DNA of 64,000 bases, from NCBI RefSeq assembly GCF_018873765.1, contig NC_057916.1, forward strand, positions 14,280,001 through 14,344,000, given 5' to 3'. The first letter of the stretch is position 1. Each line of letters opens with the position of its first letter. Of this stretch, positions 1 to 64,000 are shown one piece after another. The stretch is from Telopea speciosissima (Eukaryota > Streptophyta > Magnoliopsida > Proteales > Proteaceae). The notes below the pieces were generated by a model that saw nothing but the letters and a program-made list of their open reading frames with translations, did no database searches and was not told the origin of the DNA. The translations under genes were made by a program, and so were the position numbers.

Positions 1-1008
1 TGGTGGGAGGACGTGGTGGTGATGTGGGGTGGTGACGCGAAGAATACGCGCGAGGGCGTGGGTAGCCGGAGGCCCGCCTGAGACCCCTCCGACCGGAGAG
101 CCCCCCGATCGGACCACGGGCGCGCCCCGCCCCCCCCCCCCAAGCTACTCCAACGGAAGCGTAGCACAACCCCCCCGTCCCCCCCCCCCCCCTTGAAAAT
201 CTCCAGCTCGTTGGTGGTTGGTAGGGAAGGAGGGGGACCGACGTTGGCGTGCCCCCATCTTTTAGCGCCACACCGCTCCAATGGCATCGGGATTATAGTG
301 CATCCGCGACCTTCACGGTGGATATGGATATGGATCATCATCATATGGGCGGTTTAGTGGGGTAGGGGGCTATGACTACCGATCCAGTCCCGAGGACATC
401 TCTTGGATCATCTTTGTAGATAACATCTTTAAATACCCTAGCGGACCTGAGATACCAAGCCTCACACGGCCCATGCATGCGGCCAATGCCATCGCCTCTT
501 GCGCCGGGCGCCCGACATCATATCACGAGTGGATCATCTTCTTCCCCGAATTTCTGGATCGATTGGTAACCCTAGTTTATATCTAGGATAGGTTACTCTG
601 ATGCACATTGATGATTCCATTCACGTGACACTTGTGGATGACTAAAAACCGTTTCTTCTCGATTCTATCACCGTGGTCCGCATATGTCATTGAAGCAGAG
701 AAAGCGATGAGCGACGTCGGCCGAGCATGAGTGGGATTGATCGAGGAGAGCCACAATGACTATAATACTTAGCATTTAGCACTTGTAAATTGTAACTTAA
801 GTTGTGATTTCATTAATCTATGTGTATTTAACTATTTATACATTAAGGTCGGCCGATCGTATGTCGTCAGTGCAAGCCCAAAACACCAATTTGAATTCAC
901 ATTTTTACAATTTTATGGTTTAAATGTGTTTATTAAGCTTAAATAAGGCTGCATCCATGAAGTTTTCGGGCCTAAATATGGCCAAATACCCCGAGATGGA
1001 CCCCGAAA
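1..1008. other. Unassigned flank with poly-C tracts
   Basis: No gene could be supported here. The first 200 bases are GC-rich and contain two long runs of C (about 131-142 and 180-192). From about 330 to 590 a partly open reading with Gly/Tyr-rich and Trp/Phe-rich stretches is visible but is broken by stops. From 750 to 850 the DNA is AT-rich, like a plant 3' end. It could be the 3' end of a transposon gene, but no recognised motif supports that. Confidence 0.4.
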
Positions 1009-1112
1009 TATTGCAGAAAAATGCAATATTTCGAGAATATTCGCGATATCTCGGATATTTCGGATATCTCGGTAGGCCGAGATACCGATATATCGCGAGA
1101 TATAGTACTATG
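1009..1112. repeat. Hairpin repeat of ATATC/CGAGATAT units
   Basis: The stretch contains a short stem (AATATTGCA, a six-base loop, TGCAATATT). It then has imperfect repeats of CGATATCTCGG and GATATTTCGG, mirrored by CCGAGATACCGATATATCGCG. It can fold back over most of its length and reads open on both strands because of its symmetry. It sits directly before the first EFR3-intron fragment of the tandem array. A comparable fold-back block lies at 20,950-21,035, before the second unit. It is probably a dispersed repeat, not a coding region. Confidence 0.6.
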
Positions 1113-1290
1113 TCCCTTATCCCTTTCTCGATTGTCTTGTACTGGTTAGAAGGGTATAGCAAGTATCTTTTTTAGTATGTTAATTTGGCATGCTTTTGTT
1201 CATTGCATCGGCCTAACCTTCTTTTTTTTGAATGGGTGACACAAAATAGTAGAGAAAATGGATATTCCAAGGAAGAAATTTATGGGAGAT
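1113..1290 (+). repeat. EFR3-intron fragment, end of an earlier array unit
   Basis: This segment matches the interval that runs from about 13,440 to 13,457 and resumes at 18,628-18,770. In unit 1 that interval is the EFR3-like intron after the exon ending in HSQQ, and it is split there by copia element 1. Its presence upstream of the first aquaporin copy shows that another EFR3 copy once preceded unit 1 and is now mostly lost. Confidence 0.7.
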
Positions 1291-1476
1291 ATTTATTATT
1301 AAATAGAGAAGGTGTGACGCCAAAGATACGCACCAGTCTCTACCGTTATTTCGTTCCCTCTCTTTCAAATCAATTCTAAATGTTTTCTATTTTCCCTCTC
1401 TCACTCGCAGGTAAGCACGCCGCGCCTGTACAAATTCTGAACTGCTAAAACCTTGACCGGAAAAAATCCTAGTGTT

Positions 1477-1726
1477 ATGAGACAAACTCTGTTAAGATTC
1501 GCTTCCCTCTATACTCGCCGCAACCTGCTCTCCCCTCCGAATTGCAGAAGACCAATCCCTTTTTCTGCTTCCATCATCAATGTCACTTCAACTCCTTCTT
1601 CGAAGCTGAGGAGGTGGTTCTTCTCATCCACCAACAAAAGCCCTCATCTTGTTTCCAAGACCAGGTTAACCCAACCACAGAAGAAGAAAGAAGTTCCGCT
1701 CAATTTTGAAAACATCAGAACCGAAG
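1477..1726 (+). pseudogene. Leader exon like a mitochondrial presequence, unit 1
   Basis: An ATG at 1477 opens a reading frame beginning MRQTLLRFASLYTRRNLL. It is rich in Arg, Ser and Leu with almost no acidic residues, and carries an RRWFFSS segment typical of a cleavable mitochondrial presequence. The frame continues to KKKEVPLNFENIRTE and then meets a plausible donor (AAG|gtagaag) near 1726. A diverged copy lies at 41,830-42,075, where the third codon has become a stop. The parent gene was not recognised. Because of its place in a broken array it is called a pseudogene fragment, although this copy is still open. Confidence 0.5.
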
Positions 1727-1874
1727 GTAGAAGAAATTGATTCAGGAAAACAGGCCTGTCCTACGCATCTTCTTCTACCCCCATTCCCTCCCTTACTATA
1801 GTAGCCATCACAGTGGTTTCTTCTATGTTTAACTGCTTGCAATTTAATAGTCTTTGTTCTTTCCTATGGCGCAG

Positions 1875-1936
1875 AGTTCAAAGCTCTTGTTTCAGTCCCG
1901 AGGGAAATTACTTCGTCGCTACTTCTTGGGACAAAA
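1875..1936 (+). pseudogene. WD40 exon fragment, RAE1-like, unit 1
   Basis: After an acceptor (ggcgcag) the sequence reads VQSSCFSPEGNYFVATSWDK. This resembles the first WD40 blade of plant RAE1/GLE2 mRNA-export factors, which carry a CFSP...LVATSWDNQV segment. The frame runs into low-complexity DNA after about 20 codons. A parallel copy is at 42,215-42,282 and ends ATSWDNWVF. Only one partial repeat is present, so another WD40 protein is possible. It is non-functional on its own. Confidence 0.5.
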
Positions 1937-2396
1937 GGGTTTTTTGATCACCGCCACAATTGAATTTCTTCCTTCTTCCTCTTTTCTCTTCGTTGCTTAC
2001 TCGTTTAGGTTGTTTTCTGATTTTTTTTTTTTTTTGAATTTTTAACAGGCCCAAGCCCAACCCTAAAGGCCCGGCTCCAGCTGCTGCACTTCACCTTATT
2101 CAACCAATCAAAGCTCAAACTGCAGCCTGCGCGCAAAAAAATTTTGAGATGGAGAAGCCATCATCATCGTCGAAACGGCGAGGTTTTCTCGTTGAGGTTC
2201 TCTACTTCACTCGGACTGCATCACTGCCACCGCCATTTTCATTTCATTCAAGACCGCTTCACCGCAAATCAAACTCATCACTATTTTTTTATTTGTTTTT
2301 AATTTTTGGTATTCTTTTATTCCGTTCTCGGCACTTGGCACCTCATGATCGCTTGCTTAAATTTTCTCTTATCATACAGGACATAACTATGATATC

Positions 2397-3010
2397 TGGT
2401 TTTGTTTCATGATTTTCATCCTCGTTTACTGCACCGCCATCTCTGGTGGGTAATCCATTTTTTTGCTTCTTTCTCTGTTTTCTGTTGTTTACAATTTGAT
2501 TATAAACAGTTGTGTGTGTTTGTGTTTACAGTAGGGCATATTAACCCAGCAGTGACGTTTGGGCTTTTCTTAGCCCGTAAAGTGTCTCATATCCGTGTTG
2601 TGATGTACATCGTGGAAAAATGCTTGGGTGCAATGTGTGGTGTAGGGCTAGTAAAGGCCTTCCAAAAGTCTTACTATGTGCAGTATGGTGGTGGGGCAAA
2701 CGAGATCGCTGATGGCTACAGAAAAGGTGTGGGTTTTGCAGCTCAAATTATTGGCACCTTCATCCTTGTCTACACTGTTTTCTCTACTACTCATCCCAAG
2801 AGAAGTGCCAGAGACTCCCATGTCCCTGTAAGTTTACCTGTTTTTCACTTGGAAAATAGAGTATTATTAGAAGCGATATAGAAGTCATTCTCAATTCTCT
2901 TGTTAACCCACATGGAAAACGTTCTAATTGAGAACTTTTGCTTTGGATTTACAGGTATTGGCACCACTTTCAATTGGGTTTACAATTTTGTTCCCCTCCC
3001 CCTTTGGTGG
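2397..3010 (+). pseudogene. PIP aquaporin fragment, unit 1 (three partial exons)
   Basis: This is a remnant of a plasma-membrane intrinsic protein, a six-helix water channel. The end of one exon reads [17 protein letters not shown] up to about 2449. The next, about 2535-2827, reads [17 protein letters not shown] and continues through the helix 3 and 4 region to [10 protein letters not shown], with the first pore NPA motif intact. A third piece from 2956 starts VLAPLSIGF and is lost after about 55 bases. The N-terminal region, the second NPA and the C-terminus are absent. The first splice junction is imperfect: acceptor and donor no longer restore the usual SGGH. Family PIP is certain; PIP1 or PIP2 was not decided. 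Unit 2 and unit 3 copies are at 21,451-21,730 and 42,655-43,070. Confidence 0.85.
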
Positions 3011-4149
3011 GTGGGACAACCAGGTTTTTGATCGCCTCCATAGTTGAATTTCTTCCTTCCTCTTTTCTCTTCTTTATTTTTTAGTCATTCCCTCGCAGTG
3101 CACATTCTAATTTGCGCTATTTTGAAGTGAAGATCGTAATCTAATCTTTATGCATTTCGTTATATATGTGAAACTTGATAGGGTTTTTCAAACCAATTTG
3201 AGATTAAAATCCTTAGTTGGCCTGGCAAGTTGTATGTAAAATTTTGCGTGGTGATTATGCAGCTTACATACACCAGTCGTACGAAACTACAGTTGGTATG
3301 TATCTCTGATGTCACCTCCTCTATATTAATGTTTTCCATTGACCCTTTTTGGTTTGCTCTGTTTCAAATCAACTCTATTTTATCTTCTCCCTCTCTTTCT
3401 TTGTTCATCAGAAGCAATATAGGAAGGATCAGATATTTTAAATATCATTTTTGAAGATGTAGAAAGGGCTGAAAAAAGATTGAGAGTTCTTTATAGCCAT
3501 TACTCTTTTCCAAGGCAAATGTGACCAAAATAAGGCTGGAGTTGTGTCCGTATAACAATGATTAACATCTATTTAGCTAGAATAATGAAGAAGCTTAATT
3601 CTATTAATGTGGTAAGCTAGGGTGCTTTTAACAGTGTTTTAGGCTGGAGGTCATGGGTAAGAGATTCCTTGGCAATATGTGACATTTTAGAGAAACCAGG
3701 GGGTATACAGCTGCATCAAGTGCATCATTCTTGGGTTTCCCAACTTCCACTAATGATTCGGTGGATTCCCTAGGCAAGGATGGATTTATTATTATTATTA
3801 TGATCCGAGTTTTCATCGTTATTCATATCAGAAAAACTGCTGTTATCAGTCTGTTTCCTCTTCTTTAATAAACTCACTAGTCCTTTAAAGCAACAGCCGA
3901 TCACTGGTTTGCTCAGTATTCTTTTTCTTATTAAAAGAATTATATGCCATATGTTGGCCTATTATATTAGGTCTCAATAGCAGCTTTATGTGAAATTTTA
4001 TTTTCCAATGCTCTCTATAAGCTCTGAAGCCTGGTGGAACTGTTCAATTCTTTCTTTCTAATATTAATTATGTGTTATTGTTCTCTTTATGTATGTCTCA
4101 TTTGAGGGCAAGTTAAGTGCAAATTATTCTATATTTTCTCAATTGACAG

Positions 4150-4450
4150 GTTGAAACAGCTGCGTCTGAAAGGGAGCAGTTATTGCTTTTGAAAATTTCA
4201 GAGCTTGAAGCCAGGTAGATCATATTGTGAATCAAGTAACTGGGTTGAACCTTCTGTAGGACTTCATGTTTGCTTGGCCAAATGGACCAAGAATCTGAAT
4301 TAATACCAGACATATAAGTGATTCTGACATCCTTTTACAAAAGAAAAATGAATCTCGGTTTCCTCTTACATTTTTACTTTCCTTTTCCTTTGATGTAGGA
4401 TGATTAATCCAACTGATGAGGTAGCTGAGGCAAGGTTGAAATATCTGCAG
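4150..4450 (+). pseudogene. Two coiled-coil exons, unit 1
   Basis: Exon 4150-4214 (65 bases) and exon 4399-4450 (52 bases) have good borders (gacag|G, CCAG|gtag; tgtag|G, CAG|gtaag). Joined, they give 39 codons in one frame, starting VETAASEREQLLLLKISELE and ending EVAEARLKYLQ. This is a charged heptad-like segment expected to form a coiled coil. The parent protein was not recognised. The second exon ends in phase 0 and the next exon (4682) begins in phase 0, so splicing would fuse the coil to EFR3 sequence. Copies lie at 22,875-23,174 and 40,985-41,308. Confidence 0.6.
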
Positions 4451-4681
4451 GTAAGTAGCTGAGGAAACATTCACTTTACCATATAATAGAGAGAGAGAGA
4501 AAGAGTACATATACTGATGTGTTTTCCTATCTAGTTTGTTGGGTTGTCATGTTGGATGTCTTGTATCCTTGTTTGAGGTAGACACATCTATCTTCTTGTT
4601 ACGTGATGTTATAAAATCAGAGTTGTCCTACTTATCTTTTTAACATCCAGGATAACGATGTCTTGCTGTGTAATTTTGTAG

Positions 4682-4756
4682 AAGGGTGCTCCAAATGAAC
4701 AGAAAATTGTTAAATTGTGTGAATATGCTGCCAAGAACCCCCTCCGAATTCCGAAG
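4682..4756 (+). pseudogene. EFR3-like exon, N-terminal part, unit 1
   Basis: Twenty-five codons between tgtag and gtact read KGAPNEQKIVKLCEYAAK followed by NPLRIPK. In plant EFR3-like proteins this lies just after the conserved RARSRQPVKRYKKLL segment, which is missing here. This copy is intact with both splice sites. It lies 231 bases after the coiled-coil exon. Confidence 0.85.
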
Positions 4757-4854
4757 GTACTCCCTTCTGTCATTATAATTTAACCTTCTTTCGTTATTTG
4801 CGTATCAATGGCTTCTACTTGGAGGTTATTTTGGTTTCCCTTTCTTTGCTGTAG

Positions 4855-5226
4855 ATTGCCAAGTATCTTGTTTGATTTCATGGTGTTAGAAGTGAGGGGA
4901 GGAGTCGTGAATAGGGAGCTAGAGTCAGCTCCTATTCACGATTCCTCTATTAGGGGTATTTTTGTCTTTGGCTTTTATTTGTTTACCTTATTTAATATAA
5001 TGTTTTTGGGTGCAGTCAAAACTAACGACTGCAGCCCCTATTCTGCAGAATCTCTCCTTCCTCCTCCTCTCTTCTTATTTCTTCTTCTTCTTCACTTATC
5101 TTACAGATGGCAATGACACTGGAGAAGCTTCCATCTATGGGTTCTGTTGCGAAGGCAACTGTTGGGTCATTGTTGATTCTGGCTCATGTAATTTCTTTAG
5201 CATCTGTGACCTTGCATTCACAACAG
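4855..5226 (+). pseudogene. Fused EFR3-like exon interrupted by a solo LTR, unit 1
   Basis: The exon opens IAKYL, as in normal exon 3, but jumps at 4870 directly to FDFMA, part of a much later exon. All the repeats between were deleted. At 4883 a 222-base solo LTR is inserted in the codons. Reading resumes at 5106 as MAMTLEKLPSMGSVAKATVG and ends SLASVTLHSQQ at 5226 before gtatg. Without the LTR the reading frame FDFMAMTLEK is continuous. Confidence 0.8.
4884..5105 (+). mobile_element. Solo copia-type LTR inside an EFR3-like exon
   Basis: The segment starts TGTTAGAAGTG and ends CTTACA. It is flanked by CATGG (4879-4883) and GATGG (5106-5110), a 5-base target duplication with one change. Near its start it has an inverted repeat (CGTGAATAGGGAGCT and AGCTCCTATTCACG), followed by an AT-rich core and a CT-rich 3' part. 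The same architecture is seen in the LTR of copia element 1 read on the minus strand (TGTTAGAGTG..., hairpin, CT-rich end), so both probably belong to related copia families. Internal regions are absent, consistent with LTR-LTR recombination. Confidence 0.75.
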
Positions 5227-6014
5227 GTATGAATTTGATCACCTTTTTAATTTTCATCTTAATTTGGTGTGCTTCATTTCTGCTGACTCAAAATGAATTT
5301 CTCTTTGATAACAATATTTTTTAAAACTGAACTGGGTGCTGGACCATTTTGTTCTGGTAGTTTGCAGTCCTGGTCAATTAAGAAGGGATAGAATTTTGCT
5401 ACATACAAGAGTCCTTATGAACAATATTTTATAAGCAAATTATCTCTTAGATCTAATGATATTTGAGGAACCAAGTTGGTTGCAATCTTTTGCAACCAAT
5501 AAATTATTATATTCTATAACTCATCAAAATTTGGGGATTTTCTTCTGAAATATATGCTATAAGAGAGAATTTCTGCGTGTGTTGAGGGGGGGGCATGGTT
5601 GCTCATATCTTGTGTCTAGGGCTGGCATTCCAAGACTTCACACTCTTGTTAGATTTTTGACATGTTTACTCATATTGATGCACGTTTGACATAGTGTGGG
5701 TGTGTCTGCAGACTGCATTTAGTTCTAGGAGATCATTGAGTTTGATATGTATCCATCTAACATTATCTGCATCCAACGCTAACACATGTAATGGTAGTTA
5801 CATAGGATCAACAGTTTGTAAACCCTTAGCAAGTTATGATTAAAGCATGCGCATTCATTTATAAATGCGAGTCTGATAATCAAGTCTCTCTACTTGTGAA
5901 TATACTTCCAATTTAAGCTTCTGTTTGTACATGTCAAAATTTTGACTATATTAAATTTAATTGGGTTCCTCAATCACGAATTTCTTTTGATTGAAGGATT
6001 TATACTTTGCACAG
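5227..6014 (+). other. Rearranged EFR3-like intron, unit 1
   Basis: 5227-5605 matches 13,057-13,435, the intron after the HSQQ exon. 5607-6014 matches 12,415-12,804 and 30,570-30,983, the intron before the IVHATLDN exon. The two halves join at about 5606 in the reverse of normal gene order, so this is a duplication breakpoint. No gene is present. Confidence 0.65.
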
Positions 6015-6211
6015 ATTGTGCATGCCACACTGGATAACTGCGAACCAGATATAAATCTTGTAGATGATGTCGAAAGGGGGGAGCCAGATCACAATTGGGT
6101 TGATGAAGTAGTTAGAAGTGAAGCAAGAGGTGGGGTGGGTGTTGGCAGTGATCTTAGCTGAGCTACCTTAGGCCAAGATTAGAAAAAAAAGATTGCACTC
6201 TATTGATTCAA
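6015..6211 (+). pseudogene. EFR3-like exon (IVHATLDN), first copy in unit 1
   Basis: The exon follows gcacag and reads IVHATLDNCEPDINLVDD, then GERGEPDHNWVDEVVR-type sequence. Near 6159 it lacks two bases relative to the copies at 12,805 and 30,984. The frame therefore shifts at GSDL and hits a stop. The donor at its end is also lost (TTGATTCAATAA in place of TTGACTCGGTAA). Confidence 0.8.
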
Positions 6212-6423
6212 TAATAATGAGCAACCATACATGTTTAACTCCAAAAATGCGGTCCTTCAGTATCATATTCTTGATTCATTATGCATTTTTCTGATGGAAA
6301 TTTAAATCAGAAATTTAAGGCAAAAGTGTAAAGGTTGAAAGTTTAGTGTGCTTATCCTCCAAAATATTGGAACTAATGATAGGTTTTTCCTTGTCATGGA
6401 CAACGTAACCTGAATGGAAATTT
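6212..6423 (+). other. EFR3-like intron pieces flanking the LINE insertions
   Basis: 6212-6300 matches 33,985-34,070, the intron downstream of the IVHATLDN exon in unit 2. 6306-6420 matches 29,510-29,620, intron upstream of the DGSY exon. Their adjacency marks a second rearrangement junction at about 6300. No gene is seen. Confidence 0.6.
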
Positions 6424-8625
6424 ATGCTTTTTTTGAATGGGAAGTGGCTAGCACATGAGTGTCTCTCTGTATCTAAGAGGAGAATGTGATTAAAAGATGG
6501 TTGATCGTGGAGCTTTTGAAGGTGATTCTGATTCCAGATTCTTGGAGGCTCAGGGAGGGGCTCCGGTGGCCACGGTAGAGAAGTCTCTGAACCAGAACTC
6601 AGTTGCTGGTGTAGTTGAGGAATCACTGCAGGGGGCTAATAAACCAATCTCGTATGCGACAGCGGTGGGGGGGTCTGTTTTGCCTAACATTGAGGCACTT
6701 CCAGATCCTATTCATGCTGGGAGCATTACTAGAATCATCATTCCACAGGAGGACTATGAGAAAAATCTAGAAAAATTCAAGTTTGCTCTGATCGGACGTG
6801 TAAACTTCAGGTTTGGCTCCTTAGATGACTTAAGGAAATCGGCTTTGGAGCATTGGAATCTGAAGGGGAGGGTGTTCATGACCCCCTTGGGGAAAGGATT
6901 TGTGGTCTTCCAATTTGAATCAGAAGGTGATATGGCTTCAATTTGGTGGAGAAGTCCTGTGAGATTTGGAAAGCAGTTCATTCGTTTCCAGTGCTGGAAA
7001 CCAGATTTTAACATCCATCAGAAACATCTTGGGATGAAGCTTGTTTGGGTTAGATTTCCGGATCTCCCATTCGAGTATTGGCATGAGAACGTGCTGCTCT
7101 CTATGGCGAAGGCAGTTGGCCGGCCAGTGGCCTTGGATCGTCGCACTCGTAGTGAGATGATGGGGCATTTTGCTAGAGTATTAGTGGAGGTGGAGGACTC
7201 TGCGTCCTTTGTTAGAGTTAATGAAATCCAAGTAGAGCGTCGTCAACCAGGTACTGATATTTTTTATTGCTTTAAGCAAGTGGTGGAGTTTGAAGATGAG
7301 TTAGGGAGATGTGGTTATTGCAACAAGATCGGTCACTCTTTGAGTGGTTGCCGAACCAGGAAAGATGATGAAGCTGTGAGCGTTCCTAAGGATGCTGCAG
7401 CTATTCCGGGTGCAGACTATGTGGAAGAAGTTAGAGGTTTTCAGCCAGCTAGGGCGGCTCCTCCTTCTCAGTCGAACCAAGTTAGGAGTGTAGCTTGCTC
7501 ATTTCCTGATTTGGTAAGCAATCAATCAAGGGATGGCAATATTTCCCCTTGCCATATTGAATCACGATCTGAGATTCCCCCAGCAAGGCCGTTACGTTCT
7601 GGAGAGCAATCAAGGAGAGATTCTCCCTCTCTTTCCAATCAAGAGGGATCTCAATTGGTAGGTAACGTCCCACTCAATATTCATGCTGATTTTGGCAAGT
7701 CAACTTTTAATGAGAAACAGCCATCTCATTCAAATTTCTTAGTGGTGTGTACGGACTTAACAAATGGGCTGGGCGGGTCGAATTCTGGAGCTCCAATTAG
7801 TGCCAGTTCTCAGTCTGGGTTGGTTCATAGTGATGGTGCTTCTTCTGAGTCAGAGGATCAGGGCAGTGAAGGTGGTTCTAGGTCGGATGGTAGTGCTTCT
7901 TCTTCTGAAGATGATTTGAAAGAAGGGGAGGTGCAGGTTGAAACGGGGCATCAAAGTAAATTTGTGGTGCCGAAGCAAAGAGGGAGGGAGTTCAAATGTA
8001 CATAATTCCCACTTTCAAGATGGGGCTATCGTTTTAAATATTCCTAATGAGATGGAATCAGTTCAAACATCGGATTCTCGTGGGTCGGGTTATGACCAAT
8101 CTGATCAAGAGGAGGTGTAAGGCGGGTGGACTCAAGTGTCGGGTCAAAAAAATAGTGTTGGATGTAGGAACGCTCTTCGAGGTGGTCATGTGGGTTCCCA
8201 TATGGCAACCCCAGTTATTGGCAGAACTCGAAGTCAAAGGAATGCAAATCTTGGTGTTAAGGCGGTGGACGCGGCGGTAGAAAAACATCAGGTTGAAAAG
8301 GAGTTAGGAGTGGGGTTGCAAAAAATTCTATCTCCCTTTTCGCTAGAGGAGGAGGCTCTTTTGGCCCGTGTGGCTCTTGATCGGCCTGGTTTATATGCTG
8401 AGATCCACCGACGATCGAATAGGATAAGGACCCCCTCGATGCGCCTCACAGATCCCCCGTAGCCTTATTTTATTATTTCTCTTGGGTGAGCGAGTGGCTT
8501 GTTGCCCTCGCCAATATGTTTTAGGACTGAGTCCCCTTTTTAAGCTTTAGCTTTCTTTGCCTTTAGTCTATCTTTAGGATTGTTTGCCTCATTTTTAATA
8601 ATAATTAAAAAAAAATAAAATATAT
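6424..8625 (+). mobile_element. LINE-related element with ORF1 only
   Basis: The insertion interrupts EFR3 intron sequence that is continuous in unit 2 at about 29,622. It carries a DUF4283/zinc-knuckle ORF1, then about 600 bases of trailing sequence, and ends in an A-rich tail (ATTAAAAAAAAATAAAA) at a TA repeat. No endonuclease or reverse transcriptase is present. It is either a LINE that lost ORF2 or a non-autonomous derivative mobilised in trans. The exact 5' edge is approximate, and no clear target duplication was found because the right side is a TA repeat. Confidence 0.6.
6497..8005 (+). CDS. LINE ORF1 protein, DUF4283 with CCHC zinc knuckle
   Basis: An open frame of 502 codons starts MVDRGAFEGDSDSRFLEAQG. 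Residues about 60-250 match the DUF4283 domain found in ORF1 of plant L1-type LINEs (segments such as GRVFMTPLGKGFVVFQF and LVWVRFPDLPFEYWHENVLL). A knuckle CGYCNKIGHSLSGC (CX2CX4HX4C) follows at about residues 272-285. The C-terminal half is Ser/Gly/acidic and disordered. Such proteins bind RNA in the retrotransposition particle. The frame is unbroken, and another frame at 8136-8462 continues similar basic sequence to SMRLTDPP before the 3' trailer. It belongs to a transposable element and is not a host gene. Confidence 0.8.
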   Translation: MVDRGAFEGDSDSRFLEAQGGAPVATVEKSLNQNSVAGVVEESLQGANKPISYATAVGGSVLPNIEALPDPIHAGSITRIIIPQEDYEKNLEKFKFALIGRVNFRFGSLDDLRKSALEHWNLKGRVFMTPLGKGFVVFQFESEGDMASIWWRSPVRFGKQFIRFQCWKPDFNIHQKHLGMKLVWVRFPDLPFEYWHENVLLSMAKAVGRPVALDRRTRSEMMGHFARVLVEVEDSASFVRVNEIQVERRQPGTDIFYCFKQVVEFEDELGRCGYCNKIGHSLSGCRTRKDDEAVSVPKDAAAIPGADYVEEVRGFQPARAAPPSQSNQVRSVACSFPDLVSNQSRDGNISPCHIESRSEIPPARPLRSGEQSRRDSPSLSNQEGSQLVGNVPLNIHADFGKSTFNEKQPSHSNFLVVCTDLTNGLGGSNSGAPISASSQSGLVHSDGASSESEDQGSEGGSRSDGSASSSEDDLKEGEVQVETGHQSKFVVPKQRGREFKCT

Positions 8626-8819
8626 ATATATATATATATTTACCCGAATATTACCTGGGACCCGGGCCAGCCCCTAGAATTTTATTAATTCCCAAAATGA
8701 ATCAAAGAATACACGGGGGGGACATTCCGCCTTACCCCAGCCCCTGAAATTGAACTCTCACGGCTCTGCCTCCACTCAAGCCCTTACAACAGTAAGCCAA
8801 GCAAAAAGCCAAAAATCTT

Positions 8820-9539
8820 AGCTCCTAAGCATCGGCAGGCCTGCCTTATCTTCCCTAAGAATTACCTTGAACCTACCAAAGGGGATATCGTCCTGAAGGA
8901 AAGTGGTAAACGAACCCAAGTCACAGGCCAAGTTAGCTAACCAATCAGCCGCTCTAATGCTCTATTACTCTCCCGGTATGCAAAGTCCACTGTAGCCCGG
9001 CCTTCAGAAACCAAAGACATGATCTCCTGGAACCAATACCATCCCTGCCACAAATTACACCTTCCCTTGTTGACCATTCTAACTGTATTAGCAGAGTCTG
9101 AGTTAACCACTACATCCCTATAGCCTAGAGCCTGGCAAAGGGCTAATCCATCCCTCAGAGCTCTCAATTCCACAATCGAATTCGTACAGATACCATAGAA
9201 GTTGGAGAAGGCAGCCAACACTTCTCCCCTCGTGTCTCTAACAACACCCCCACCCCCTCCTAACCCGGGGTTTCCTCTGCAGGCGCCATCCACATTAAGC
9301 TTCACCGACACTCTAGGGGGACACCAATACACCAGCACAGGCCTGCCCCGTCTGACCGGGGGAGTCCCTAGACCCAAACATTGCAGAATCAAGCCATTCC
9401 TGACTGAACCATGGCCACCAATCTTAGCAGGGAGCTGAAGCTCCCTAATCCAGCGTTTAATGCACTCTATCACCGAGTTAGCTGTGCGCCGCTTTTCCCC
9501 ATGCCTTCTAGCATTCCTCTCCTTCCAAAGCTCCCACAC
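8820..9539 (-). pseudogene. LINE C-terminal RNase H domain
   Basis: The frame reads VSVKLNVDGACRGNPGLGGGGG and later NSIVELRALRDGLALCQALG and VVVNSDSAN, with the Asp-Glu-Asp set of the plant RVT_3 RNase H family. Near 8955 a one-base shift diverts the frame. In the neighbouring frame the expected end AADWLANLACDLGSFTTF continues to a stop. This domain degrades the RNA strand after cDNA synthesis. Confidence 0.8.
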
Positions 9540-9661
9540 AATCAGTGAAGGGATTATGCCAGTAATAAAACCACAGGCACTACTGCTGCTGGCCGATCCT
9601 TGCCAAAGAAGGATCCTACTACAGATATCCTGAGCAGGGATGACAGGAACATCAAAGAGCC

Positions 9662-11241
9662 TTAAGAAGAATCCCTAAACCTTGGACGCAGTTCCACCCG
9701 AGACCAAGCAATGACTAGTGGTCTCACACCGAGGGCTACCACAACAAACGCATCTAGGGGAATGCCAACCGACGTTAAGGACTCATCAATGGGGATCTTC
9801 CCGTTAAGGAGCTGCCACCTGAAGAACGCCACCTTAAGGGGCACTGTCTGAGTCCAGAGCCACCTCGCATAATGTACCTCCACACTAGGACTCCTCACTT
9901 CCTGCCAAACCGATTTGGTTGAGAAGTTCCCATCAGCAGAAAGGGTCCAGACAAGCACATCATCCCTCCCAGACGGAGTAAAGTGAAGAAACACAACGCT
10001 ATCTCTGGCAGCCTCTGAGTCAATCGCATCCAACACTTCCTGCCTCCACCCTCCGTCGCCATCCAAGGTGTCCCTGACCATTAGGTTCAGATCAATTTGC
10101 AGCGGGTTGTCTACATGATCAAACAGAGGACCAGCACCCGTCCAGTTATCCAGCTAGAAGAAAATATTGCCAGACCCAAACAACCATCTTGACCTGTTCA
10201 GCAAAAACTCTTTGAAGAGCAGAGTGTTTCGCCAGACTTTCGAGCCCCCGCCCTGCGTCCCGGCCAACACCGCATGTGAGTGTCTGAAATATTTTGCCTT
10301 GAAAAACCCACTCCACAGAGTGTCCTCAGAAAGCACCCTCCAAAGCCCTTTCAGCCTAAGAGAAAGCCCTACATCTTCCAACAACCGAACCCCCAAGCCC
10401 CCTTCCAAGAGGGGCCTACAAACCTTGCGCCAACACACCCAGTGCCTCCTCTTCCCCCATTTAGAACAACCCCAAAGAAAGTCAGCAAAAATCCCATACA
10501 GCCTTCTGATGACCGCCTTAGGAGGAGCCAGTGTAGCAAGCACATGAATAGGAATAGAGGAGAGGACATGCTTAAGCAAAGTAACACGACCCCCAAAAGA
10601 GAGCAGCCTTCCTTTCCAACCCGCCACTTTGTTCTTATTTTTCCAACCAGCTCGTCAAAGAAACAAATCTTGAGTCTGCCCGCATAAAGAGGAGCTCCCA
10701 AATAAGTAATTGGCAGGGCCTTTCTAGTAAAACCAGTCACCACGCCTATCATGTGAACCCTCGCCACGGAGGCCCTCCTGCTCACCACAAAGCAGCTTTT
10801 TTGCCTGTTAACCAGCTGCCTTGAGAAACCTTCATACCTGCCAATGAACCCCATAATCTGCTTAAGAGAACTCTTCAGGCCCCTGGTAAAGATAATAGTG
10901 TCGTCCGCAAAGAGGCTGTGCGATACTCCAGGGCATCCCCTAGGCAACCTATAGTAAGCAGCATGGCCCTCTACAAAAAGGTTTCTAATTCCCCTACTTA
11001 GCACCTCCTCGGCCAAAATAAACAGGGTTGGGGACAGAGGATCCCCCTGACGCACTCCCCTAGTGGACTTGAAAAAACCAGATTGGCAGCAACCCAGCAC
11101 AATAGAGAACCAACAATTCTCCACCACCTTCCTGAGCAAGTCAATCCATGTCTCACTAAAACCAAACTTGGAGAGCACGAGCCAAAGAAACTGCCATTCA
11201 AGCCGGTCATAAGCCTTGGCCATATCAAGCTTCAAGATCAC
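9662..11241 (-). pseudogene. LINE reverse transcriptase and zf-RVT region
   Basis: Minus-strand frames give LDMAKAYDRLEWQFLW, then TRGVRQGDPLSPTLFILAEE, then SHSLFADDTIIFTRGLK, the fingers and catalytic FADD motif of LINE RT. After a frameshift near 10,500 come MAGWKGRLLSFGGRVTLLKH and FLWGCSKWGKRRHWVCWRKV, and after another the zf-RVT type DGNFSTKSVWQEV...VPLKVAFFRWQLLNGKIP. Two or more frameshifts prevent a continuous product. The usual RT N-terminus (PGPDGF...FRPISL) is absent because of the 5' truncation. Confidence 0.8.
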
Positions 11242-11393
11242 ATTTCCCCCACGCGCTTTCCTATTAAGGTCCTGAGCAACCTCCTAGACAATGGAGATAT
11301 TGTCGTGGATGCACCTGCCCTGCACAAAAGCCCCCTATTCCTCTTCCACAAGAGACGGAAGCAAGCCCGCCAACCTCAGGGTTCTCCTTCTAT

Positions 11394-11876
11394 ATATATA
11401 TATATATATATATATATTGGGGGGGGTTTGGATTGGTTTACAATTTTTATAAAGGGATCCTCTTCAATCACTTGATCTGAAAGTGGAGCATTCATTTGAG
11501 CATCTGATTAGATTTGGGATGTTGCTTGGATTGTGGATTTGTGCCAACAGTTTGTGAAGTGCTTGCTTACTTGGACCAGATGCCATCAAGTTATGGATTT
11601 AGTTTTTGTCCTTAACAAAGTTTCTGAATTTTGTTTTACATCTCTCATTTGATGTGTATTTGGCATTGCTTTCCTCTTTTTTTCCCCAACAATAAACTTT
11701 ATTTTAGTAATTTATGTCTCATTTTTTGAGTGTTGATTCCATCTTTCATGCTTACTTTTTTCTAATAAATGAACAATAAACAGGCTTCTTTTATGATTTT
11801 ACTCTCATCTTTACTTTTACGGTTACTTCTCCATATGTTTTATGCTGGTTCTGTTCTTACCTTTGTGCATGAACAG
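11394..11876 (+). other. (TA)n and EFR3-like intron before the DGSY exon, unit 1
   Basis: 11,394-11,418 is a TA run. 11,430-11,876 matches 29,660-30,017 of unit 2, with a short extra segment near 11,640-11,740. No reading frame of interest is present. Confidence 0.6.
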
Positions 11877-12180
11877 GTAGATGGAAGTTATACTCCAAAT
11901 ATTGAGAAATTGGTTCCTAGAGTATGCATGCTTGCACGTGTGCCTGGGGAGGAATATAGCAAGTGCTGTTTGAGGGCATCAAGTTTGCAATGCCTTTCAG
12001 CCATGGTAGTTGGTGGGTTTTTTTTTTTTTTGGTTGTAATGTTTTCTTGTTAGCGCAACATGAGCACAATCATTTTTTAAATTTACTTCCATCTAATTCC
12101 TCAATGAGTCAAATTGATTTTTCACATTTTAGGTGTGGTTTATGGCAGTTTTTTCACATGTTCTTGATGGTTTTGATGAG
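11877..12180 (+). pseudogene. EFR3-like exons DGSY and VWFMA, unit 1
   Basis: Exon 11,877-12,005 (43 codons) reads VDGSYTPNIEKLVPRVCMLA then RVPGEEYSKCCLRASSLQCL and SAM. Exon 12,133-12,180 (16 codons) reads VWFMAVFSHVLDGFDE. Both are in frame, with gaacag|G, ATG|gtag and tttag|G, GAG|gtgag borders. They match the first third of plant EFR3-like proteins (LRxxSLQxLSAMVWFMxEFSH). These two exons are undamaged in this copy. Confidence 0.85.
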
Positions 12181-12804
12181 GTGAGTGGTTTTCTAATGCT
12201 TTAGTATGTGTTGGCCATTGGACCAGTGTGTTTTATGACTTGTTTCCTGGCACAATATGAAGAAATTGAGCTTTGGAGCTAGTAGCTGCACAAGGAAAAC
12301 AGGTTAAAGTTAGAAGCAACAATGTGGAAATGTTTTAATAGACAAATGATTAGGGGCTGTGGTAGGTACTTTCCACAACGAGAGTAGTTTCTTCTGAAAT
12401 TACTGTAGGTGTAGTTCATATCTTGTGTCTAGGGCTGGCATTCCAAGATTTCACTCTTGTTAGTTATTTTACATGTTTACTCATATTGATGCACACTTGA
12501 CATAGTATGGGTATGTCTGCAGACTGCATTAGTTCTAGGAGACATCTAACATTATCTGCGTCTGACGCTAACACATGTAATGGTTGTTACATAGGATACA
12601 ACAGTTTGTAAACCCGTAGCAAGTTATGATTAAAGCATGCGTATTCATGTATATATGGGAGTCTGATAATCAAGTCTCTCTACTTGTGAATATACTTCCA
12701 ATTTAAGCTTCTGTTTGTACATCTCAAAATTTTGGCTATATTAAGTTTAATTGGGTTCCTCAATCATGAATTTCTTTTGATTTAAGGATTTATACTTTGC
12801 GCAG

Positions 12805-13056
12805 ATTGTGCATGCCACACTGGATAACTACGAACCAGATGTAAATCTTGTAGATGATGGTGAAAGGGGGGAGCCAGATCACAATTGGGTTGATGAAGTA
12901 GTTAGATGTGAAGCAAGGGGTGGTGTGGGTGTTGGTAGTGATCTCAGCCTGAGCTACCTTAGGCCAAGACGAGAAAAAAAAGATTGCACTCTATTGACTC
13001 GGTAATTTCTGGCTCATGTAATTTCTTTAGCATCTGTGACCATTCATTCACAGCAT
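12805..13056 (+). pseudogene. EFR3-like exon IVHATLDN fused to the HSQQ exon, second copy
   Basis: 12,805-13,001 reads IVHATLDNYEPDVNLVDDGE and on to SYLRPRREKKDCTLLTR with an intact donor (TCG|gtaat). Only seven bases later, at 13,009, the sequence becomes the tail of the TLEK exon (LILAHVISLASVTIHSQ), ending at 13,056 before gtatg. The exons that normally lie between, including the one at 34,153, are deleted. Order here is normal (IVHATLDN before HSQQ), unlike 5106-6211. Confidence 0.8.
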
Positions 13057-13457
13057 GTATGAATTTGATCACCTTTTTTATTTTCATCTTAATTTGGTGT
13101 GCTTCATTTCTGCTGACTCAAAAAGAATTTCTCTTTGATAACAATATTTTTTAAAACTGAACTGGGTCCTAGACCATTTTATTCTGGTAGTTTGCAGTCC
13201 TGATCAATTAAGAAGGGATAGAATTTTGCTACATACAAGAGTCCTTTTGAACAATATTTTATAAGCAAATTATCTCTTAGATCTAATGATATTTTGAGGA
13301 ACCAAGTTGGTTGCATCTTTTGTAACCAATAAATTATTATATTCTATAACTCATCAAATTTTGGGGATTTTCTTTTGTAATATATGCTATAAGAGAGAAT
13401 TTCTGCATGTGTTGGGGGGGGTGGCATGCTTGCATCATCCCTTATCCCTTTCTCTAT

Positions 13458-13690
13458 TGATATCTGTGAAAATCAGAGAAGAGAAGAGAAAGTCAAGAAG
13501 AAGAGGAGAAAAGAAGAAAGAAGAGTTGCAGCCGTAAGGTTTCAGTATATTCAATAGAGAGACAAAAGAATATATATACATGGGTATAGGGGAAGGGTAA
13601 AAAGGCAAAAAAGGGCCTCATAATTGGGGCTTAAGGAATCTCGTGATTAGCGCCAGATCCTGTTTGGACCCCACAACAAGCACTCTAACA
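13458..13690 (-). repeat. Copia element 1, 3' LTR
   Basis: 233 bases, TGATATCTGTG to CTCTAACA as read on the plus strand. Compared with the other LTR it lacks 14 bases, one arm of a hairpin near AATCTCGTGATTAGC. The remaining sequence is nearly identical with scattered substitutions. It contains GA-rich DNA and an AATATA-rich stretch that may hold the terminator and promoter. Confidence 0.9.
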
Positions 13691-13699
13691 CTCCCCCTC

Positions 13700-15205
13700 A
13701 AGCTGAAGCATATATATCAATCATGCCCAGATTGTTACAAATATACTCTATCCTCCCATTACTCAATGACTTAGTAAATACATCTGCAAGCTGTTCTCCA
13801 GTTCTGATATGGCTTGGAAGAATCACTCCACTCTGCATCTTTTCCCGAACAAATGGCAATCAATTTTAATGTGCTTCGTCCTCTCGTGGAACACAGGATT
13901 GGAAGCAATATGAATTGATGCCTGATTATCACAACATAATTGCATGGGAGTTGGAACCTTGAACCCCAACTCAGACAATAGCTGTTGTATCCACATAATT
14001 CACATGTTACTTGCGCCATAGCTCTGTATTCTAACTCAGCATTGGAACGAGCCACAACACTCTGCTTCTTGCTCTTCCATGAAACCAGATTTCCTCCAAC
14101 AAATGTGCAGTACCCAGTAGTCGACCTCCTGTCAGTTGGAGATCCTGCCCAATCAACATCTAAAAGCCCCTCAACTCTACTATGTCCATGATCTTGATAC
14201 ACAATTCCTCTACCTGGAGCCTTTTTGAGATACCTTAAGATGCGTACAACTGCATCCCAATGAGATGTCTGAGGAGAGGAAAGAAACTGACTCACCACAC
14301 TCACTGGAAAAGCAATGCCAGGTCGAGTAACTATTAAGTAATTCAACTTACCCACCAATCTTCTATATTTCTCAGTATCATCAAGGGCATCTCCCCCTTC
14401 GGCCACAAGTTTGACATTCTGGTCCATGGGTGTGTCAATAGGCTTAGATCCAAGCATACCTGTCTCAGTAAGTAAGTCCAACACATACTTTCGCTGTGAT
14501 AGAAAAACTCCTTTCTGAGACTGTGCCACTTTAATTCCCAAGAAATATTTTAACTTCCCCAAGTCTTTGGTCTGAAATTTCTGTTGAAGGTATGACTTCA
14601 ACTCTGCTATACCAACTGAATCATCACCAGTGATGATAATATCATCAACGTACATAATCAGAAAAATCCTCCCTGCATCTGATTGTCTATAAAAGAATGA
14701 GTGATCACTTCCACACCTGGACATGCTAAAGGCTAGAACAACTTCATTAAATCTGCCAAACCATGCACGAGGAGACTGTTTCAGCCCATATAATGATTTT
14801 TTTAATTTACACACCATTCCAAACTCCCCCTGAGCAACAAACCCTGGTGGTTGCTCCATACAAACCTCCTCCTGTGGAGTCCCATGTAAGAACGCATTCT
14901 TAACATCAAGCTGGAATAAAGGCCAGTGATATGAGAATACGAACAGAAGCAAGTTTGGCCACCGGGGAAAAGGTATCTAAGTAGTCTTTACCATACACCT
15001 GTGCATACCCCTTAGCTATAAGCCTCGCCTTCAAGCGAGCAAGAGAACCATCAGGATTAACCTTCACTACATATACCCATCGACAACCGATGGCTGTTTT
15101 CCCTTGGGGCAGCGGTACAATATCCCAAGTATCATTCACCTTTAATGCCAATAACTCTTCCTCCACAGCTGTCCTCCAGCCAGGATTAGATAATGCCTCT
15201 GTCAC
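13700..15205 (-). pseudogene. Copia element 1 reverse transcriptase and RNase H
   Basis: On the minus strand the RT begins with [20 protein letters not shown] and [14 protein letters not shown]. After a frameshift near 14,930 it continues [36 protein letters not shown] and YVDDIIITGDD (the catalytic YVDD). RNase H follows with DVDWAGSPTDRRSTTGYCTF and NLVSWKSKKQSVVARSNAE. Another frameshift precedes the expected C-terminal EQLADVFTKSLSNGRIEYI, which is found in a different frame ending near 13,703. Length and order are normal for copia pol; at least two frameshifts inactivate it. Confidence 0.88.
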
Positions 15206-16700
15206 AGACTTAGGAAGGGGATGGGCCTCAACAGTAATAAAAAGGAACGAAATGGAGAAGACAAAGAAGAATAAGAAACAAATCTGGAAATAGGATGTTG
15301 AGTACAGTGACGGGTACTTTTCCGTTTAGCAATCGGAATGTCAAGGTCAGAGACAACAGGTTCAACCAAAGGGGTAGTAGTGGTAGGATCTGCAGCAGAA
15401 GAAGACGTGACAGAGTCAGCGAGAACAGGAGGGGCAGCAGCTACTTGTAGGCGGCCAACATAAACTTTGGTTGGCGACAATCCCTGTGCAGAAGCTGGTG
15501 GTGTTGGTGTAGGAGTTTGAATGACATATACCGGGAAGTCATCATCTAACTCAGAGACATTTACTAGATCAGCATGGTATGGCGTCGATTCAAAGAAGGA
15601 GACATCAACTGTAATAAAATACTTCTGCAAAGATGGAGAAAAACAGCGGTACCCCTTTTGGGTACAAGAATAGCCAAGAAACATACACTTAATTGCTTTA
15701 GGATCCAACTTAGACAGTCCATGTGTATGATTACGAATAAAGCATGTACAACCAAAAATACGAGTCGGCAAAACAAACAATGGTTCAGTTGGAAACAATA
15801 AGGAATGAGGGATTTCGCCTCGCAAGACGGATGAAGGCATACGATTCATAAGGTAGCACGCAGTTAATACAACATCAGCCCAAAAATGTTTGGGAACCTT
15901 CATCTCAAACAATAGGGAACGAGTTACCTCCATTAGGTGACGATTTTTCCTTTATGCCACACCGTTTTGTTGTGGTGTGTCAGAACAGGAAGACTGGTGG
16001 ACCATACCATGTTGTTTCATAAATGTAGAAAAGGGAACAGAAAAGTACTTTTGGCATTATCACAAACTACGAAGAATTTTCACAGTCACACCAAACTGAG
16101 TCCGAATTTCAGAAACAAACGTCCAAAAGACAGAAAATAATTCAGATCTATTTTTCCTTAAATATAACCAAGTCATCCTTGAATAGTCATCAACAAAGGT
16201 AACAAAGTATTTTAAACCCAAATTTGATACGACAGGACACAGACCCCACACATCAGAATGGACCAAAGAAAAGGGAGAAACAGACCACTTATTGACTCTA
16301 GGGGGATAACTCACACGGTGGAGTTTCCCAAACTGACAAGACTCACACTCAAGACGAGAAAGAGAACGAAAACTAGAATCTAACTTCTTATGGCTTTCCA
16401 AGGACGGATGACCAAGTCGACAATGAATCTGATGATGTGAAGCAACACTGGAACAAGCAACAAACTGAGAACCATCAAGCAGATACAGCCCCCCTGACTC
16501 ACGTCCTCTACCAACCGTCTTCTTCGTAGCAAGATCTTGAAAAACACAAGAATCGGGATAAAATGTCACTGAACAATTAAAAGTATTGGTTAATTTACTT
16601 ACTGACATAAGATTGAATGGAAAATTCAGAAGGTAGAGAATTGAAGACAAGGACAACGAAGCGTTAGGACGAATAGTACCAGTGCCCTTAACCTTGGCTA
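15202..16700 (-). pseudogene. Copia element 1 integrase region
   Basis: The frame at 16,060-16,656 shows the GAG-pre-integrase zinc region (HCRLGHPSLESHKKLD and LECESCQFGKLHRVSY) and the start of the integrase core (FSLVHSDVWGLCPVVSNLGL with FVDDYSRMTWLY). A frameshift near 16,060 breaks it. The frame at 15,202-15,933 resumes with VPKHFWADVVLTACYLMNRM and the C-terminal KAIKCMFLGYSCTQKGYRCF. The strand-transfer enzyme would insert cDNA in the nucleus. Part of the catalytic core between the frames is damaged. Confidence 0.85.
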
Positions 16701-16840
16701 AAGACCATCGGCTAATGTAACACTGGATGATGATGGAGACAAATAGGAAAAGATACCTGACATTCCTGACATGTGGTCCGATGCCCTTGAATCAATGATC
16801 CAGGGACGAGAAGCAGCGGAAAGGCATGCAGTGGCATTAC
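16700..16840 (-). pseudogene. Copia element 1 protease remnant with altered active site
   Basis: On the minus strand at about 16,780-16,815 the sequence reads RPWIIDSRASDHMSGMSG. Copia proteases carry DSGAS/T at this position, so the catalytic triad residue Gly has become Arg (GGG-type codon to AGG). Stops flank the segment. The equivalent region is intact (DSGATDHM) in copia elements 2 and 3. Confidence 0.7.
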
Positions 16841-16927
16841 CTGTCTTAACCAAAGTAGCAGTGAAAGAAGTTGGCTATGAAATCTGAAACTGGTTGTACA
16901 GTTAATACTCTTCGTCAGACATAACAA

Positions 16928-17883
16928 TCACCTTACCCTCAGAAGGTTGAGACCGAGGGGCTGAATCACTACTAGCAGCTGAATTAGCAAATTGTTGCTG
17001 TCCAGGCTTCCAACAAAATCTCTGGATATGGCCAGGTTGACCACAATGGTGTCATGTCCGGACAGCAGCCGATCCATCAGAAGAGGCATTAGACTGCCCA
17101 TAACCTTGGTTGTTACCTGGCTGAAATGAACCACGGCCTGTACCACGACCAGCCCCACGTCCACGACTTCCCCCATGGTAACTACCATCTCCACGGCTAC
17201 CTCCACTGGCTGCATTTTGTGAAACCAAAGCTGAACTATCAACTGTTGGTGTGGAGTCACGAGAACTCTCACGAGATACTCGAGGAACACGAGCAAATGT
17301 ATCTGTGAGTGAGGCAATGTTTTCACTTCCAAGGATTTGTGATCGGACAGATTCATACTCCGGCCCGAGTCCTCCCAAAAAGCCCATAACGGCCAATTGT
17401 TCTCTTTGGACTTGCATCTGCTTCACATCCGAAGAAATGGGAAGAAGGGCATTCAATTCTTCATACAGTCGCTTAAAATCAGCGAAATATTGGGTGATAG
17501 AACGCCCCTTTCTCTCAGTTCTGTAAAACTCCTGTGACAATTCATAAATCCTTGACAAATTATTTTGACCAGAGTAAAGAACTCCCAAGTAGTCCCATAA
17601 ATCTTTCAGTGTCAATATGAGTAACCAAATCCACAACATGATTCTCCATCGAGTTTAACATCTGTCCAAGAATTCTGGCATCGACAGTCTCCCAAGTTGC
17701 ATCATCCGCTGGTTTGGGTCCTGTCAAGTGTAGTTGCTGATTTCGCCCAGTCAAAACAAGCTTCACAATTTTTCTCCATTGCTGGAAATTTTTAATACCT
17801 TCAAGCTTCTTCTCTGTGATTCGATTGGAAGAAGAGGACACTACCTCAGTAACCACTGCACTACTTTTATCTTCGTCACCCAT
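16928..17883 (-). pseudogene. Copia element 1 gag with broken zinc knuckle
   Basis: The gag start MGDEDKSSAVVTEV is at 17,883. The frame runs to QMLNSMENHVVDLVTHI, shifts near 17,600, and continues RIYELSQEFYRTERKGRSIT with LNALLPISSDVKQMQVQREQ. A Gly/Arg-rich tail (RGRGAGRGTGRGSFQPG) precedes the knuckle. The knuckle now reads stop-HHCGQPGHIQRFCW: the first Cys codon has become TGA at about 17,050. Gag forms the virus-like particle and binds RNA. Confidence 0.85.
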
Positions 17884-18375
17884 GTTGTCTTTTCACAATA
17901 AAATTTCAGAAATCAACAAATACCAAACACACCTTCAACAGATGCTACCACCAATCGAATCAACAAAAATCACCCACGGCTTCAAGAACTACTGCTCCAA
18001 TAGGTACTGCCACCAATCAAGTCCACAAACATCACCCACGGCTTCAAGAACTGCTGCTCAAACACAAATCGAGCCTCCCAAAGACATCAGTCCACCAATA
18101 TGGCACTCAAACAACCACAAACATCATCACGAACAAACCAGAATCTGCTTTTAATTATGAAATAGCAGATTTACATCATATGCACCCAAATAACAGTCAA
18201 CCAATACCCAAAAACTAATCGCAGGGGTGAAAAATCACCCCCCTTCTGAGATCGAGAGCCTCTGGTGGTGTTAACCAGGTATCGCAGAGGAGAAAAGGAA
18301 AGAAAACGAGAGAAAAAAGAGAAGAAGGGGCTTGCGCAGATCTGTACCAGGCCTAGGAACCTGGCTCTGATACCA
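17884..18375 (-). promoter_or_regulatory. Copia element 1 leader with primer-binding site
   Basis: About 490 bases lie between the 5' LTR and the gag start. The primer-binding site is immediately next to the LTR (GCTCTGATACCA on the plus strand, 18,364-18,375). Within the leader an approximately 60-base unit is repeated in tandem (about 17,945-18,000 and 18,005-18,063, sharing CACCCACGGCTTCAAGAACT). Confidence 0.8.
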
Positions 18376-18622
18376 TGATATCTGTGAAAATCAGAGAAGA
18401 GAAGAGAAAGTAAAGAAGAAGACGAGAAAAGAAGAAAGAAGAGTTGCAGCTGTAAGATTTCAGTATATTCAATAGAGAGACAAAAGAATATATATACATG
18501 GGTATAGGGTAAGGGTAAAAAGACAAAAAAGGACCTCATAATTGGGGCTTAAGGAATCTCGTGATTAGCACTAGGCGCTAATCACGAGATCCTGTTTGGA
18601 CCCCACAACAAGCACTCTAACA
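18376..18622 (-). repeat. Copia element 1, 5' LTR
   Basis: 247 bases. It retains a perfect 14-base hairpin stem (ATCTCGTGATTAGC and GCTAATCACGAGAT) that is collapsed in the partner LTR. Ends TG...CA are intact and TCTAT follows. Confidence 0.9.
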
Positions 18623-18627
18623 TCTAT

Positions 18628-19253
18628 CATTGTTGAGAAGGGCATATCAAGTATCCTTTTTAGTATGTTAATTTCGCATGCTTTTTTTCATTGCATCAGC
18701 CTAACCTTCTTTTTCTTGAATGGGTGACCCAAAATAGTTGAGAAAATGGATATTCCATGGAAGAAATTTATGGTATGAAATATTTTGTAGCCATTACTTA
18801 TAAAAAATACTCCATTATTGGTTTTCTTTCCACCATGTTATTAGTTATAACATATAAGGAGGTCCTATAATGGAAGGTTCTATCAAAACTGCAGCAGCAT
18901 TTTACATGGTAATTTTGATGCTGGCTTGCAAACTGCGTGGTTCTGTGTCAAGTTTTTCCTTTAGCAACTATAATAAATATCTTAATGGGAATGATTATGA
19001 CAGTAAAAGTCTTATGACTGGTCCTCTGACTGTTCCTAACAGTTTGCGTGATCTGATCTTTTGGGCTTGATAATCAGTTGAGTAGGCAACTGTTTTTCAA
19101 GTACTATTTCCCTTGGACCAGTACAGACCCGTCTTGGTTTGGCATCAACAGTCCAGCCCCGTAGTCTGTGAAAACATTGCATGATTCAGTAAATTAATAT
19201 TTAGGTTACTGTACTTATCTACTCTTCCTAACTTTTCTTTTTTGTTTCTGTAG
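18628..19253 (+). other. EFR3-like intron, second part, unit 1
   Basis: 18,628-18,770 is the continuation of the intron broken by copia element 1. A 66-codon open frame at 18,870-19,070 (MEGSIKTAAAFYMVILMLAC, hydrophobic start) was not recognised. It may be chance because the surrounding DNA is intronic. Acceptor tttctgtag ends the interval. Confidence 0.5.
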
Positions 19254-19660
19254 ATCTTCCCAGAACTACTTTTCGTCCAACTTTTGAAAACAATGATGCA
19301 TCCAGATGTTGAAGCTTGTATTGGAGCGCACCAGATATTTGCTATAATCCTTGTTCCATCATCTAACAATCCCCAACATGACTTGCATCTTCTGGATCTG
19401 GGAGTCTGTATGAACCAAGGAAGTTGAAGTCCAAAACTGCATCAGCGTTTCCCTCCAGTGCTGCTCTACTTGAAAAGCTTCGCAAGGAGAAGGGCAATGC
19501 AATAGTAGAAAAGCATGGGAATAATACTGAAGATGATTCTAAGGATAGAGAATCTGGTGATGAGAAACAGGGCTGGGCCCGTAAAAACTCACCTAACTTC
19601 TACAAAATAAGTTGTTCTATAATTGATAGGACAACTGGACCAGCCTGCTTAACAGAGGCA
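19254..19660 (+). pseudogene. EFR3-like large exon (FPELL...LTEA), unit 1
   Basis: It opens IFPELLFVQLLKTMMHPDVE and continues ACIGAHQIFAIILVPSSNNP, a strongly conserved EFR3/SRL2 segment. Near 19,385 one base is lost. The next frame gives SGSLYEPRKLKSKTASAFPS, then SAALLEKLRKEKGN, KNSPNFYKISCSIIDRTTGP and CLTEA before gtaagt. The single frameshift is enough to abolish the protein. Confidence 0.88.
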
Positions 19661-19728
19661 GTAAGTGCTGGAAATCATGCATTTTCTAATTATAATTTCA
19701 AGGAGTGCATAGTGATAATTGGGATGTA

Positions 19729-19842
19729 GCGCACTTGTTGCTTTCTGCTTTATGGATACAAGCCAATATTCCTGATATGCCTTCAAATTTTGAAGCTATA
19801 GCTCATTCTTTCAGCTTAACTCTTATTGCTTCACGCTTTAAG
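19729..19842 (+). pseudogene. EFR3-like exon (ALWIQANIPD), unit 1
   Basis: The sequence AHLLLSALWIQANIPDMPSN followed by FEAIAHSFSLTLIASRFK ends at 19,842 before gtgag. The usual upstream part (EPYVMKLSEDQ type) is missing or mutated and no clean acceptor is visible. It belongs to the C-terminal half of the family. Confidence 0.75.
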
Positions 19843-20040
19843 GTGAGAGCTCAATTGAATGTAAAAGTGCGACATGTATGCTGAAATTTGTCTTGAAGTA
19901 TTTAACAAGATTAATTCATTTTTTCAGTACTCATTACTGTAATGAAAACCATTGCATTGCATTCTAATGTTTTCTAAGTATCTACAACTGAGCACTTTCC
20001 TCTATACCAGGTTTTCTTACTTAAACTTGTGGTGTTGCAG

Positions 20041-20340
20041 AACACCAATCAAAACATTGTTGGATTCTTTCAGCTTCCAATTTCTCTCAGAAATATATCT
20101 CTGGATCCTTTTAATGGTAATTGAAATTTTTTTTAAAACACGAAAGAATGACCTCTTGAACTTGAAAGAGTTGGATTTACATGTTCTTTAACTTCTTTCT
20201 GTGATCTAATTGACAGGAACGTTGCTACTTCATGCCAGAGGTCACTTTTTGTGTTAGCAATGACAATGCTGATGTTTGCAGCAAAGATGTATAATGTTCC
20301 GGATCCTAATGATTTGCTTATGCCGGTGGTTTCTAATCTT
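20041..20340 (+). pseudogene. EFR3-like exons (QLPISLRN and MLMFAAKM), unit 1
   Basis: Exon 20,041-20,116 reads NTNQNIVGFFQLPISLRNIS then LDPFNG. Exon 20,217-20,340 reads, after an internal one-base shift, SCQRSLFVLAMTMLMFAAKM and YNVPDPNDLLMPVVSNL before gtaag. These are the last EFR3-like exons in unit 1; the C-terminal third of the protein is absent. Confidence 0.8.
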
Positions 20341-20949
20341 GTAAGTTTTCTTGTCCTGGTTGGCTTTACTATAAATGTAATTTAACAGGGAGCATGATGT
20401 AACACATTCCTTATACACCTAAAGTAAAATTTTCTCATTGGGAATAGAAGGATTTTATTAATTGAAGCCAAAAAAGTACTAGTATAGCAAAATTTAAAAG
20501 ATGTGATGGGGGGCATGTTGGCCACAGTAAAACCATTCAAGTATACCCACCACTAAATCAAGGGGTGAGGACCACTATACAAGGCTGTCTATGGGTAACT
20601 TTGTTTGGCTAAATCATCCACATGAGATTTTGCCTAGGCGTTAGACTTCCTTAAAGATGTTCCATGAGACAGTTATTGAACAGTTATGAATAAACAATCT
20701 TGGATTTGTTGGAAATCTGATTTATATTGAAGGAGTTTTGTTCTGGTCAAACCTTATTTGATACCATGTCCAAGAACAATATGCACTCTCAAACTTGGGT
20801 CAAAACCAAAAGTATTATTTTGAATGTTTTCTATGTGAAGCTAATGCGTGGATTAGGTTCAAAATGTTTAAAATAGACAGCACAACAAGAATCAAGGCAA
20901 AAAAATAACTTCTGGGCCTCGAAACCAAGGTTTGAGTTGGCCTGGAGAA
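20341..20949. other. Gap between units 1 and 2
   Basis: No gene, long open frame or terminal repeat was recognised here. It is moderately AT-rich and ends in the fold-back repeat at 20,950. Confidence 0.4.
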
Positions 20950-21050
20950 AGTACCTGGTTTCGACCAAGATATGGTCGAAACCGAGACAATCTCGGTTTT
21001 TGGCTGGTCGAAACCAGTGTCGGCACCGAGTTCTCGATCCTTGGTTGAAT
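20950..21050. repeat. Fold-back repeat GGTTTCGACCA/TGGTCGAAACC at the unit 2 border
   Basis: The segment contains GGTTTCGACCA then TGGTCGAAACC as an 11-base stem. It is followed by CGAGACAATCTCGG and a third GGTCGAAACC. It joins directly to GTTGAATTTCTTCCTTCTTCC, which in unit 1 follows the WD40 exon. The block therefore sits exactly where unit 2 begins. Confidence 0.55.
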
Positions 21051-21730
21051 TTCTTCCTTCTTCCTCTGTTCTCTTCGTTGCTTACTTGTTTAGGTTGTTT
21101 TCTGATGTTTTTTTGTTGAATTTTTAACAGGTGCACTTCACCTTATTCAACCAATCAAAGCTCAAACCTGCAGCCCTGCACTGCAAAAAAAAATTCAGAC
21201 GGAGAAGCCATCATCGTTGTTGTCAAAATGCTGAGGTTTTCTAGTTGAGATTCTCCACTTCACTTGGACCTGCATCTCTAGCCACCACCATTTTCATTTC
21301 ATTCAAGATTGCTTCGCTGTAACTCGAACTCATCACTATTTTCTTATTTGTTTTTAATTTTTTTGTACGTTTTATTTCCTGTTCGACGCTTGGCACCTCA
21401 TACCGCTGCTCAAATTTTCTCTTATCTTCCAGGACATAACTATGATATCTAGGTTTGGCAGCTCAAATTATTGGCATCTTCGTCCTTGTCTACACTATTT
21501 TCTCTGCTACTGATCCCAAGAGAAGTGTCAGAGACTCCCATGTCCCTGTAAGTTCACCTGTTTTACTTGAAAAATAGAGTGTTATTAGATGAGATATAGA
21601 AATCATTCTCAATTCTCTTGTTAACCCACATGGAAAACATTCTAATTGAGAACTTTTGCTTTGGATTTACAGGTATTGGCACCACTTCCAATTGGGTTTG
21701 CAGTTTTGCTCCCCCCCCTTTGGTGGGTGG
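21051..21730 (+). pseudogene. PIP aquaporin fragment, unit 2, internally deleted
   Basis: 21,051-21,440 matches the non-coding DNA around 1960-2390 of unit 1. At 21,451 the sequence jumps to [20 protein letters not shown] then [11 protein letters not shown], ending at 21,547 with donor gtaag. The part with the first NPA motif is deleted. A third piece (VLAPLPIGF, from about 21,674) follows in the same arrangement as unit 1. It is non-functional. Confidence 0.82.
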
Positions 21731-22874
21731 GACAACCAGGTTTTTTGATCGCCTCTACAATTGAATTTCTTCCTTCTTCCTCTTTTCTCTTCTTTATTTA
21801 TTAGTCATTCCCTCGCAGTGCACATTATAATTTGTGCTATTTTGAAGTGAAGATCATAACCTAATCTTTACGCATTTCGTTATATGTGTGAAACCTGATG
21901 GGGTTTTTAGAACCAATTCAAGGTTAAAGTCCTTAGTTGGCCGGGCAAGATGTATGAAAAATTGTGCGTGGTGATTATGCAGCTTACGTACATGAGTCAT
22001 ACTAAACGACAATTGGCTTGTATCTTTGATGGCACCTCCTCTATATAAATATTTTCCATTGACCGTTTTCGGTTTGCTCCCTTACAAATCAACTCTATTT
22101 TCTCTTCTCCCTCTCTTTCTTTGTTCATCAGAAGCAATATAGGAAGGATCAGATTTTTTAAATATCATTTTTGAAGGTGTAGAAAGGGCTGAAAAAAATG
22201 AGAGTTCTTTATAGTCATTACTCTTTTCCAAGGCAAATGTGACCAAAATAAGGCTGGAGCTGTGTCTATATAACAATGATTAACTTCTATTTAGCTAGAA
22301 TAATGAAGAAGCTTAATTCTATTCATGTGGTAAGCTAGGGTGATTCTAACAGTGTTTTAGGCTGGAGGTCATGGGTAAGAGATTCTTTGACAATATGTGA
22401 CATGTTAGAGAAACAAGGGGGGTAGACGGCTGCATCAAGTGCATCGTTCTTGGGTTTTGCAACTTCCACTAATGATTCGGTGGACTCCCTAGGCAAGGAT
22501 GGATTTTTTATATTATTATTATTGTTATGATCCGAATTTTTTCATCATTATTCCTATCGGAAAAACTGCTGTTATCAGCCTGTTTCCTCTTCTTTAATAA
22601 ACTCACTAGTACTTTAATGCAACAGCCGATCACTGGTTTACTCAGTATTCTTTTTCTTATTAAAATAATTATATGCCTTATGTTTGCCTATTATATTAGG
22701 TCTCAATAGCAGCTCTACGTGAAATTTTATTTTCCAACGCTCTCTATTAGCTCTGAAGCATGATGGAACTGTTCAATTCTTTCTTTCTAATATTAATTCT
22801 GTGTTATAGTTCTCTTTATGTATGTTTCATTTGAGGGCAAGTTAAGTGCAAATTGTTCTATGTTATCTTGACAG
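21731..22874 (+). other. Spacer between PIP and coiled-coil exons, unit 2
   Basis: This is a continuous match to 3011-4149 of unit 1, with small differences and a TTA-repeat at 22,505-22,535. It contains no recognisable coding exon. In unit 3 the corresponding TTA-repeat is the insertion site of an inverted-repeat transposon. Confidence 0.6.
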
Positions 22875-23174
22875 GTTGAAACAACTGCGTCTGAAAGGGA
22901 GCAGTTATTGCTTGTGAAAATTTTAGAGCTTGAAGTCAGGTAGATCATATCGTGAATCAAGTAACTGTTGAACCTTCTGTAGGACTTCGTGTTTGCTTGG
23001 CCAAATGGACCAAGAATCTGAATTAATACAAGACATAAAAGTGACTTTGACATCCTTTTACAAAAGAAAAAGGAATCTCTGTTTCCTCTTATATTTTTTA
23101 CTTTCCTTTTCCTTTGATGTAGGATGATTAATCCAACTGATGAGGTAGCTGAGGCAAGGTTGAAATATCTGCAG
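22875..23174 (+). pseudogene. Two coiled-coil exons, unit 2
   Basis: Exons 22,875-22,939 and 23,123-23,174 have the same lengths and phases as in unit 1 and read VETTASEREQLLLVKILELE then VR and MINPTDEVAEARLKYLQ. Copia element 2 is inserted ten bases after the second exon, in the downstream intron just behind the donor. Confidence 0.6.
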
Positions 23175-23183
23175 GTAAGTGGC

Positions 23184-23377
23184 TGTTAGCTATATGGCCA
23201 GAATACCGTGGGGGTATTCTGGTCCTCTTTCTTTTGTTATTTTATTTATTTCGTACATGTGGTTTAGTCCCACATTGCTAATGTACAATTGTTTCATTCT
23301 TCATTATGATTATAAATAAAGATGTGCTTGGGATGACTAAATCATTCAAGCCTTTCCCTAATTTAAGTCTCTCTACA
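23184..23377 (+). repeat. Copia element 2, 5' LTR
   Basis: TGTTAGCTATATGG to CTCTCTACA. It contains TTATAAATAAAG near its centre-right, a possible TATA box or poly-A region. Confidence 0.92.
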
Positions 23378-24251
23378 TGGTATCAGAGCCAACTTCGAAT
23401 TAGGGACCACCCCCCCCCCCCCCCTTCGATTTCTTTTCCCTTTTTTTCCTTCCATCATTTTTTTCTCTTTGTTTCTGCATTTTCCTCCTTGGTTCTCCCT
23501 CTTCCATAAGGGCAGCACTACATGAGGTGATCGTATGATCTAGTGGCTGCCCCTCCCTACCTCTTTTTCCTTTTTTTCCTCATGAATTAATACCTGCTCG
23601 ACAGCTGCTGGACATCACTTGCCGTATTGAAGCCTTCAAGTTTTTTGGAGATCAACCGCTGCCATTATTGCTGGCTGTTTCTCACCTATTGGAGCTTCTT
23701 CAGCACCCTTTCCATCATCTGTCCAGCCTTTTTTCCCATTGATTGAAGACCCCCACTCCTAATCGATCTCCATCTTCAGGGTTTTTTTCAAAACCCTGAT
23801 AATTGTCGACTTTGGGTGTGGGGCTGCTTGTTGCTGCCGTTTGGTTCTGTTTTTTTGAAGGGTGTTTCTTCTATCATAGAGGGTCCCTCGACCTCAGTTG
23901 CAGCCACTTCTCTGCAGATTTTTGACACCTTATTCCCTTCATCGATTTCAGCATTACAGGGTTTTTTCAAAACCCTGACAATATCGATATAGGGTTTCTA
24001 TCATATAGGGTTTTGGACCTGAATTTTTGCAGAATATTTTCTACATTATACAGTGTTATTCAACTACAGTTACAGCCAATCATCTGCAAGTTCTGTCCCT
24101 CACTTGTCCCTTTATCGATTTCCACAATTCAGGTTTTTTCAAAACCCTAACACTATCGATATAGGGGTCTTCTTGTGCTGCTGGTTCTGATTTTTTATGA
24201 GGTGATTCAACCTTTACTTTGAACTTATTATTGGCCATATTTGTTGTCAGT
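23378..24251 (+). promoter_or_regulatory. Copia element 2 leader with primer-binding site
   Basis: The tRNA-Met primer site abuts the LTR. The leader contains a C-run (23,409-23,424) and three repeats of a TTTTTTCAAAACCCTGA-like motif (near 23,785, 23,962 and 24,135). The last ATG before gag is at 24,252. Confidence 0.7.
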
Positions 24252-25240
24252 ATGGGTGATTCGACCAATTCTTCATCTACTTCAGATCAGGCACTTAATG
24301 ATGGCCACAGCAAGACAGAGTACCATAGCTTCCCACCAAATCCTATTAAACTAGATGGCTCGAATTATCTTCTCTGGTCCAGATCTGCCTCTTTTGCCAT
24401 TATAGGCCGTGGTCTCACCAGTCATATTAATGGCACTTGTGTTATGCCTACTGCACCAGGACCTGCTCAGGACAAATGGCTTGCCAATAATGGTGTTCTG
24501 ATGTCTTATCTGATAGGCTCTATGACTTCAGATTTACAGCATGACTTTCTTCTTCTGGACACTGCCTCTCAGATTTGGGCTGCATGCAAGGAAACATATG
24601 GGCAGCTTGGCAATGATGCCCAAGTATATGAAATCCGAAAGAAGGTCCTTCACACCACTCAGGGAGAACTTTCAGTGTCCAAATATTATGCTACTTTGCG
24701 CAACCTTTGGTAGCAACTGGACCACTTTTCTGACTTTCACCCAAGTACAGCTGCTGATATTACTTCTTACGAACAACATATGGACAAGATCAGAGTCTAT
24801 GATTTTTTGGCAGGTTTGAATGTCGAGTATGATCAGATTTGGGTTCAGGTGTTGGGTCATAAGCCATTTCCCACACTTGAACAGTCCTATGCCCTGGTCT
24901 CCTCTGAAGAAAACCGTAGGGCTGCCATGTTGCACCCTCCTATTACTGACAGATCGGCACTCCAAGCTGCTGCCCCTGCCACTCCTGCACCTAGTGGCAC
25001 TGCTTCTCGTGGTGATTCTACTACTGGGTCTGTTGTTTGTGGGTACTATCACAAACCTTACCACACCAAGGAGAAGTGCTGGAAACTTCGTGGGAAACTG
25101 GCTGACTTTGAAGCTAAAAGGCTGCTAAGACCAAGACAAAGACTAAGACCAAGGCCCATCAGACTGAGACTGTTATTGCGGCCCCTACTATTGACCCTGG
25201 TCTATCCCAGGATGATCTACAAGCACTCCTTCGTATACTG
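24252..25240 (+). pseudogene. Copia element 2 gag with premature stop
   Basis: The start MGDSTNSSSTSDQALNDGHS leads into FPPNPIKLDGSNYLLWSRSA, typical of copia gag. At 24,711 the frame stops (TAG) where RNLWQQLD is expected, consistent with CAG to TAG. Reading through in the same frame gives HMDKIRVYDFLAGLNVEYDQ and SYALVSSEENRRAAML. Near 25,025-25,080 comes a knuckle-like CGYYHKPYHTKEKCW, with Tyr where the second Cys is expected. A frameshift follows near 25,115. Confidence 0.87.
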
Positions 25241-25244
25241 AGGT

Positions 25245-26420
25245 CTTTCGCTGCTGCTGCCTCTACTACATCAGCTACTGCCAATTCTTCTGCTACTTCA
25301 GGTTCCCACTTTGCTCGGTCAGGTATTCCATTTGGGGGTCATTGTGCTTCTGTAGCTTCACATCCTTGGATCATAGATTCTGGGGCTACAGATCATATGA
25401 CCGGTTCCTCTGGTTTGTTTCATAGATATTCTCCCACTTCTGGGAAAGACAAGGTCAAGGTAGCTGATGGTTCCCTTTTTTCTATATCTGGAAAAGGAAT
25501 CATCAACTGCATTTCCTCTCTTCCATTAACTTCTGTTTTGCATATTCCTAATTTTACTACTAACCTTCTTTCCATTAGTAGTATTACTCGTAATCTTAAC
25601 TGCAAAGTCACTTTCTTTCCTTCTCATTGTGTGTTTCAAGATCTGGACTCTGGGAGGACGATTGGATTGGGTAAAGTGCACGGTGGGCTGTACCTGCTTG
25701 ATGATGGTCGCTTCTCTCCATCACCATTGCTTTCTCCACTACACCAGAACTCCATGGTCTCTTCTGAACTCTACCAGTGGCACTCTAGGTTAGGTCACCC
25801 CCCTTTAGGAATTTTAGCACATTTATTTCCTAGTTTGGTCACCCTTCATACTAAGGATGACTTTTTTTGTGAGGCGTGTGTTCTGACCAAACAAACACGT
25901 TCAAATTATCCTATTTTAAATAAAAGGAGTTCTTCTTGCTTTCAATTAGTGCACTCTGATGTTTGGGGCCCTAATCGTAAACCCTCTATTTCTGGTCATC
26001 GGTGGTTTATCTCTTTCATTGATTGTCATTCTAGGCACACATGGGTGTATCTTTTGCACACAAAAAATCAGTTTTTTTTCATGTTTTCAGCACTTTCATA
26101 AAATGGTCCAAACTCAGTTCCAAGCTACTCTCAAAATATTGAGAAGTGAAAATGGGACAGAGTATAAAGAATCACAATTTCAAAAATATTTGGCTGACCA
26201 TGGGATCATTCATCAAACTAGTTGTGTTGATACCCCTGCCCAGAATGGTGTGGCAGAAAGGAAAAACCGCCACTTGTTAGAAATGGCCAGAGCTTTGATG
26301 TTTGCGAAAAATGTCCCGTCTCAATATTGGGGGGATGCGGTTCTTACGGCAGCCTATCTCATCAATAGGCTGCCCTTTAGGGTACTCAACTCCCGTCTTA
26401 ATATCAGGAGACCTTTGCAT
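25245..26420 (+). pseudogene. Copia element 2 protease and integrase
   Basis: The protease active site IIDSGATDHMTGSSGL is intact at about 25,372-25,420. The GAG-pre-integrase region shows HSRLGHPPLGILAHLFPSL and FFCEACVLTKQTRSNY. The core follows with LVHSDVWGPNRKPSISG and FIDCHSRHTWVYLL. A frameshift near 26,090 moves to a frame with LKILRSENGTEYKESQF and DTPAQNGVAERKNRHLLEMA, ending QYWGDAVLTAAYLINRLPFR. It then leaves the integrase at VLNSR: the C-terminal part is deleted. Confidence 0.88.
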
Positions 26421-27700
26421 TAGTGGCAAAGCTCAACACCATCAGGGTGTTATTATCTTGTGTTGTGAATCTTGGGTGGGATCTTCAGCAGTTAGATGTC
26501 AAAAATGCCTTCCTCCATGGAGAGCTTAAGGAGGAGGTATATATGGACATTCCACCAGGTTTTTCTGATGACAGGACTAAGGGCAGGGTTTGTAAATTGA
26601 AGCGTGCCCTTTATGGTTTGAACCAATCCCCTAGGGCCTGGTTTGGCAGATTTCATAAGGCTATGATTTCAGCAGGTTACAAGCAGAGCAATGTTGATCA
26701 CACTTTGTTTATCAGACGACTTGGTAATGAGGTTACTCTTCTCATAGTCTATGTGGATGATATTGTGGTCACGGGTAATGATGATGCTGCAATCAGGGAT
26801 TTGAAAATTCTTCTTGGCCGTGAGTTTGAGGTCAAAGATCTTGGTCCCCTAAAATATTTTCTAGGGATAGAAGTTGCTCGATCTTCAAAGGGCATCTTTC
26901 TTTCTTAAAGAAAATATGTCCTTGATCTATTGACTGAGACAGGGCTATTTGGCTGTCATCCTTCAGATACTCCTATGGAAGCTACTACAAAACTAAGGGA
27001 GAAAGAGGGTGAGCTTGTTGACAAGGGTGCTTATCAGCGGTTAGTGGGCAAACTAATCTACCTTTCTCACACACGCCCTGACATTGCAGTTGTTATAAGT
27101 TTGGTGAGTCAATTCATGCATGATCACTATTCCTCTCATATGGATGCAGTCCGTCGTATTTTGAGGTATTTGAAGTCTGCTCCGGGAAAGGGAATCCTTC
27201 TATCTCCCAATAGTCACTTGAAGATTGAAGCCTATATTGATGCCGATTGGGCTGGTTCTCTTGACAGGAAATCTATCTCTAGCTACTGTTCCTTTGTGGG
27301 TGGGAACCTTGTCACATGGCGTAGCAAAAAGCAGAATGTTGTGGCAAGGTCTAGTGCTGAAGCCGAGTTCCGCGCAATGGCACAAGGAATTTGTGAACTT
27401 CTGTGGCTTAGAGGATTATTGCAGGATATTGGTGTTGTTGTCCATCTTCCTATGATGTTTTATTGTGACAATAAAGCCACCATTAGCATTGCTCATAACC
27501 CTGTCCAGCATGATCGTACTAAATACGTGGAGGTTGACCGTCATTTCATCAAGGAGAAGCTTGAAGTCGGCCTCATTTGTGTTCCCTTTGTGAAGTCCAC
27601 TGATCAACTGGCTGATGTGTTCACTAAGGGGTTGAGTAGCAAGCTGTTTCATCCTATCTTAGTCAAGTTGGGCATGCATCATATATATGCACCAACTTGA
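26421..27700 (+). pseudogene. Copia element 2 reverse transcriptase and RNase H
   Basis: RT starts late, at AKLNTIRVLLSCVVNLGWDL, with [20 protein letters not shown]. The canonical beginning (the WKxAM...TWxLVxLPxGK region) is lost in the internal deletion. YGLNQSPRAWFGRF and LLIVYVDDIVVTGNDD (catalytic YVDD) follow. At 26,906 the frame stops (TAA) where CAA of FLSQRKYVLD is expected. RNase H continues from 26,930 with YIDADWAGSLDRKSISSYCS and ends with DQLADVFTKGLSSKLFHPIL and HHIYAPT. Confidence 0.9.
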
Positions 27701-27707
27701 GGGGGAG

Positions 27708-27901
27708 TATTAGCTATATGGCCAGAATACCGTGGGGGTATTCTGATCCTCTTTCTTTTGATATTTTATTTATTTCGTACATGTGGTTTAGTCCCACATT
27801 GCTAATGTACAATTGTTTCATTCTTCATTATGATTATAAATAAAGATGTGCTTGGGATGACTAAATCATCCAAGCCTTTCCCTAATTTAAGTCTGTCTAC
27901 A
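27708..27901 (+). repeat. Copia element 2, 3' LTR
   Basis: 194 bases. The first dinucleotide is TA where the other LTR has TG. The end CTGTCTACA is followed by the GTGGC target copy. Confidence 0.92.
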
Positions 27902-28182
27902 GTGGCTGAGGAAAGTTCCTTCTGAGCTCTTTTGAATTGAAACGTACCACATGATTTTGTGATAGAAACACTGACCTTCCCAGATAAGAGAGAGAGAGAG
28001 AGAAAGTACATATACAGATGTGTTTTCCTATCTAGTTTGTAGGGTAGTCATGTTGGATGTCTTGTAACCTTGTTTGAGATAGACACATCTATCTTCTTTT
28101 TACATGGTGTTATAAAAACAGAGTAGTCCTACTTATCTTTTTAAAATCCAGGATAATGATGTCTAGCTGTGTAATTTTGTCG

Positions 28183-28257
28183 AAGGGTGCTCCAAATGAA
28201 CGGAAAACTGTTAAATTGTGTGAATATGCTGCCAAGAACCCCCTCCGAATTCCAAAG
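28183..28257 (+). pseudogene. EFR3-like exon, N-terminal part, unit 2
   Basis: It has the same 25 codons as 4682-4756 with minor changes (KGAPNERKTVKLCEYAAK). The acceptor AG is mutated: TTTTGTCG stands where unit 1 has TTTTGTAG. The donor is intact. Confidence 0.85.
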
Positions 28258-28365
28258 GTACTCCCTTCTTTCAACATAAGTTAACCTCCTTTCATTATTT
28301 GCGTATCAATGGCTTCTACCTGGAGGTTATTTTGGTCTCCTTTTCTTTGCTGTAGATTGCCAAGT

Positions 28366-28471
28366 ATCTTAAACAAAGGTGCTCAAAAGAATTGAGGTCT
28401 GAGCATATCAAATATATCAGTCTTATCACAGAGGCATACCATAAACTGCTTTGCATATGCAAGGAGCAGAT
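28366..28471 (+). pseudogene. EFR3-like exon (IAKYL), unit 2
   Basis: The exon reads IAKYLKQRCSKELRSEHIKY then ISLITEAYHKLLCICKEQM, with ctgtag and gtaag borders. It matches the conserved QRC-KELR...Y-KLL-CKEQM block of plant EFR3-like proteins. This exon is intact; in unit 1 only its first five codons survive. Confidence 0.88.
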
Positions 28472-28952
28472 GTAAGTGTAATGGTTTTCTTTTCCCCTCT
28501 TATCTTTCTTGATTTTTTATTTTAATTTTAGTTGTGGAATACAGTTTTTTTTTTAATTAAAAAAAGAAAAAAAAAAAGTTTATTTAGGACTTAATGTTCT
28601 AATGAAACTAGTCTCATTTCCTATTTTCTTAGAACTTCCAACTACTGTTATTTCCGTTTCTGGCACAAGGCAACTCAAGAAGTGACTTCAGACTCATTAG
28701 CTTGACCCGGATTTGGTGTCATTAAAATATTCCCCTCATTTTGACTTATGGAGTAGTTTTCAATTTTTATTTCTTTCCTTTTTGTTCTTACTACTTTATT
28801 TAGGGAAAATTTTGTCCATAAATTCTTGATACTGTATCTATTTTAGTAGTCGGAAGGTGGGTCTGTTTGCATTCTTTTGCTACTAGGCCATATATGGCAG
28901 TTCTTTGGCATTATCTCAAATATATTTCTCATGTATGCATTTTGTTCTATAG
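28472..28952 (+). other. EFR3-like intron, unit 2
   Basis: AT-rich intron with an A-run at 28,555-28,580. Nothing else was recognised. Confidence 0.6.
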
Positions 28953-29075
28953 GGCAAACTTCGCTCTCAGTCTACTGATTGTTGTAATTGAACTCTTGGA
29001 CTTTGGGACTCCACAAAGCAAGACCATGTTCGTATTTTAGGATGCAAAACCTTGACCGGATTCATTCATTGTCAG
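28953..29075 (+). pseudogene. EFR3-like exon (ANFALSLL), unit 2
   Basis: It reads (M)ANFALSLLIVVIELLD and then, after a frame change near 29,005, STKQDHVRILGCKTLTGFIH plus CQ before gtgat. The frame change could be a short insertion around CTTTGGGAC. The block corresponds to the LL...RILGCxTLxxFIxxQ segment of the family. Confidence 0.82.
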
Positions 29076-30017
29076 GTGATTTTAGGATGTAATTGGCATC
29101 ATTATCTAATAAGTTACTTATATATCTTGCTACTTTTTCTTTGCATCATACAAACTGGTTAATCCCTTCAAGACTTCAATATAAGTGTTGTGTTTGCTCT
29201 TAACAATCTGTTGTTGCGAAATCAGTAGATTTTTCTGCTTGGTGAAACATCCATTCAGTGCAGAAACTGATCTTAAATTACATATTTCCCCCATTGTTGG
29301 TATACTATTGACTTTTTTCTTCTTCTTATTGGTTGTGGTGGAAAACATAGATTTTCCTCATATCGAAGGGAAGTGCAAAGATCAAACAATTGGAAGAAAA
29401 AGATATAAACTTTGAACATTTAACAGCTTGATAGGCATTCTGCACTTATAGATGCACTCATTTATTTTTCTTTTTCTTCCTTTCTTTGAATTTTTGTAAC
29501 TGGAAAGTTAATCAGAAATTTAAGGCAAAAGTGTAAAGGTTGAAAGGTTATTGAGCTTATCCTCCAAAATATTGGAACTAGTGATAGGTTTTTCCTTGTC
29601 ATGGACAACGAACCTGAATGGAAAAGGAGGCTCTTGATCCCTATATATATATATTGGAGGGGGGGTTGGATTGGTTTACAATTGTTATAAAGGGATCCTC
29701 TTCAATCATTTGATCTGAAAGTGGAGCATTCATTTGAGCATCTGATTAGATTTGGGATGATGCTTAGATTGTGGATTTGTGCCAACAGTTTGTGAAGTGC
29801 TTGCTTACTTGGACCAGATGCCATCAAGTTATGGATTTGGTTTTTGTCCTTAACAAAGTTTCTGAATTTTGTTTTACTTCTACCTTTCATGCTTACTTTT
29901 TTCTAATCAATGAACAATGAACAGGCTTCTTTTATGATTTTACTCTCATCTTTACTTTTACGGTTACTTCTCCATATGTTTTATGCTGGTTCTGTTCTTG
30001 CCTTTGTGCATGAACAG
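29076..30017 (+). other. EFR3-like intron with TA repeat, unit 2
   Basis: This long intron contains a TA run at 29,642-29,653 that corresponds to the LINE insertion site at 8,620-11,418 in unit 1. No coding exon was recognised. Confidence 0.6.
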
Positions 30018-30331
30018 GCAGATGGAAGTTATGCTCCCAATATTGAGAAATTGGTTCCTAGAGTATGCATGCTTGCTTGCACGTGAGCCTGGGAAGGAAT
30101 ATAGCAAGTGCTTTTTGACGGTATCAAGTTTGCAATGCCTTTCAGCTATGGTAGTTGGTGGGTTTTTTTTTTTTTTTTTTCCGGTTGTAATGTTTTCTTG
30201 TTAACGCAACATGAGCACAATCTTTTTTTAAATTTACCTCCATCTAATTCCTCATTGAGTCAAATTGATTTTTCACATTTCAGGTGTGGTTTATGGCAGA
30301 TTTTTCACATGTTCTTGATGGTTTTGATGAG
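30018..30331 (+). pseudogene. EFR3-like exons ADGSY and VWFMADF, unit 2
   Basis: Exon 30,018-30,150 reads ADGSYAPNIEKLVPRVCML. A duplicated TTGC (CTTGCTTGCACG in place of CTTGCACG) then shifts the frame to a TGA. The original frame resumes as REPGKEYSKCFLTVSSLQCL. Exon 30,284-30,331 reads VWFMADFSHVLDGFDE and is intact. Confidence 0.85.
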
Positions 30332-30983
30332 GTGACTGGTTTTCTAATGCTTTAGTATGTGTTGGCAATTGGACCCAGTGTTTAATTTTTATGACTTATT
30401 TCCTGGCACAGTGTGAATAAATTGAGCTTTGGAGCTAGTAGCTGCACAAGGAAAACAGTTTAAAGTTAGAAACAACAATGTGGAAATGTTTTAAAAGAGG
30501 AATGATTAGGGGCTGTGGTAGGTACTTTCCACAATGAGAGTAGTTTCTTCTGAAATAACTTTAGGTGTAGCTCATATATTGTGTCTAGGGCTGGCATTCC
30601 AAGACTTCACACCCTTGTTAGATTTTTGACATGTTTACTCATATTGATGCATGTTTGACATAGTCTGGATGTGTCTGCAGACTGCATTTAGTTCTAGGAG
30701 ATCATTGAGTTTGATATGTATCCATCTAACATTATCTGCGTCTGACGCTAACACAGGTAATGGTAGTTACATAGGTTCAACGGTTTGTAAACCTGTAGCA
30801 AGTTATAATTAAAGCATGCGCATTCATGTATATATGCGAGTCTGATAATCAAGTCTCTCTACTTGTGAATATACTTCCAATTTAAGCTTCTGTTTGTACA
30901 TCTTGAAATCTTGGCTATATTAAGTTTAATTGGGTTCTTCAATCATGAATTTCTTTTGATTTAAGGATTTATACTTTGCGCAG

Positions 30984-31182
30984 ATTGTGCATGCCACACT
31001 GGATAACTGCGAACCAGATATAAATCTTGTAGATGATGTCGAAAGGGGGGAGCCAGATCACAATTGGGTTGATGAAGTAGTTAGAAGTGAAGCAAGGGGT
31101 GGTGTGGGTGTTGGCAGTGATCTCAGCCTGAGCTACCTTAGGCCAAGACGAGAAAAAAAAAAGATTGCACTCTATTGACTCG
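30984..31182 (+). pseudogene. EFR3-like exon IVHATLDN, unit 2
   Basis: It reads IVHATLDNCEPDINLVDDVE and on to SYLRPRREKK. The A-run has ten bases where the second unit 1 copy has eight, which shifts the last eight codons. The donor TCG|gtaat is intact, and a LINE is inserted immediately after it. Confidence 0.85.
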
Positions 31183-31196
31183 GTAATAATGAGCAA

Positions 31197-33982
31197 AAGC
31201 TTTCCAAGGAGCTCGCTTCTCTCTCCCTCCTCGAAGAAAGTTTTCTGCACCAAAAATCCAGAATCAAGTGACTTGAGTTGGGAGATTCGAACACTGCCTT
31301 CTTCCATCGCTCCTTGCGAGCCAGGCTTAGTTCCAACTCTATCACCCAACTCATCTCTTCTGATGGAACCCCTATTTCCTCAGTCTCCGGGATCAAGGCC
31401 GAAGCTGCCTCCTTCTTCTCTTCTCTTTTCAATCCCTCTTCACAACCCCGTCTCCACCCTTCCCCCTAATCTCATCAACAAATTTGTTCCCCCTTCTCTA
31501 TCTGATTTCCTTCTGTCTATCCCCTCGGATGACGAAATCTCCAATGCCATTCTCTCCCATAAAGCCAACAAAGCCCCTGGTCCTGATGGCTTTAGTATAG
31601 GTTTCTTTCTCAGTTGCTGGGACTCGATCAAAGGAGAACTCTTCAAAGCCATCCGCAGTTTCTTCTTCAAACCCAGTCAACTTGCCCAGATCAATCAAAC
31701 TTTCCTTTGTCTCATTCCCAAGCTGGATGGAGCCTCCTCCTTGTCTAATTTCAGACCCATCTCATTGTGTAACCTCCTTTACAAGTTCATCGCAAAGATC
31801 CTTGCCAATAGGATCCAGCGAGTCATCCCTGATCTGGTCAACCCTAATCAATCCGCGTTCATCTCAGGCCGGAGCATTGCGGACAATATCATCATCTGCT
31901 CTGAGATTGTTCGTGGTTTTGATCGCAAATCCCATTCCCCTACTGCTCTCTTGAAGATTGATCTCCATAAAGCTTTTGATTCCATCCGATGGGACTTCAT
32001 CTGCAACGTGCTCACCCATATGGGCTTCCCTAGTGCTTTTGTGCGCTGGATTCATGCCTGCATCTCCTCCCCCTCCTACTCTGTTCTTGTCAATAGCTCT
32101 CCTGCCGGGTTTTTCAAGTCCTCGGTAGGCATTCGCCAAGGATGCCCCCTCTCCCCCTTCCTTTTTTCCCTCTCCCTTGAAGTCCTCTCTAGGAGCCTCC
32201 AATCCAAAACTAATCTCCATCTCATTTCCCCCATTCCCAAATGCAAGCACATCAACCTTACTCACCTGGCCTTCGTTGATGATCTGATGATTTTCTCCAA
32301 GGCCACCCCCTCCTCTATTGCTGCCATCATGGCCTCTCTCCGCCTTTTTGAGGACCTTTCTGGGCTCCGTATCAACCTCCTTAAATCCAAACTCTTCCTC
32401 GCTGGGATCCCCGAGTCTGATAGAGAAACCCTTCTCCGTCTCACTGGCTTCTCTCTCGGCTCCCTTCCTGTCAAATACCTTGGCCTGCCGCTCATACCCG
32501 CCAGGCTCTCCAGCCATCATTGCACCCCCATGCTTGATAATATCCACAAGCGCCTCCAGCTCTGGAAAGGCAGACTCTTATCCTATGCGGGTAGGCTTGA
32601 ATGTAACAGATCGGTCCTCCAATCTTCCTACATTTACTGGTGTGGCATCTTCGCCATCCCTAAAGCCACCATCAAAGCTATTGAGAGCCTCTTCTGTGCT
32701 TTCCTTTGGAAAGGGAAAGAAACCTCTAAATTCTTACATCCAATCAGCTGGAAATCCGTCTGTCTTCCCAAAGCAGAAGGAGGCCTAGACATTCGCCGCA
32801 TTTAGGACTCCAACATTGCCGGAATCCTCAAACTCATCTGGAAAATCTCATCCAAGCAAGATTCCATCTGGGTCCACTGGGTCTACTCCCATCTTCTTAA
32901 GAACGAGTCCATTTGGACTGCTCCTCTTCGCCTTGATGCGTTTTGGGTTTGGCGTAAGATCCTCCTTCTCCAGCCTCTTGCCCTTTCAGCCACCTCCACT
33001 GTTAATGGCTCCTCTACCTCTCTTTGGCTTGACCCTTGGCATCCCTTAGGCATCCTTTACAATGTCTTTGGCCCTAGAGCTGTCTACTCTTCTGGCATCC
33101 CCAAATCTGCCCCTGTCCCTCATCATATCGTTTGGTTCCTAGTCCCCTCCCTCTCCCCTTCCCTCTATCCTATCCCAAATTTGGCCTATCCTCCCCCCCA
33201 TTAACCTCCCCTCTCCTGCCATTAGGGACAAGGCAATTTGGCTCCCCTCCCCCTCTAGTCGCTTTACCACTAGATCATCTTGGAACCTTGTCCGTAACCC
33301 TTCCGCCCCCGTCCCCTAGCACAACCTAGCCTGGTTCAAAGACTCAATCCCTCGCCATAGCTTTACAGCCTAGAGATCGCTTCACCTTTGCCTTCTTACA
33401 CAAGCCTTTCTCCTGCACCGTCACATCCTTGTCCATCCCTCTTGTACCTTTTGCTGGAACGGTTTTGAGGACACTGCTCATCTCTTCTTTGCTAGCCCAT
33501 TTTCTTCTACCATCTGGAAAAAAGCCCTTTCTTCCATCTGGTACCGAAGCAAGAGACACCTTCCATTTGATCGAGAATGCATCTGGTTGACCAAAGCTTT
33601 TAAAGGCAGCACCATCTGTGACAGTATTGGCAAACTTGTTTTTGGCTCTGTTGTCCGTCACATTTGGATGGAGAGGAATCTTAGGAGATGGACTTCTAAA
33701 TCTAGATCTTTCGACTTGATTTGGAAAGACATCTCCTTTGAAGTTTCCTCTAAGATCAGCACTATCCCTCACTGTTCCTTCTTGGATACCCCAAGGAACA
33801 GGCACATTGTTGTTACCTGGGGTCTGGATAGCAGTTTGTTGCGGTCCCCTTCTAGTTTAAAGAGGACTTGACTCTTTTCTCTCCCCCCCCCCCCCTTTTC
33901 TCCTTGTACATTCCCCCCCCCCTTCTCTTTTCCTCCAGCCCCCTTATGGGGTTTGGTAATATATACTTACTCACCCAAAAAA
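31197..33982 (+). mobile_element. 5'-truncated LINE, plus strand
   Basis: AATAATGAGCAA occurs on both sides (31,185-31,196 and 33,983-33,994), a 12-base target duplication. Unit 1 has the empty site at 6215. The element begins inside the ORF2 linker, contains RT and the C-terminal zinc region, and ends GGGGTTTGGTAATATATA...CACCC plus an A-tail. This 3' end is shared with the minus-strand LINE at 34,262, so both are the same family. Confidence 0.9.
31278..33871 (+). pseudogene. LINE reverse transcriptase and C-terminal domain
   Basis: An N-terminal fragment (LGDSNTAFFHRSLRARLSSN) is in one frame. The main frame to 32,805 has KANKAPGPDGFSIGFFLSCW, SLSNFRPISLCNLLYKFIAK, KIDLHKAFDSIRWDFICNVL, GIRQGCPLSPFLFSLSLEVL and LTHLAFVDDLMIFSKA. 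FVDD is the catalytic pair motif. A TAG at 32,803 ends the frame at DIRRI where DSNIAGILKLIWK would continue. Later frames hold the zf-RVT part and end RRWTSKSRSFDLIWKDISFE. Confidence 0.88.
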
Positions 33983-34152
33983 AATAATGAGCAACCATAC
34001 ATGTTTAACTCCAAAAATGAGGTCCTTCATTATCATATTCTTGATTCATTATGTATTTTTCTGATGGAACTTTTTTCTTTCCATTCCTCTAAAGGTAAAA
34101 AAAAAATAATGTAGTGGACTGTGGTTAATACATTAGTTTACTTGCACAACAG

Positions 34153-34261
34153 AGAAGAGATTGAAAATCTAAAAATATGGGCTCAAATTTGTGTCCAGAA
34201 AATAGAAGAATTGGCCAAGGAGAGTACGACAATGCACCAGGTTTGAGATCCAATGTTTGCT
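34153..34261 (+). pseudogene. EFR3-like exon (IWAQICVQK), unit 2, cut by a LINE
   Basis: After acacaacag the exon reads REEIENLKIWAQICVQKIEE then LAKESTTMHQV, followed by an in-frame TGA where Leu is expected and then DPMFAY. This matches the KVWAQICxQKxxELAKESTTMRRVLDPMF block of plant EFR3-like proteins. At 34,262 the minus-strand LINE begins with its T-run, so the insertion is inside the exon. Confidence 0.88.
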
Positions 34262-34371
34262 TACTTTTTTTTTTTGGGTGAATAAATATATATTACCAAA
34301 CCCCAGGAGGGGGCAGGAAAAGAGGAAGGGATATACAAGGGAAAGAGGGTGGGGAGAAACAACAAGCCAAC

Positions 34372-36850
34372 CTACGTAGAGGTAGAAGGGAATAAACTAG
34401 ACAGATCAAGGTTGTTCCTAGGGGAGTCCCAGACCGCACGAAGACAGGTATGGCTGAGTTTGGAAGAGACTTCAAAGGAGATGGCTTTCCAAATCAGATC
34501 ATAAGATCGAGAGTTGGAAGTCCATCTCCTAAGGTTCTGCTTCATCCAAATGTGGTAAATAGTAGCTCCAAAAATCAGCTTTCTAATGGCGTCGTATATC
34601 GAGGACCCAGAGAAGGACTTAACCATCCAAAGCCATTCTCTCTCAAAGTGAAGCTGTCTCCTGTTGCGGGGCCAGATCGAGGAAAGGGCTTTTTTCCAGA
34701 TGGTAGAGGTAAAAGGGAAGCAAAGAAGAGGTGGGGGATGTCCTTAAGACCATTCCAACAAAGGGAGCAGGCAGAGGAAACATGGATGTGACGGTGTATC
34801 AGGAAGGCTTGGGTTGGAAGGCAAAGGCAAAGGGATCTCCAGGCTGTGATACTATGGCGAGGGATATAGCCTTTGAACCAAACTAGGTTGTTGTGCCAGG
34901 GGATGGTGGGGGCAGTGTCTCGAACAAAGTTCCAAGCCGAACTGGTGCTAAAGACTCCATTGGGGGAGGGCAGCCAAAGGGTTATGTTCGCATGTGGGGG
35001 GGGGGGGAAGGGGGAGGGGAGGGATTGTAGGCCAAATTCGAGAGACAATGGAGGGATTGAGGTGAGGGGGGGAACCAGGATCCAGAGGAAATGAGACAGG
35101 AGAGGGAGGCATTTTTAGGGAGACCAAAAGAGTAGATCACCCTGGGGCCAAGGACACAGTAGAGGACTCTAAGGGGGTACCAAGGGTCAAGCCAGAGGGA
35201 AGTAGAGGAGCCATTTACGATAGAGGAAGAGATGCCTCGAAGGGCAATGGGGCGAAGGGCAAGGATCTTGCGCCAGATCCAGGAGGAGTCAGAGGGGGTG
35301 GGAATAGTCCAGATGGAGTCAGACTTGAGAAGATGAGAGTAGACCCAATTGACCTAGATGGAATCATGACGGGAGGAGACTTTCCAGATCAGTTTAAGAA
35401 TGCCTATAGTGTTGGAGTCCCGGATACGTCGTATCCCAAGACCACCCTCGGATTTGGGAAGGCAAATAGACTTCCAGCTAACAGGATGGAGGAATCTTGA
35501 AGCGTCAATCCCTTTCCAAAGGAAAGCACATAATAGGCATTCCATGGCCTGGATGGTGCTTTGGGTAAGTCGAAAATCCCACTCCAGTAAATGTAGGAAG
35601 CTTGGAGGACAGAGCGGATACAAATAAGGCGGCCAGCGTAGGAAAGGAGCTTACTTTTCCAAAGCTGGAGGCGCTTGCGGTTGTTATCTAACATAGGAGC
35701 ACAGTGGTGATTGGAAAGCTTGGCCGGGATGAGAGGAAGACCAAGGTATTTAACCGGGAGGGAACCGATGGAGAATCCAGTCAGATGTAGAAGGGAGTCT
35801 CTATCAGAATCGGAAATACCAGAAAGGAAGATTTTGGATTTATTGAGATTAATGCGAAGGCCCAAGAGGGTCTCAAAAAGGTGGAGGGAATCCATGATAG
35901 CAAAGATGGAAGAGTGAGAGGCCTTGGAGAAGATCATCAGATCATCTACAAAAACCAGATGGGTAAGGTTGATGTGCTTACATTTAGGAATGGGAGAGAT
36001 GAGATGGAGATCAGTCTTGGATTGAAGACTCCGAGAGAGGACTTCCAGAGCGAGGGAGAACAGGAAGGGGGAAAGGTGGCAGCCTTGGCGAATGCCCACT
36101 TTAGAGTGGAAGAACCTGGCCGGAGAGCCATTGACTAGAGCGGAGAAGGAGGGGGAGGAAATGCAAGCATAAATGAACGAAGGCTGGGGGGAAGCCCATT
36201 TGAGAGAGCACTCCACAAATGAAGTCCCAACGAAGGGAGTCAAAAGCTTTGTGAAGATCAATTTTCAGAATGGCTGTCGGAGAGTGGGATTTGCAATCAA
36301 ATCCACGCACAATTTCAGAACAAAGGATAATGCTGTCCGCAATGCTTCTCCCAGAAATGAAGGCGGACTGGTTGGGGCTGACCAGGGAGGGGATCACAGC
36401 CTTAATTCTGTTGGCAAGGATTTTGGCAATGAACTTGTAGATGAGATTGCAGAGGGAGATAGGCCTAAAGTCGGAGAGAGAAGTGGCTCCATCTTTTTTA
36501 GGGATGAGGCAGATGAAGGTCTAGTTGACCTGAGCCAGCTGGCTGGGTTTGAAAAAGAAGCCGTGAATGGCTTTGAAGAGATCTCCTTTAATGGAATCCC
36601 ACCTGCTCAGGGAGAATCCCATACCGAACCCATCAGGGTCGGGAGCTTTGTTGGATTTGTGGGAGTGAATGGCCTTGGAGATCTCATCATGAGAGGGAAT
36701 GGCAATGAGGGAATCCGCAATCTGGGGAGCGATAAACTTGTTGATGAGGTCAGAAGGGAGAGGAGGGGAAAGGGGGGGGATTGAAAAGTTCGGAGAAGAA
36801 AGAGATGGAGGCAGATTTGATATCATGGACCGAGGTAAGGGGGGAGCCAT
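34372..36850 (-). pseudogene. LINE RT and zf-RVT domain, minus strand
   Basis: Minus-strand frames show IHSHKSNKAPDPDGFGMGFS (the usual APGPDGF now has Asp for Gly), SLVSPNQSAFISGRSIADSI, KIDLHKAFDSLRWDFICGVL, VGIRQGCHLSPFLFSLALEV and LTHLVFVDDLMIFSKA. The zinc region follows with FVRDTAPTIPWHNNLVWFKG and SACSLCWNGLKDIPHLFF, and RRWTSNSRSYDLIWKAISFE closes. At least four frame changes are needed. Identity with the 31-kb copy is visibly high. Confidence 0.87.
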
Positions 36851-37309
36851 CAGGGGAATGCAAGAGGGTGATGGAATTAGAGTTGAGTCTAGCTTTTAGG
36901 GACCTGTGAAAGTAAGCTGAGTTTGAGTCTCCCAGCTCTAACCACTTGATGTGAGACTTTTGGCGCAAGAAGCTTTCCTCCAGGGAGGAGAGAGAATGCA
37001 ACTCCTCCGAGAGGAGTTTCTCCTCAGAGGCAAGGTCAAAGTTGAGAGGATCAGAACGGAGTCTGGACTGAATAAAGGAAAGGTTGGATTTGGAGGAGGA
37101 AAGCATGGAATTGATGTTACCAAAGGTGGAGAGATTCCAGCTTTTGAGGGCAGCATTGGTGTTGCGGAGCTTTCTGGCCAGGGCAATGAGGGGGAGGGAG
37201 GGGGAGGAGACCAGAGTGCGCCAAGCCTTCAGAGCAGTGGGGAGGAAGAGATGGTGGGAGGTCCACATGTCAAAGAATTTGAAAGGCTTGGGACAGAAGG
37301 AGAATAGGG

Positions 37310-38104
37310 TTAGATAAGGATGTGACAAGGACAATGATCAGAGAGGCCCTGAAGGAGGAAGTTGGCAAGGGAGTGCAGGAAGGAGGTGAGCCAAGCTTCA
37401 TTAGAGAGGAAGTGGTCAAGCTTACAAGCGATGCGATCAAGTTCAACTCGACGGTTGTTCCAAGTAAGGAAAGAGCCAGTCCAGCGAAGGTCCTCGATGC
37501 CTAGATCTTCTAAGCACTCGTTGAAAGCAAGGACGGAGGAAGAGTCGATTGGTCTGCCTCCCAGTTTCTGATTTTGAGATCGCACCACATTGAAGTCACC
37601 ACCTAATCCCCTAGGAATGGAGTCCATGGAGGCCTTGAGGAGGGAAAAATCAGACCATAGAGAAAGACGGCCAGCAACTTGGTTGCAAGCATAGACAACC
37701 GTCAGGTGGAAAGTGGAATGGGAATTAGGAATGGAAAGGCTGAGATTGAGGAACTGGGAAGAGGAGTGGGAAAGGGAGATGTTGATTTTGGAGGGGTCCT
37801 AGAGGAACCAAATCCGACTGTTAGGGAAATGGTTGTAATTGGAGAGAAGGGACCAAGATGGGGCAATAGAGGCAGCAATGCGGGAGGCATTTTCTTGCAA
37901 AACACAGGTTTCCAAAAGGGTACAAAAAGAAGAATGGGTGGATTTTATGAGGGATCTAATGTCCTGATGCTTAGCTAGGGAGTTAAGACCCCTGACATTC
38001 CAAATGAAACCTGCAGACATGACAACTAGAGGGGGGCAATGACCGCACCAGAGGGGTGCTTCTGTAGCGAAGACGGTAGAAGACAATAGCAGGGCTGCGG
38101 ACAA
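37310..38104 (-). pseudogene. LINE endonuclease domain, minus strand
   Basis: The APE-like nuclease starts FIWNVRGLNSLAKHQDIRSL, with LLETCV supplying the catalytic Glu. The frame is broken near 37,800. It resumes in the middle with GGDFNVVRSQNQKLGGRPID and RWTGSFLTWNNRRVELDRIA, ending LSDHCPCHILI with the catalytic Asp-His. This domain nicks target DNA to start reverse transcription. Confidence 0.85.
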
Positions 38105-38114
38105 GAGGCCTGTG

Positions 38115-39290
38115 GGGGGGGGAGGGGGATCAAGGGGGGGTGAGGGGGGTCTAACGGTAAAGTCATGCGAGTCAAAGCGGAAGAGGGGGGTAGGTCAGAC
38201 TGAGGAGGGGAGACAAAGGGGAATGGCCGAGAGGGAGGGGGAAGAGATGGATTGGGTCAGGGAATGGGATGAGGGGTTGGGGAAATGCTCGTGGTAGAGA
38301 TGGGCTGGGGGTTGAAAGATGAGATTGTAAATAAAGAAGGACTGGGCTTGGGCTGGGAGGGAGTGGGTTAAGAGGGGGAGAATGGGTTGGGTCGTAATGC
38401 TGGGCCGGGGATTAAGAGAGGGCAGAGCCGAGATGTCATAGGCCTGGGGGGAAGGACCAGTAAGGTTGAAAGGGGAAAAGGGCTTAGATCTAAAGGGAGG
38501 GCACGTGGAGGCAAAGTCAAAGGCCAAGGGTAGGTAGCAGGGGGTAAAATAGGTAAAGTAGGGGGAAAAAGGGGGGTGATCAAAATTAGAAAAGTTTAAA
38601 GATGGCCTTACCAACAGAGAAAGGGGCGAAGCGAGAGAAAGGCAAGGGTTGTCCTTCATCAGGGCCTCGACAGAAGCAACCGCAGGAGAGTCTTGCTGGC
38701 CAGGAGATCTACTGAGCGTCACATCGAAGGTAGGTAAGGTAAAGGTGTTTCTTCCAAACTCAAAGGGTATGACAGTGAGCAGATGCAGAGATGTCATCGG
38801 ATCTGTGCCAGAGGGAGCTCCAATGGCATGGTTCGCTTCAACTGGTTAATCGAGGGAGGAGACATACCTAGGTATCAAGGAGGGGGGTGAAGGGGGTCCA
38901 ACAGACAAGGTCATGCGAGTCAAAGCGAAAGAGGGGGCAGGTCAGACTGAGGAGGGGGGATAAGGGGGGGAAATGGCCGAGAGGGAGGGGGAAGAGATGG
39001 ATCGGGTCAGGGAATGGCCTTACCGACGGAGAAAGGGGCGAAGCGAGAGAAAGGTAAGGGTTGTCCTTCGTCAGGGTCTCGACAAAAGCAACCGCAAGAG
39101 GATTTTACTAGCCAGGAGATCTGCTGAGCGTTACATCGGAGGTAGGTAAGGTAAAGGTGTTTCTTTCAAACTCAGAGGGAATGGCAATGAGCAGATGCAG
39201 AGATGTCATCGGATCCGTGCCAGAGGGAGCTCCAATGGCGTGGTTCGCTTCAACTGGTTCATCGAGGGAGGAGACATGCTCAGGTATCGA
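38115..39290 (-). repeat. Tandem duplication inside the LINE ORF1 linker
   Basis: The interval 38,120-38,270 is repeated at 38,876-39,022, and 38,640-38,870 is repeated at 39,050-39,290. The second unit lacks the roughly 370 bases found between them in the first. Copies are about 90 percent alike by eye. Confidence 0.75.
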
Positions 39291-39395
39291 GGAGGCAGTC
39301 ACGAAAGGAGTCTTTGTAGCAGGAGCCTAAGGGGCCTCGGTATCAGGAGTTGTCAGCTCCGTCGTGCAAGGAGGAGCACCAGCGATAACATGAAG

Positions 39396-40271
39396 TTATT
39401 CAGTGCTGATGGCGTCTTGGTGGCGACAACGGCGACGACTGCGATTTTGTCTCTTGGGCTCTCGTTCACGACTATCAGGTCTGGAAAATCCAAAAGAAGT
39501 CGAGGCAGAGAAGAGGGATAGTTCTCCAAGGGGAAAAGCAGGAGCAGGCATCTCCAAGGAAGTCGGTGCAGAGTTGTGGAAGATAGCTTCAAGGTGAGCT
39601 GCTTGGGATGGCGACTGCATGGTTGCTGTAGAAGGCGGTGAATCGTTGAGAGGATTCAGGTCAAAAGAAAGGGCTGTCGTGGCAAGGGACACCGAGGCAG
39701 AGCAATGGGTGATAGAATGGCCAAAGATTTTACACTGCTGACAGTGAGGGGGGATCCATTCATATTTCACCGGCTGTTCGAACCAGAATCCGTCTTCTTC
39801 CTTGATAGAGATGGACGATGGAGGAGGAGAATCAGCAGAGACGTCCATGCATAACCTGGCGAAGGAGAGGCGGTTCATTTTGAGGGTGCGAAGGTCAGTG
39901 CGTAGCGGTAGTCCAATTACAAAGCCTATACGGCCTAAGCATTCTTGGGTCCAGTAGTGCAGAGGCAGACCAGGAAGATTGATCCACAAGGGAATGGTAT
40001 TGAGGTCGACCTTGTGGAGAAGGAGATGGGGCTGCCATTGACGGAGGAAGATAGGTTTGGTTCCTACCATCCAAGGGGCTCCATCAAGGGCGCGAGACTT
40101 GGCTTCGTCAGAGAAGAACTTGAAGATGAACACTCCAGAGTCGAGAAGGTAAACGTCAAGCAAGCCAGCGACTTTCCATTGCTTAGTTAGAGAGGCTTTG
40201 AGTAGGTGGGTATCTGTAAATTGTAGGAAGGAAAGTTCCGTTTCATTGTTTCTGTTCTTGATGAGCCACAA
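39396..40271 (-). CDS. LINE ORF1 protein, DUF4283 with CCHC knuckle (minus)
   Basis: An open frame of about 290 codons begins MWLIKNRNNETELSFLQFTD. DUF4283 features include VAGLLDVYLLDSGVFIFKFF, LPLHYWTQECLGRIGFVIGL and MNRLSFARLCMDVSADSP. The knuckle CQQCKIFGHSITHC lies at about residues 174-187. The C-terminal region is Ser/Pro-rich. The true start may lie a little upstream, because the N-terminus looks short compared with the 502-codon ORF1 at 6497. It belongs to the LINE. Confidence 0.8.
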   Translation of the reverse strand: MWLIKNRNNETELSFLQFTDTHLLKASLTKQWKVAGLLDVYLLDSGVFIFKFFSDEAKSRALDGAPWMVGTKPIFLRQWQPHLLLHKVDLNTIPLWINLPGLPLHYWTQECLGRIGFVIGLPLRTDLRTLKMNRLSFARLCMDVSADSPPPSSISIKEEDGFWFEQPVKYEWIPPHCQQCKIFGHSITHCSASVSLATTALSFDLNPLNDSPPSTATMQSPSQAAHLEAIFHNSAPTSLEMPAPAFPLGELSLFSASTSFGFSRPDSREREPKRQNRSRRRCRHQDAISTE

Positions 40272-40290
40272 TTGTAGGAAGGAAAGGCGC

Positions 40291-40607
40291 TGCTGCGTCT
40301 TAGCCTTTCCCTTTTCCGGCCTATGGGATCCTCATTAGATGGTCATCGGAGTTTGCCAAGCACTCACTGGTGCTGGTATTGGACGGCGTCAGACCTTGAG
40401 GCCTCCACTGCAGATCCCATAACCTCCCTGTGGCAGTTAAGGTCTCCAAGAGAGGGGATTTGGAGCTGTTTTAATTGAAGGGAAAAATTGACATTTAAAT
40501 TTTATTCTTAATACCGTCCCCTTAGAGGTGCCGAGTGTATATTTTGAAAACACAGGGGGTCAAACTGTATTTAGGGCAAACCTCAGGGGTTGCCGCGTAA
40601 TGTACCG
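40291..40607. mobile_element. Right end of an inverted-repeat DNA transposon
   Basis: 40,520-40,607 is the reverse complement of 43,095-43,180: CCTCAGGGGTTGCCGCGTAA here against TTACACGGTGACCCCCTGAG there. The terminus is followed by TTTTTATTA (40,608-40,616). The part from 40,291 to 40,520 is not recognised and may be element interior. The terminal type (GGGTAAATTACAC...) and 9-base flank suggest a Mutator-like element. Confidence 0.65.
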
Positions 40608-41308
40608 TTTTTATTATTATTATTATTTTGTTATGATCCGAGTTTTCAACGTTATTCCTATCAGAAAAATTGTTGTTATCAGCCTGTTTCTCTTCTTCTT
40701 TAATAAACTCACTAGTACTTTAAAGCAACAGCTGATCCCTGGTTTACTCAGTATTCTTTTTCTTATTAAAAGAATTGTATGCCATATGTTTGCCTATTCT
40801 ATTAGGTCTCAATAGCATCTCTATGTGAAATGTTATTTTCCAATGCTCTCTATGAGCTCTGAAGCATGATGGAACTGTTCAATTATTTCTTTTTGATATT
40901 AATTCTATGTTATAGTTCTCTTTATGTATGTCTCATTTGACGACAAGTTAAGTGCAAATTGTTTTATATTTTCTCAATTGACGGGTTGAAACAGCTGCGT
41001 CTGAAAGGGAGCAGTTATTGCTTGTGAAAATCTCAGAGCTTGAAGCCAAGTAGATCATATTGTGAATCAAATAACTAGGTTGAACCTTCATATGTGCACG
41101 TTATCTCTTTCTGTTGGACTTCGTGTTTGCTTGGCCAAATGGACCAAGAATCTGAATTACAAACAAGACATAAAAATGATTCTGACCTCCTTTCACAAAA
41201 GAAAAAGGAATCTCTCTTTCCTGTTATATATGTACTTTCCTTTTCCTTTGATGTAGGATGATTAATCTAACTGATGAGGTAACTGAGGCAAGGTTGAAAC
41301 ATCTGCAG
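40608..41308 (+). pseudogene. Coiled-coil exons and flank, unit 3
   Basis: The stretch matches 3785-4450 and 22,505-23,174. Exons 40,985-41,049 and 41,257-41,308 read VETAASEREQLLLVKISELE then AK, and MINLTDEVTEARLKHLQ. The first exon has lost its acceptor (GACGG in place of GACAG) and its last base changed (CAA|gtag). No EFR3-like exon follows in this unit. Confidence 0.65.
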
Positions 41309-41828
41309 GTAATTGGCTGAGGAAGGTTCCTTCTGAGCTCTTCTAAATTGCAAGGTACTGCATGATTTTGTGGTAGAAACACTGACTTTCCCAGATAAAG
41401 TGTATTTTAAGTTGAAATAATTTGATTGAATACCCATTTTGCTATACTGATTCAGTCATAAACTTATAACTTGAGAAGGAGGGAGGGAGAAAAACTGACT
41501 TCCTCAGATAAAGTGCATTGCTGAACTTAATACCCATTTTTCTGTATTGGTTCATCAGTCATAAACAACATGAGAGAGAGAGTGAGAGATGGATGATGGT
41601 GTTTTCAATTGGAATTTGAACTGGGCAGGTGCAGAAGCTGAAGGTGAACTTTTATGGATTTAAGACTAGTACTGCTTTTCGGAGCTCAATGTTAGGAGAT
41701 GAAAAAAAAACTTAAGGGAGAAAGCGGACGTGGAAGAAGAAGAAGCCGTTGAGGAGGGGGAGGAGGAAGAAGCCTCGTCTTCAAATTTTGTACTGCTAAA
41801 ACCCTGGCTGGAAAAAAATCCTTAGAGT
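41309..41828 (+). other. Unit 3 intron remnants and junction
   Basis: 41,309-41,395 matches intron after the coil exon in unit 2 (27,900-27,990). The rest contains two similar segments (ACTGACTTTCCCAGATAAAGTG and ACTGACTTCCTCAGATAAAGTG) and GA-rich DNA. No gene is present. Confidence 0.45.
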
Positions 41829-42282
41829 CATGAGATGAACTCTGTTAAGATTATACTCGCCGCAATCTGCTCTCCTCTCCGAATTGTAGAAGACCAAACC
41901 CTTTTTCTACTTCCATCATCAATGTCACTTTAACCTCTTCTTCGAAGCTGAGGAGGCGGTTCTTCTCATCCATCAACGCAAGCCCTCCTCCTGCTCCCGA
42001 CACCAGGTTAACCCAACCACAGAAGAAGAAAGAAGTTCCACTCAATTTCGAAAACATCAGAACCAGGTAGAAGAAATTGATTCAGGAAAATAGGCCTGTC
42101 CTATGCATCTTCTTCTACTGCCAATCCCTCCCTTACTATAGCAGCCATCACAGTGGCTTCTTCTATGTTTAATTGCTTGCAATTTTATAATCTCTGTTCT
42201 TTTCTATGATGCAGAGTTCAAAGTTCTTGTTTCAGTCCTGAGGGAAATTACCTTGTCGCTACTTCTTGGGACAACTGGGTTT
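41829..42282 (+). pseudogene. Presequence-like and WD40 exons, unit 3
   Basis: 41,829-42,068 aligns with 1477-1726, but its third codon is a stop and several indels break the frame. The donor context is ACCAG|gtagaag. 42,215-42,282 repeats the RAE1-like exon as VQSSC...EGNYLVATSWDNWVF, with a stop (TGA) at the codon after Pro. It follows the coiled-coil exons of unit 3, which fixes the repeat order of the module. Confidence 0.55.
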
Positions 42283-42654
42283 TTTTTATCGCGGCCGCAA
42301 TTGAATTTCTTCCTTCTTCCTCTTTTCTTTCCCTTATTTTTTAGTCATTCTAATTTGTGCTATTTTGAAGTGCAGATCATAATCTACTCTGTTCGCATTT
42401 CCTTCTTCCTCTTTTCTCTCCTTTATCTTCATTGTGCTCCAAAAGCAAGCATATGAAGGACCGGTTCCGGACTCGTCTATGCCATCGTTGAAATCATCTA
42501 TGCTCTGCAGTTTCAGAAGCCCACTCCAGAGCTGCCAATAACAATCCACCTCTGCGGAGCCTTTTGTTCTCACAACACCTTTTTATTACCTAAAAACTCC
42601 TCCCATATGGGAGGCGCCTATACTACCATTGCCACCGCCAAGAACAATCCACCT

Positions 42655-43070
42655 CTGGTTTTGTTTCATGATCTTCATCCTCGTTTACTGCACCACCGGT
42701 ATCTCTGGTGGGTAATCCATTTTTTCCTTCTTTCTCTGTTTTCTGTTGTTTACAATTTGATTATAAACAATTGTGTGTGTGTGTGTACAGGATGGCATAT
42801 TGACCCAGCAGTGACGTTTGGGCTTTTCTTAGCCCGTAAAGTATCACTAATCTGTGCTGTGATGTGCATGGTTGCACAATGCTTGGGTGTAATGTGTGGT
42901 GTAGGGCTAGTAAAGGCCTTTCAAAAGTCTTACTTTGTGCAGTATAGTGGTGGGGCGAACGAGATCGTCGATGGCAACAGCAAAGGTGTGGGTTTGGCAG
43001 CTGAAATTATTGGTAGCTTCGTCCTTGTCTACAATGTTTTCTCTGCTACTGATCCCAAAAAAAGTGCCAG
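42655..43070 (+). pseudogene. PIP aquaporin fragment, unit 3, NPA changed to DPA
   Basis: An exon end [19 protein letters not shown] lies at about 42,655-42,709. Exon 42,791-43,070 reads [20 protein letters not shown] and continues through [20 protein letters not shown] to [12 protein letters not shown]. The first pore motif is DPA, not NPA. The exon breaks off at 43,070 into DNA matching the spacer before the coiled-coil exons (CTAAGGATGG), so SHVP and everything after is deleted. Confidence 0.85.
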
Positions 43071-43094
43071 AGCTAAGGATGGGTTTTTTTATTA

Positions 43095-43230
43095 GGGTAA
43101 ATTACACGGTGACCCCCTGAGGTTTGCCCTAAATACAGTACGATCCCCTGTGTTGCTAAAATATGCACTGTGGCCCACTGAGATTAGGTTATTTGTTATA
43201 CTCAGCCCTACTCCGTTAGAGCATTCCCGT
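43095..43230 (+). mobile_element. Left end of an inverted-repeat DNA transposon
   Basis: The terminus GGGTAAATTACACGGTGACC is preceded by TTTTTATTA (43,086-43,094), the same nine bases that follow the right terminus at 40,607. The terminal repeat extends about 85 bases. A related but diverged terminus in the same orientation is at 50,766. No transposase is visible. Confidence 0.65.
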
Positions 43231-43329
43231 TAGTTGCTGACGTGTTGGTCATTGATGCTTTAAAATGACAAATATACCCCTAATAGGGTGTGAGCTTACC
43301 ATTTTGCCCATAGGGCAGCCTAAACTTTA

Positions 43330-43403
43330 CACGATCGTCTCTGCTTCTTTTTCTTCTTCTCTTCTTCCTTCTTCTTCTTCATCTTCTTCTTCTTCCTCCT
43401 CCT
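43330..43403 (+). repeat. TTC-rich microsatellite
   Basis: The stretch is made of CTTCTT/TTCTTC runs with few interruptions. Confidence 0.8.
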
Positions 43404-43547
43404 GCAAACTCACCTGCCCCCACCCTTTGCAACCCCATCTTCTTCCTTTGCTTCACTTTTTTTACCTGGATTGCTACCGGATGAAGAGTGGGCGCAGGAG
43501 GAGGAGGAAAAACTGGTGGACAAAAAGGAGTTGCAGCGACGAAGCAG

Positions 43548-44145
43548 GGCTTTGGCACTTTCAACGTCAAGAGCTTCAGCACTAAAGGTGATGGATGAAA
43601 CGACGATAGCAAAATAATTATGCTTAATTCCCATTCTTTTTTCCTCTATAAATAATTTATTCTTCTCCTTTTTTATCTTGACAAGTTTCTAAGATCTTTA
43701 ACCCTAAATTTTGTTCTAACTTACGCAGGCCGTCATGGCAGCATGGAAAGCAGCATGTGGATCTTCAGGTTCTGTGAAGCTTTTCATACCAAAAGGGACT
43801 TTCTTACTCGGTCCCGTTAAATTTGTTGATCCCTGCAAGACCATTGATTCCATTACCGTTCAGATGCAGGTTATCATCTAGTTTCTTCACTTCTTTACTT
43901 TCCTTTCCTTTCTTCCCATACAGATTGAATTTGCCCATTAATGTGTCTATTAATTCTTCTGCAGGGTTTTTTAAAGACAACCACAGACCTGAACAGGTAT
44001 GGTTCTTTGGATGATTGGATCAAGTTTGGATGGGTGGAAGGATTGACATTGACCAAGCTCAAAGGGCCAATCACAATTATATAATTGTTCTCATGGGAAT
44101 GAAGAATCTCCATTCATCTATGAATCATTGGGGAAATTGATTCAG
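43548..44145 (+). pseudogene. Polygalacturonase gene fragment (three exons)
   Basis: 43,548-43,614 reads GFGTFNVKSFSTKGDG, a stop, then NDDSK. Exon 43,729-43,869 reads AVMAAWKAACGSSGSVKLFI and PKGTFLLGPVKFVDPCKTID, ending VQMQ. Exon from 43,965 reads GFLKTTTDLNRYGSLDDWIK and FGWVEGLTLTKLKGPITI. These match the N-terminal third of exopolygalacturonases, pectin-degrading glycosyl hydrolase family 28 enzymes. The catalytic NTD, DD and GHG motifs lie further downstream in the family and are absent. Introns are retained. The position just inside a transposon terminus suggests a captured fragment. Confidence 0.82.
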
Positions 44146-45565
44146 GAACTAGAAGGAAGAAAGCTTAAATCTTTCAGCTCTCAGTGAGAAATAAGGGAGA
44201 AATCAGAGAAGACCCATTACCTGGTGGCTGGTTGAATCCAAGAACATCATATTGACACCGGTTCCGATCGCCTTTATCGCATTTGATATCAACAGAAACA
44301 TCTTTAGGCACCACAAGATTAAGGCACTACTGAGGATTTTTTCCATCCTTGTCTCTCTCGCTTAAAAAAAATAAAATCTTTTTCCTTTTCAAATTTGTTC
44401 AATTACTCTCTAAAACAACTTTCCTTTTCCTTCTCAAAGTCTTTCCCATCTTTTATCTCTCTTTCTTACGACCACGGTTTTGAATTATTATTAAAGTTGT
44501 GAATTCTTCGATTAAGCATTGAAGAATTTTTCTTAATTTGTAATCTCCGATTAAATTTCATTTTGGCTTCCGCTTGCTTTATTATTTTATTTTGAAATGA
44601 CAAACTGATTCCAAAATAAGACTAAGAATGGAAATCATCCTTGGGGGATAAATTTTCTGCTTGTTATTTCCAAAATAATGTAGGACATAATCGTTAGTCT
44701 TTGTATGATTTGTAGGAGCATAATGTCATGATAGAAAATTTTGATTTTAAGTTTTTAGAGAGGGCAGACCACTTGGAAAGTTTTGGCTGATAAAGAAATA
44801 TATGATTGAAACTCATTTATTTTGAACTTTTTAGTCTTCGTTCCTAATAAATGCTCTCACGTGCATCTCCAAGTGCACTTAAAAATAAAAGTTTGAGAAC
44901 TACCTGACCTGATGTACGTCTGAAACCCAACCCAAGAGAATTATCATATTATTCAAAAGGACTAGGGTTTCCTCCAATGCTCATGTGCTTTTGCATCAAT
45001 GAGTGTGAAGGATTTCAAACCGTCAAATAGTGGATTGTTTGTAAGGAGACATGTAAAGGAATCCGCACAAAGGCATCATATTATTCATTTTTTCTATTCA
45101 AAAATAGGTTTAAATTTACTAAATTATTCATCAATTGTTCGAAAATAAGAATTTTTTTATTGACACCTTTTTAGGTGTCAAATAATTTGTAACCATACTT
45201 CTTTGTTCTTTAAATATATCGTAAATTTTTTAAATGAAAATAAATACTATCATTTCACATGTCTATTCGAAAAATGTGCATGACAATGATACTTCACTTT
45301 CAAATTTTTTATATGAGAAAATTATATAAACAATAAGATATCATAATTATTTTTTATTTTTTGGTAAAAAGGATATTACATTTATCACAGCACAGTTTAA
45401 CTTACCTATCTGTGCCTTTCGAGTAAAGTATGTGCTAATACACCCATTAACCTATCTACCTTATAAATATTTGCAGATCTAAAGTAGTTCATTACTTGAA
45501 TCCCTTTAGATAACAAAACAGAAAGGTCAGATGGCCAGTCCTGCTTATGTCCCTGAGTAAACCAG
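44146..45565. other. AT-rich DNA upstream of the phospholipase exons
   Basis: No gene or terminal repeat was recognised. I looked for the missing first phospholipase C exon (ENRSFD motif) and did not see it. The interval may be intron, or the unmatched interior of the transposon whose left end is at 43,095. Confidence 0.5.
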
Positions 45566-46458
45566 TAAAGAGTCGAACCGTCTCTCCGTGTCTGATCCTA
45601 GTTCGCCAGAAATATTCGTCTCTAACGATGCTCGCTTCGTCGACTCCGACCCCGGTCACTCGTTCCAAGCGATTCGAGAGCAGATTTTCGGGTCGGAGAA
45701 CTTCTCTGCCAACCCGGCTCCCATGAATGGCTTTGCTCAACAAGCAGCGAGCATGGGCGAAGACATGCCGAGAACGGTTATGAGTGGTTTCAAGCCAGAG
45801 GTTGTGCCGGTTACCACTGCTTTGGCGAACGAGTTTGCCGTGTTCGATCGGTGGTTCGCTTCTGTGCCTACTTCGACTCAGCCGAATCGGTTTTACGTCC
45901 ACTCGGCCACTTCTCATGGATGCCAGAGCAATGTAAGGAAGGACCTCATCCATGGTTTCCCTCAAAAGACCATTTTCGACTCCTTGGAAGAGAATGGGCT
46001 TTGTTTTGGGATTTATTACCAGAATATCCCTGCAACTCTGTTCTTGAAGAGCTTGAGGAAGCTTAAGCACATAATTAAGTTCCACGATTACAGTTTGAAG
46101 TTTAAATTACATGCCATGTTGGGTGAGCTTCCCAATTATGTGGTGTTGGAACAGAGGTACTTTGATGTGAATTTGTTCCCTGCGAACGATGACCATCCAT
46201 CCCATGATGTTGCGCTGGGGCAGAAGTTCGTGAAAGAGGTTTATGAGACGCTGAGGAAAAGCCCCCAATGGAACGAAACGGCGCTGTTGATCACGTATGA
46301 CGAGCATGGTGGGTTCTATGATCATGTGCCTACGCCGGTTACTAGTGTCCCCAATCCTGATGGGATCCTTGGGCCTGACCCATTTTACTTCAGGTTCGAT
46401 AGGTTGGGTGTTCGTGTACCGACGATACTAATCTCACCTTGGATAGATAAGGGGATAG
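45566..46458 (+). CDS. Phospholipase C exon 2
   Basis: The exon start is placed at 45,566 because AACCAG|TAAAGAGTCG gives [19 protein letters not shown], matching the family after an exon ending in GG; upstream codons in this frame hit a stop at 45,558. It ends GIG|gtcag. It holds the TxPNR, YDEHGG-DH and GVRVP motifs. Confidence 0.9.
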
Positions 46459-49400
46459 GTCAGTTTCTGCTTCTCGTTCTGTTTACTTAGTTTTGGGGTT
46501 ATGTCTCTTTGTTAATTGATGGTATTGCTCTTTTAATCACCTTTAAATTTTTGTCTTTGATGCGTGATTCATTCTGACATCAATAGATTTTCCATTTGTC
46601 TATTAATTTGCTAAATAACAAGCTTTCCCATTTTTTTTTTGGTTAAAATGAGCTTATATTAATAGGAAATAATTAGATCTTACAACCTGTAATATGTCAT
46701 TCCATTAGCGTCATTCCTTATTATAGAGGAAAGAGCTTCTGGAAGACAATCAAGACTAAAATCAACTTCATGAGTTAAATGCACAAAACTAGCCAAATAG
46801 TCAACACAGCCATTGATCTCCCTGACATGATGTATAAAGCTACAACTGCGAAAGCTATCGCGCAAGCAACGAATTTCCTCAAACAACCATAATGCGTCCC
46901 ATTGGGGATGAAAGGATCCCACAATCATTTGCACTGCCACCACAGAATCTGAGCGAACCTGCACCTGCTCCTGCTGGCTCTCCTTAATGAAGACTTGGAC
47001 ATGAATTAGTTTAGAAGTCACTAAAATAGGCTGCAGAGAGACCAAGTCTGGGTTCCACAGTACCCAAATCCGACCAGAGTCAACAATATCACTATTGGTA
47101 CAACAATTCCAACGTCCACTGCGTTTACCGGGGTCATTTAAACCCCGAGTATTCCATGCTCTAAGATTCATTAAAGCGAGGTAGGAGAAGTGGAGCAATG
47201 CAAGGGGCTGCCCCGACCCGGACTGCATTAACCTCAACTCTATCTTCACCAATCACAGCAGGCTCAACATCCTGCAATGGCACAAACCTATTCCCATCAA
47301 TTGATTGATCAACAATAATTCCTGAAGGCTTGGTCCTCATACCCGCGGCACTTTGGTCCACCAAACCAGAATTAGAAGCCAATGACAAACAGTCATTATG
47401 TGGTTTAGCCTCCACCGAACCAGAAGGTTTAGAAACCTGTTGTTTGATGCCACGATTAGTGTCCTTTGCATCAAGGTGGTTGTTAAGGTTTAACAACCAC
47501 CTTAACCTTACCACGATCACCCATTACAATCTCCTTGGACGATGGATTAGACACCTTATCCTTTGAATTACAATTTGACACATCATGTAGCACTAAAGGG
47601 CCAGCCCTCACACCTGTAATATTAGTTCGACCCTTCTCATTTGAAGTGCCAGATGGCGCCTCAATATCCATACCTGCGGTTACACCCCCATTACTGGTAA
47701 CCGTTGTTGACACCTTCGCCGGAACCATAACTGCCACTGCCACTGTGGTCTCCGATGGTGCAGGACGCTTACCACGAGCCTGCCAGGCCGCCAAGGCTCT
47801 TCAATAACCATTCCTTCAACCTGCAACTCCTCAGTAGGTTTGGTTCGATGCACCGCAGCAACTGGGCAATCCTTGTCCATATGATCAAAGATCCTACAAG
47901 CACTGCATATCGGGGGAACCCAGTCATAGTGAACAGATTGCTCCACCAAAGACCCATCCTCCATTGCAATATGGATTGTTGTAGGCAAACCATCAGCAGC
48001 ATTAACAGACACGCAGAATCTCGCAAATGATAGTCTCTCCCGTTGCATGGTCCTCCCATCAGTGCAAATAGAACGACCCAAAACACTGGCAATTCGTCCC
48101 AGAGAACGGCTACCCCAATACTGAAGATTGAGACCATAAAGACGAACCCATAACGGCAACTCAGACTCCTCTCTCTTAGAGAGCGAAACCTCAGGGGACC
48201 ATAGCTTTAATATCAGTGGTCTGGTGCCAAAAGTCCGGGGATCCTCATCAAGGATCTGATGACTCAAATCAGATCCCTGGAAATCAAAGACAAAAACCCC
48301 ACTTTCAAGACCGAAAACTTCCACCGCTCCAACATGGCTCCATTTCTCTTGAACAAACCTTTTCATGGAAGAGAAAGTTGGTATGGGACCAAACACATAC
48401 CCCACTAACGCTGCTTCCCATCGATCAGACTCCTCTGCCAAATCCGCTTTGCAACACACTGCCACCTTCTTCCCAGCGACAACTGCTGGTTCGACAAATG
48501 GGATTTCACAAGCACCATCCCTTACTTTACCACCTGGGAATAAACTCACCCATGAACGCTTGGGACCAACACCTTGCCCAACACCATTTACATTAATGGG
48601 GCTGGAACCAGGATTGTTGGACACAGGAATGGTTGTTTCAGTGACCATAAAACAATCACAGAAACCAGCGCAAGAATTTGACTTCAAACCAGAAATGCTT
48701 CTTCACTCTTCTTCTCTTCCATCAAGAGAAGAAAATTTCCATATAAAACTATTTGGAGCCTTCTTCACAAGCTTTCCCATTTTGTATTAGTTGACATGTA
48801 AACTATGAATAAATAATGTTGACAGTTTTGAATTGAAGGGCAACTGGATGACCAACTCTGTTTTGGGGTGATGAGTGTGCTTATTTTCTTTCCTTGTTCT
48901 TTCTTAGATATTTGTTGTTTCTATCTTGTTTTGGGGTTAGCTGGTGCTCTGGCAAGATTCCATGATTTTGATTAGTATAAAGAAATATATTGGTTGTGCT
49001 AGGTTACTCAGTTACCAAATTTGAATTCTAGCCTATTATGTTATTCATTGAAATAATGAGAAAGTAAAAGAAAAAGATGCAAGTTGAGAAAAAAATTTAT
49101 GGCATGTTATGTTGGTCATTATCTGCTGCAGTTGCATTGGACTGGTTGGATCAATATGATCCTGTATGGAGGCCTAGGCGCAAGAGATGCTGGTGGCAGT
49201 CCAATGGTAGGCGTCGCTTAGGCGATCAAGGCGACACCAGAAATCAAGGGGAGAGAAAGGCGCCTGGACGCCTTGACATCTATGAACACGCCTAATTTTT
49301 TAGGCCATATATGGGGGGTTTAATTCTGCATACGGGACTAGTAGTAGTTAGAGTCTTGTGCCCCAAGTTAAAAAAGTTTGAGTGACGTTAGGATACTTAA

Positions 49401-52400
49401 TAGCTTTTAAGAGTTTTTTTTTTAGTCTCTCGAGTCAAATCAGTATACGAGAGTGGTTATGAGTCCTTTATGGGTCAATTTATGAAATTTAAAGGCTATA
49501 TATTTGTGTACAACCCCCATCACTTGGACATGTTTTGAGTAAAGAAGATTGAGCTTTTTTCACCAGTTTTGGAGTTGTTGAGTTTGCATACAGGATTTGT
49601 ATTCCAGATCTGATCACCCTCCCTCCTAGTTTTGTTCATCTTTCTTCTCAGGGGTGATCTTTCCTCCCTCTTCTCTTCTAGTATTCTTCTTGCTATTTCT
49701 TATAATTATTACTTCTCAGCAGCACCGCTGTTTTCTTCTAATATTCACTTTGCATTATTCTCATATATCTCTCTAGTTAATGATCTGTATCATCTCAAAT
49801 TTAGTACATCAGTGTCTGGTATATTTTCCTATGGAATTCTCATTTCAAATTCTGATTCCTGCATGTAGAATTCTTGTTCTAGAACTGCAGCCCTGTTTTC
49901 CTAGTGCCACTAGGAATTGTCTGTGCAAGTCATACCAGTTCTCTGTTTTCAAAGATAATACTGGACCAGGTTTCGAGCTTGTTCTGATATCTCAGTCCAG
50001 AGTTATAAATTCCCTTTTTTGTTGTCATACTCTCTGTTTCTGCTATCCTATCTATCAATGCTAATATCTTACTGGGTTTTTCCGATTTGGAATTAGCTGA
50101 CATAATTTTCCTAGTTTTTAATATGGTTCTGGTGGGTTTCTCTGTACTGTATGGAATTACTTTGGATGCTTTTTTCCTTGAATGAATTTCTGTGGAACCG
50201 TTTGTTTTTCTATGGAATTAGTCTCCTGCTGTTTTGGAATCTTGGTTTGCCTAGTGTAGTAGCTCAAATATGCTTTCAACAGCGAAAGAAATGGATAAGG
50301 CTTTCTAGATTCTTATCAATGACCAAACCAATAAATAAGAGAAAGAAAACTACTACTCTGCATGATTGCATTAGCAAATTCTAATCCCCCTTGAGCATGT
50401 CTAGGAATGGGAAACTACTCTTATCCAGATATGGTTGTCATTGTGGATACAGAGGAATGTTATCTGTCATGCTCAATGGTGAAAAAGACAAAGTCCTCCT
50501 CTCCTCCCTCTGGCTCTCTCCCCACACGATGTGTTGAAAAGGGGTGGGTTGGGATTGGCATGTGTACTTCTGCTGGAAAATAGTGGCTCTTGGCTCTTGG
50601 TTTTAGTTGTGGCTTTTTGAATCTGCATTTGTGTTGGTATTGTTTCTAATGGAAACCAAACCAATTCCTGCCAATATTGGAAGAGCATAATTTGATAGTA
50701 GAAAAATCAGTAGTACACATATCAACTTTAAGAGTAAGCCCTCTCCAGCACTACTAAATAGAATAGGGTAAATTACACGGACCTCCCCTGACGTATGGCT
50801 AAAGTACACTTCCCTCCCTGTGTTTCTAAAAAGCGCAGAGACTTAAAGGTCGGGGTGTCTATGTGTGCACTCTATCCTCTCGAGAAGACATAAACTCACT
50901 AACATCGGCACCTATCTGACTGGCAAACTCAGGGCTGGGCATTCCACCAGGCCCCGTACAAGGTATCCTCCTCATCTGACTCCTCTTGGAAGATGTTGCT
51001 GAGTTCAGTTGGGTCTTTTTGTTCTTGTCCATCTCAATGCTTATGTGCTACATCTTCAATCTCATGTTGTAGTGCACATACACCAACTACTCAAGATGTT
51101 TATAACCCAATTGGTTCCGCCTCTTGGAGTGGATGAGTGAAAATGTACTCCAGTTGCGCTCGCATCGAACGATAGAACATGTTTGGGAGAGAACCTTAAT
51201 TTCTATCTTCCTCAAGTTAGGTCCATCTCTTCATATAAGGCAACATAGTTGTCAAGGCGCCGCCTTGGCGTCCAAGCGCCTTGTTCTGGCCTTGATTTTT
51301 GGTGTTGCCTAGGCGCCGCTTTGTCGCCTTGATTTTAAACCTCCTTGACCGCCTTGATTCGCCTAGGCGCCTTAACAACTATGTAAGGCAATGCATCAAC
51401 TCTCTTGGACTAACCCAAACCCATTTGGGTATCCATGTGAAGAAGATGAACTGGGTCCAATTGGGTTTTTAGGTTCGGTAGGATATTTGGGAAATATATG
51501 TAATCTTTTATTTCGGTAGCAGTTAGGAAAATTATTAATTTGAGTTTTATTTAGTCTAGGTTTTAGGAAGTAATTAGGAAGTAGATTTTCTGTTTTAGAC
51601 TTCATTTAGGACACCTAAGTTCTTTTTATATAAATATGCTTGTAACGTTGGGCAGATTTGAATGAATGAAAGTTTTTTGGGTTTTGTTACAAGATTGGTA
51701 TGCACAAGGTTGTGTGACTATATCCCCCCTCTCTCAATATCTTCGTCTCTCTTCCTCTATCTCCTCCCTTCTTTTTTCTTTCTAGTTTCTCTTCTTTCCT
51801 TCTGTGACTGTTCTGCCCTGACGGTACCAGCAGTGTCCCTTATTGGCTATCAATCTCTATTCCCTCTCTCCCTTTTTCTCTCAATTTTCGGTCGGAGATT
51901 ACCCTGCCCTGGGCGACCAAACCCTTACAGCCTCTCAGCAAAAATCCCCTCCTGCTGTGAGAATTGAAGTCTACAACTCAGTTTGGCTCAAGCTACCGCC
52001 AGAAATAGTCTCAGAAAGAACTAGTTACTTGGTTGATTGTTAGGACTGACTTGAAGTGCCTTCAATAGAGCTTTTGTTGCGATTCTGTGCCTGAAATTTC
52101 AGGCCAAATAGAGGCCTGTCGTGGAAGTTCTCTCAATCTAAGTTCTTCTTCCTCCCACTGGATTTGTTTGTGACTTAAGGTTGAAGACAAACTTCCAACG
52201 TAAATGATTTAATTCCCTTTACGTCTTGTTTCCAGTATTGCCCCTGTTTCTTTCCATTATTCTCCTTGGCCCTATTTTTACATTTAGTGCCAAGTTTATC
52301 CTCACTCTTTGCTTTTATTCATCCTTATATCCTCCCTCCATCTAAGTACACTTTTGTCTTCTAAAATTTTCTCTAATTACAATACTACCATCCCTTTAAA

Positions 52401-55201
52401 ACATTCCTTTTTTTACAATTTTGCCATTGTCCTTATAAACCCTCAAATTATTTACTGTTTTGCCACTTGATCTTATGATTTGAGTTACCTAACACTTGAG
52501 TGGGCCCGTAAGTGATCTGACTCGGGTTTGGAACCCCAGAACTGCATTAAATAGTAAGGAACCAGATGTGCATTTCGCTTCTGAACCTGGTCACAAGTAG
52601 GAATGCCTGGGAATACTCAAATGAAACCACACAGCTGCTGCCCAATTAACCTTAGGACTTGAACACCTGAGAAGGTCCCATGCCGACCTTGGAGTAAAAA
52701 GGCCCGAGTTATTTACTTTCCAAACAACTTGATCTGGTTCTGTAGTATTCAGCCTTCAAATTTTTCCAAGTTGACCTCCCCACACTTCCACGAGATCTCT
52801 TGGTCTAAATGGTCCTGGCTCCCAACCTCCATCAACCAAAATTGATTGCACAAGGGAAAGCCTATTGGATCCTGCATCATAACGAATTTGATCTCCAAAT
52901 CTGTTATAAGAACTCACTCTGGATGCCACGGATCAAGCCATAACCTGATTCCTTCTACATTTCCAATGTTGTGTTGGATTATATGCTCAACCTTAAATCT
53001 ATATTTCAAGATTTTCCGCCATACCCAGGAGCAATTCTTGAAAACTCTCACTTTTCACAAAGAGTCAGCTTTCAGGTACCTACTCTGCACCCATTTGACC
53101 CACATATTGTCCTTTGAAGCAGTCCACCAGGCTTGTTTAACAATACGTTCAATATTCATGTCTTTGATTCTTTTAATTGCCAAACCACCCTCCAATTTAG
53201 GTTTGCAAACCCAAGAAATGAAGTGCATCTTCCTTTCCAAACCCGGACCTGACCACAAGAAGTGGGAAAATATCAATTCCTGCTTCCCCATCACCTTTCC
53301 TGGCAAAGGGCTCCCTCTTCAACCTCCCGACCCCAAACACAACCAATGGCAAAGAGCTCTTCCTGATTGACTCAGCTTCTCAATCAATGCTCCAATCGCA
53401 GGTAAGTATAAGGGCAGGTTCGAAATTCATTCCTCTATCAAAAACCCCCACCAAGAACAAGCCCAAGGATCAAGAATCAAAACAGAAAATTTCTGCAAGT
53501 TAGGTTTAGTGTAACCATAGGAACCAGCAGCAATCTCTGATTTTGTTCTTAGTACAGAGGGAGGTTTTAAGTATGATTTCCTATGGTTCAGCGTGAAGCA
53601 AACTTGAAGGAACTGTGGAGTTGTAGCACTCTGTTTTCCAATCAGCAGTACCACCTGCGACTGGAAACAAGGGTAACTAGGAGAAGCACAGAAGAAATAT
53701 GGAAAAGGAAGGAGCAGGATAGGTTACTCGAACGAAGGAAGCTTTAACCTGGTTGGAAGAAAGAGAGAAGGGAGAGAAGGTAACAGCACAAACACACTCC
53801 ATGTGGAACCAATCTCAACTTTCACTTTACCGTTCAATTCTATCTTCAATCGTTGGAAGGCCTTGCATATGTATTGCTGTTAAATCATAAAAGGATTCCC
53901 ATACAAACTCCAAATCAATGGTAGGGTTTGAAACAACCTCCTTTTTTTACTATCGTCTATCGACTTGCTAAACAAAGATAAAAATTTAATAATGACAAAA
54001 ATAAACCCAAATAAATAAATTAACCCTACCGACCCCCTTTGACCAAAAGTCCATTTTGGGACCGGTTCGTCTCAATCTGGGTTTCCAGATTGAGTCGTGC
54101 CAGTTCATCTGGGTTTGGTTGATAAATCATGTGACGAATTTTTTTTCCTTCCATTTTCTTGTATTATTTGGTACTAAGCTCTTCTCCTTTTCTTGTTGAT
54201 GAACTGATTCTTGGGTTTCTTATACAGTTATCCATGAGCCTAGTGGGCCAACCCAATATTCGCAATTTGAACATTCTTCTATTCCTGCAACTGTAAAGAA
54301 GCTCTTCAATCTGAAATCAAATTTCCTGACAAAGAGAGATGCATGGGCTGGGACCTTTGAGAACTACTTCTACCTCCGTGACAGTCCGCGAGGTGATTGT
54401 CCAGGTTTGTGCCAATCCCTTGGTATGCTAAGATAATAAATTGCATATCCTTAATTGTTTATGGAATTGATTTTTTTTAATTTATTGCATTCATTCATGG
54501 TAGTGAAGAAATAAGCATGGGATGGTATTATATCAGGAACTATCAGTCCTTGCCTCTCTAAACACCCGACTGTGACTGTACTGGATGATAATAGCTTGGA
54601 ATTATTCATTTTTGAGCTGCTACCCAATATTTGAAACATTTTTTTTCTCCTGGTTGGCTAGGGGTTGAACTAATTTGAAACATGAAATCATTCACCTTCT
54701 TTTGGGAGGTCAATGGGCTGTGGTCTGTAAAATATCCTCTTTAAACATATGGCCAGAGTCATCCAGCTGATGCAAATCTTGGGTGCATACCAGCTGTTGG
54801 AGTGTTAGACTGGTTTTTATTATCTTGATTTTTGCAGGAATTGTTTAGAAAACCCCTGATGTGTATATTATTCTGTAGAAAAGTTGCCGGAGGTTAAGAT
54901 TTCGTTGAGGCCAGGGGGACCGAAGGAAGACAAGAGCCTTTCAGAGTTCCAGTTGGAGTTGATTCAGCTTGCAGCACAGCTCAATGGCGACCATGTTCTG
55001 AATACTTATCCAGACATTGGCAATAGCATGACAGTGGCTGATGCCAACCGGTATGCTGAGGACGCAGTGGCCAGGTTTTTGGAAGCTGGAAGAGCTGCCT
55101 TAAGGGCTGGAGCTAATGAGTCTGCCATTGTTACCATGAGACCTTCCCTCACAAGTCGAGCTACTGGAGGAGTCTATGGGTCACAGATTCGAAGTCATTG
55201 A
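45566..55201 (+). CDS. Non-specific phospholipase C (phosphoesterase family), exons 2-4
   Basis: Exons 45,566-46,458, 54,228-54,404 and 54,879-55,201 join in frame (ggG|T, GGGATAG|TTATCC, CCAG|AAAAG) into about 464 codons, ending SQIRSH and stop at 55,201. Plant non-specific phospholipases C hydrolyse phospholipids to diacylglycerol. Conserved blocks seen: [89 protein letters not shown] and, in exon 3, [15 protein letters not shown] and [14 protein letters not shown]. The usual length is about 510-540 residues, so roughly 65-70 N-terminal residues with ENRSFD are missing from view. All visible exons are free of stops. The second intron is 7.8 kb and loaded with transposons. It may be functional if exon 1 lies upstream of the array; otherwise it is 5'-truncated. 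Confidence 0.88.
46680..47252 (-). pseudogene. LINE endonuclease start fused to RNase H
   Basis: One minus-strand frame reads [17 protein letters not shown], the typical endonuclease opening. Shortly after [20 protein letters not shown] it reads [20 protein letters not shown] and [18 protein letters not shown], the second half of the RVT_3 RNase H domain. The join lies at about 46,965-46,985. Most of the nuclease and the whole RT are lost, yet the frame stays open across the deletion. Confidence 0.8.
47680..48687 (-). CDS. LINE ORF1 protein (DUF4283, CCHC) in the phospholipase intron
   Basis: An open frame starts at 48,687 with [20 protein letters not shown]; a likely alternative start is [20 protein letters not shown] at 48,648. 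DUF4283 segments include [40 protein letters not shown] and [20 protein letters not shown]. The knuckle [14 protein letters not shown] fits CX2CX4HX4C. The frame then continues with one or more shifts to about 47,160. Confidence 0.8.
   Translation of the reverse strand: MKSNSCAGFCDCFMVTETTIPVSNNPGSSPINVNGVGQGVGPKRSWVSLFPGGKVRDGACEIPFVEPAVVAGKKVAVCCKADLAEESDRWEAALVGYVFGPIPTFSSMKRFVQEKWSHVGAVEVFGLESGVFVFDFQGSDLSHQILDEDPRTFGTRPLILKLWSPEVSLSKREESELPLWVRLYGLNLQYWGSRSLGRIASVLGRSICTDGRTMQRERLSFARFCVSVNAADGLPTTIHIAMEDGSLVEQSVHYDWVPPICSACRIFDHMDKDCPVAAVHRTKPTEELQVEGMVIEEPWRPGRLVVSVLHHRRPQWQWQLWFRRRCQQRLPVMGV
48784..49140. other. Phospholipase intron, nothing recognised
   Basis: AT-rich intronic DNA without motifs. 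Confidence 0.5.
49165..49296. mobile_element. Remnant MITE with GCCTAGGCG repeats
   Basis: It contains GGCCTAGGCGC, GTCGCTTAGGCGATCAAGGCG and GGCGCCTGGACGCCTTGACA, ending near ATCTATGAACACGCC. Composition and motifs resemble the hAT-type MITE at 51,244 (CAAGGCGCC, GCCTAGGCGCC, GCGCCTTAACAACTATG). No clean termini or target duplication were seen, so it is an old copy. Confidence 0.5.
49297..50765. other. Phospholipase intron, nothing recognised
   Basis: AT-rich DNA with short chance frames only. No repeat borders were recognised. Confidence 0.45.
50766..50840 (+). mobile_element. Single transposon terminus (GGGTAAATTACAC type)
   Basis: GGGTAAATTACACGGACCTC then CCCTGACGTATGGCTAAAG and CCCTGTGTTTCTAAAA resemble the terminus at 43,095 in order and spacing. 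No partner terminus in inverted orientation was found nearby. Confidence 0.5.
51244..51383. mobile_element. hAT-type MITE, 140 bases, with 8-base target duplication
   Basis: The termini CATAGTTGTCAAGGCGCC and GGCGCCTTAACAACTATG are inverted repeats with one mismatch. TAAGGCAA flanks the element at 51,236-51,243 and 51,384-51,391. The interior is made of GCCTTG and GCCTAGGCGCC motifs and can fold as a long hairpin. Eight-base duplications are typical of hAT elements; there is no coding capacity, so it needs transposase from elsewhere. Confidence 0.9.
51392..52840. other. Phospholipase intron, possible LTR-like remnant
   Basis: A TATATAAATATGC motif at about 51,628 followed by GAATGAATGAAAG and CT-rich DNA looks like a promoter/leader of a retroelement. 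No paired repeat or coding domain supports this. The rest is unassigned. Confidence 0.3.
52846..53370 (-). pseudogene. LINE reverse transcriptase C-terminal fragment
   Basis: The minus strand reads [20 protein letters not shown] and [19 protein letters not shown] followed by [19 protein letters not shown]. This is the region just after the RT domain in plant LINEs (FLWxG...W..VCxPKxEGGLGIR). About 500 bases remain; no RT core, tail or target duplication was seen. Confidence 0.75.
53371..54227. other. Phospholipase intron, 3' part
   Basis: No gene was recognised. Ends at the exon 3 acceptor. Confidence 0.5.
54228..54404 (+). CDS. Phospholipase C exon 3
   Basis: After ttatacag the exon reads [20 protein letters not shown] then [20 protein letters not shown] and ends RGDCP before gtttg. 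All 59 codons are open. Confidence 0.92.
54879..55201 (+). CDS. Phospholipase C exon 4 and stop
   Basis: After ttctgtag it reads [20 protein letters not shown], then [20 protein letters not shown] and [20 protein letters not shown]. It ends at a TGA after [11 protein letters not shown]. The length and ending fit the C-terminal domain of the family. Confidence 0.92.
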
Positions 55202-55900
55202 TGATCCCACGATTATTCTCATTAATCTGATGTCAATATGATATATAAATCAACATATAGTTCTGTATTATATTGAAAGTTGTTCTACTTTTGCGATGGT
55301 TATTGAATGAACAAACTGCTGCTCTCTCATCCCTACTAATGCCCATGCTAGAAGTTTTCGCCCAAGAATTAAACTCAAATCTTTGCAATTGATCCTATTA
55401 TCCTTTCCACCTTTTAGCTTTCTTTGTTTTGGTGTAAATGTTTGTTTCCATGAGGTAAAATTTTCTAATGTTTTATTTTGCATATTAAAATTATTTAAAA
55501 TAATTACGTAAGATGCTATTATAATAGATTTGAATTACACATGTCATGTTGTATAATTGTAAGAATCATGTGTTGCATAGGACCCACAAATGCATAGAGG
55601 TCTTTTGAGATCCAAGATTATAATCATCATTTGTTCTTGATGCTTGTAAAACACAGTTGATCTCGTGAACCCAGAGGAGTCTTTCAGTGGCATGGTGTGG
55701 CCCATTAGATAGGGGAGCTTTAGTATGAATGAAGGAAACCTCATTTTGTAATCCACATTGACCACGACTCAGTATTTAGTATGCCTTTTTTAATTGTAAT
55801 TATAATTTTTTAAACAAAAATAAAGTAATAAACATAAAATTAGGAAACACAAAAGTGAGCACGTTGTTAGTTACATAACACATAGTATTAGCGGAGATCT
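55202..55900. other. 3' flank of the phospholipase gene
   Basis: AT-rich. ATATATAAATCAAC near 55,240 may be part of the poly-A region. No second gene is seen. Confidence 0.5.
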
Positions 55901-55912
55901 GGAGATGGTTTT

Positions 55913-56029
55913 TGTTTTTTTTTTGGTTGGGGGGGGGGGGGGGATCATAGGGCCAAGGTGGTTTGAACTCATGACCTCTTATTTGAAGAGTTGATCTTTT
56001 ACCAAGTGAGCTAAACCTTTGGGGTTGGA
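55913..56029 (-). mobile_element. tRNA-derived SINE
   Basis: Read on the minus strand it carries a tRNA-like A box (TTTAGCTCACTTGG) and, about 30 bases on, a B box (GAGTTCAAACC). The body then ends in a C-run and an A-rich tail (AACCAAAAAAAAAAA). GGAGATGGTTTT flanks both sides (55,901-55,912 and 56,030-56,041), a 12-base target duplication. SINEs are transcribed by RNA polymerase III and mobilised by LINE proteins; several LINEs are present in this window. Confidence 0.85.
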
Positions 56030-56041
56030 GGAGATGGTTTT

Positions 56042-56660
56042 ATTTTTACAACCTAGCTTAGAGATTGCAGAAATTAGCACATCATTCGGTTCATTCCCAT
56101 CCATAATTATGTATTTCATATTTAACAGTGTCTGCCAAAAGAGGGAAGGAAGTAATTTTTGACATTGTAGGGGACATGGTTGTATTTAGGGTGTGGTACG
56201 AAGGAGGCTTGAGTAATTTACTCTTTGTTTTATTTTCCTTGCAACGGAAACAAAACATTCAAGAACTAATTAAAAAAAAAACTTTTACGATCTGATGTTC
56301 AAAAAAAAATCCATGCATACTCAAAAAATATGTCTAACAATCTCATAAAAATAAAAAAATCTAACAAGGAAACATAATGATGGGTCATTCTCTATTTATT
56401 TTTTAAAATTCTTTTATATCTATATTTTAGGAATAAAACAAAGGACAATTTAAAGATATAAAATATCAAATTCTAAAGGGTGATGTACTATAGAAACATG
56501 TCATTCAAATGCTCCCTTACATTAAGTTATCGAATTTTTTTTTGGTGAAGAGATAAAACTGTGGAACCAACCACATAAATAAGGTGAAACAATAACTAGG
56601 CCGCTCTAGAACGCCTTGCAAACAAGCCCCTAAGTATTGCTCCCCAAGACATTTTTATTG
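56042..56660. other. Intergenic AT-rich DNA
   Basis: No gene or repeat border was recognised between the SINE and the hairpin MITE. Confidence 0.5.
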
Positions 56661-56666
56661 GAGAAT

Positions 56667-56787
56667 GTTCTCTGTGTCGCAGTGTAGGCTGCGCCCAGGC
56701 ACATGGGCCTGCCATTTAAGGAGGCAGGGTGATCATTGCGTCCACCCACATGTGCTTGGGCACAGCCTGCGCTACGACACAGAGAAC
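56667..56787. mobile_element. Hairpin MITE, 121 bases
   Basis: GTTCTCTGTGTCGCAG, AGGCTGCGCCCAGGCACA on the left is mirrored by TGTGCTTGGGCACAGCCT and CTACGACACAGAGAAC on the right. Stems are about 37 bases with a 45-base loop. No target duplication could be fixed, so the family was not assigned. It lies about 500 bases upstream of the ATE1 start, within the likely promoter region. Confidence 0.75.
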
Positions 56788-57189
56788 AGTGCCCTCACTG
56801 ACATAAGCACGCAAAATGGACACAGCATCCCTGATCGTTTTCGGAATTAGGGGGGGTGCGGTGGTCATTTCGACCTCCTGTCTCAGAATACCGGATGGCG
56901 TTCCTTTTCCCAAATTTTATTTTGCAGTACAGGTCCTTCGGAAGTGGGGAGTGTCAGAATCTGCAGGTTCCCGGTTCGGGATAATTTGCCAATTTGGTGC
57001 ATATTCTGCTACATCCTTTCCAAGAAACTTTATTGTTTGGGGTTTATTTGTCCCTCCGTAATTGCGTTTATTTATTTATTAATTTTGTTGGCATTTCGCG
57101 TAAACTGTGGGTCGTCGCGTTGGTTGGCGTTTCTTTACTTTCTGTGAAACACTGTTTAATTCGAAGAATTGATAATCGAAGCTGAGAAG

Positions 57190-57207
57190 GAGAGAGAGAG
57201 AGAGAGA
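57190..57207 (+). repeat. GA repeat in the ATE1 5' leader
   Basis: A run of AG dinucleotides lies about 100 bases before the ATG. GA/CT runs are frequent in plant 5' untranslated regions and core promoters. Confidence 0.7.
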
Positions 57208-57302
57208 TCGAGCTTCCGGCTTCTCGCCCAATTAAACAAAAGACGAAAGCCCTAATTCTATAAAGATTGAGTGCTGGTAAGCATTCGAATGAAGGCCTGA
57301 CA

Positions 57303-57453
57303 ATGGCGAGGAACGTTAAAAACAACGAGGCCAGCAGTAGTGCCGGTGGTACCCGAAGCAGCAATATAGGTGAAAGCGTCGTTGTTGATGTTGGCAAGTG
57401 TAGGAGCTCTTGCGGTTATTGCAAATCTGGTGGACGAACCAGTGTTTCTCACG
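57303..57453 (+). CDS. ATE1: Arginyl-tRNA--protein transferase 1, first exon
   Basis: The ATG at 57,303 opens MARNVKNNEASSSAGGTRSS. It continues to VVVDVGKCRSSCGYCKSGGR and TSVSHG, stopping at donor ACG|gtacc. The family shows RRSTCGYCKS...SSISHG followed by LW in this place. The CGYC motif is part of the N-terminal Cys region required for activity. ATE1 attaches arginine to protein N-termini with Asp, Glu or oxidised Cys, marking them for degradation through the N-degron pathway. The next exon (LWxxxLTVxDYQ...) was not found before copia element 3 or the window end, so the gene continues outside. The assignment rests on about 30 residues but these are distinctive. Confidence 0.8.
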
Positions 57454-58991
57454 GTACCCCCTCATACAATTCCTCTTTGATTGCCGGATTGGTTGGAACC
57501 TGATTTCGTTGATTTGACTGGGAATTTGAACTGGGTTTCACTTGTTTATTAATACCATTGAAGTTTCTTAGTTGTGTGCTATTGCTATAGGGTTTCGACT
57601 TGGTGTTTCGTCTATTGAGAAGATGGGATTAAAATAAAAATAAAGGAGATTATTTTTGGATCATTTCTTTCTGAAATTCGCAAGGCTGTTACCTCAATTC
57701 AATGCCTAGTTGGGAACTGATATTTGCACTTTCCGTCAAGAAATTATGTTTGGATCTGTAATAAGATAAATGTGTTTGCAATTCAATCGAAACATAAAAT
57801 TTATCCCTAAACTTTGTAAACCAAAGTATGAAATTTGATCCTGGCCTCTAATTGGGTTCTGGTACTAAAAACTCAATTAATGAATATCTCTACAATTTTT
57901 AAGTACATGGATTGTTGAAGTTGACGATTGCTATTCTTCCAATTACTAAACCCAGCTTGCTTGTACAGAGGTGTTAGTTGAGTACGTAGTGCGGAGCTTA
58001 TGTTTTATTTTACAGGGATGTCTCATCTTTTTTATTTTTTAAAATTTACTGCACTGCAATCAGATTTTTTCTTACATTTTCTCTTCTGATAAGAGCACAT
58101 AATACAATACTTGTCAAAGGCCTTCTCTGGGTACCTCTGAGTACAAATAATTAGTAGCTTTGTTGGTGTCGCATCATTAGATCCTCATCCCAAAGATGAG
58201 CTGATGGATTCCCAACGTGTATAATTGTATCAAGATGGTTCTCTGACTTTATGTGTGCCTTTCTATCATCTCAAATTCTCAATGTTGCTTAAAATACTCA
58301 AGTCGGTTTTGTGCTAATTCAATGCTGAAAGATAAAAATAAAGTTCCTGAGAAACTATTGAGAATTGTGACAGCTGAGATTGGCCTTAGTTGATTGGAAT
58401 AATCTTACCGTCTGATCTTCCAATTCTTTTGTGATTTTGTGTATCGAAGGGCTTTTGATTTCTGCTAAATTTTTTAAGTTTATAAAATTTGGCCGGTGTG
58501 TGCATCCAGATAGACCCCTGTCAATTGCTAAACATTTTCTGTCTAATTTTGGTGGTTTCCAACTCTCAGATCTGTGGTCAAGGTTTGGTTCCATTTGGAA
58601 TTGGTCTGATGAGATTTTAGTCCTAGCCTATCAGTAGGTCTGTTAATAATTAATCGCTGGTTGGAGAATTTTTTGCTTTTGGAATTTGGATCTTGAAATA
58701 GACATGTGTACTGATAGTTTTTTTCCCGATTGACATTTTAAATATTTATGTTTTCTGAGTTGAAGTAGAGTTTCATGGAAGAAGACTGGTTCCATCAACC
58801 TAATGACTCTTCTTTGGGTGATTTTGTTCACAATTTTCTTATCTACCTCCCATTTAATTAGCTTTACATTATTTTTCATGCTTAATTTTCTTTACCCTTC
58901 TGATAATCATGCACTAATTCTTGTTCAGCTGTCAACACAAATGTATTAGATGCTGAGGTTGTTGTGGATCCATTTACAGTTAGCATATAGT

Positions 58992-59036
<45 letters not shown>

Positions 59037-59066
59037 TATTTATTAATAAATAAAATAATAAATAGT
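57454..59066 (+). other. ATE1 first intron (part)
   Basis: No second ATE1 exon was seen. A 68-codon frame at 58,431-58,637 was not recognised. A CT-dinucleotide run lies at 58,998-59,033. Confidence 0.55.
58998..59033. repeat. (CT)n microsatellite
   Basis: About 17 CT units directly before copia element 3. Confidence 0.9.
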
Positions 59067-59231
59067 TGAGAATCAAAGGTTTAGGGAATGACTGGACTTG
59101 TCATTAATGACAGAGGTCCTCTTTATTTGTAATGAGATTACAACTCTAAAAGGGTAAAAAAGGTAAACAGGGAAAAATAACTGCAACCCTAAAAGTAAGG
59201 TATTGATAGCTTATCCACTCGGATCTCAATA
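59067..59231 (-). repeat. Copia element 3, 3' LTR
   Basis: About 165 bases, short for a copia LTR. The end is TA where CA is expected. The 58 visible bases of the partner LTR differ at about three positions, one of them a missing T-run base. Confidence 0.85.
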
Positions 59232-59238
59232 CTCCCCC

Positions 59239-60525
59239 TCAAGTTGGTGCAAATATATCATAAATGCCCAACTTGAAAACCAGAGGATGAAACACCTTAC
59301 AATTTAAATATTTTGTAAACACATCAGCTAGCTGATTGACAGAACTAACAAAAGAAATATAAATGATCTCTTGTTCAAGCTTCTCTTGGATGAAGTGATT
59401 GTCGATCTCAATATGCTTTGTTTTGTCATGCTGGACCGGATTGGGAGTAATACTAATGGCAGCCTTGTTATCACAGTAGAAGTGCATAGGGTCTTTAGAA
59501 ACAACTCCCAAATCACTCAATAGTCCCTTAAGCCATATGAGCTCACAAATCCCTTGTGTAATGGAACGATATTCGACTTCAGCACTGGAATGTGATACAA
59601 CCAATTATTTCTTGCTTCGCAATGTGAAAAGGTTACCCCCAAGGAAGGAACAATACCTAGAAGTAGATCTCCGATCATCAATGGACCTAGCCCAATCGGC
59701 ATCAGTAAATGCTTCCAGTCTTAAATTCCAATTGTTAGAGAAGAGAATACCTTTCCCAGGGGCAAACTGTAAATATCTCAATATCTGGTGCACGGCTTCA
59801 AGATGAGATGTCCTTGGATCATGGAGGAACCAACTAACAGTGCCCACAGCATAGGCAATATCGGGTCTAGTATGGGACAAATAGATCAACTGACCAACAA
59901 GTCTTTGGTGTTCCCTGTCGACAAGATCACTCATGGCACTATACAATTGGTGATTAACTTCAATGGGAGAATCTTTGGACTTACATCCAAGCATGCCTTC
60001 ACTAAGAAGATCCAAGACATACTTTCATTGGGAAATGAAAATACCTTGTTCGACCTTGCAACTTCGATCCCAAGTAAGTACCGGAGAGGTCCTAGATCTT
60101 TTGTTTCAAACTCCTTTGCCAGATGGGAGATCTCATCATCATTGTTCCCAGTAATCACTATATCATCTATATACACGATGAGGGCTGTAATTTAATTATC
60201 CCTCCTTTTTACGAACAAGGTGTGATCAGCTTGACTTTGTCGATACCCAAACTTCTGCATAGATTTTAGGAAGCGATCAAACCATCCCCTACGAGATTGT
60301 TTGAGACCACACAAAGACTTTGGTAGCTTGCAAACACGGCCGGTAGTAGTTGTGGATGCAAAACCTGGAGGTATGTCCATGTAGACTTCTTCTTCAAGTT
60401 CTCCATTTAAAAATGCATTCTTGACATCCAACTGTTGAAGGTTCCACCCAAGATTGGCTGCACATGACAGTAATGCCATAACAGAGTTCATATTTGCTAC
60501 AGGTGGAAAGATCTCTTGATAATCT
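59239..60525 (-). pseudogene. Copia element 3 reverse transcriptase and RNase H
   Basis: [42 protein letters not shown], then a shift to YIDDIVITGNNDDEIS, with Ile in the catalytic pair motif (YIDD for YVDD). RNase H: LVGQLIYLSHTRPDIAYAVG, AFTDADWARSIDDRRSTSRY (Arg for the usual Gly after WA), then HSSAEVEYRSITQGICELIW and DKTKHIEIDNHFIQEKLEQE. It ends QLADVFTKYLNCKVFHPL and YDIFAPT. Frame changes occur near 59,605, 60,015 and 60,190. Confidence 0.88.
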
Positions 60526-60670
60526 TACTGTCATGTGCGGCCAATCTTGGATGGAACCTTCAACAGTTGGATGTCAAGAATGCATTTTTAAATGGAGAAC
60601 TTGAAGAAGAAGTCTACATGGACATAACAGAGTTCATCTTTGCTACAGGTGGAAAGGTCTCTTGATAATC
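60373..60670. repeat. Inverted plus direct duplication inside copia element 3 RT
   Basis: 60,373-60,473 and 60,525-60,625 are inverted copies of 101 bases with about two mismatches. The 51-base spacer is itself repeated directly after the right arm (60,478-60,524 and 60,624-60,670, 47 bases, two differences). The right arm therefore encodes the RT segment [20 protein letters not shown] on the plus strand, opposite to the element. Confidence 0.9.
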
Positions 60671-62114
60671 AATCTCATAGGTTTTGGTGAAACCCTTGGC
60701 ATCCAAACGTGCCTTGTATCTCTCAATAGACCATCTGCCCTTTGCTTGATTGTAAACACCTATTTACATCCAACTAACTTCTTCCCTTCAGGGCAAGGGA
60801 CAAGTTCCCATGTACCATATTTGTCTAAGGCTTCTTCTAGCATGACAACCTTCCACTTCGGATCTTTGATGGCTTCTTTCCAATCTTGTGGAATAGACAC
60901 AGAGGACAATAAGAAAACAAAGGCCCGATAGGAGGGTGATAAAGATTCGTAAGAGACAAAATGGGTAATGAGATGTTGTGTACAGGAGAGGAATCCTTTT
61001 CTAATAGCAATGGGACGGTCGTCATGCATAGGGTTAGCAAAATCAAGCACACTAGCAAATGTAGGAGAGATGTTACCTGATGGTGAGGGCGAATCTGGTG
61101 GAGGCGCAGATATGGTTGGTCATCCTTGGTGTCCTTTTTCTTGGATCTATTCCGAGTGTAGATTATCATATCTTGAACAAGCTGGACCAATGTCTCCCCC
61201 TTACCATCATCAATTGTATGCTCCCCCTGAATTGGGAGAGTATCAATAACCAAAGGAACTAACAGAAGCTCTTCCTCAAGACTCTCCCTCTGAAGAGGTG
61301 ACGTGAAATATGGTTCAGACTCATGGAAGGTGACATCCATAGTTATATAGAGTTGACAAGAAGGAGGGTGATAGGACTTGTAACCCTTTTGAGAGACCGA
61401 GTAACCAAGGAAAATGCACCGAATAGCAAGGGGATCTAGTTTAGACCGGGAAGGAGAGGAGTTATGGGTAAAGTAGACACCCAAATATTTTAGGAGGAAG
61501 AGAGGAAGCAATGGTAGGGTCCGGGAGAAAAGAAAGAGGTGTCTTAGAGTGTAAGACACGTTAGGGCACCCTATTAATAAGGTATGCAGCAGTAAGAACA
61601 ACATCTCCCCAATAGGTTTTAGGGATACCAATAGTGAACAACAAAGCACGGGTCACGTCAAGGAGATGACGATTTTCTGTTCAGGAATGCCATTTTGTTT
61701 TGGTGTCTTAACACAAGATGTTTGGGAGAGTATACCATGGGAATCAAGGTACTGGTGAAACTTACCATCAATGTATTCCATGCCATTATCACTTTCGAAG
61801 GACCCGAATAGTGGCATTAAACTGTGTGCGAAGCATGGCATGGAAGGACTAAAAACAAGAAAAGGCGTCAGATTTATTGTGGAGAAGGTAAACCCATGTG
61901 AGGCATGTGCAATTGTCAATAAATGTAATGAACCAACAAAAACCATTGCGATCAACAGTCCTAGGAGGACCCCATAGATCAAAGTGAATAGTTGAAAAGG
62001 TAAATCACTTTTAACATCACTAATAGGATAAGAATTTCTAGTATGTTTAGCAAATTCACACACATCACAATGAAGTTGTTCCAAACCACAAATTTTAACT
62101 AAATCAGGAAACAT
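60671..62114 (-). pseudogene. Copia element 3 integrase and RT N-terminal region
   Basis: Integrase pieces are LEQLHCDVCEFAKHTRNSYP, HSHGILSQTSCVKTPKQNGI-type core sequence (61,653-62,114) and LAIRCIFLGYSVSQKGYKSY. The link to RT is at 60,760-61,050, with EAIKDPKWKVVMLEEALDKY and [18 protein letters not shown]. Frameshifts separate all of these. Integrase would have inserted the cDNA. Confidence 0.82.
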
Positions 62115-62156
62115 AGAACGTAAAATATGAATAGATGGATGTCCCAGACGACGGTG

Positions 62157-62692
62157 TCAGTGATGGAGTTTTGTCAAAGCGCTACTAGAACGAAGGGTGT
62201 GAGCTGAAGTACAGGAGGTCACCGTTGGTGTAGATTCCAAGTAATAGAGACCATCACGGAGCTGACCATACCCAATCGTTGCGCTCGTCACCAAATCTTG
62301 AAACAAGCAATGAGTAGAGAAAAAGTGAACATAACAGTTCAATTCAATTGTCATACGATAAATGAACAATAAACTGGCACATAATTTAGGGACATGTAAA
62401 ATAGAGGAAAGAGAGATTGTGGGAGAACAAGAGAGTGAGGGACTGAACCTTTACCCGAGATAGAGGGCATAGACCCATCGGCAACATGTACCGTATTCCA
62501 GCCAGAGCAAGGAGAATAAATATGGAAAACCTCTGAGTTACTAGTCATATGGTCTGTAGCACCCGAGTCAAATAACCATAAGGGACATGTAGTAGAGGAC
62601 ACATGGAAATTACCTGACTGAGTAAGGTTGGAGACCGGGGAAGAAGAAGAACCAGTGTGTAGTTGTGTCACCATCTGTTGTATAGCAGCCAA
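62157..62692 (-). pseudogene. Copia element 3 protease and pre-integrase region
   Basis: The protease active site LWLFDSGATDHMTSNSEVFH is intact at about 62,540-62,580. VADGSMPSISGKGSV follows. A frameshift leads to ELNCYVHFFSTHCLFQDLVT and LRDGLYYLE, the usual link to integrase. Confidence 0.82.
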
Positions 62693-63767
62693 TTGATCCG
62701 GAGAGAAAGGTGTCGTAGTAGGAGTAGTGGTATTTTTAGAAACCTCAGAGAGATGAGCATGGGAATGAGTGTTGCCCTGTTTGCTATTATGACCTCCTTT
62801 GGGACGTCCATGGAGTTTCCAACAAGTCTCTCATGTGTGCTAAGGGCGACTACAGTATTCACATTTAACAGATTCCTGTGTAGAAGAGGGAACGTAGAAG
62901 AATCCACAACTGGTGGGGTAGGAGGTGTAGCGAGTAGGGCAGATCTCACGGGAACAGACAGTGGCATCATAACAGTCCGACGGCGTTCCTCTAACTGAAC
63001 CATGTTGTATGCTTGAAGGAGAGTAGGGAATGTATCACACCCTTATAGCTGTACACGAACTTGATCATACTAAGGGTTTGATCCAGTTAGAAAATCATAC
63101 ACATACTCCATCTCTTTCTCCTTCAGAAATGTACTAGCATCATTAGGGTGGACCATGGGAATTGGATGATAAAAGTCCAGTTACTGCCACAGAGTGGTCA
63201 AAGCAGAATAATAAGCGGTGAGGGACATCTCCTATGGGGTTGTGCCACGAACCTGACAACGTATCTCATAAAGTTGGGCATAATTTCCTGCCTGTGAGTA
63301 AGTCTGTCTAATTGCATCCCATAGGTCCTTAGCAGAGTTGAGGACGGCAATTTGGGACTGATAGAAGGCTCCATAGAATTGAGCAAAAAAGACATGACCA
63401 ATGCATCATTGGCTAACCAAGTATTAGCAACAACAGGATCTGTAGGCTTGGAAGTATCTCTTGTGATAAGACCAGAGAAGTTGTTCCTACGGATTGTGAG
63501 AAGACAAGCGCGTGACCAAGTGGATCGCGTTGGAGAGAGGCAGTGGCAGTGAGGTACGGTGACCAGAGTCATGGTGGAGAGAGCAGAGGCGGTACAGGCG
63601 ACATGGGTCATTGCAGTAAGGCGCAACGGACAGAGAAAGGCGCGGTGGAGGATATAGAGGCATCCGAAAGTCGCAACAAAGCACAACGGCAGAGACGGGG
63701 CAATAAGAGATTGCAGTGGTGAGGCGCGACAGCCAAAGGTGATCGCAGCAAGAGAGAGAGAGGTCAC
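62693..63767 (-). pseudogene. Copia element 3 gag
   Basis: Recognisable gag pieces are VANTWLANDALVMSFLLNSM (63,400 region), a YAQLYEIR-like segment in a shifted frame, and VVALSTHERLVGNSMDVPKE near the position of the zinc knuckle, which is no longer complete. Several frameshifts and stops are present. The product would have formed the particle shell. Confidence 0.7.
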
Positions 63768-63925
63768 AGAGAAGCGCGGTGAGGAGGTGCTATTGGTTAG
63801 TGGGTCAGTGAGGCATGGTTCATGGTTAGTCTACCATGCTAGACAAGGAGGCGAGGGCCCCCATGGGCTGCAGTGAAAGAAAACAATGCAAGAAAAGAGG
63901 AAAAGAAAACCGTCTAGGGTTTTGT

Positions 63926-63937
63926 GTTCTGATACCA
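63926..63937 (-). promoter_or_regulatory. Copia element 3 primer-binding site
   Basis: On the minus strand TGGTATCAGAAC matches the initiator tRNA-Met site TGGTATCAGAGC except at one base. Confidence 0.75.
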
Positions 63938-64000
63938 AGAGTTGAGAATCAGAGGTTAGGGAATGACTTGACTTGTCATTAATGACAGAGGTCCTCTTTA

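Follow-up and report, generated by a model that had tools for sequence, protein, structure and literature searches.

Transposable elements that have been co-amplified inside tandem repeat units appear as an insertion common to many repeat copies at one site. The locus described here is similar, with a one-site insertion in many copies, and differs in that occupied and empty modules persist and in that one pair of element copies is cut to facing ends. The element concerned also resembles Pack-MULEs, which likewise have a 9-bp target duplication, inverted terminal repeats, and a gene fragment inside, although its terminal repeats are just ~75 bp long and 85-92% alike. For CitMule of citrus, passages in PMC4334395 describe 9-bp A/T-rich duplications and terminal repeats that are short and degenerate (65 bp, 78%). 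The present family shares these features, whereas its members are 1.2-2.2 kb long and CitMule elements, according to the same passages, are ~6.9 kb and encode a transposase.

The window, i.e., the whole stretch of 64,000 nucleotides analyzed (C1:14280001-14344000), was compared with the Telopea speciosissima genome (822.9 Mb, 1,287 contigs). In the window, two termini of one transposon family, a right one (40534-40607) and a left one (43095-43169), are oriented toward each other across an interval of 2,487 bp, and both are bordered by TTTTTATTA. An earlier note on this DNA had placed the end of the right terminus at 40607 and the start of the left one at 43095, each with TTTTTATTA, and reading of the sequence bore this out. 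Aligned with one of them reversed, the two termini are inverted copies, with 62 of 74 aligned bases identical and one gap. The element spans given in that note were correct at these ends but too short in extent, as the element parts are 40204-40607 and 43095-44306:

40204..40607, + strand: right part of the upstream element copy, 404 bp (element positions 1489-1887); 364 of 403 columns identical to the intact element C1:10047369-10049255
40608..40616, + strand: target-site duplication TTTTTATTA, following the right terminus
43086..43094, + strand: target-site duplication TTTTTATTA, preceding the left terminus
43095..44306, + strand: left part of the downstream element copy, 1,212 bp (element positions 1-1219); 1115 of 1237 columns identical to C1:10047369-10049255, 43 gaps

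The middle of the element (269 bp, positions 1220-1488) is absent from both fragments. An assignment of 40204-40474 to LINE sequence was rejected, as alignment to the intact element shows element sequence there. Terminal repeats only 84% alike had hinted at two different elements, but this lost its force with the intact copies, whose own ends are 85-92% alike (61/72 to 68/74 aligned bases in seven copies). A further terminus of this family, of the left type, stands by itself at 50766-50838 and agrees with the 43095 end at 58 of 70 aligned bases, with 8 gap positions. No partner for it was found in the window, and a profile of three ends detected no further family ends above chance there (next E = 1.2). 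The 26-base terminus core had 0 exact matches in viral_contigs and genome_contigs, as expected for a plant, and among the full-text literature matches listed for the terminal motif, the titles were all medical.

The same insertion site is empty in two other units of the array, and its two sides are recognizable around the facing termini:

about 3774..3800, + strand: uninterrupted (empty) insertion site, unit 1
about 22494..22530, + strand: uninterrupted (empty) insertion site, unit 2
40617..41324, + strand: D2, array module sequence that flanks the insertion site on the right; aligns with unit 1 3786-4466 and unit 2 22505-23185
43073..43085, + strand: tip of block D1, which flanks the insertion site on the left

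In units 1 and 2, the D1 side runs directly into the D2 side, as the earlier note had stated, and the two flanks in the window, once joined, form one site that can be aligned through. The note had also cautioned that an AT-rich flank could match by chance. Two random all-A/T 9-mers from the window are equal with a probability of 0.005; the shared 9-mer on its own is modest evidence against chance, and the flanks are stronger. Compared with the flank that units 1 and 2 predict, the 28 bases preceding 43095 have a score of 16. Outside the three loci, 0 of 127,942 positions (both strands counted) reach this score and the highest value is 14.5, making the flank match unique in the window.

A genome search for complete elements with these termini, as the earlier note had advised, found eight at the same site in other array modules among those read, each in the arrangement D1, TTTTTATTA, element, TTTTTATTA, D2:

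C1: complete elements at 14266087, 14272420, about 14572146 (- strand), 10047369, 8106352, and 8129928
C15: complete elements at 16170 and 25447

The element at C15:25447 was judged by its two ends and its length of 1,917 bp only; the other seven were mapped end to end and are 1,837-1,984 bp long. Among the 16 flanking 9-mers of these eight elements, 12 are exactly TTTTTATTA and four have one mismatch. The earlier note had named intact partner ends with other target duplications as evidence against its reading; the complete copies at the array site instead share TTTTTATTA or differ from it by one mismatch. Junctions lead to the same result. Including the window, 11 distinct junctions between D1 and a left end were read (eight exact, three with one mismatch), and 12 distinct junctions between a right end and D2 were listed, of which 10 have TTTTTATTA and two have TTTTTATTG; this second listing was restricted to right ends adjacent to D2. 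For the left 506 bp of the element, the genome contains at least 42 matches (best 40 of 935 candidates scored), and for the right end plus D2 at least 41 (best 40 of 609 candidates scored). The loci read (eight for the left end and 20 for the right end or D2, with the window in each, and eleven 10-kb stretches) were the best matches and are hence biased to close relatives.

Two of the complete elements, C1:14266087-14268070 and 14272420-14274256, are neighbors located 6-14 kb upstream of the window. Read from the first to the second, a right end, a module, and a left end succeed each other as they do in the window, and the two elements are 4,349 bp apart. The window interval 40204-43070 aligns in one piece with C1:14267670-14270590 (2,939 columns, 89.3%). 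Because this interval is collinear with the intact tandem pair, the order that had been regarded as permuted is the normal head-to-tail order of the array. The stretch between the two fragments includes the following blocks:

41400..42653, + strand: array module, blocks Xl, B, and BC, collinear with C1:14267670-14270590
42654..43072, + strand: array block C, aquaporin (MIP) gene fragment; matches unit 1 2395-2813

The window lacks ~1.81 kb between C and the D1 tip, a stretch that the upstream array pair keeps. To the right of 44306, the window self-comparison found no array blocks, and in the 20 kb after the window 18 array and element features were looked for and none was found. The array module is composed of gene-like fragments, namely the aquaporin piece (Pfam MIP, 9.2e-23 on 42457-43092) and a weak WD40-like one at 42219-42281 (E=0.0016, which does not reach the Pfam threshold). 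For the other gene pieces of the array, no name is supported by Pfam; those within 4682-6158 and at 34154-34240 may be 'EFR3/SEMI-ROLLED LEAF 2-like'.

Many units share one insertion site and its duplication, and tandem neighbors are among them, as seen for a transposable element copied with a tandem array unit. We therefore consider it very probable that a single insertion between D1 and D2 was amplified with its module, and that the window holds the space between two neighboring element-bearing modules whose outer halves have been lost. The account in the earlier note (one insertion, duplication of the carrier, and later loss) is thus supported in outline by eight complete elements at one site, two of them adjacent. 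In this history, a ~1.9 kb non-autonomous Mutator-like transposon with a polygalacturonase-like fragment would have inserted once between D1 and D2, and the array would then have duplicated the carrier module with the element included. In the window, the tail of one element copy would be followed by D2-E-Xl-B-BC-C, D1 in shortened form, and then the head of the neighboring copy. Each element would have lost its outer half along with the array beyond it, and both breaks may have been closed by retroposition, with a LINE on the left and a 37-nt SINE-like tail on the right. The truncation points themselves are observed, and we infer the order of the losses.

The nature of the element is indicated by its ends, its cargo, and its relatives elsewhere in the genome. 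It has ~9 bp target-site duplications and inverted terminal repeats as Mutator-like elements (MULEs) do, though the repeats are short for a classical long-TIR MULE. As in Pack-MULEs, a host gene fragment is located between the ends:

43729..43869, + strand: polygalacturonase-like exon inside the element; phmmer match to polygalacturonase ADPG2, E=1.3e-6

This exon matched no Pfam family at E <= 0.01, and the next stretch (43965-44066) had no protein match. Four lower-ranked family members (C1:86.04 Mb, C4, C7, and C8) are complete, 1.2-2.2 kb in length, and carry different 9-bp duplications (TAATTTCTA and GAACCGAAT exact, the other two with one mismatch), which are A/T-rich in three of the four cases. 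D1, D2, and the polygalacturonase piece were absent from the 2.8 kb read for each. That these members have different duplications and no D1 or D2 indicates that TTTTTATTA is shared for a reason other than a fixed target preference. Their own 9-bp duplications would fit a family that behaves as mobile, non-autonomous, and Mutator-like.

At the outer sides, both fragments are fused to retroposon sequence:

34264..40203, - strand: LINE, 5' end cut, fused directly to element position 1489; DUF4283 and RT domains
44306..44342, + strand: dispersed short retroposon-like repeat, 37-nt 3' tail, fused to element position 1219

The LINE is cut inside its first open frame, and all five other copies read extend beyond the cut point. 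Twelve short genome matches begin at the 37-nt tail. In all six of these loci that were read, inspection by eye showed a common body to the left and divergence after the T run, as in a short retroposon. No target duplication was found at the tail or for the LINE, although the same test detects that of a second LINE (about 31197-33982). At each of the two losses, the break adjoins the 5' side of a truncated retroposon, which suggests, by inference only, that retroposition sealed both. More tentatively, and with less than even confidence, the array may be a large macrosatellite of gene fragments (aquaporin, possibly WD40 and others) in which a trapped Pack-MULE was amplified and whose edge lost sequence on either side through deletions linked to retroposons (a LINE and a SINE-like repeat, both 5'-truncated and each fused to one half of the Pack-MULE with no detectable target duplication).

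Other mobile elements and genes are found nearby. The second LINE is located in unit 2 and has an intact duplication, AATAATGAGCAA. Unit 2 also contains a Copia element (23186-27901) with 192-bp terminal repeats that are 98% alike and a duplication of GTGGC or one base longer. Immediately beyond the edge of the array, 45561-46487 is a piece of a non-specific phospholipase C gene (Pfam Phosphoesterase, 5.3e-86; PDB 8hav, 2.1e-117), followed by LINE-type domains at 46683-48702.

Among the other explanations, the best surviving one, to which we give a small chance, is that one module with one element was excised as a circle, opened inside the element with the loss of 269 bp, and reinserted, such that both fragments come from one copy. 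The fragments (1-1219 and 1489-1887) do not overlap and jointly lack only positions 1220-1488, as one reopened copy would also give; by hand arithmetic, two random independent cuts would produce no overlap and a gap this small or smaller with a chance of ~0.13. However, the segment is part of the array and collinear with a tandem pair that the genome contains, so that a circle is not needed. Moreover, the two halves are nearest to different intact copies among the seven compared (the right half to C15:16170 at 6.8% and the left half to C1:14572146 at 5.6%), which is a weak indication that exchange could mimic.

Reversed-ends transposition, in which the right end of one element acts with the left end of another and the intervening DNA is permuted by self-insertion, was initially the leading alternative and is now very improbable. 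It fits the window taken alone and has precedent: permutations of the intervening segment are reported for Ac/Ds in passages of PMC3744419 and PMC3470690, and for the Mutator family VANDAL21 a passage of PMC12312487 proposes alternative transposition with spacer circles. Given the intact tandem pair, however, the mechanism is not required, as intact elements show the same order and duplication, and the intervening DNA at 40204-43070 is not permuted relative to another copy but collinear with C1:14267670-14270590.

We think it just as improbable that an assembly error joined two array pieces. The array is large and repetitive, with at least 152 first-look D2 candidates and copies within 10 kb of the C1 start, but 40204-43070 has a counterpart in the genome that is collinear and 89% identical, and the outer junctions fall in distinct retroposon sequence. 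Least credible of all is chance resemblance, or two independent insertions at one A/T-rich site, since relatives elsewhere do insert at A/T-rich 9-mers in three of four cases but the flank match is unique in the window and the site recurs in all 12 right-end and 11 left-end junctions.

The D2 module family is large, and its copies are found on C1, C6, C15, C17, C79, C86, and C171. The 152 first-look candidates (40 of them scored) are a lower bound, as units 1 and 2 are missing from the match list; the matches listed are 88-100% identical, with that of the window itself included. At L039:1580-6154 (C15:11580-16154), C, D0, and D1 are repeated in tandem every ~1.9 kb before an intact element, which represents a shorter period inside the array. 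A second case of an end before a start is present at 12416-13006 (a copy of 5603-6215), which is followed directly by 13007-13438 (a copy of 5177-5606). No transposon end was seen at the 13006/13007 joint, and this order lends support to array rearrangement as the general cause. Elsewhere in the window, 60372-60626 is a near-perfect inverted repeat with arms of 102 nt (98% complementary) and a spacing of 51 nt.

The history of the modules was further examined with a D2 tree of 20 copies, 10 occupied and 10 empty, including the copy in the window itself (entered as L009); L025 and L026 were dropped for D2 matches of <300 bases. Occupied modules cluster on this tree (three changes compared to 7.1 in shuffles, with 0/500 as low), and for empty modules 1/500 shuffles was as low. 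However, the occupied modules do not form one clade, as a single change was seen in 0/200 bootstrap trees and the starred branches force at least two. Divergence among the seven intact elements is 3.4-7.3% (mean 5.7%) and that among their D2 flanks averages 6.6%, yet the two are uncorrelated (r = -0.34 over 21 pairs, with two of the seven flanks short). Element and flank thus do not share one history, and exchange or loss must be added to the account of a single insertion. Exchange between modules since the amplification has probably occurred; it would account for both patterns and would blur any clock. Based on K80 distances over 653 gap-free D2 columns, units 1 and 2 differ by 0.061, and by 0.088 and 0.086 from unit 3. 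Units 1 and 2 are nearest each other in 1,947 of 2,000 bootstraps, with three overlapping 95% intervals. The earlier note had expected a relative date for an array duplication. The order of events is retained, with units 1 and 2 lacking the element, but the date is not, given the lack of a single clade and of correlated divergences.

The locus also marks the limit of such a method: where copies seemingly exchange sequence and the trees of element and flank diverge, the order of events can be read and their date cannot. With respect to order, it provides a clean worked example of how the history of an array can be read from transposon ends, in which a shared 9-bp duplication points to one insertion and later amplification.
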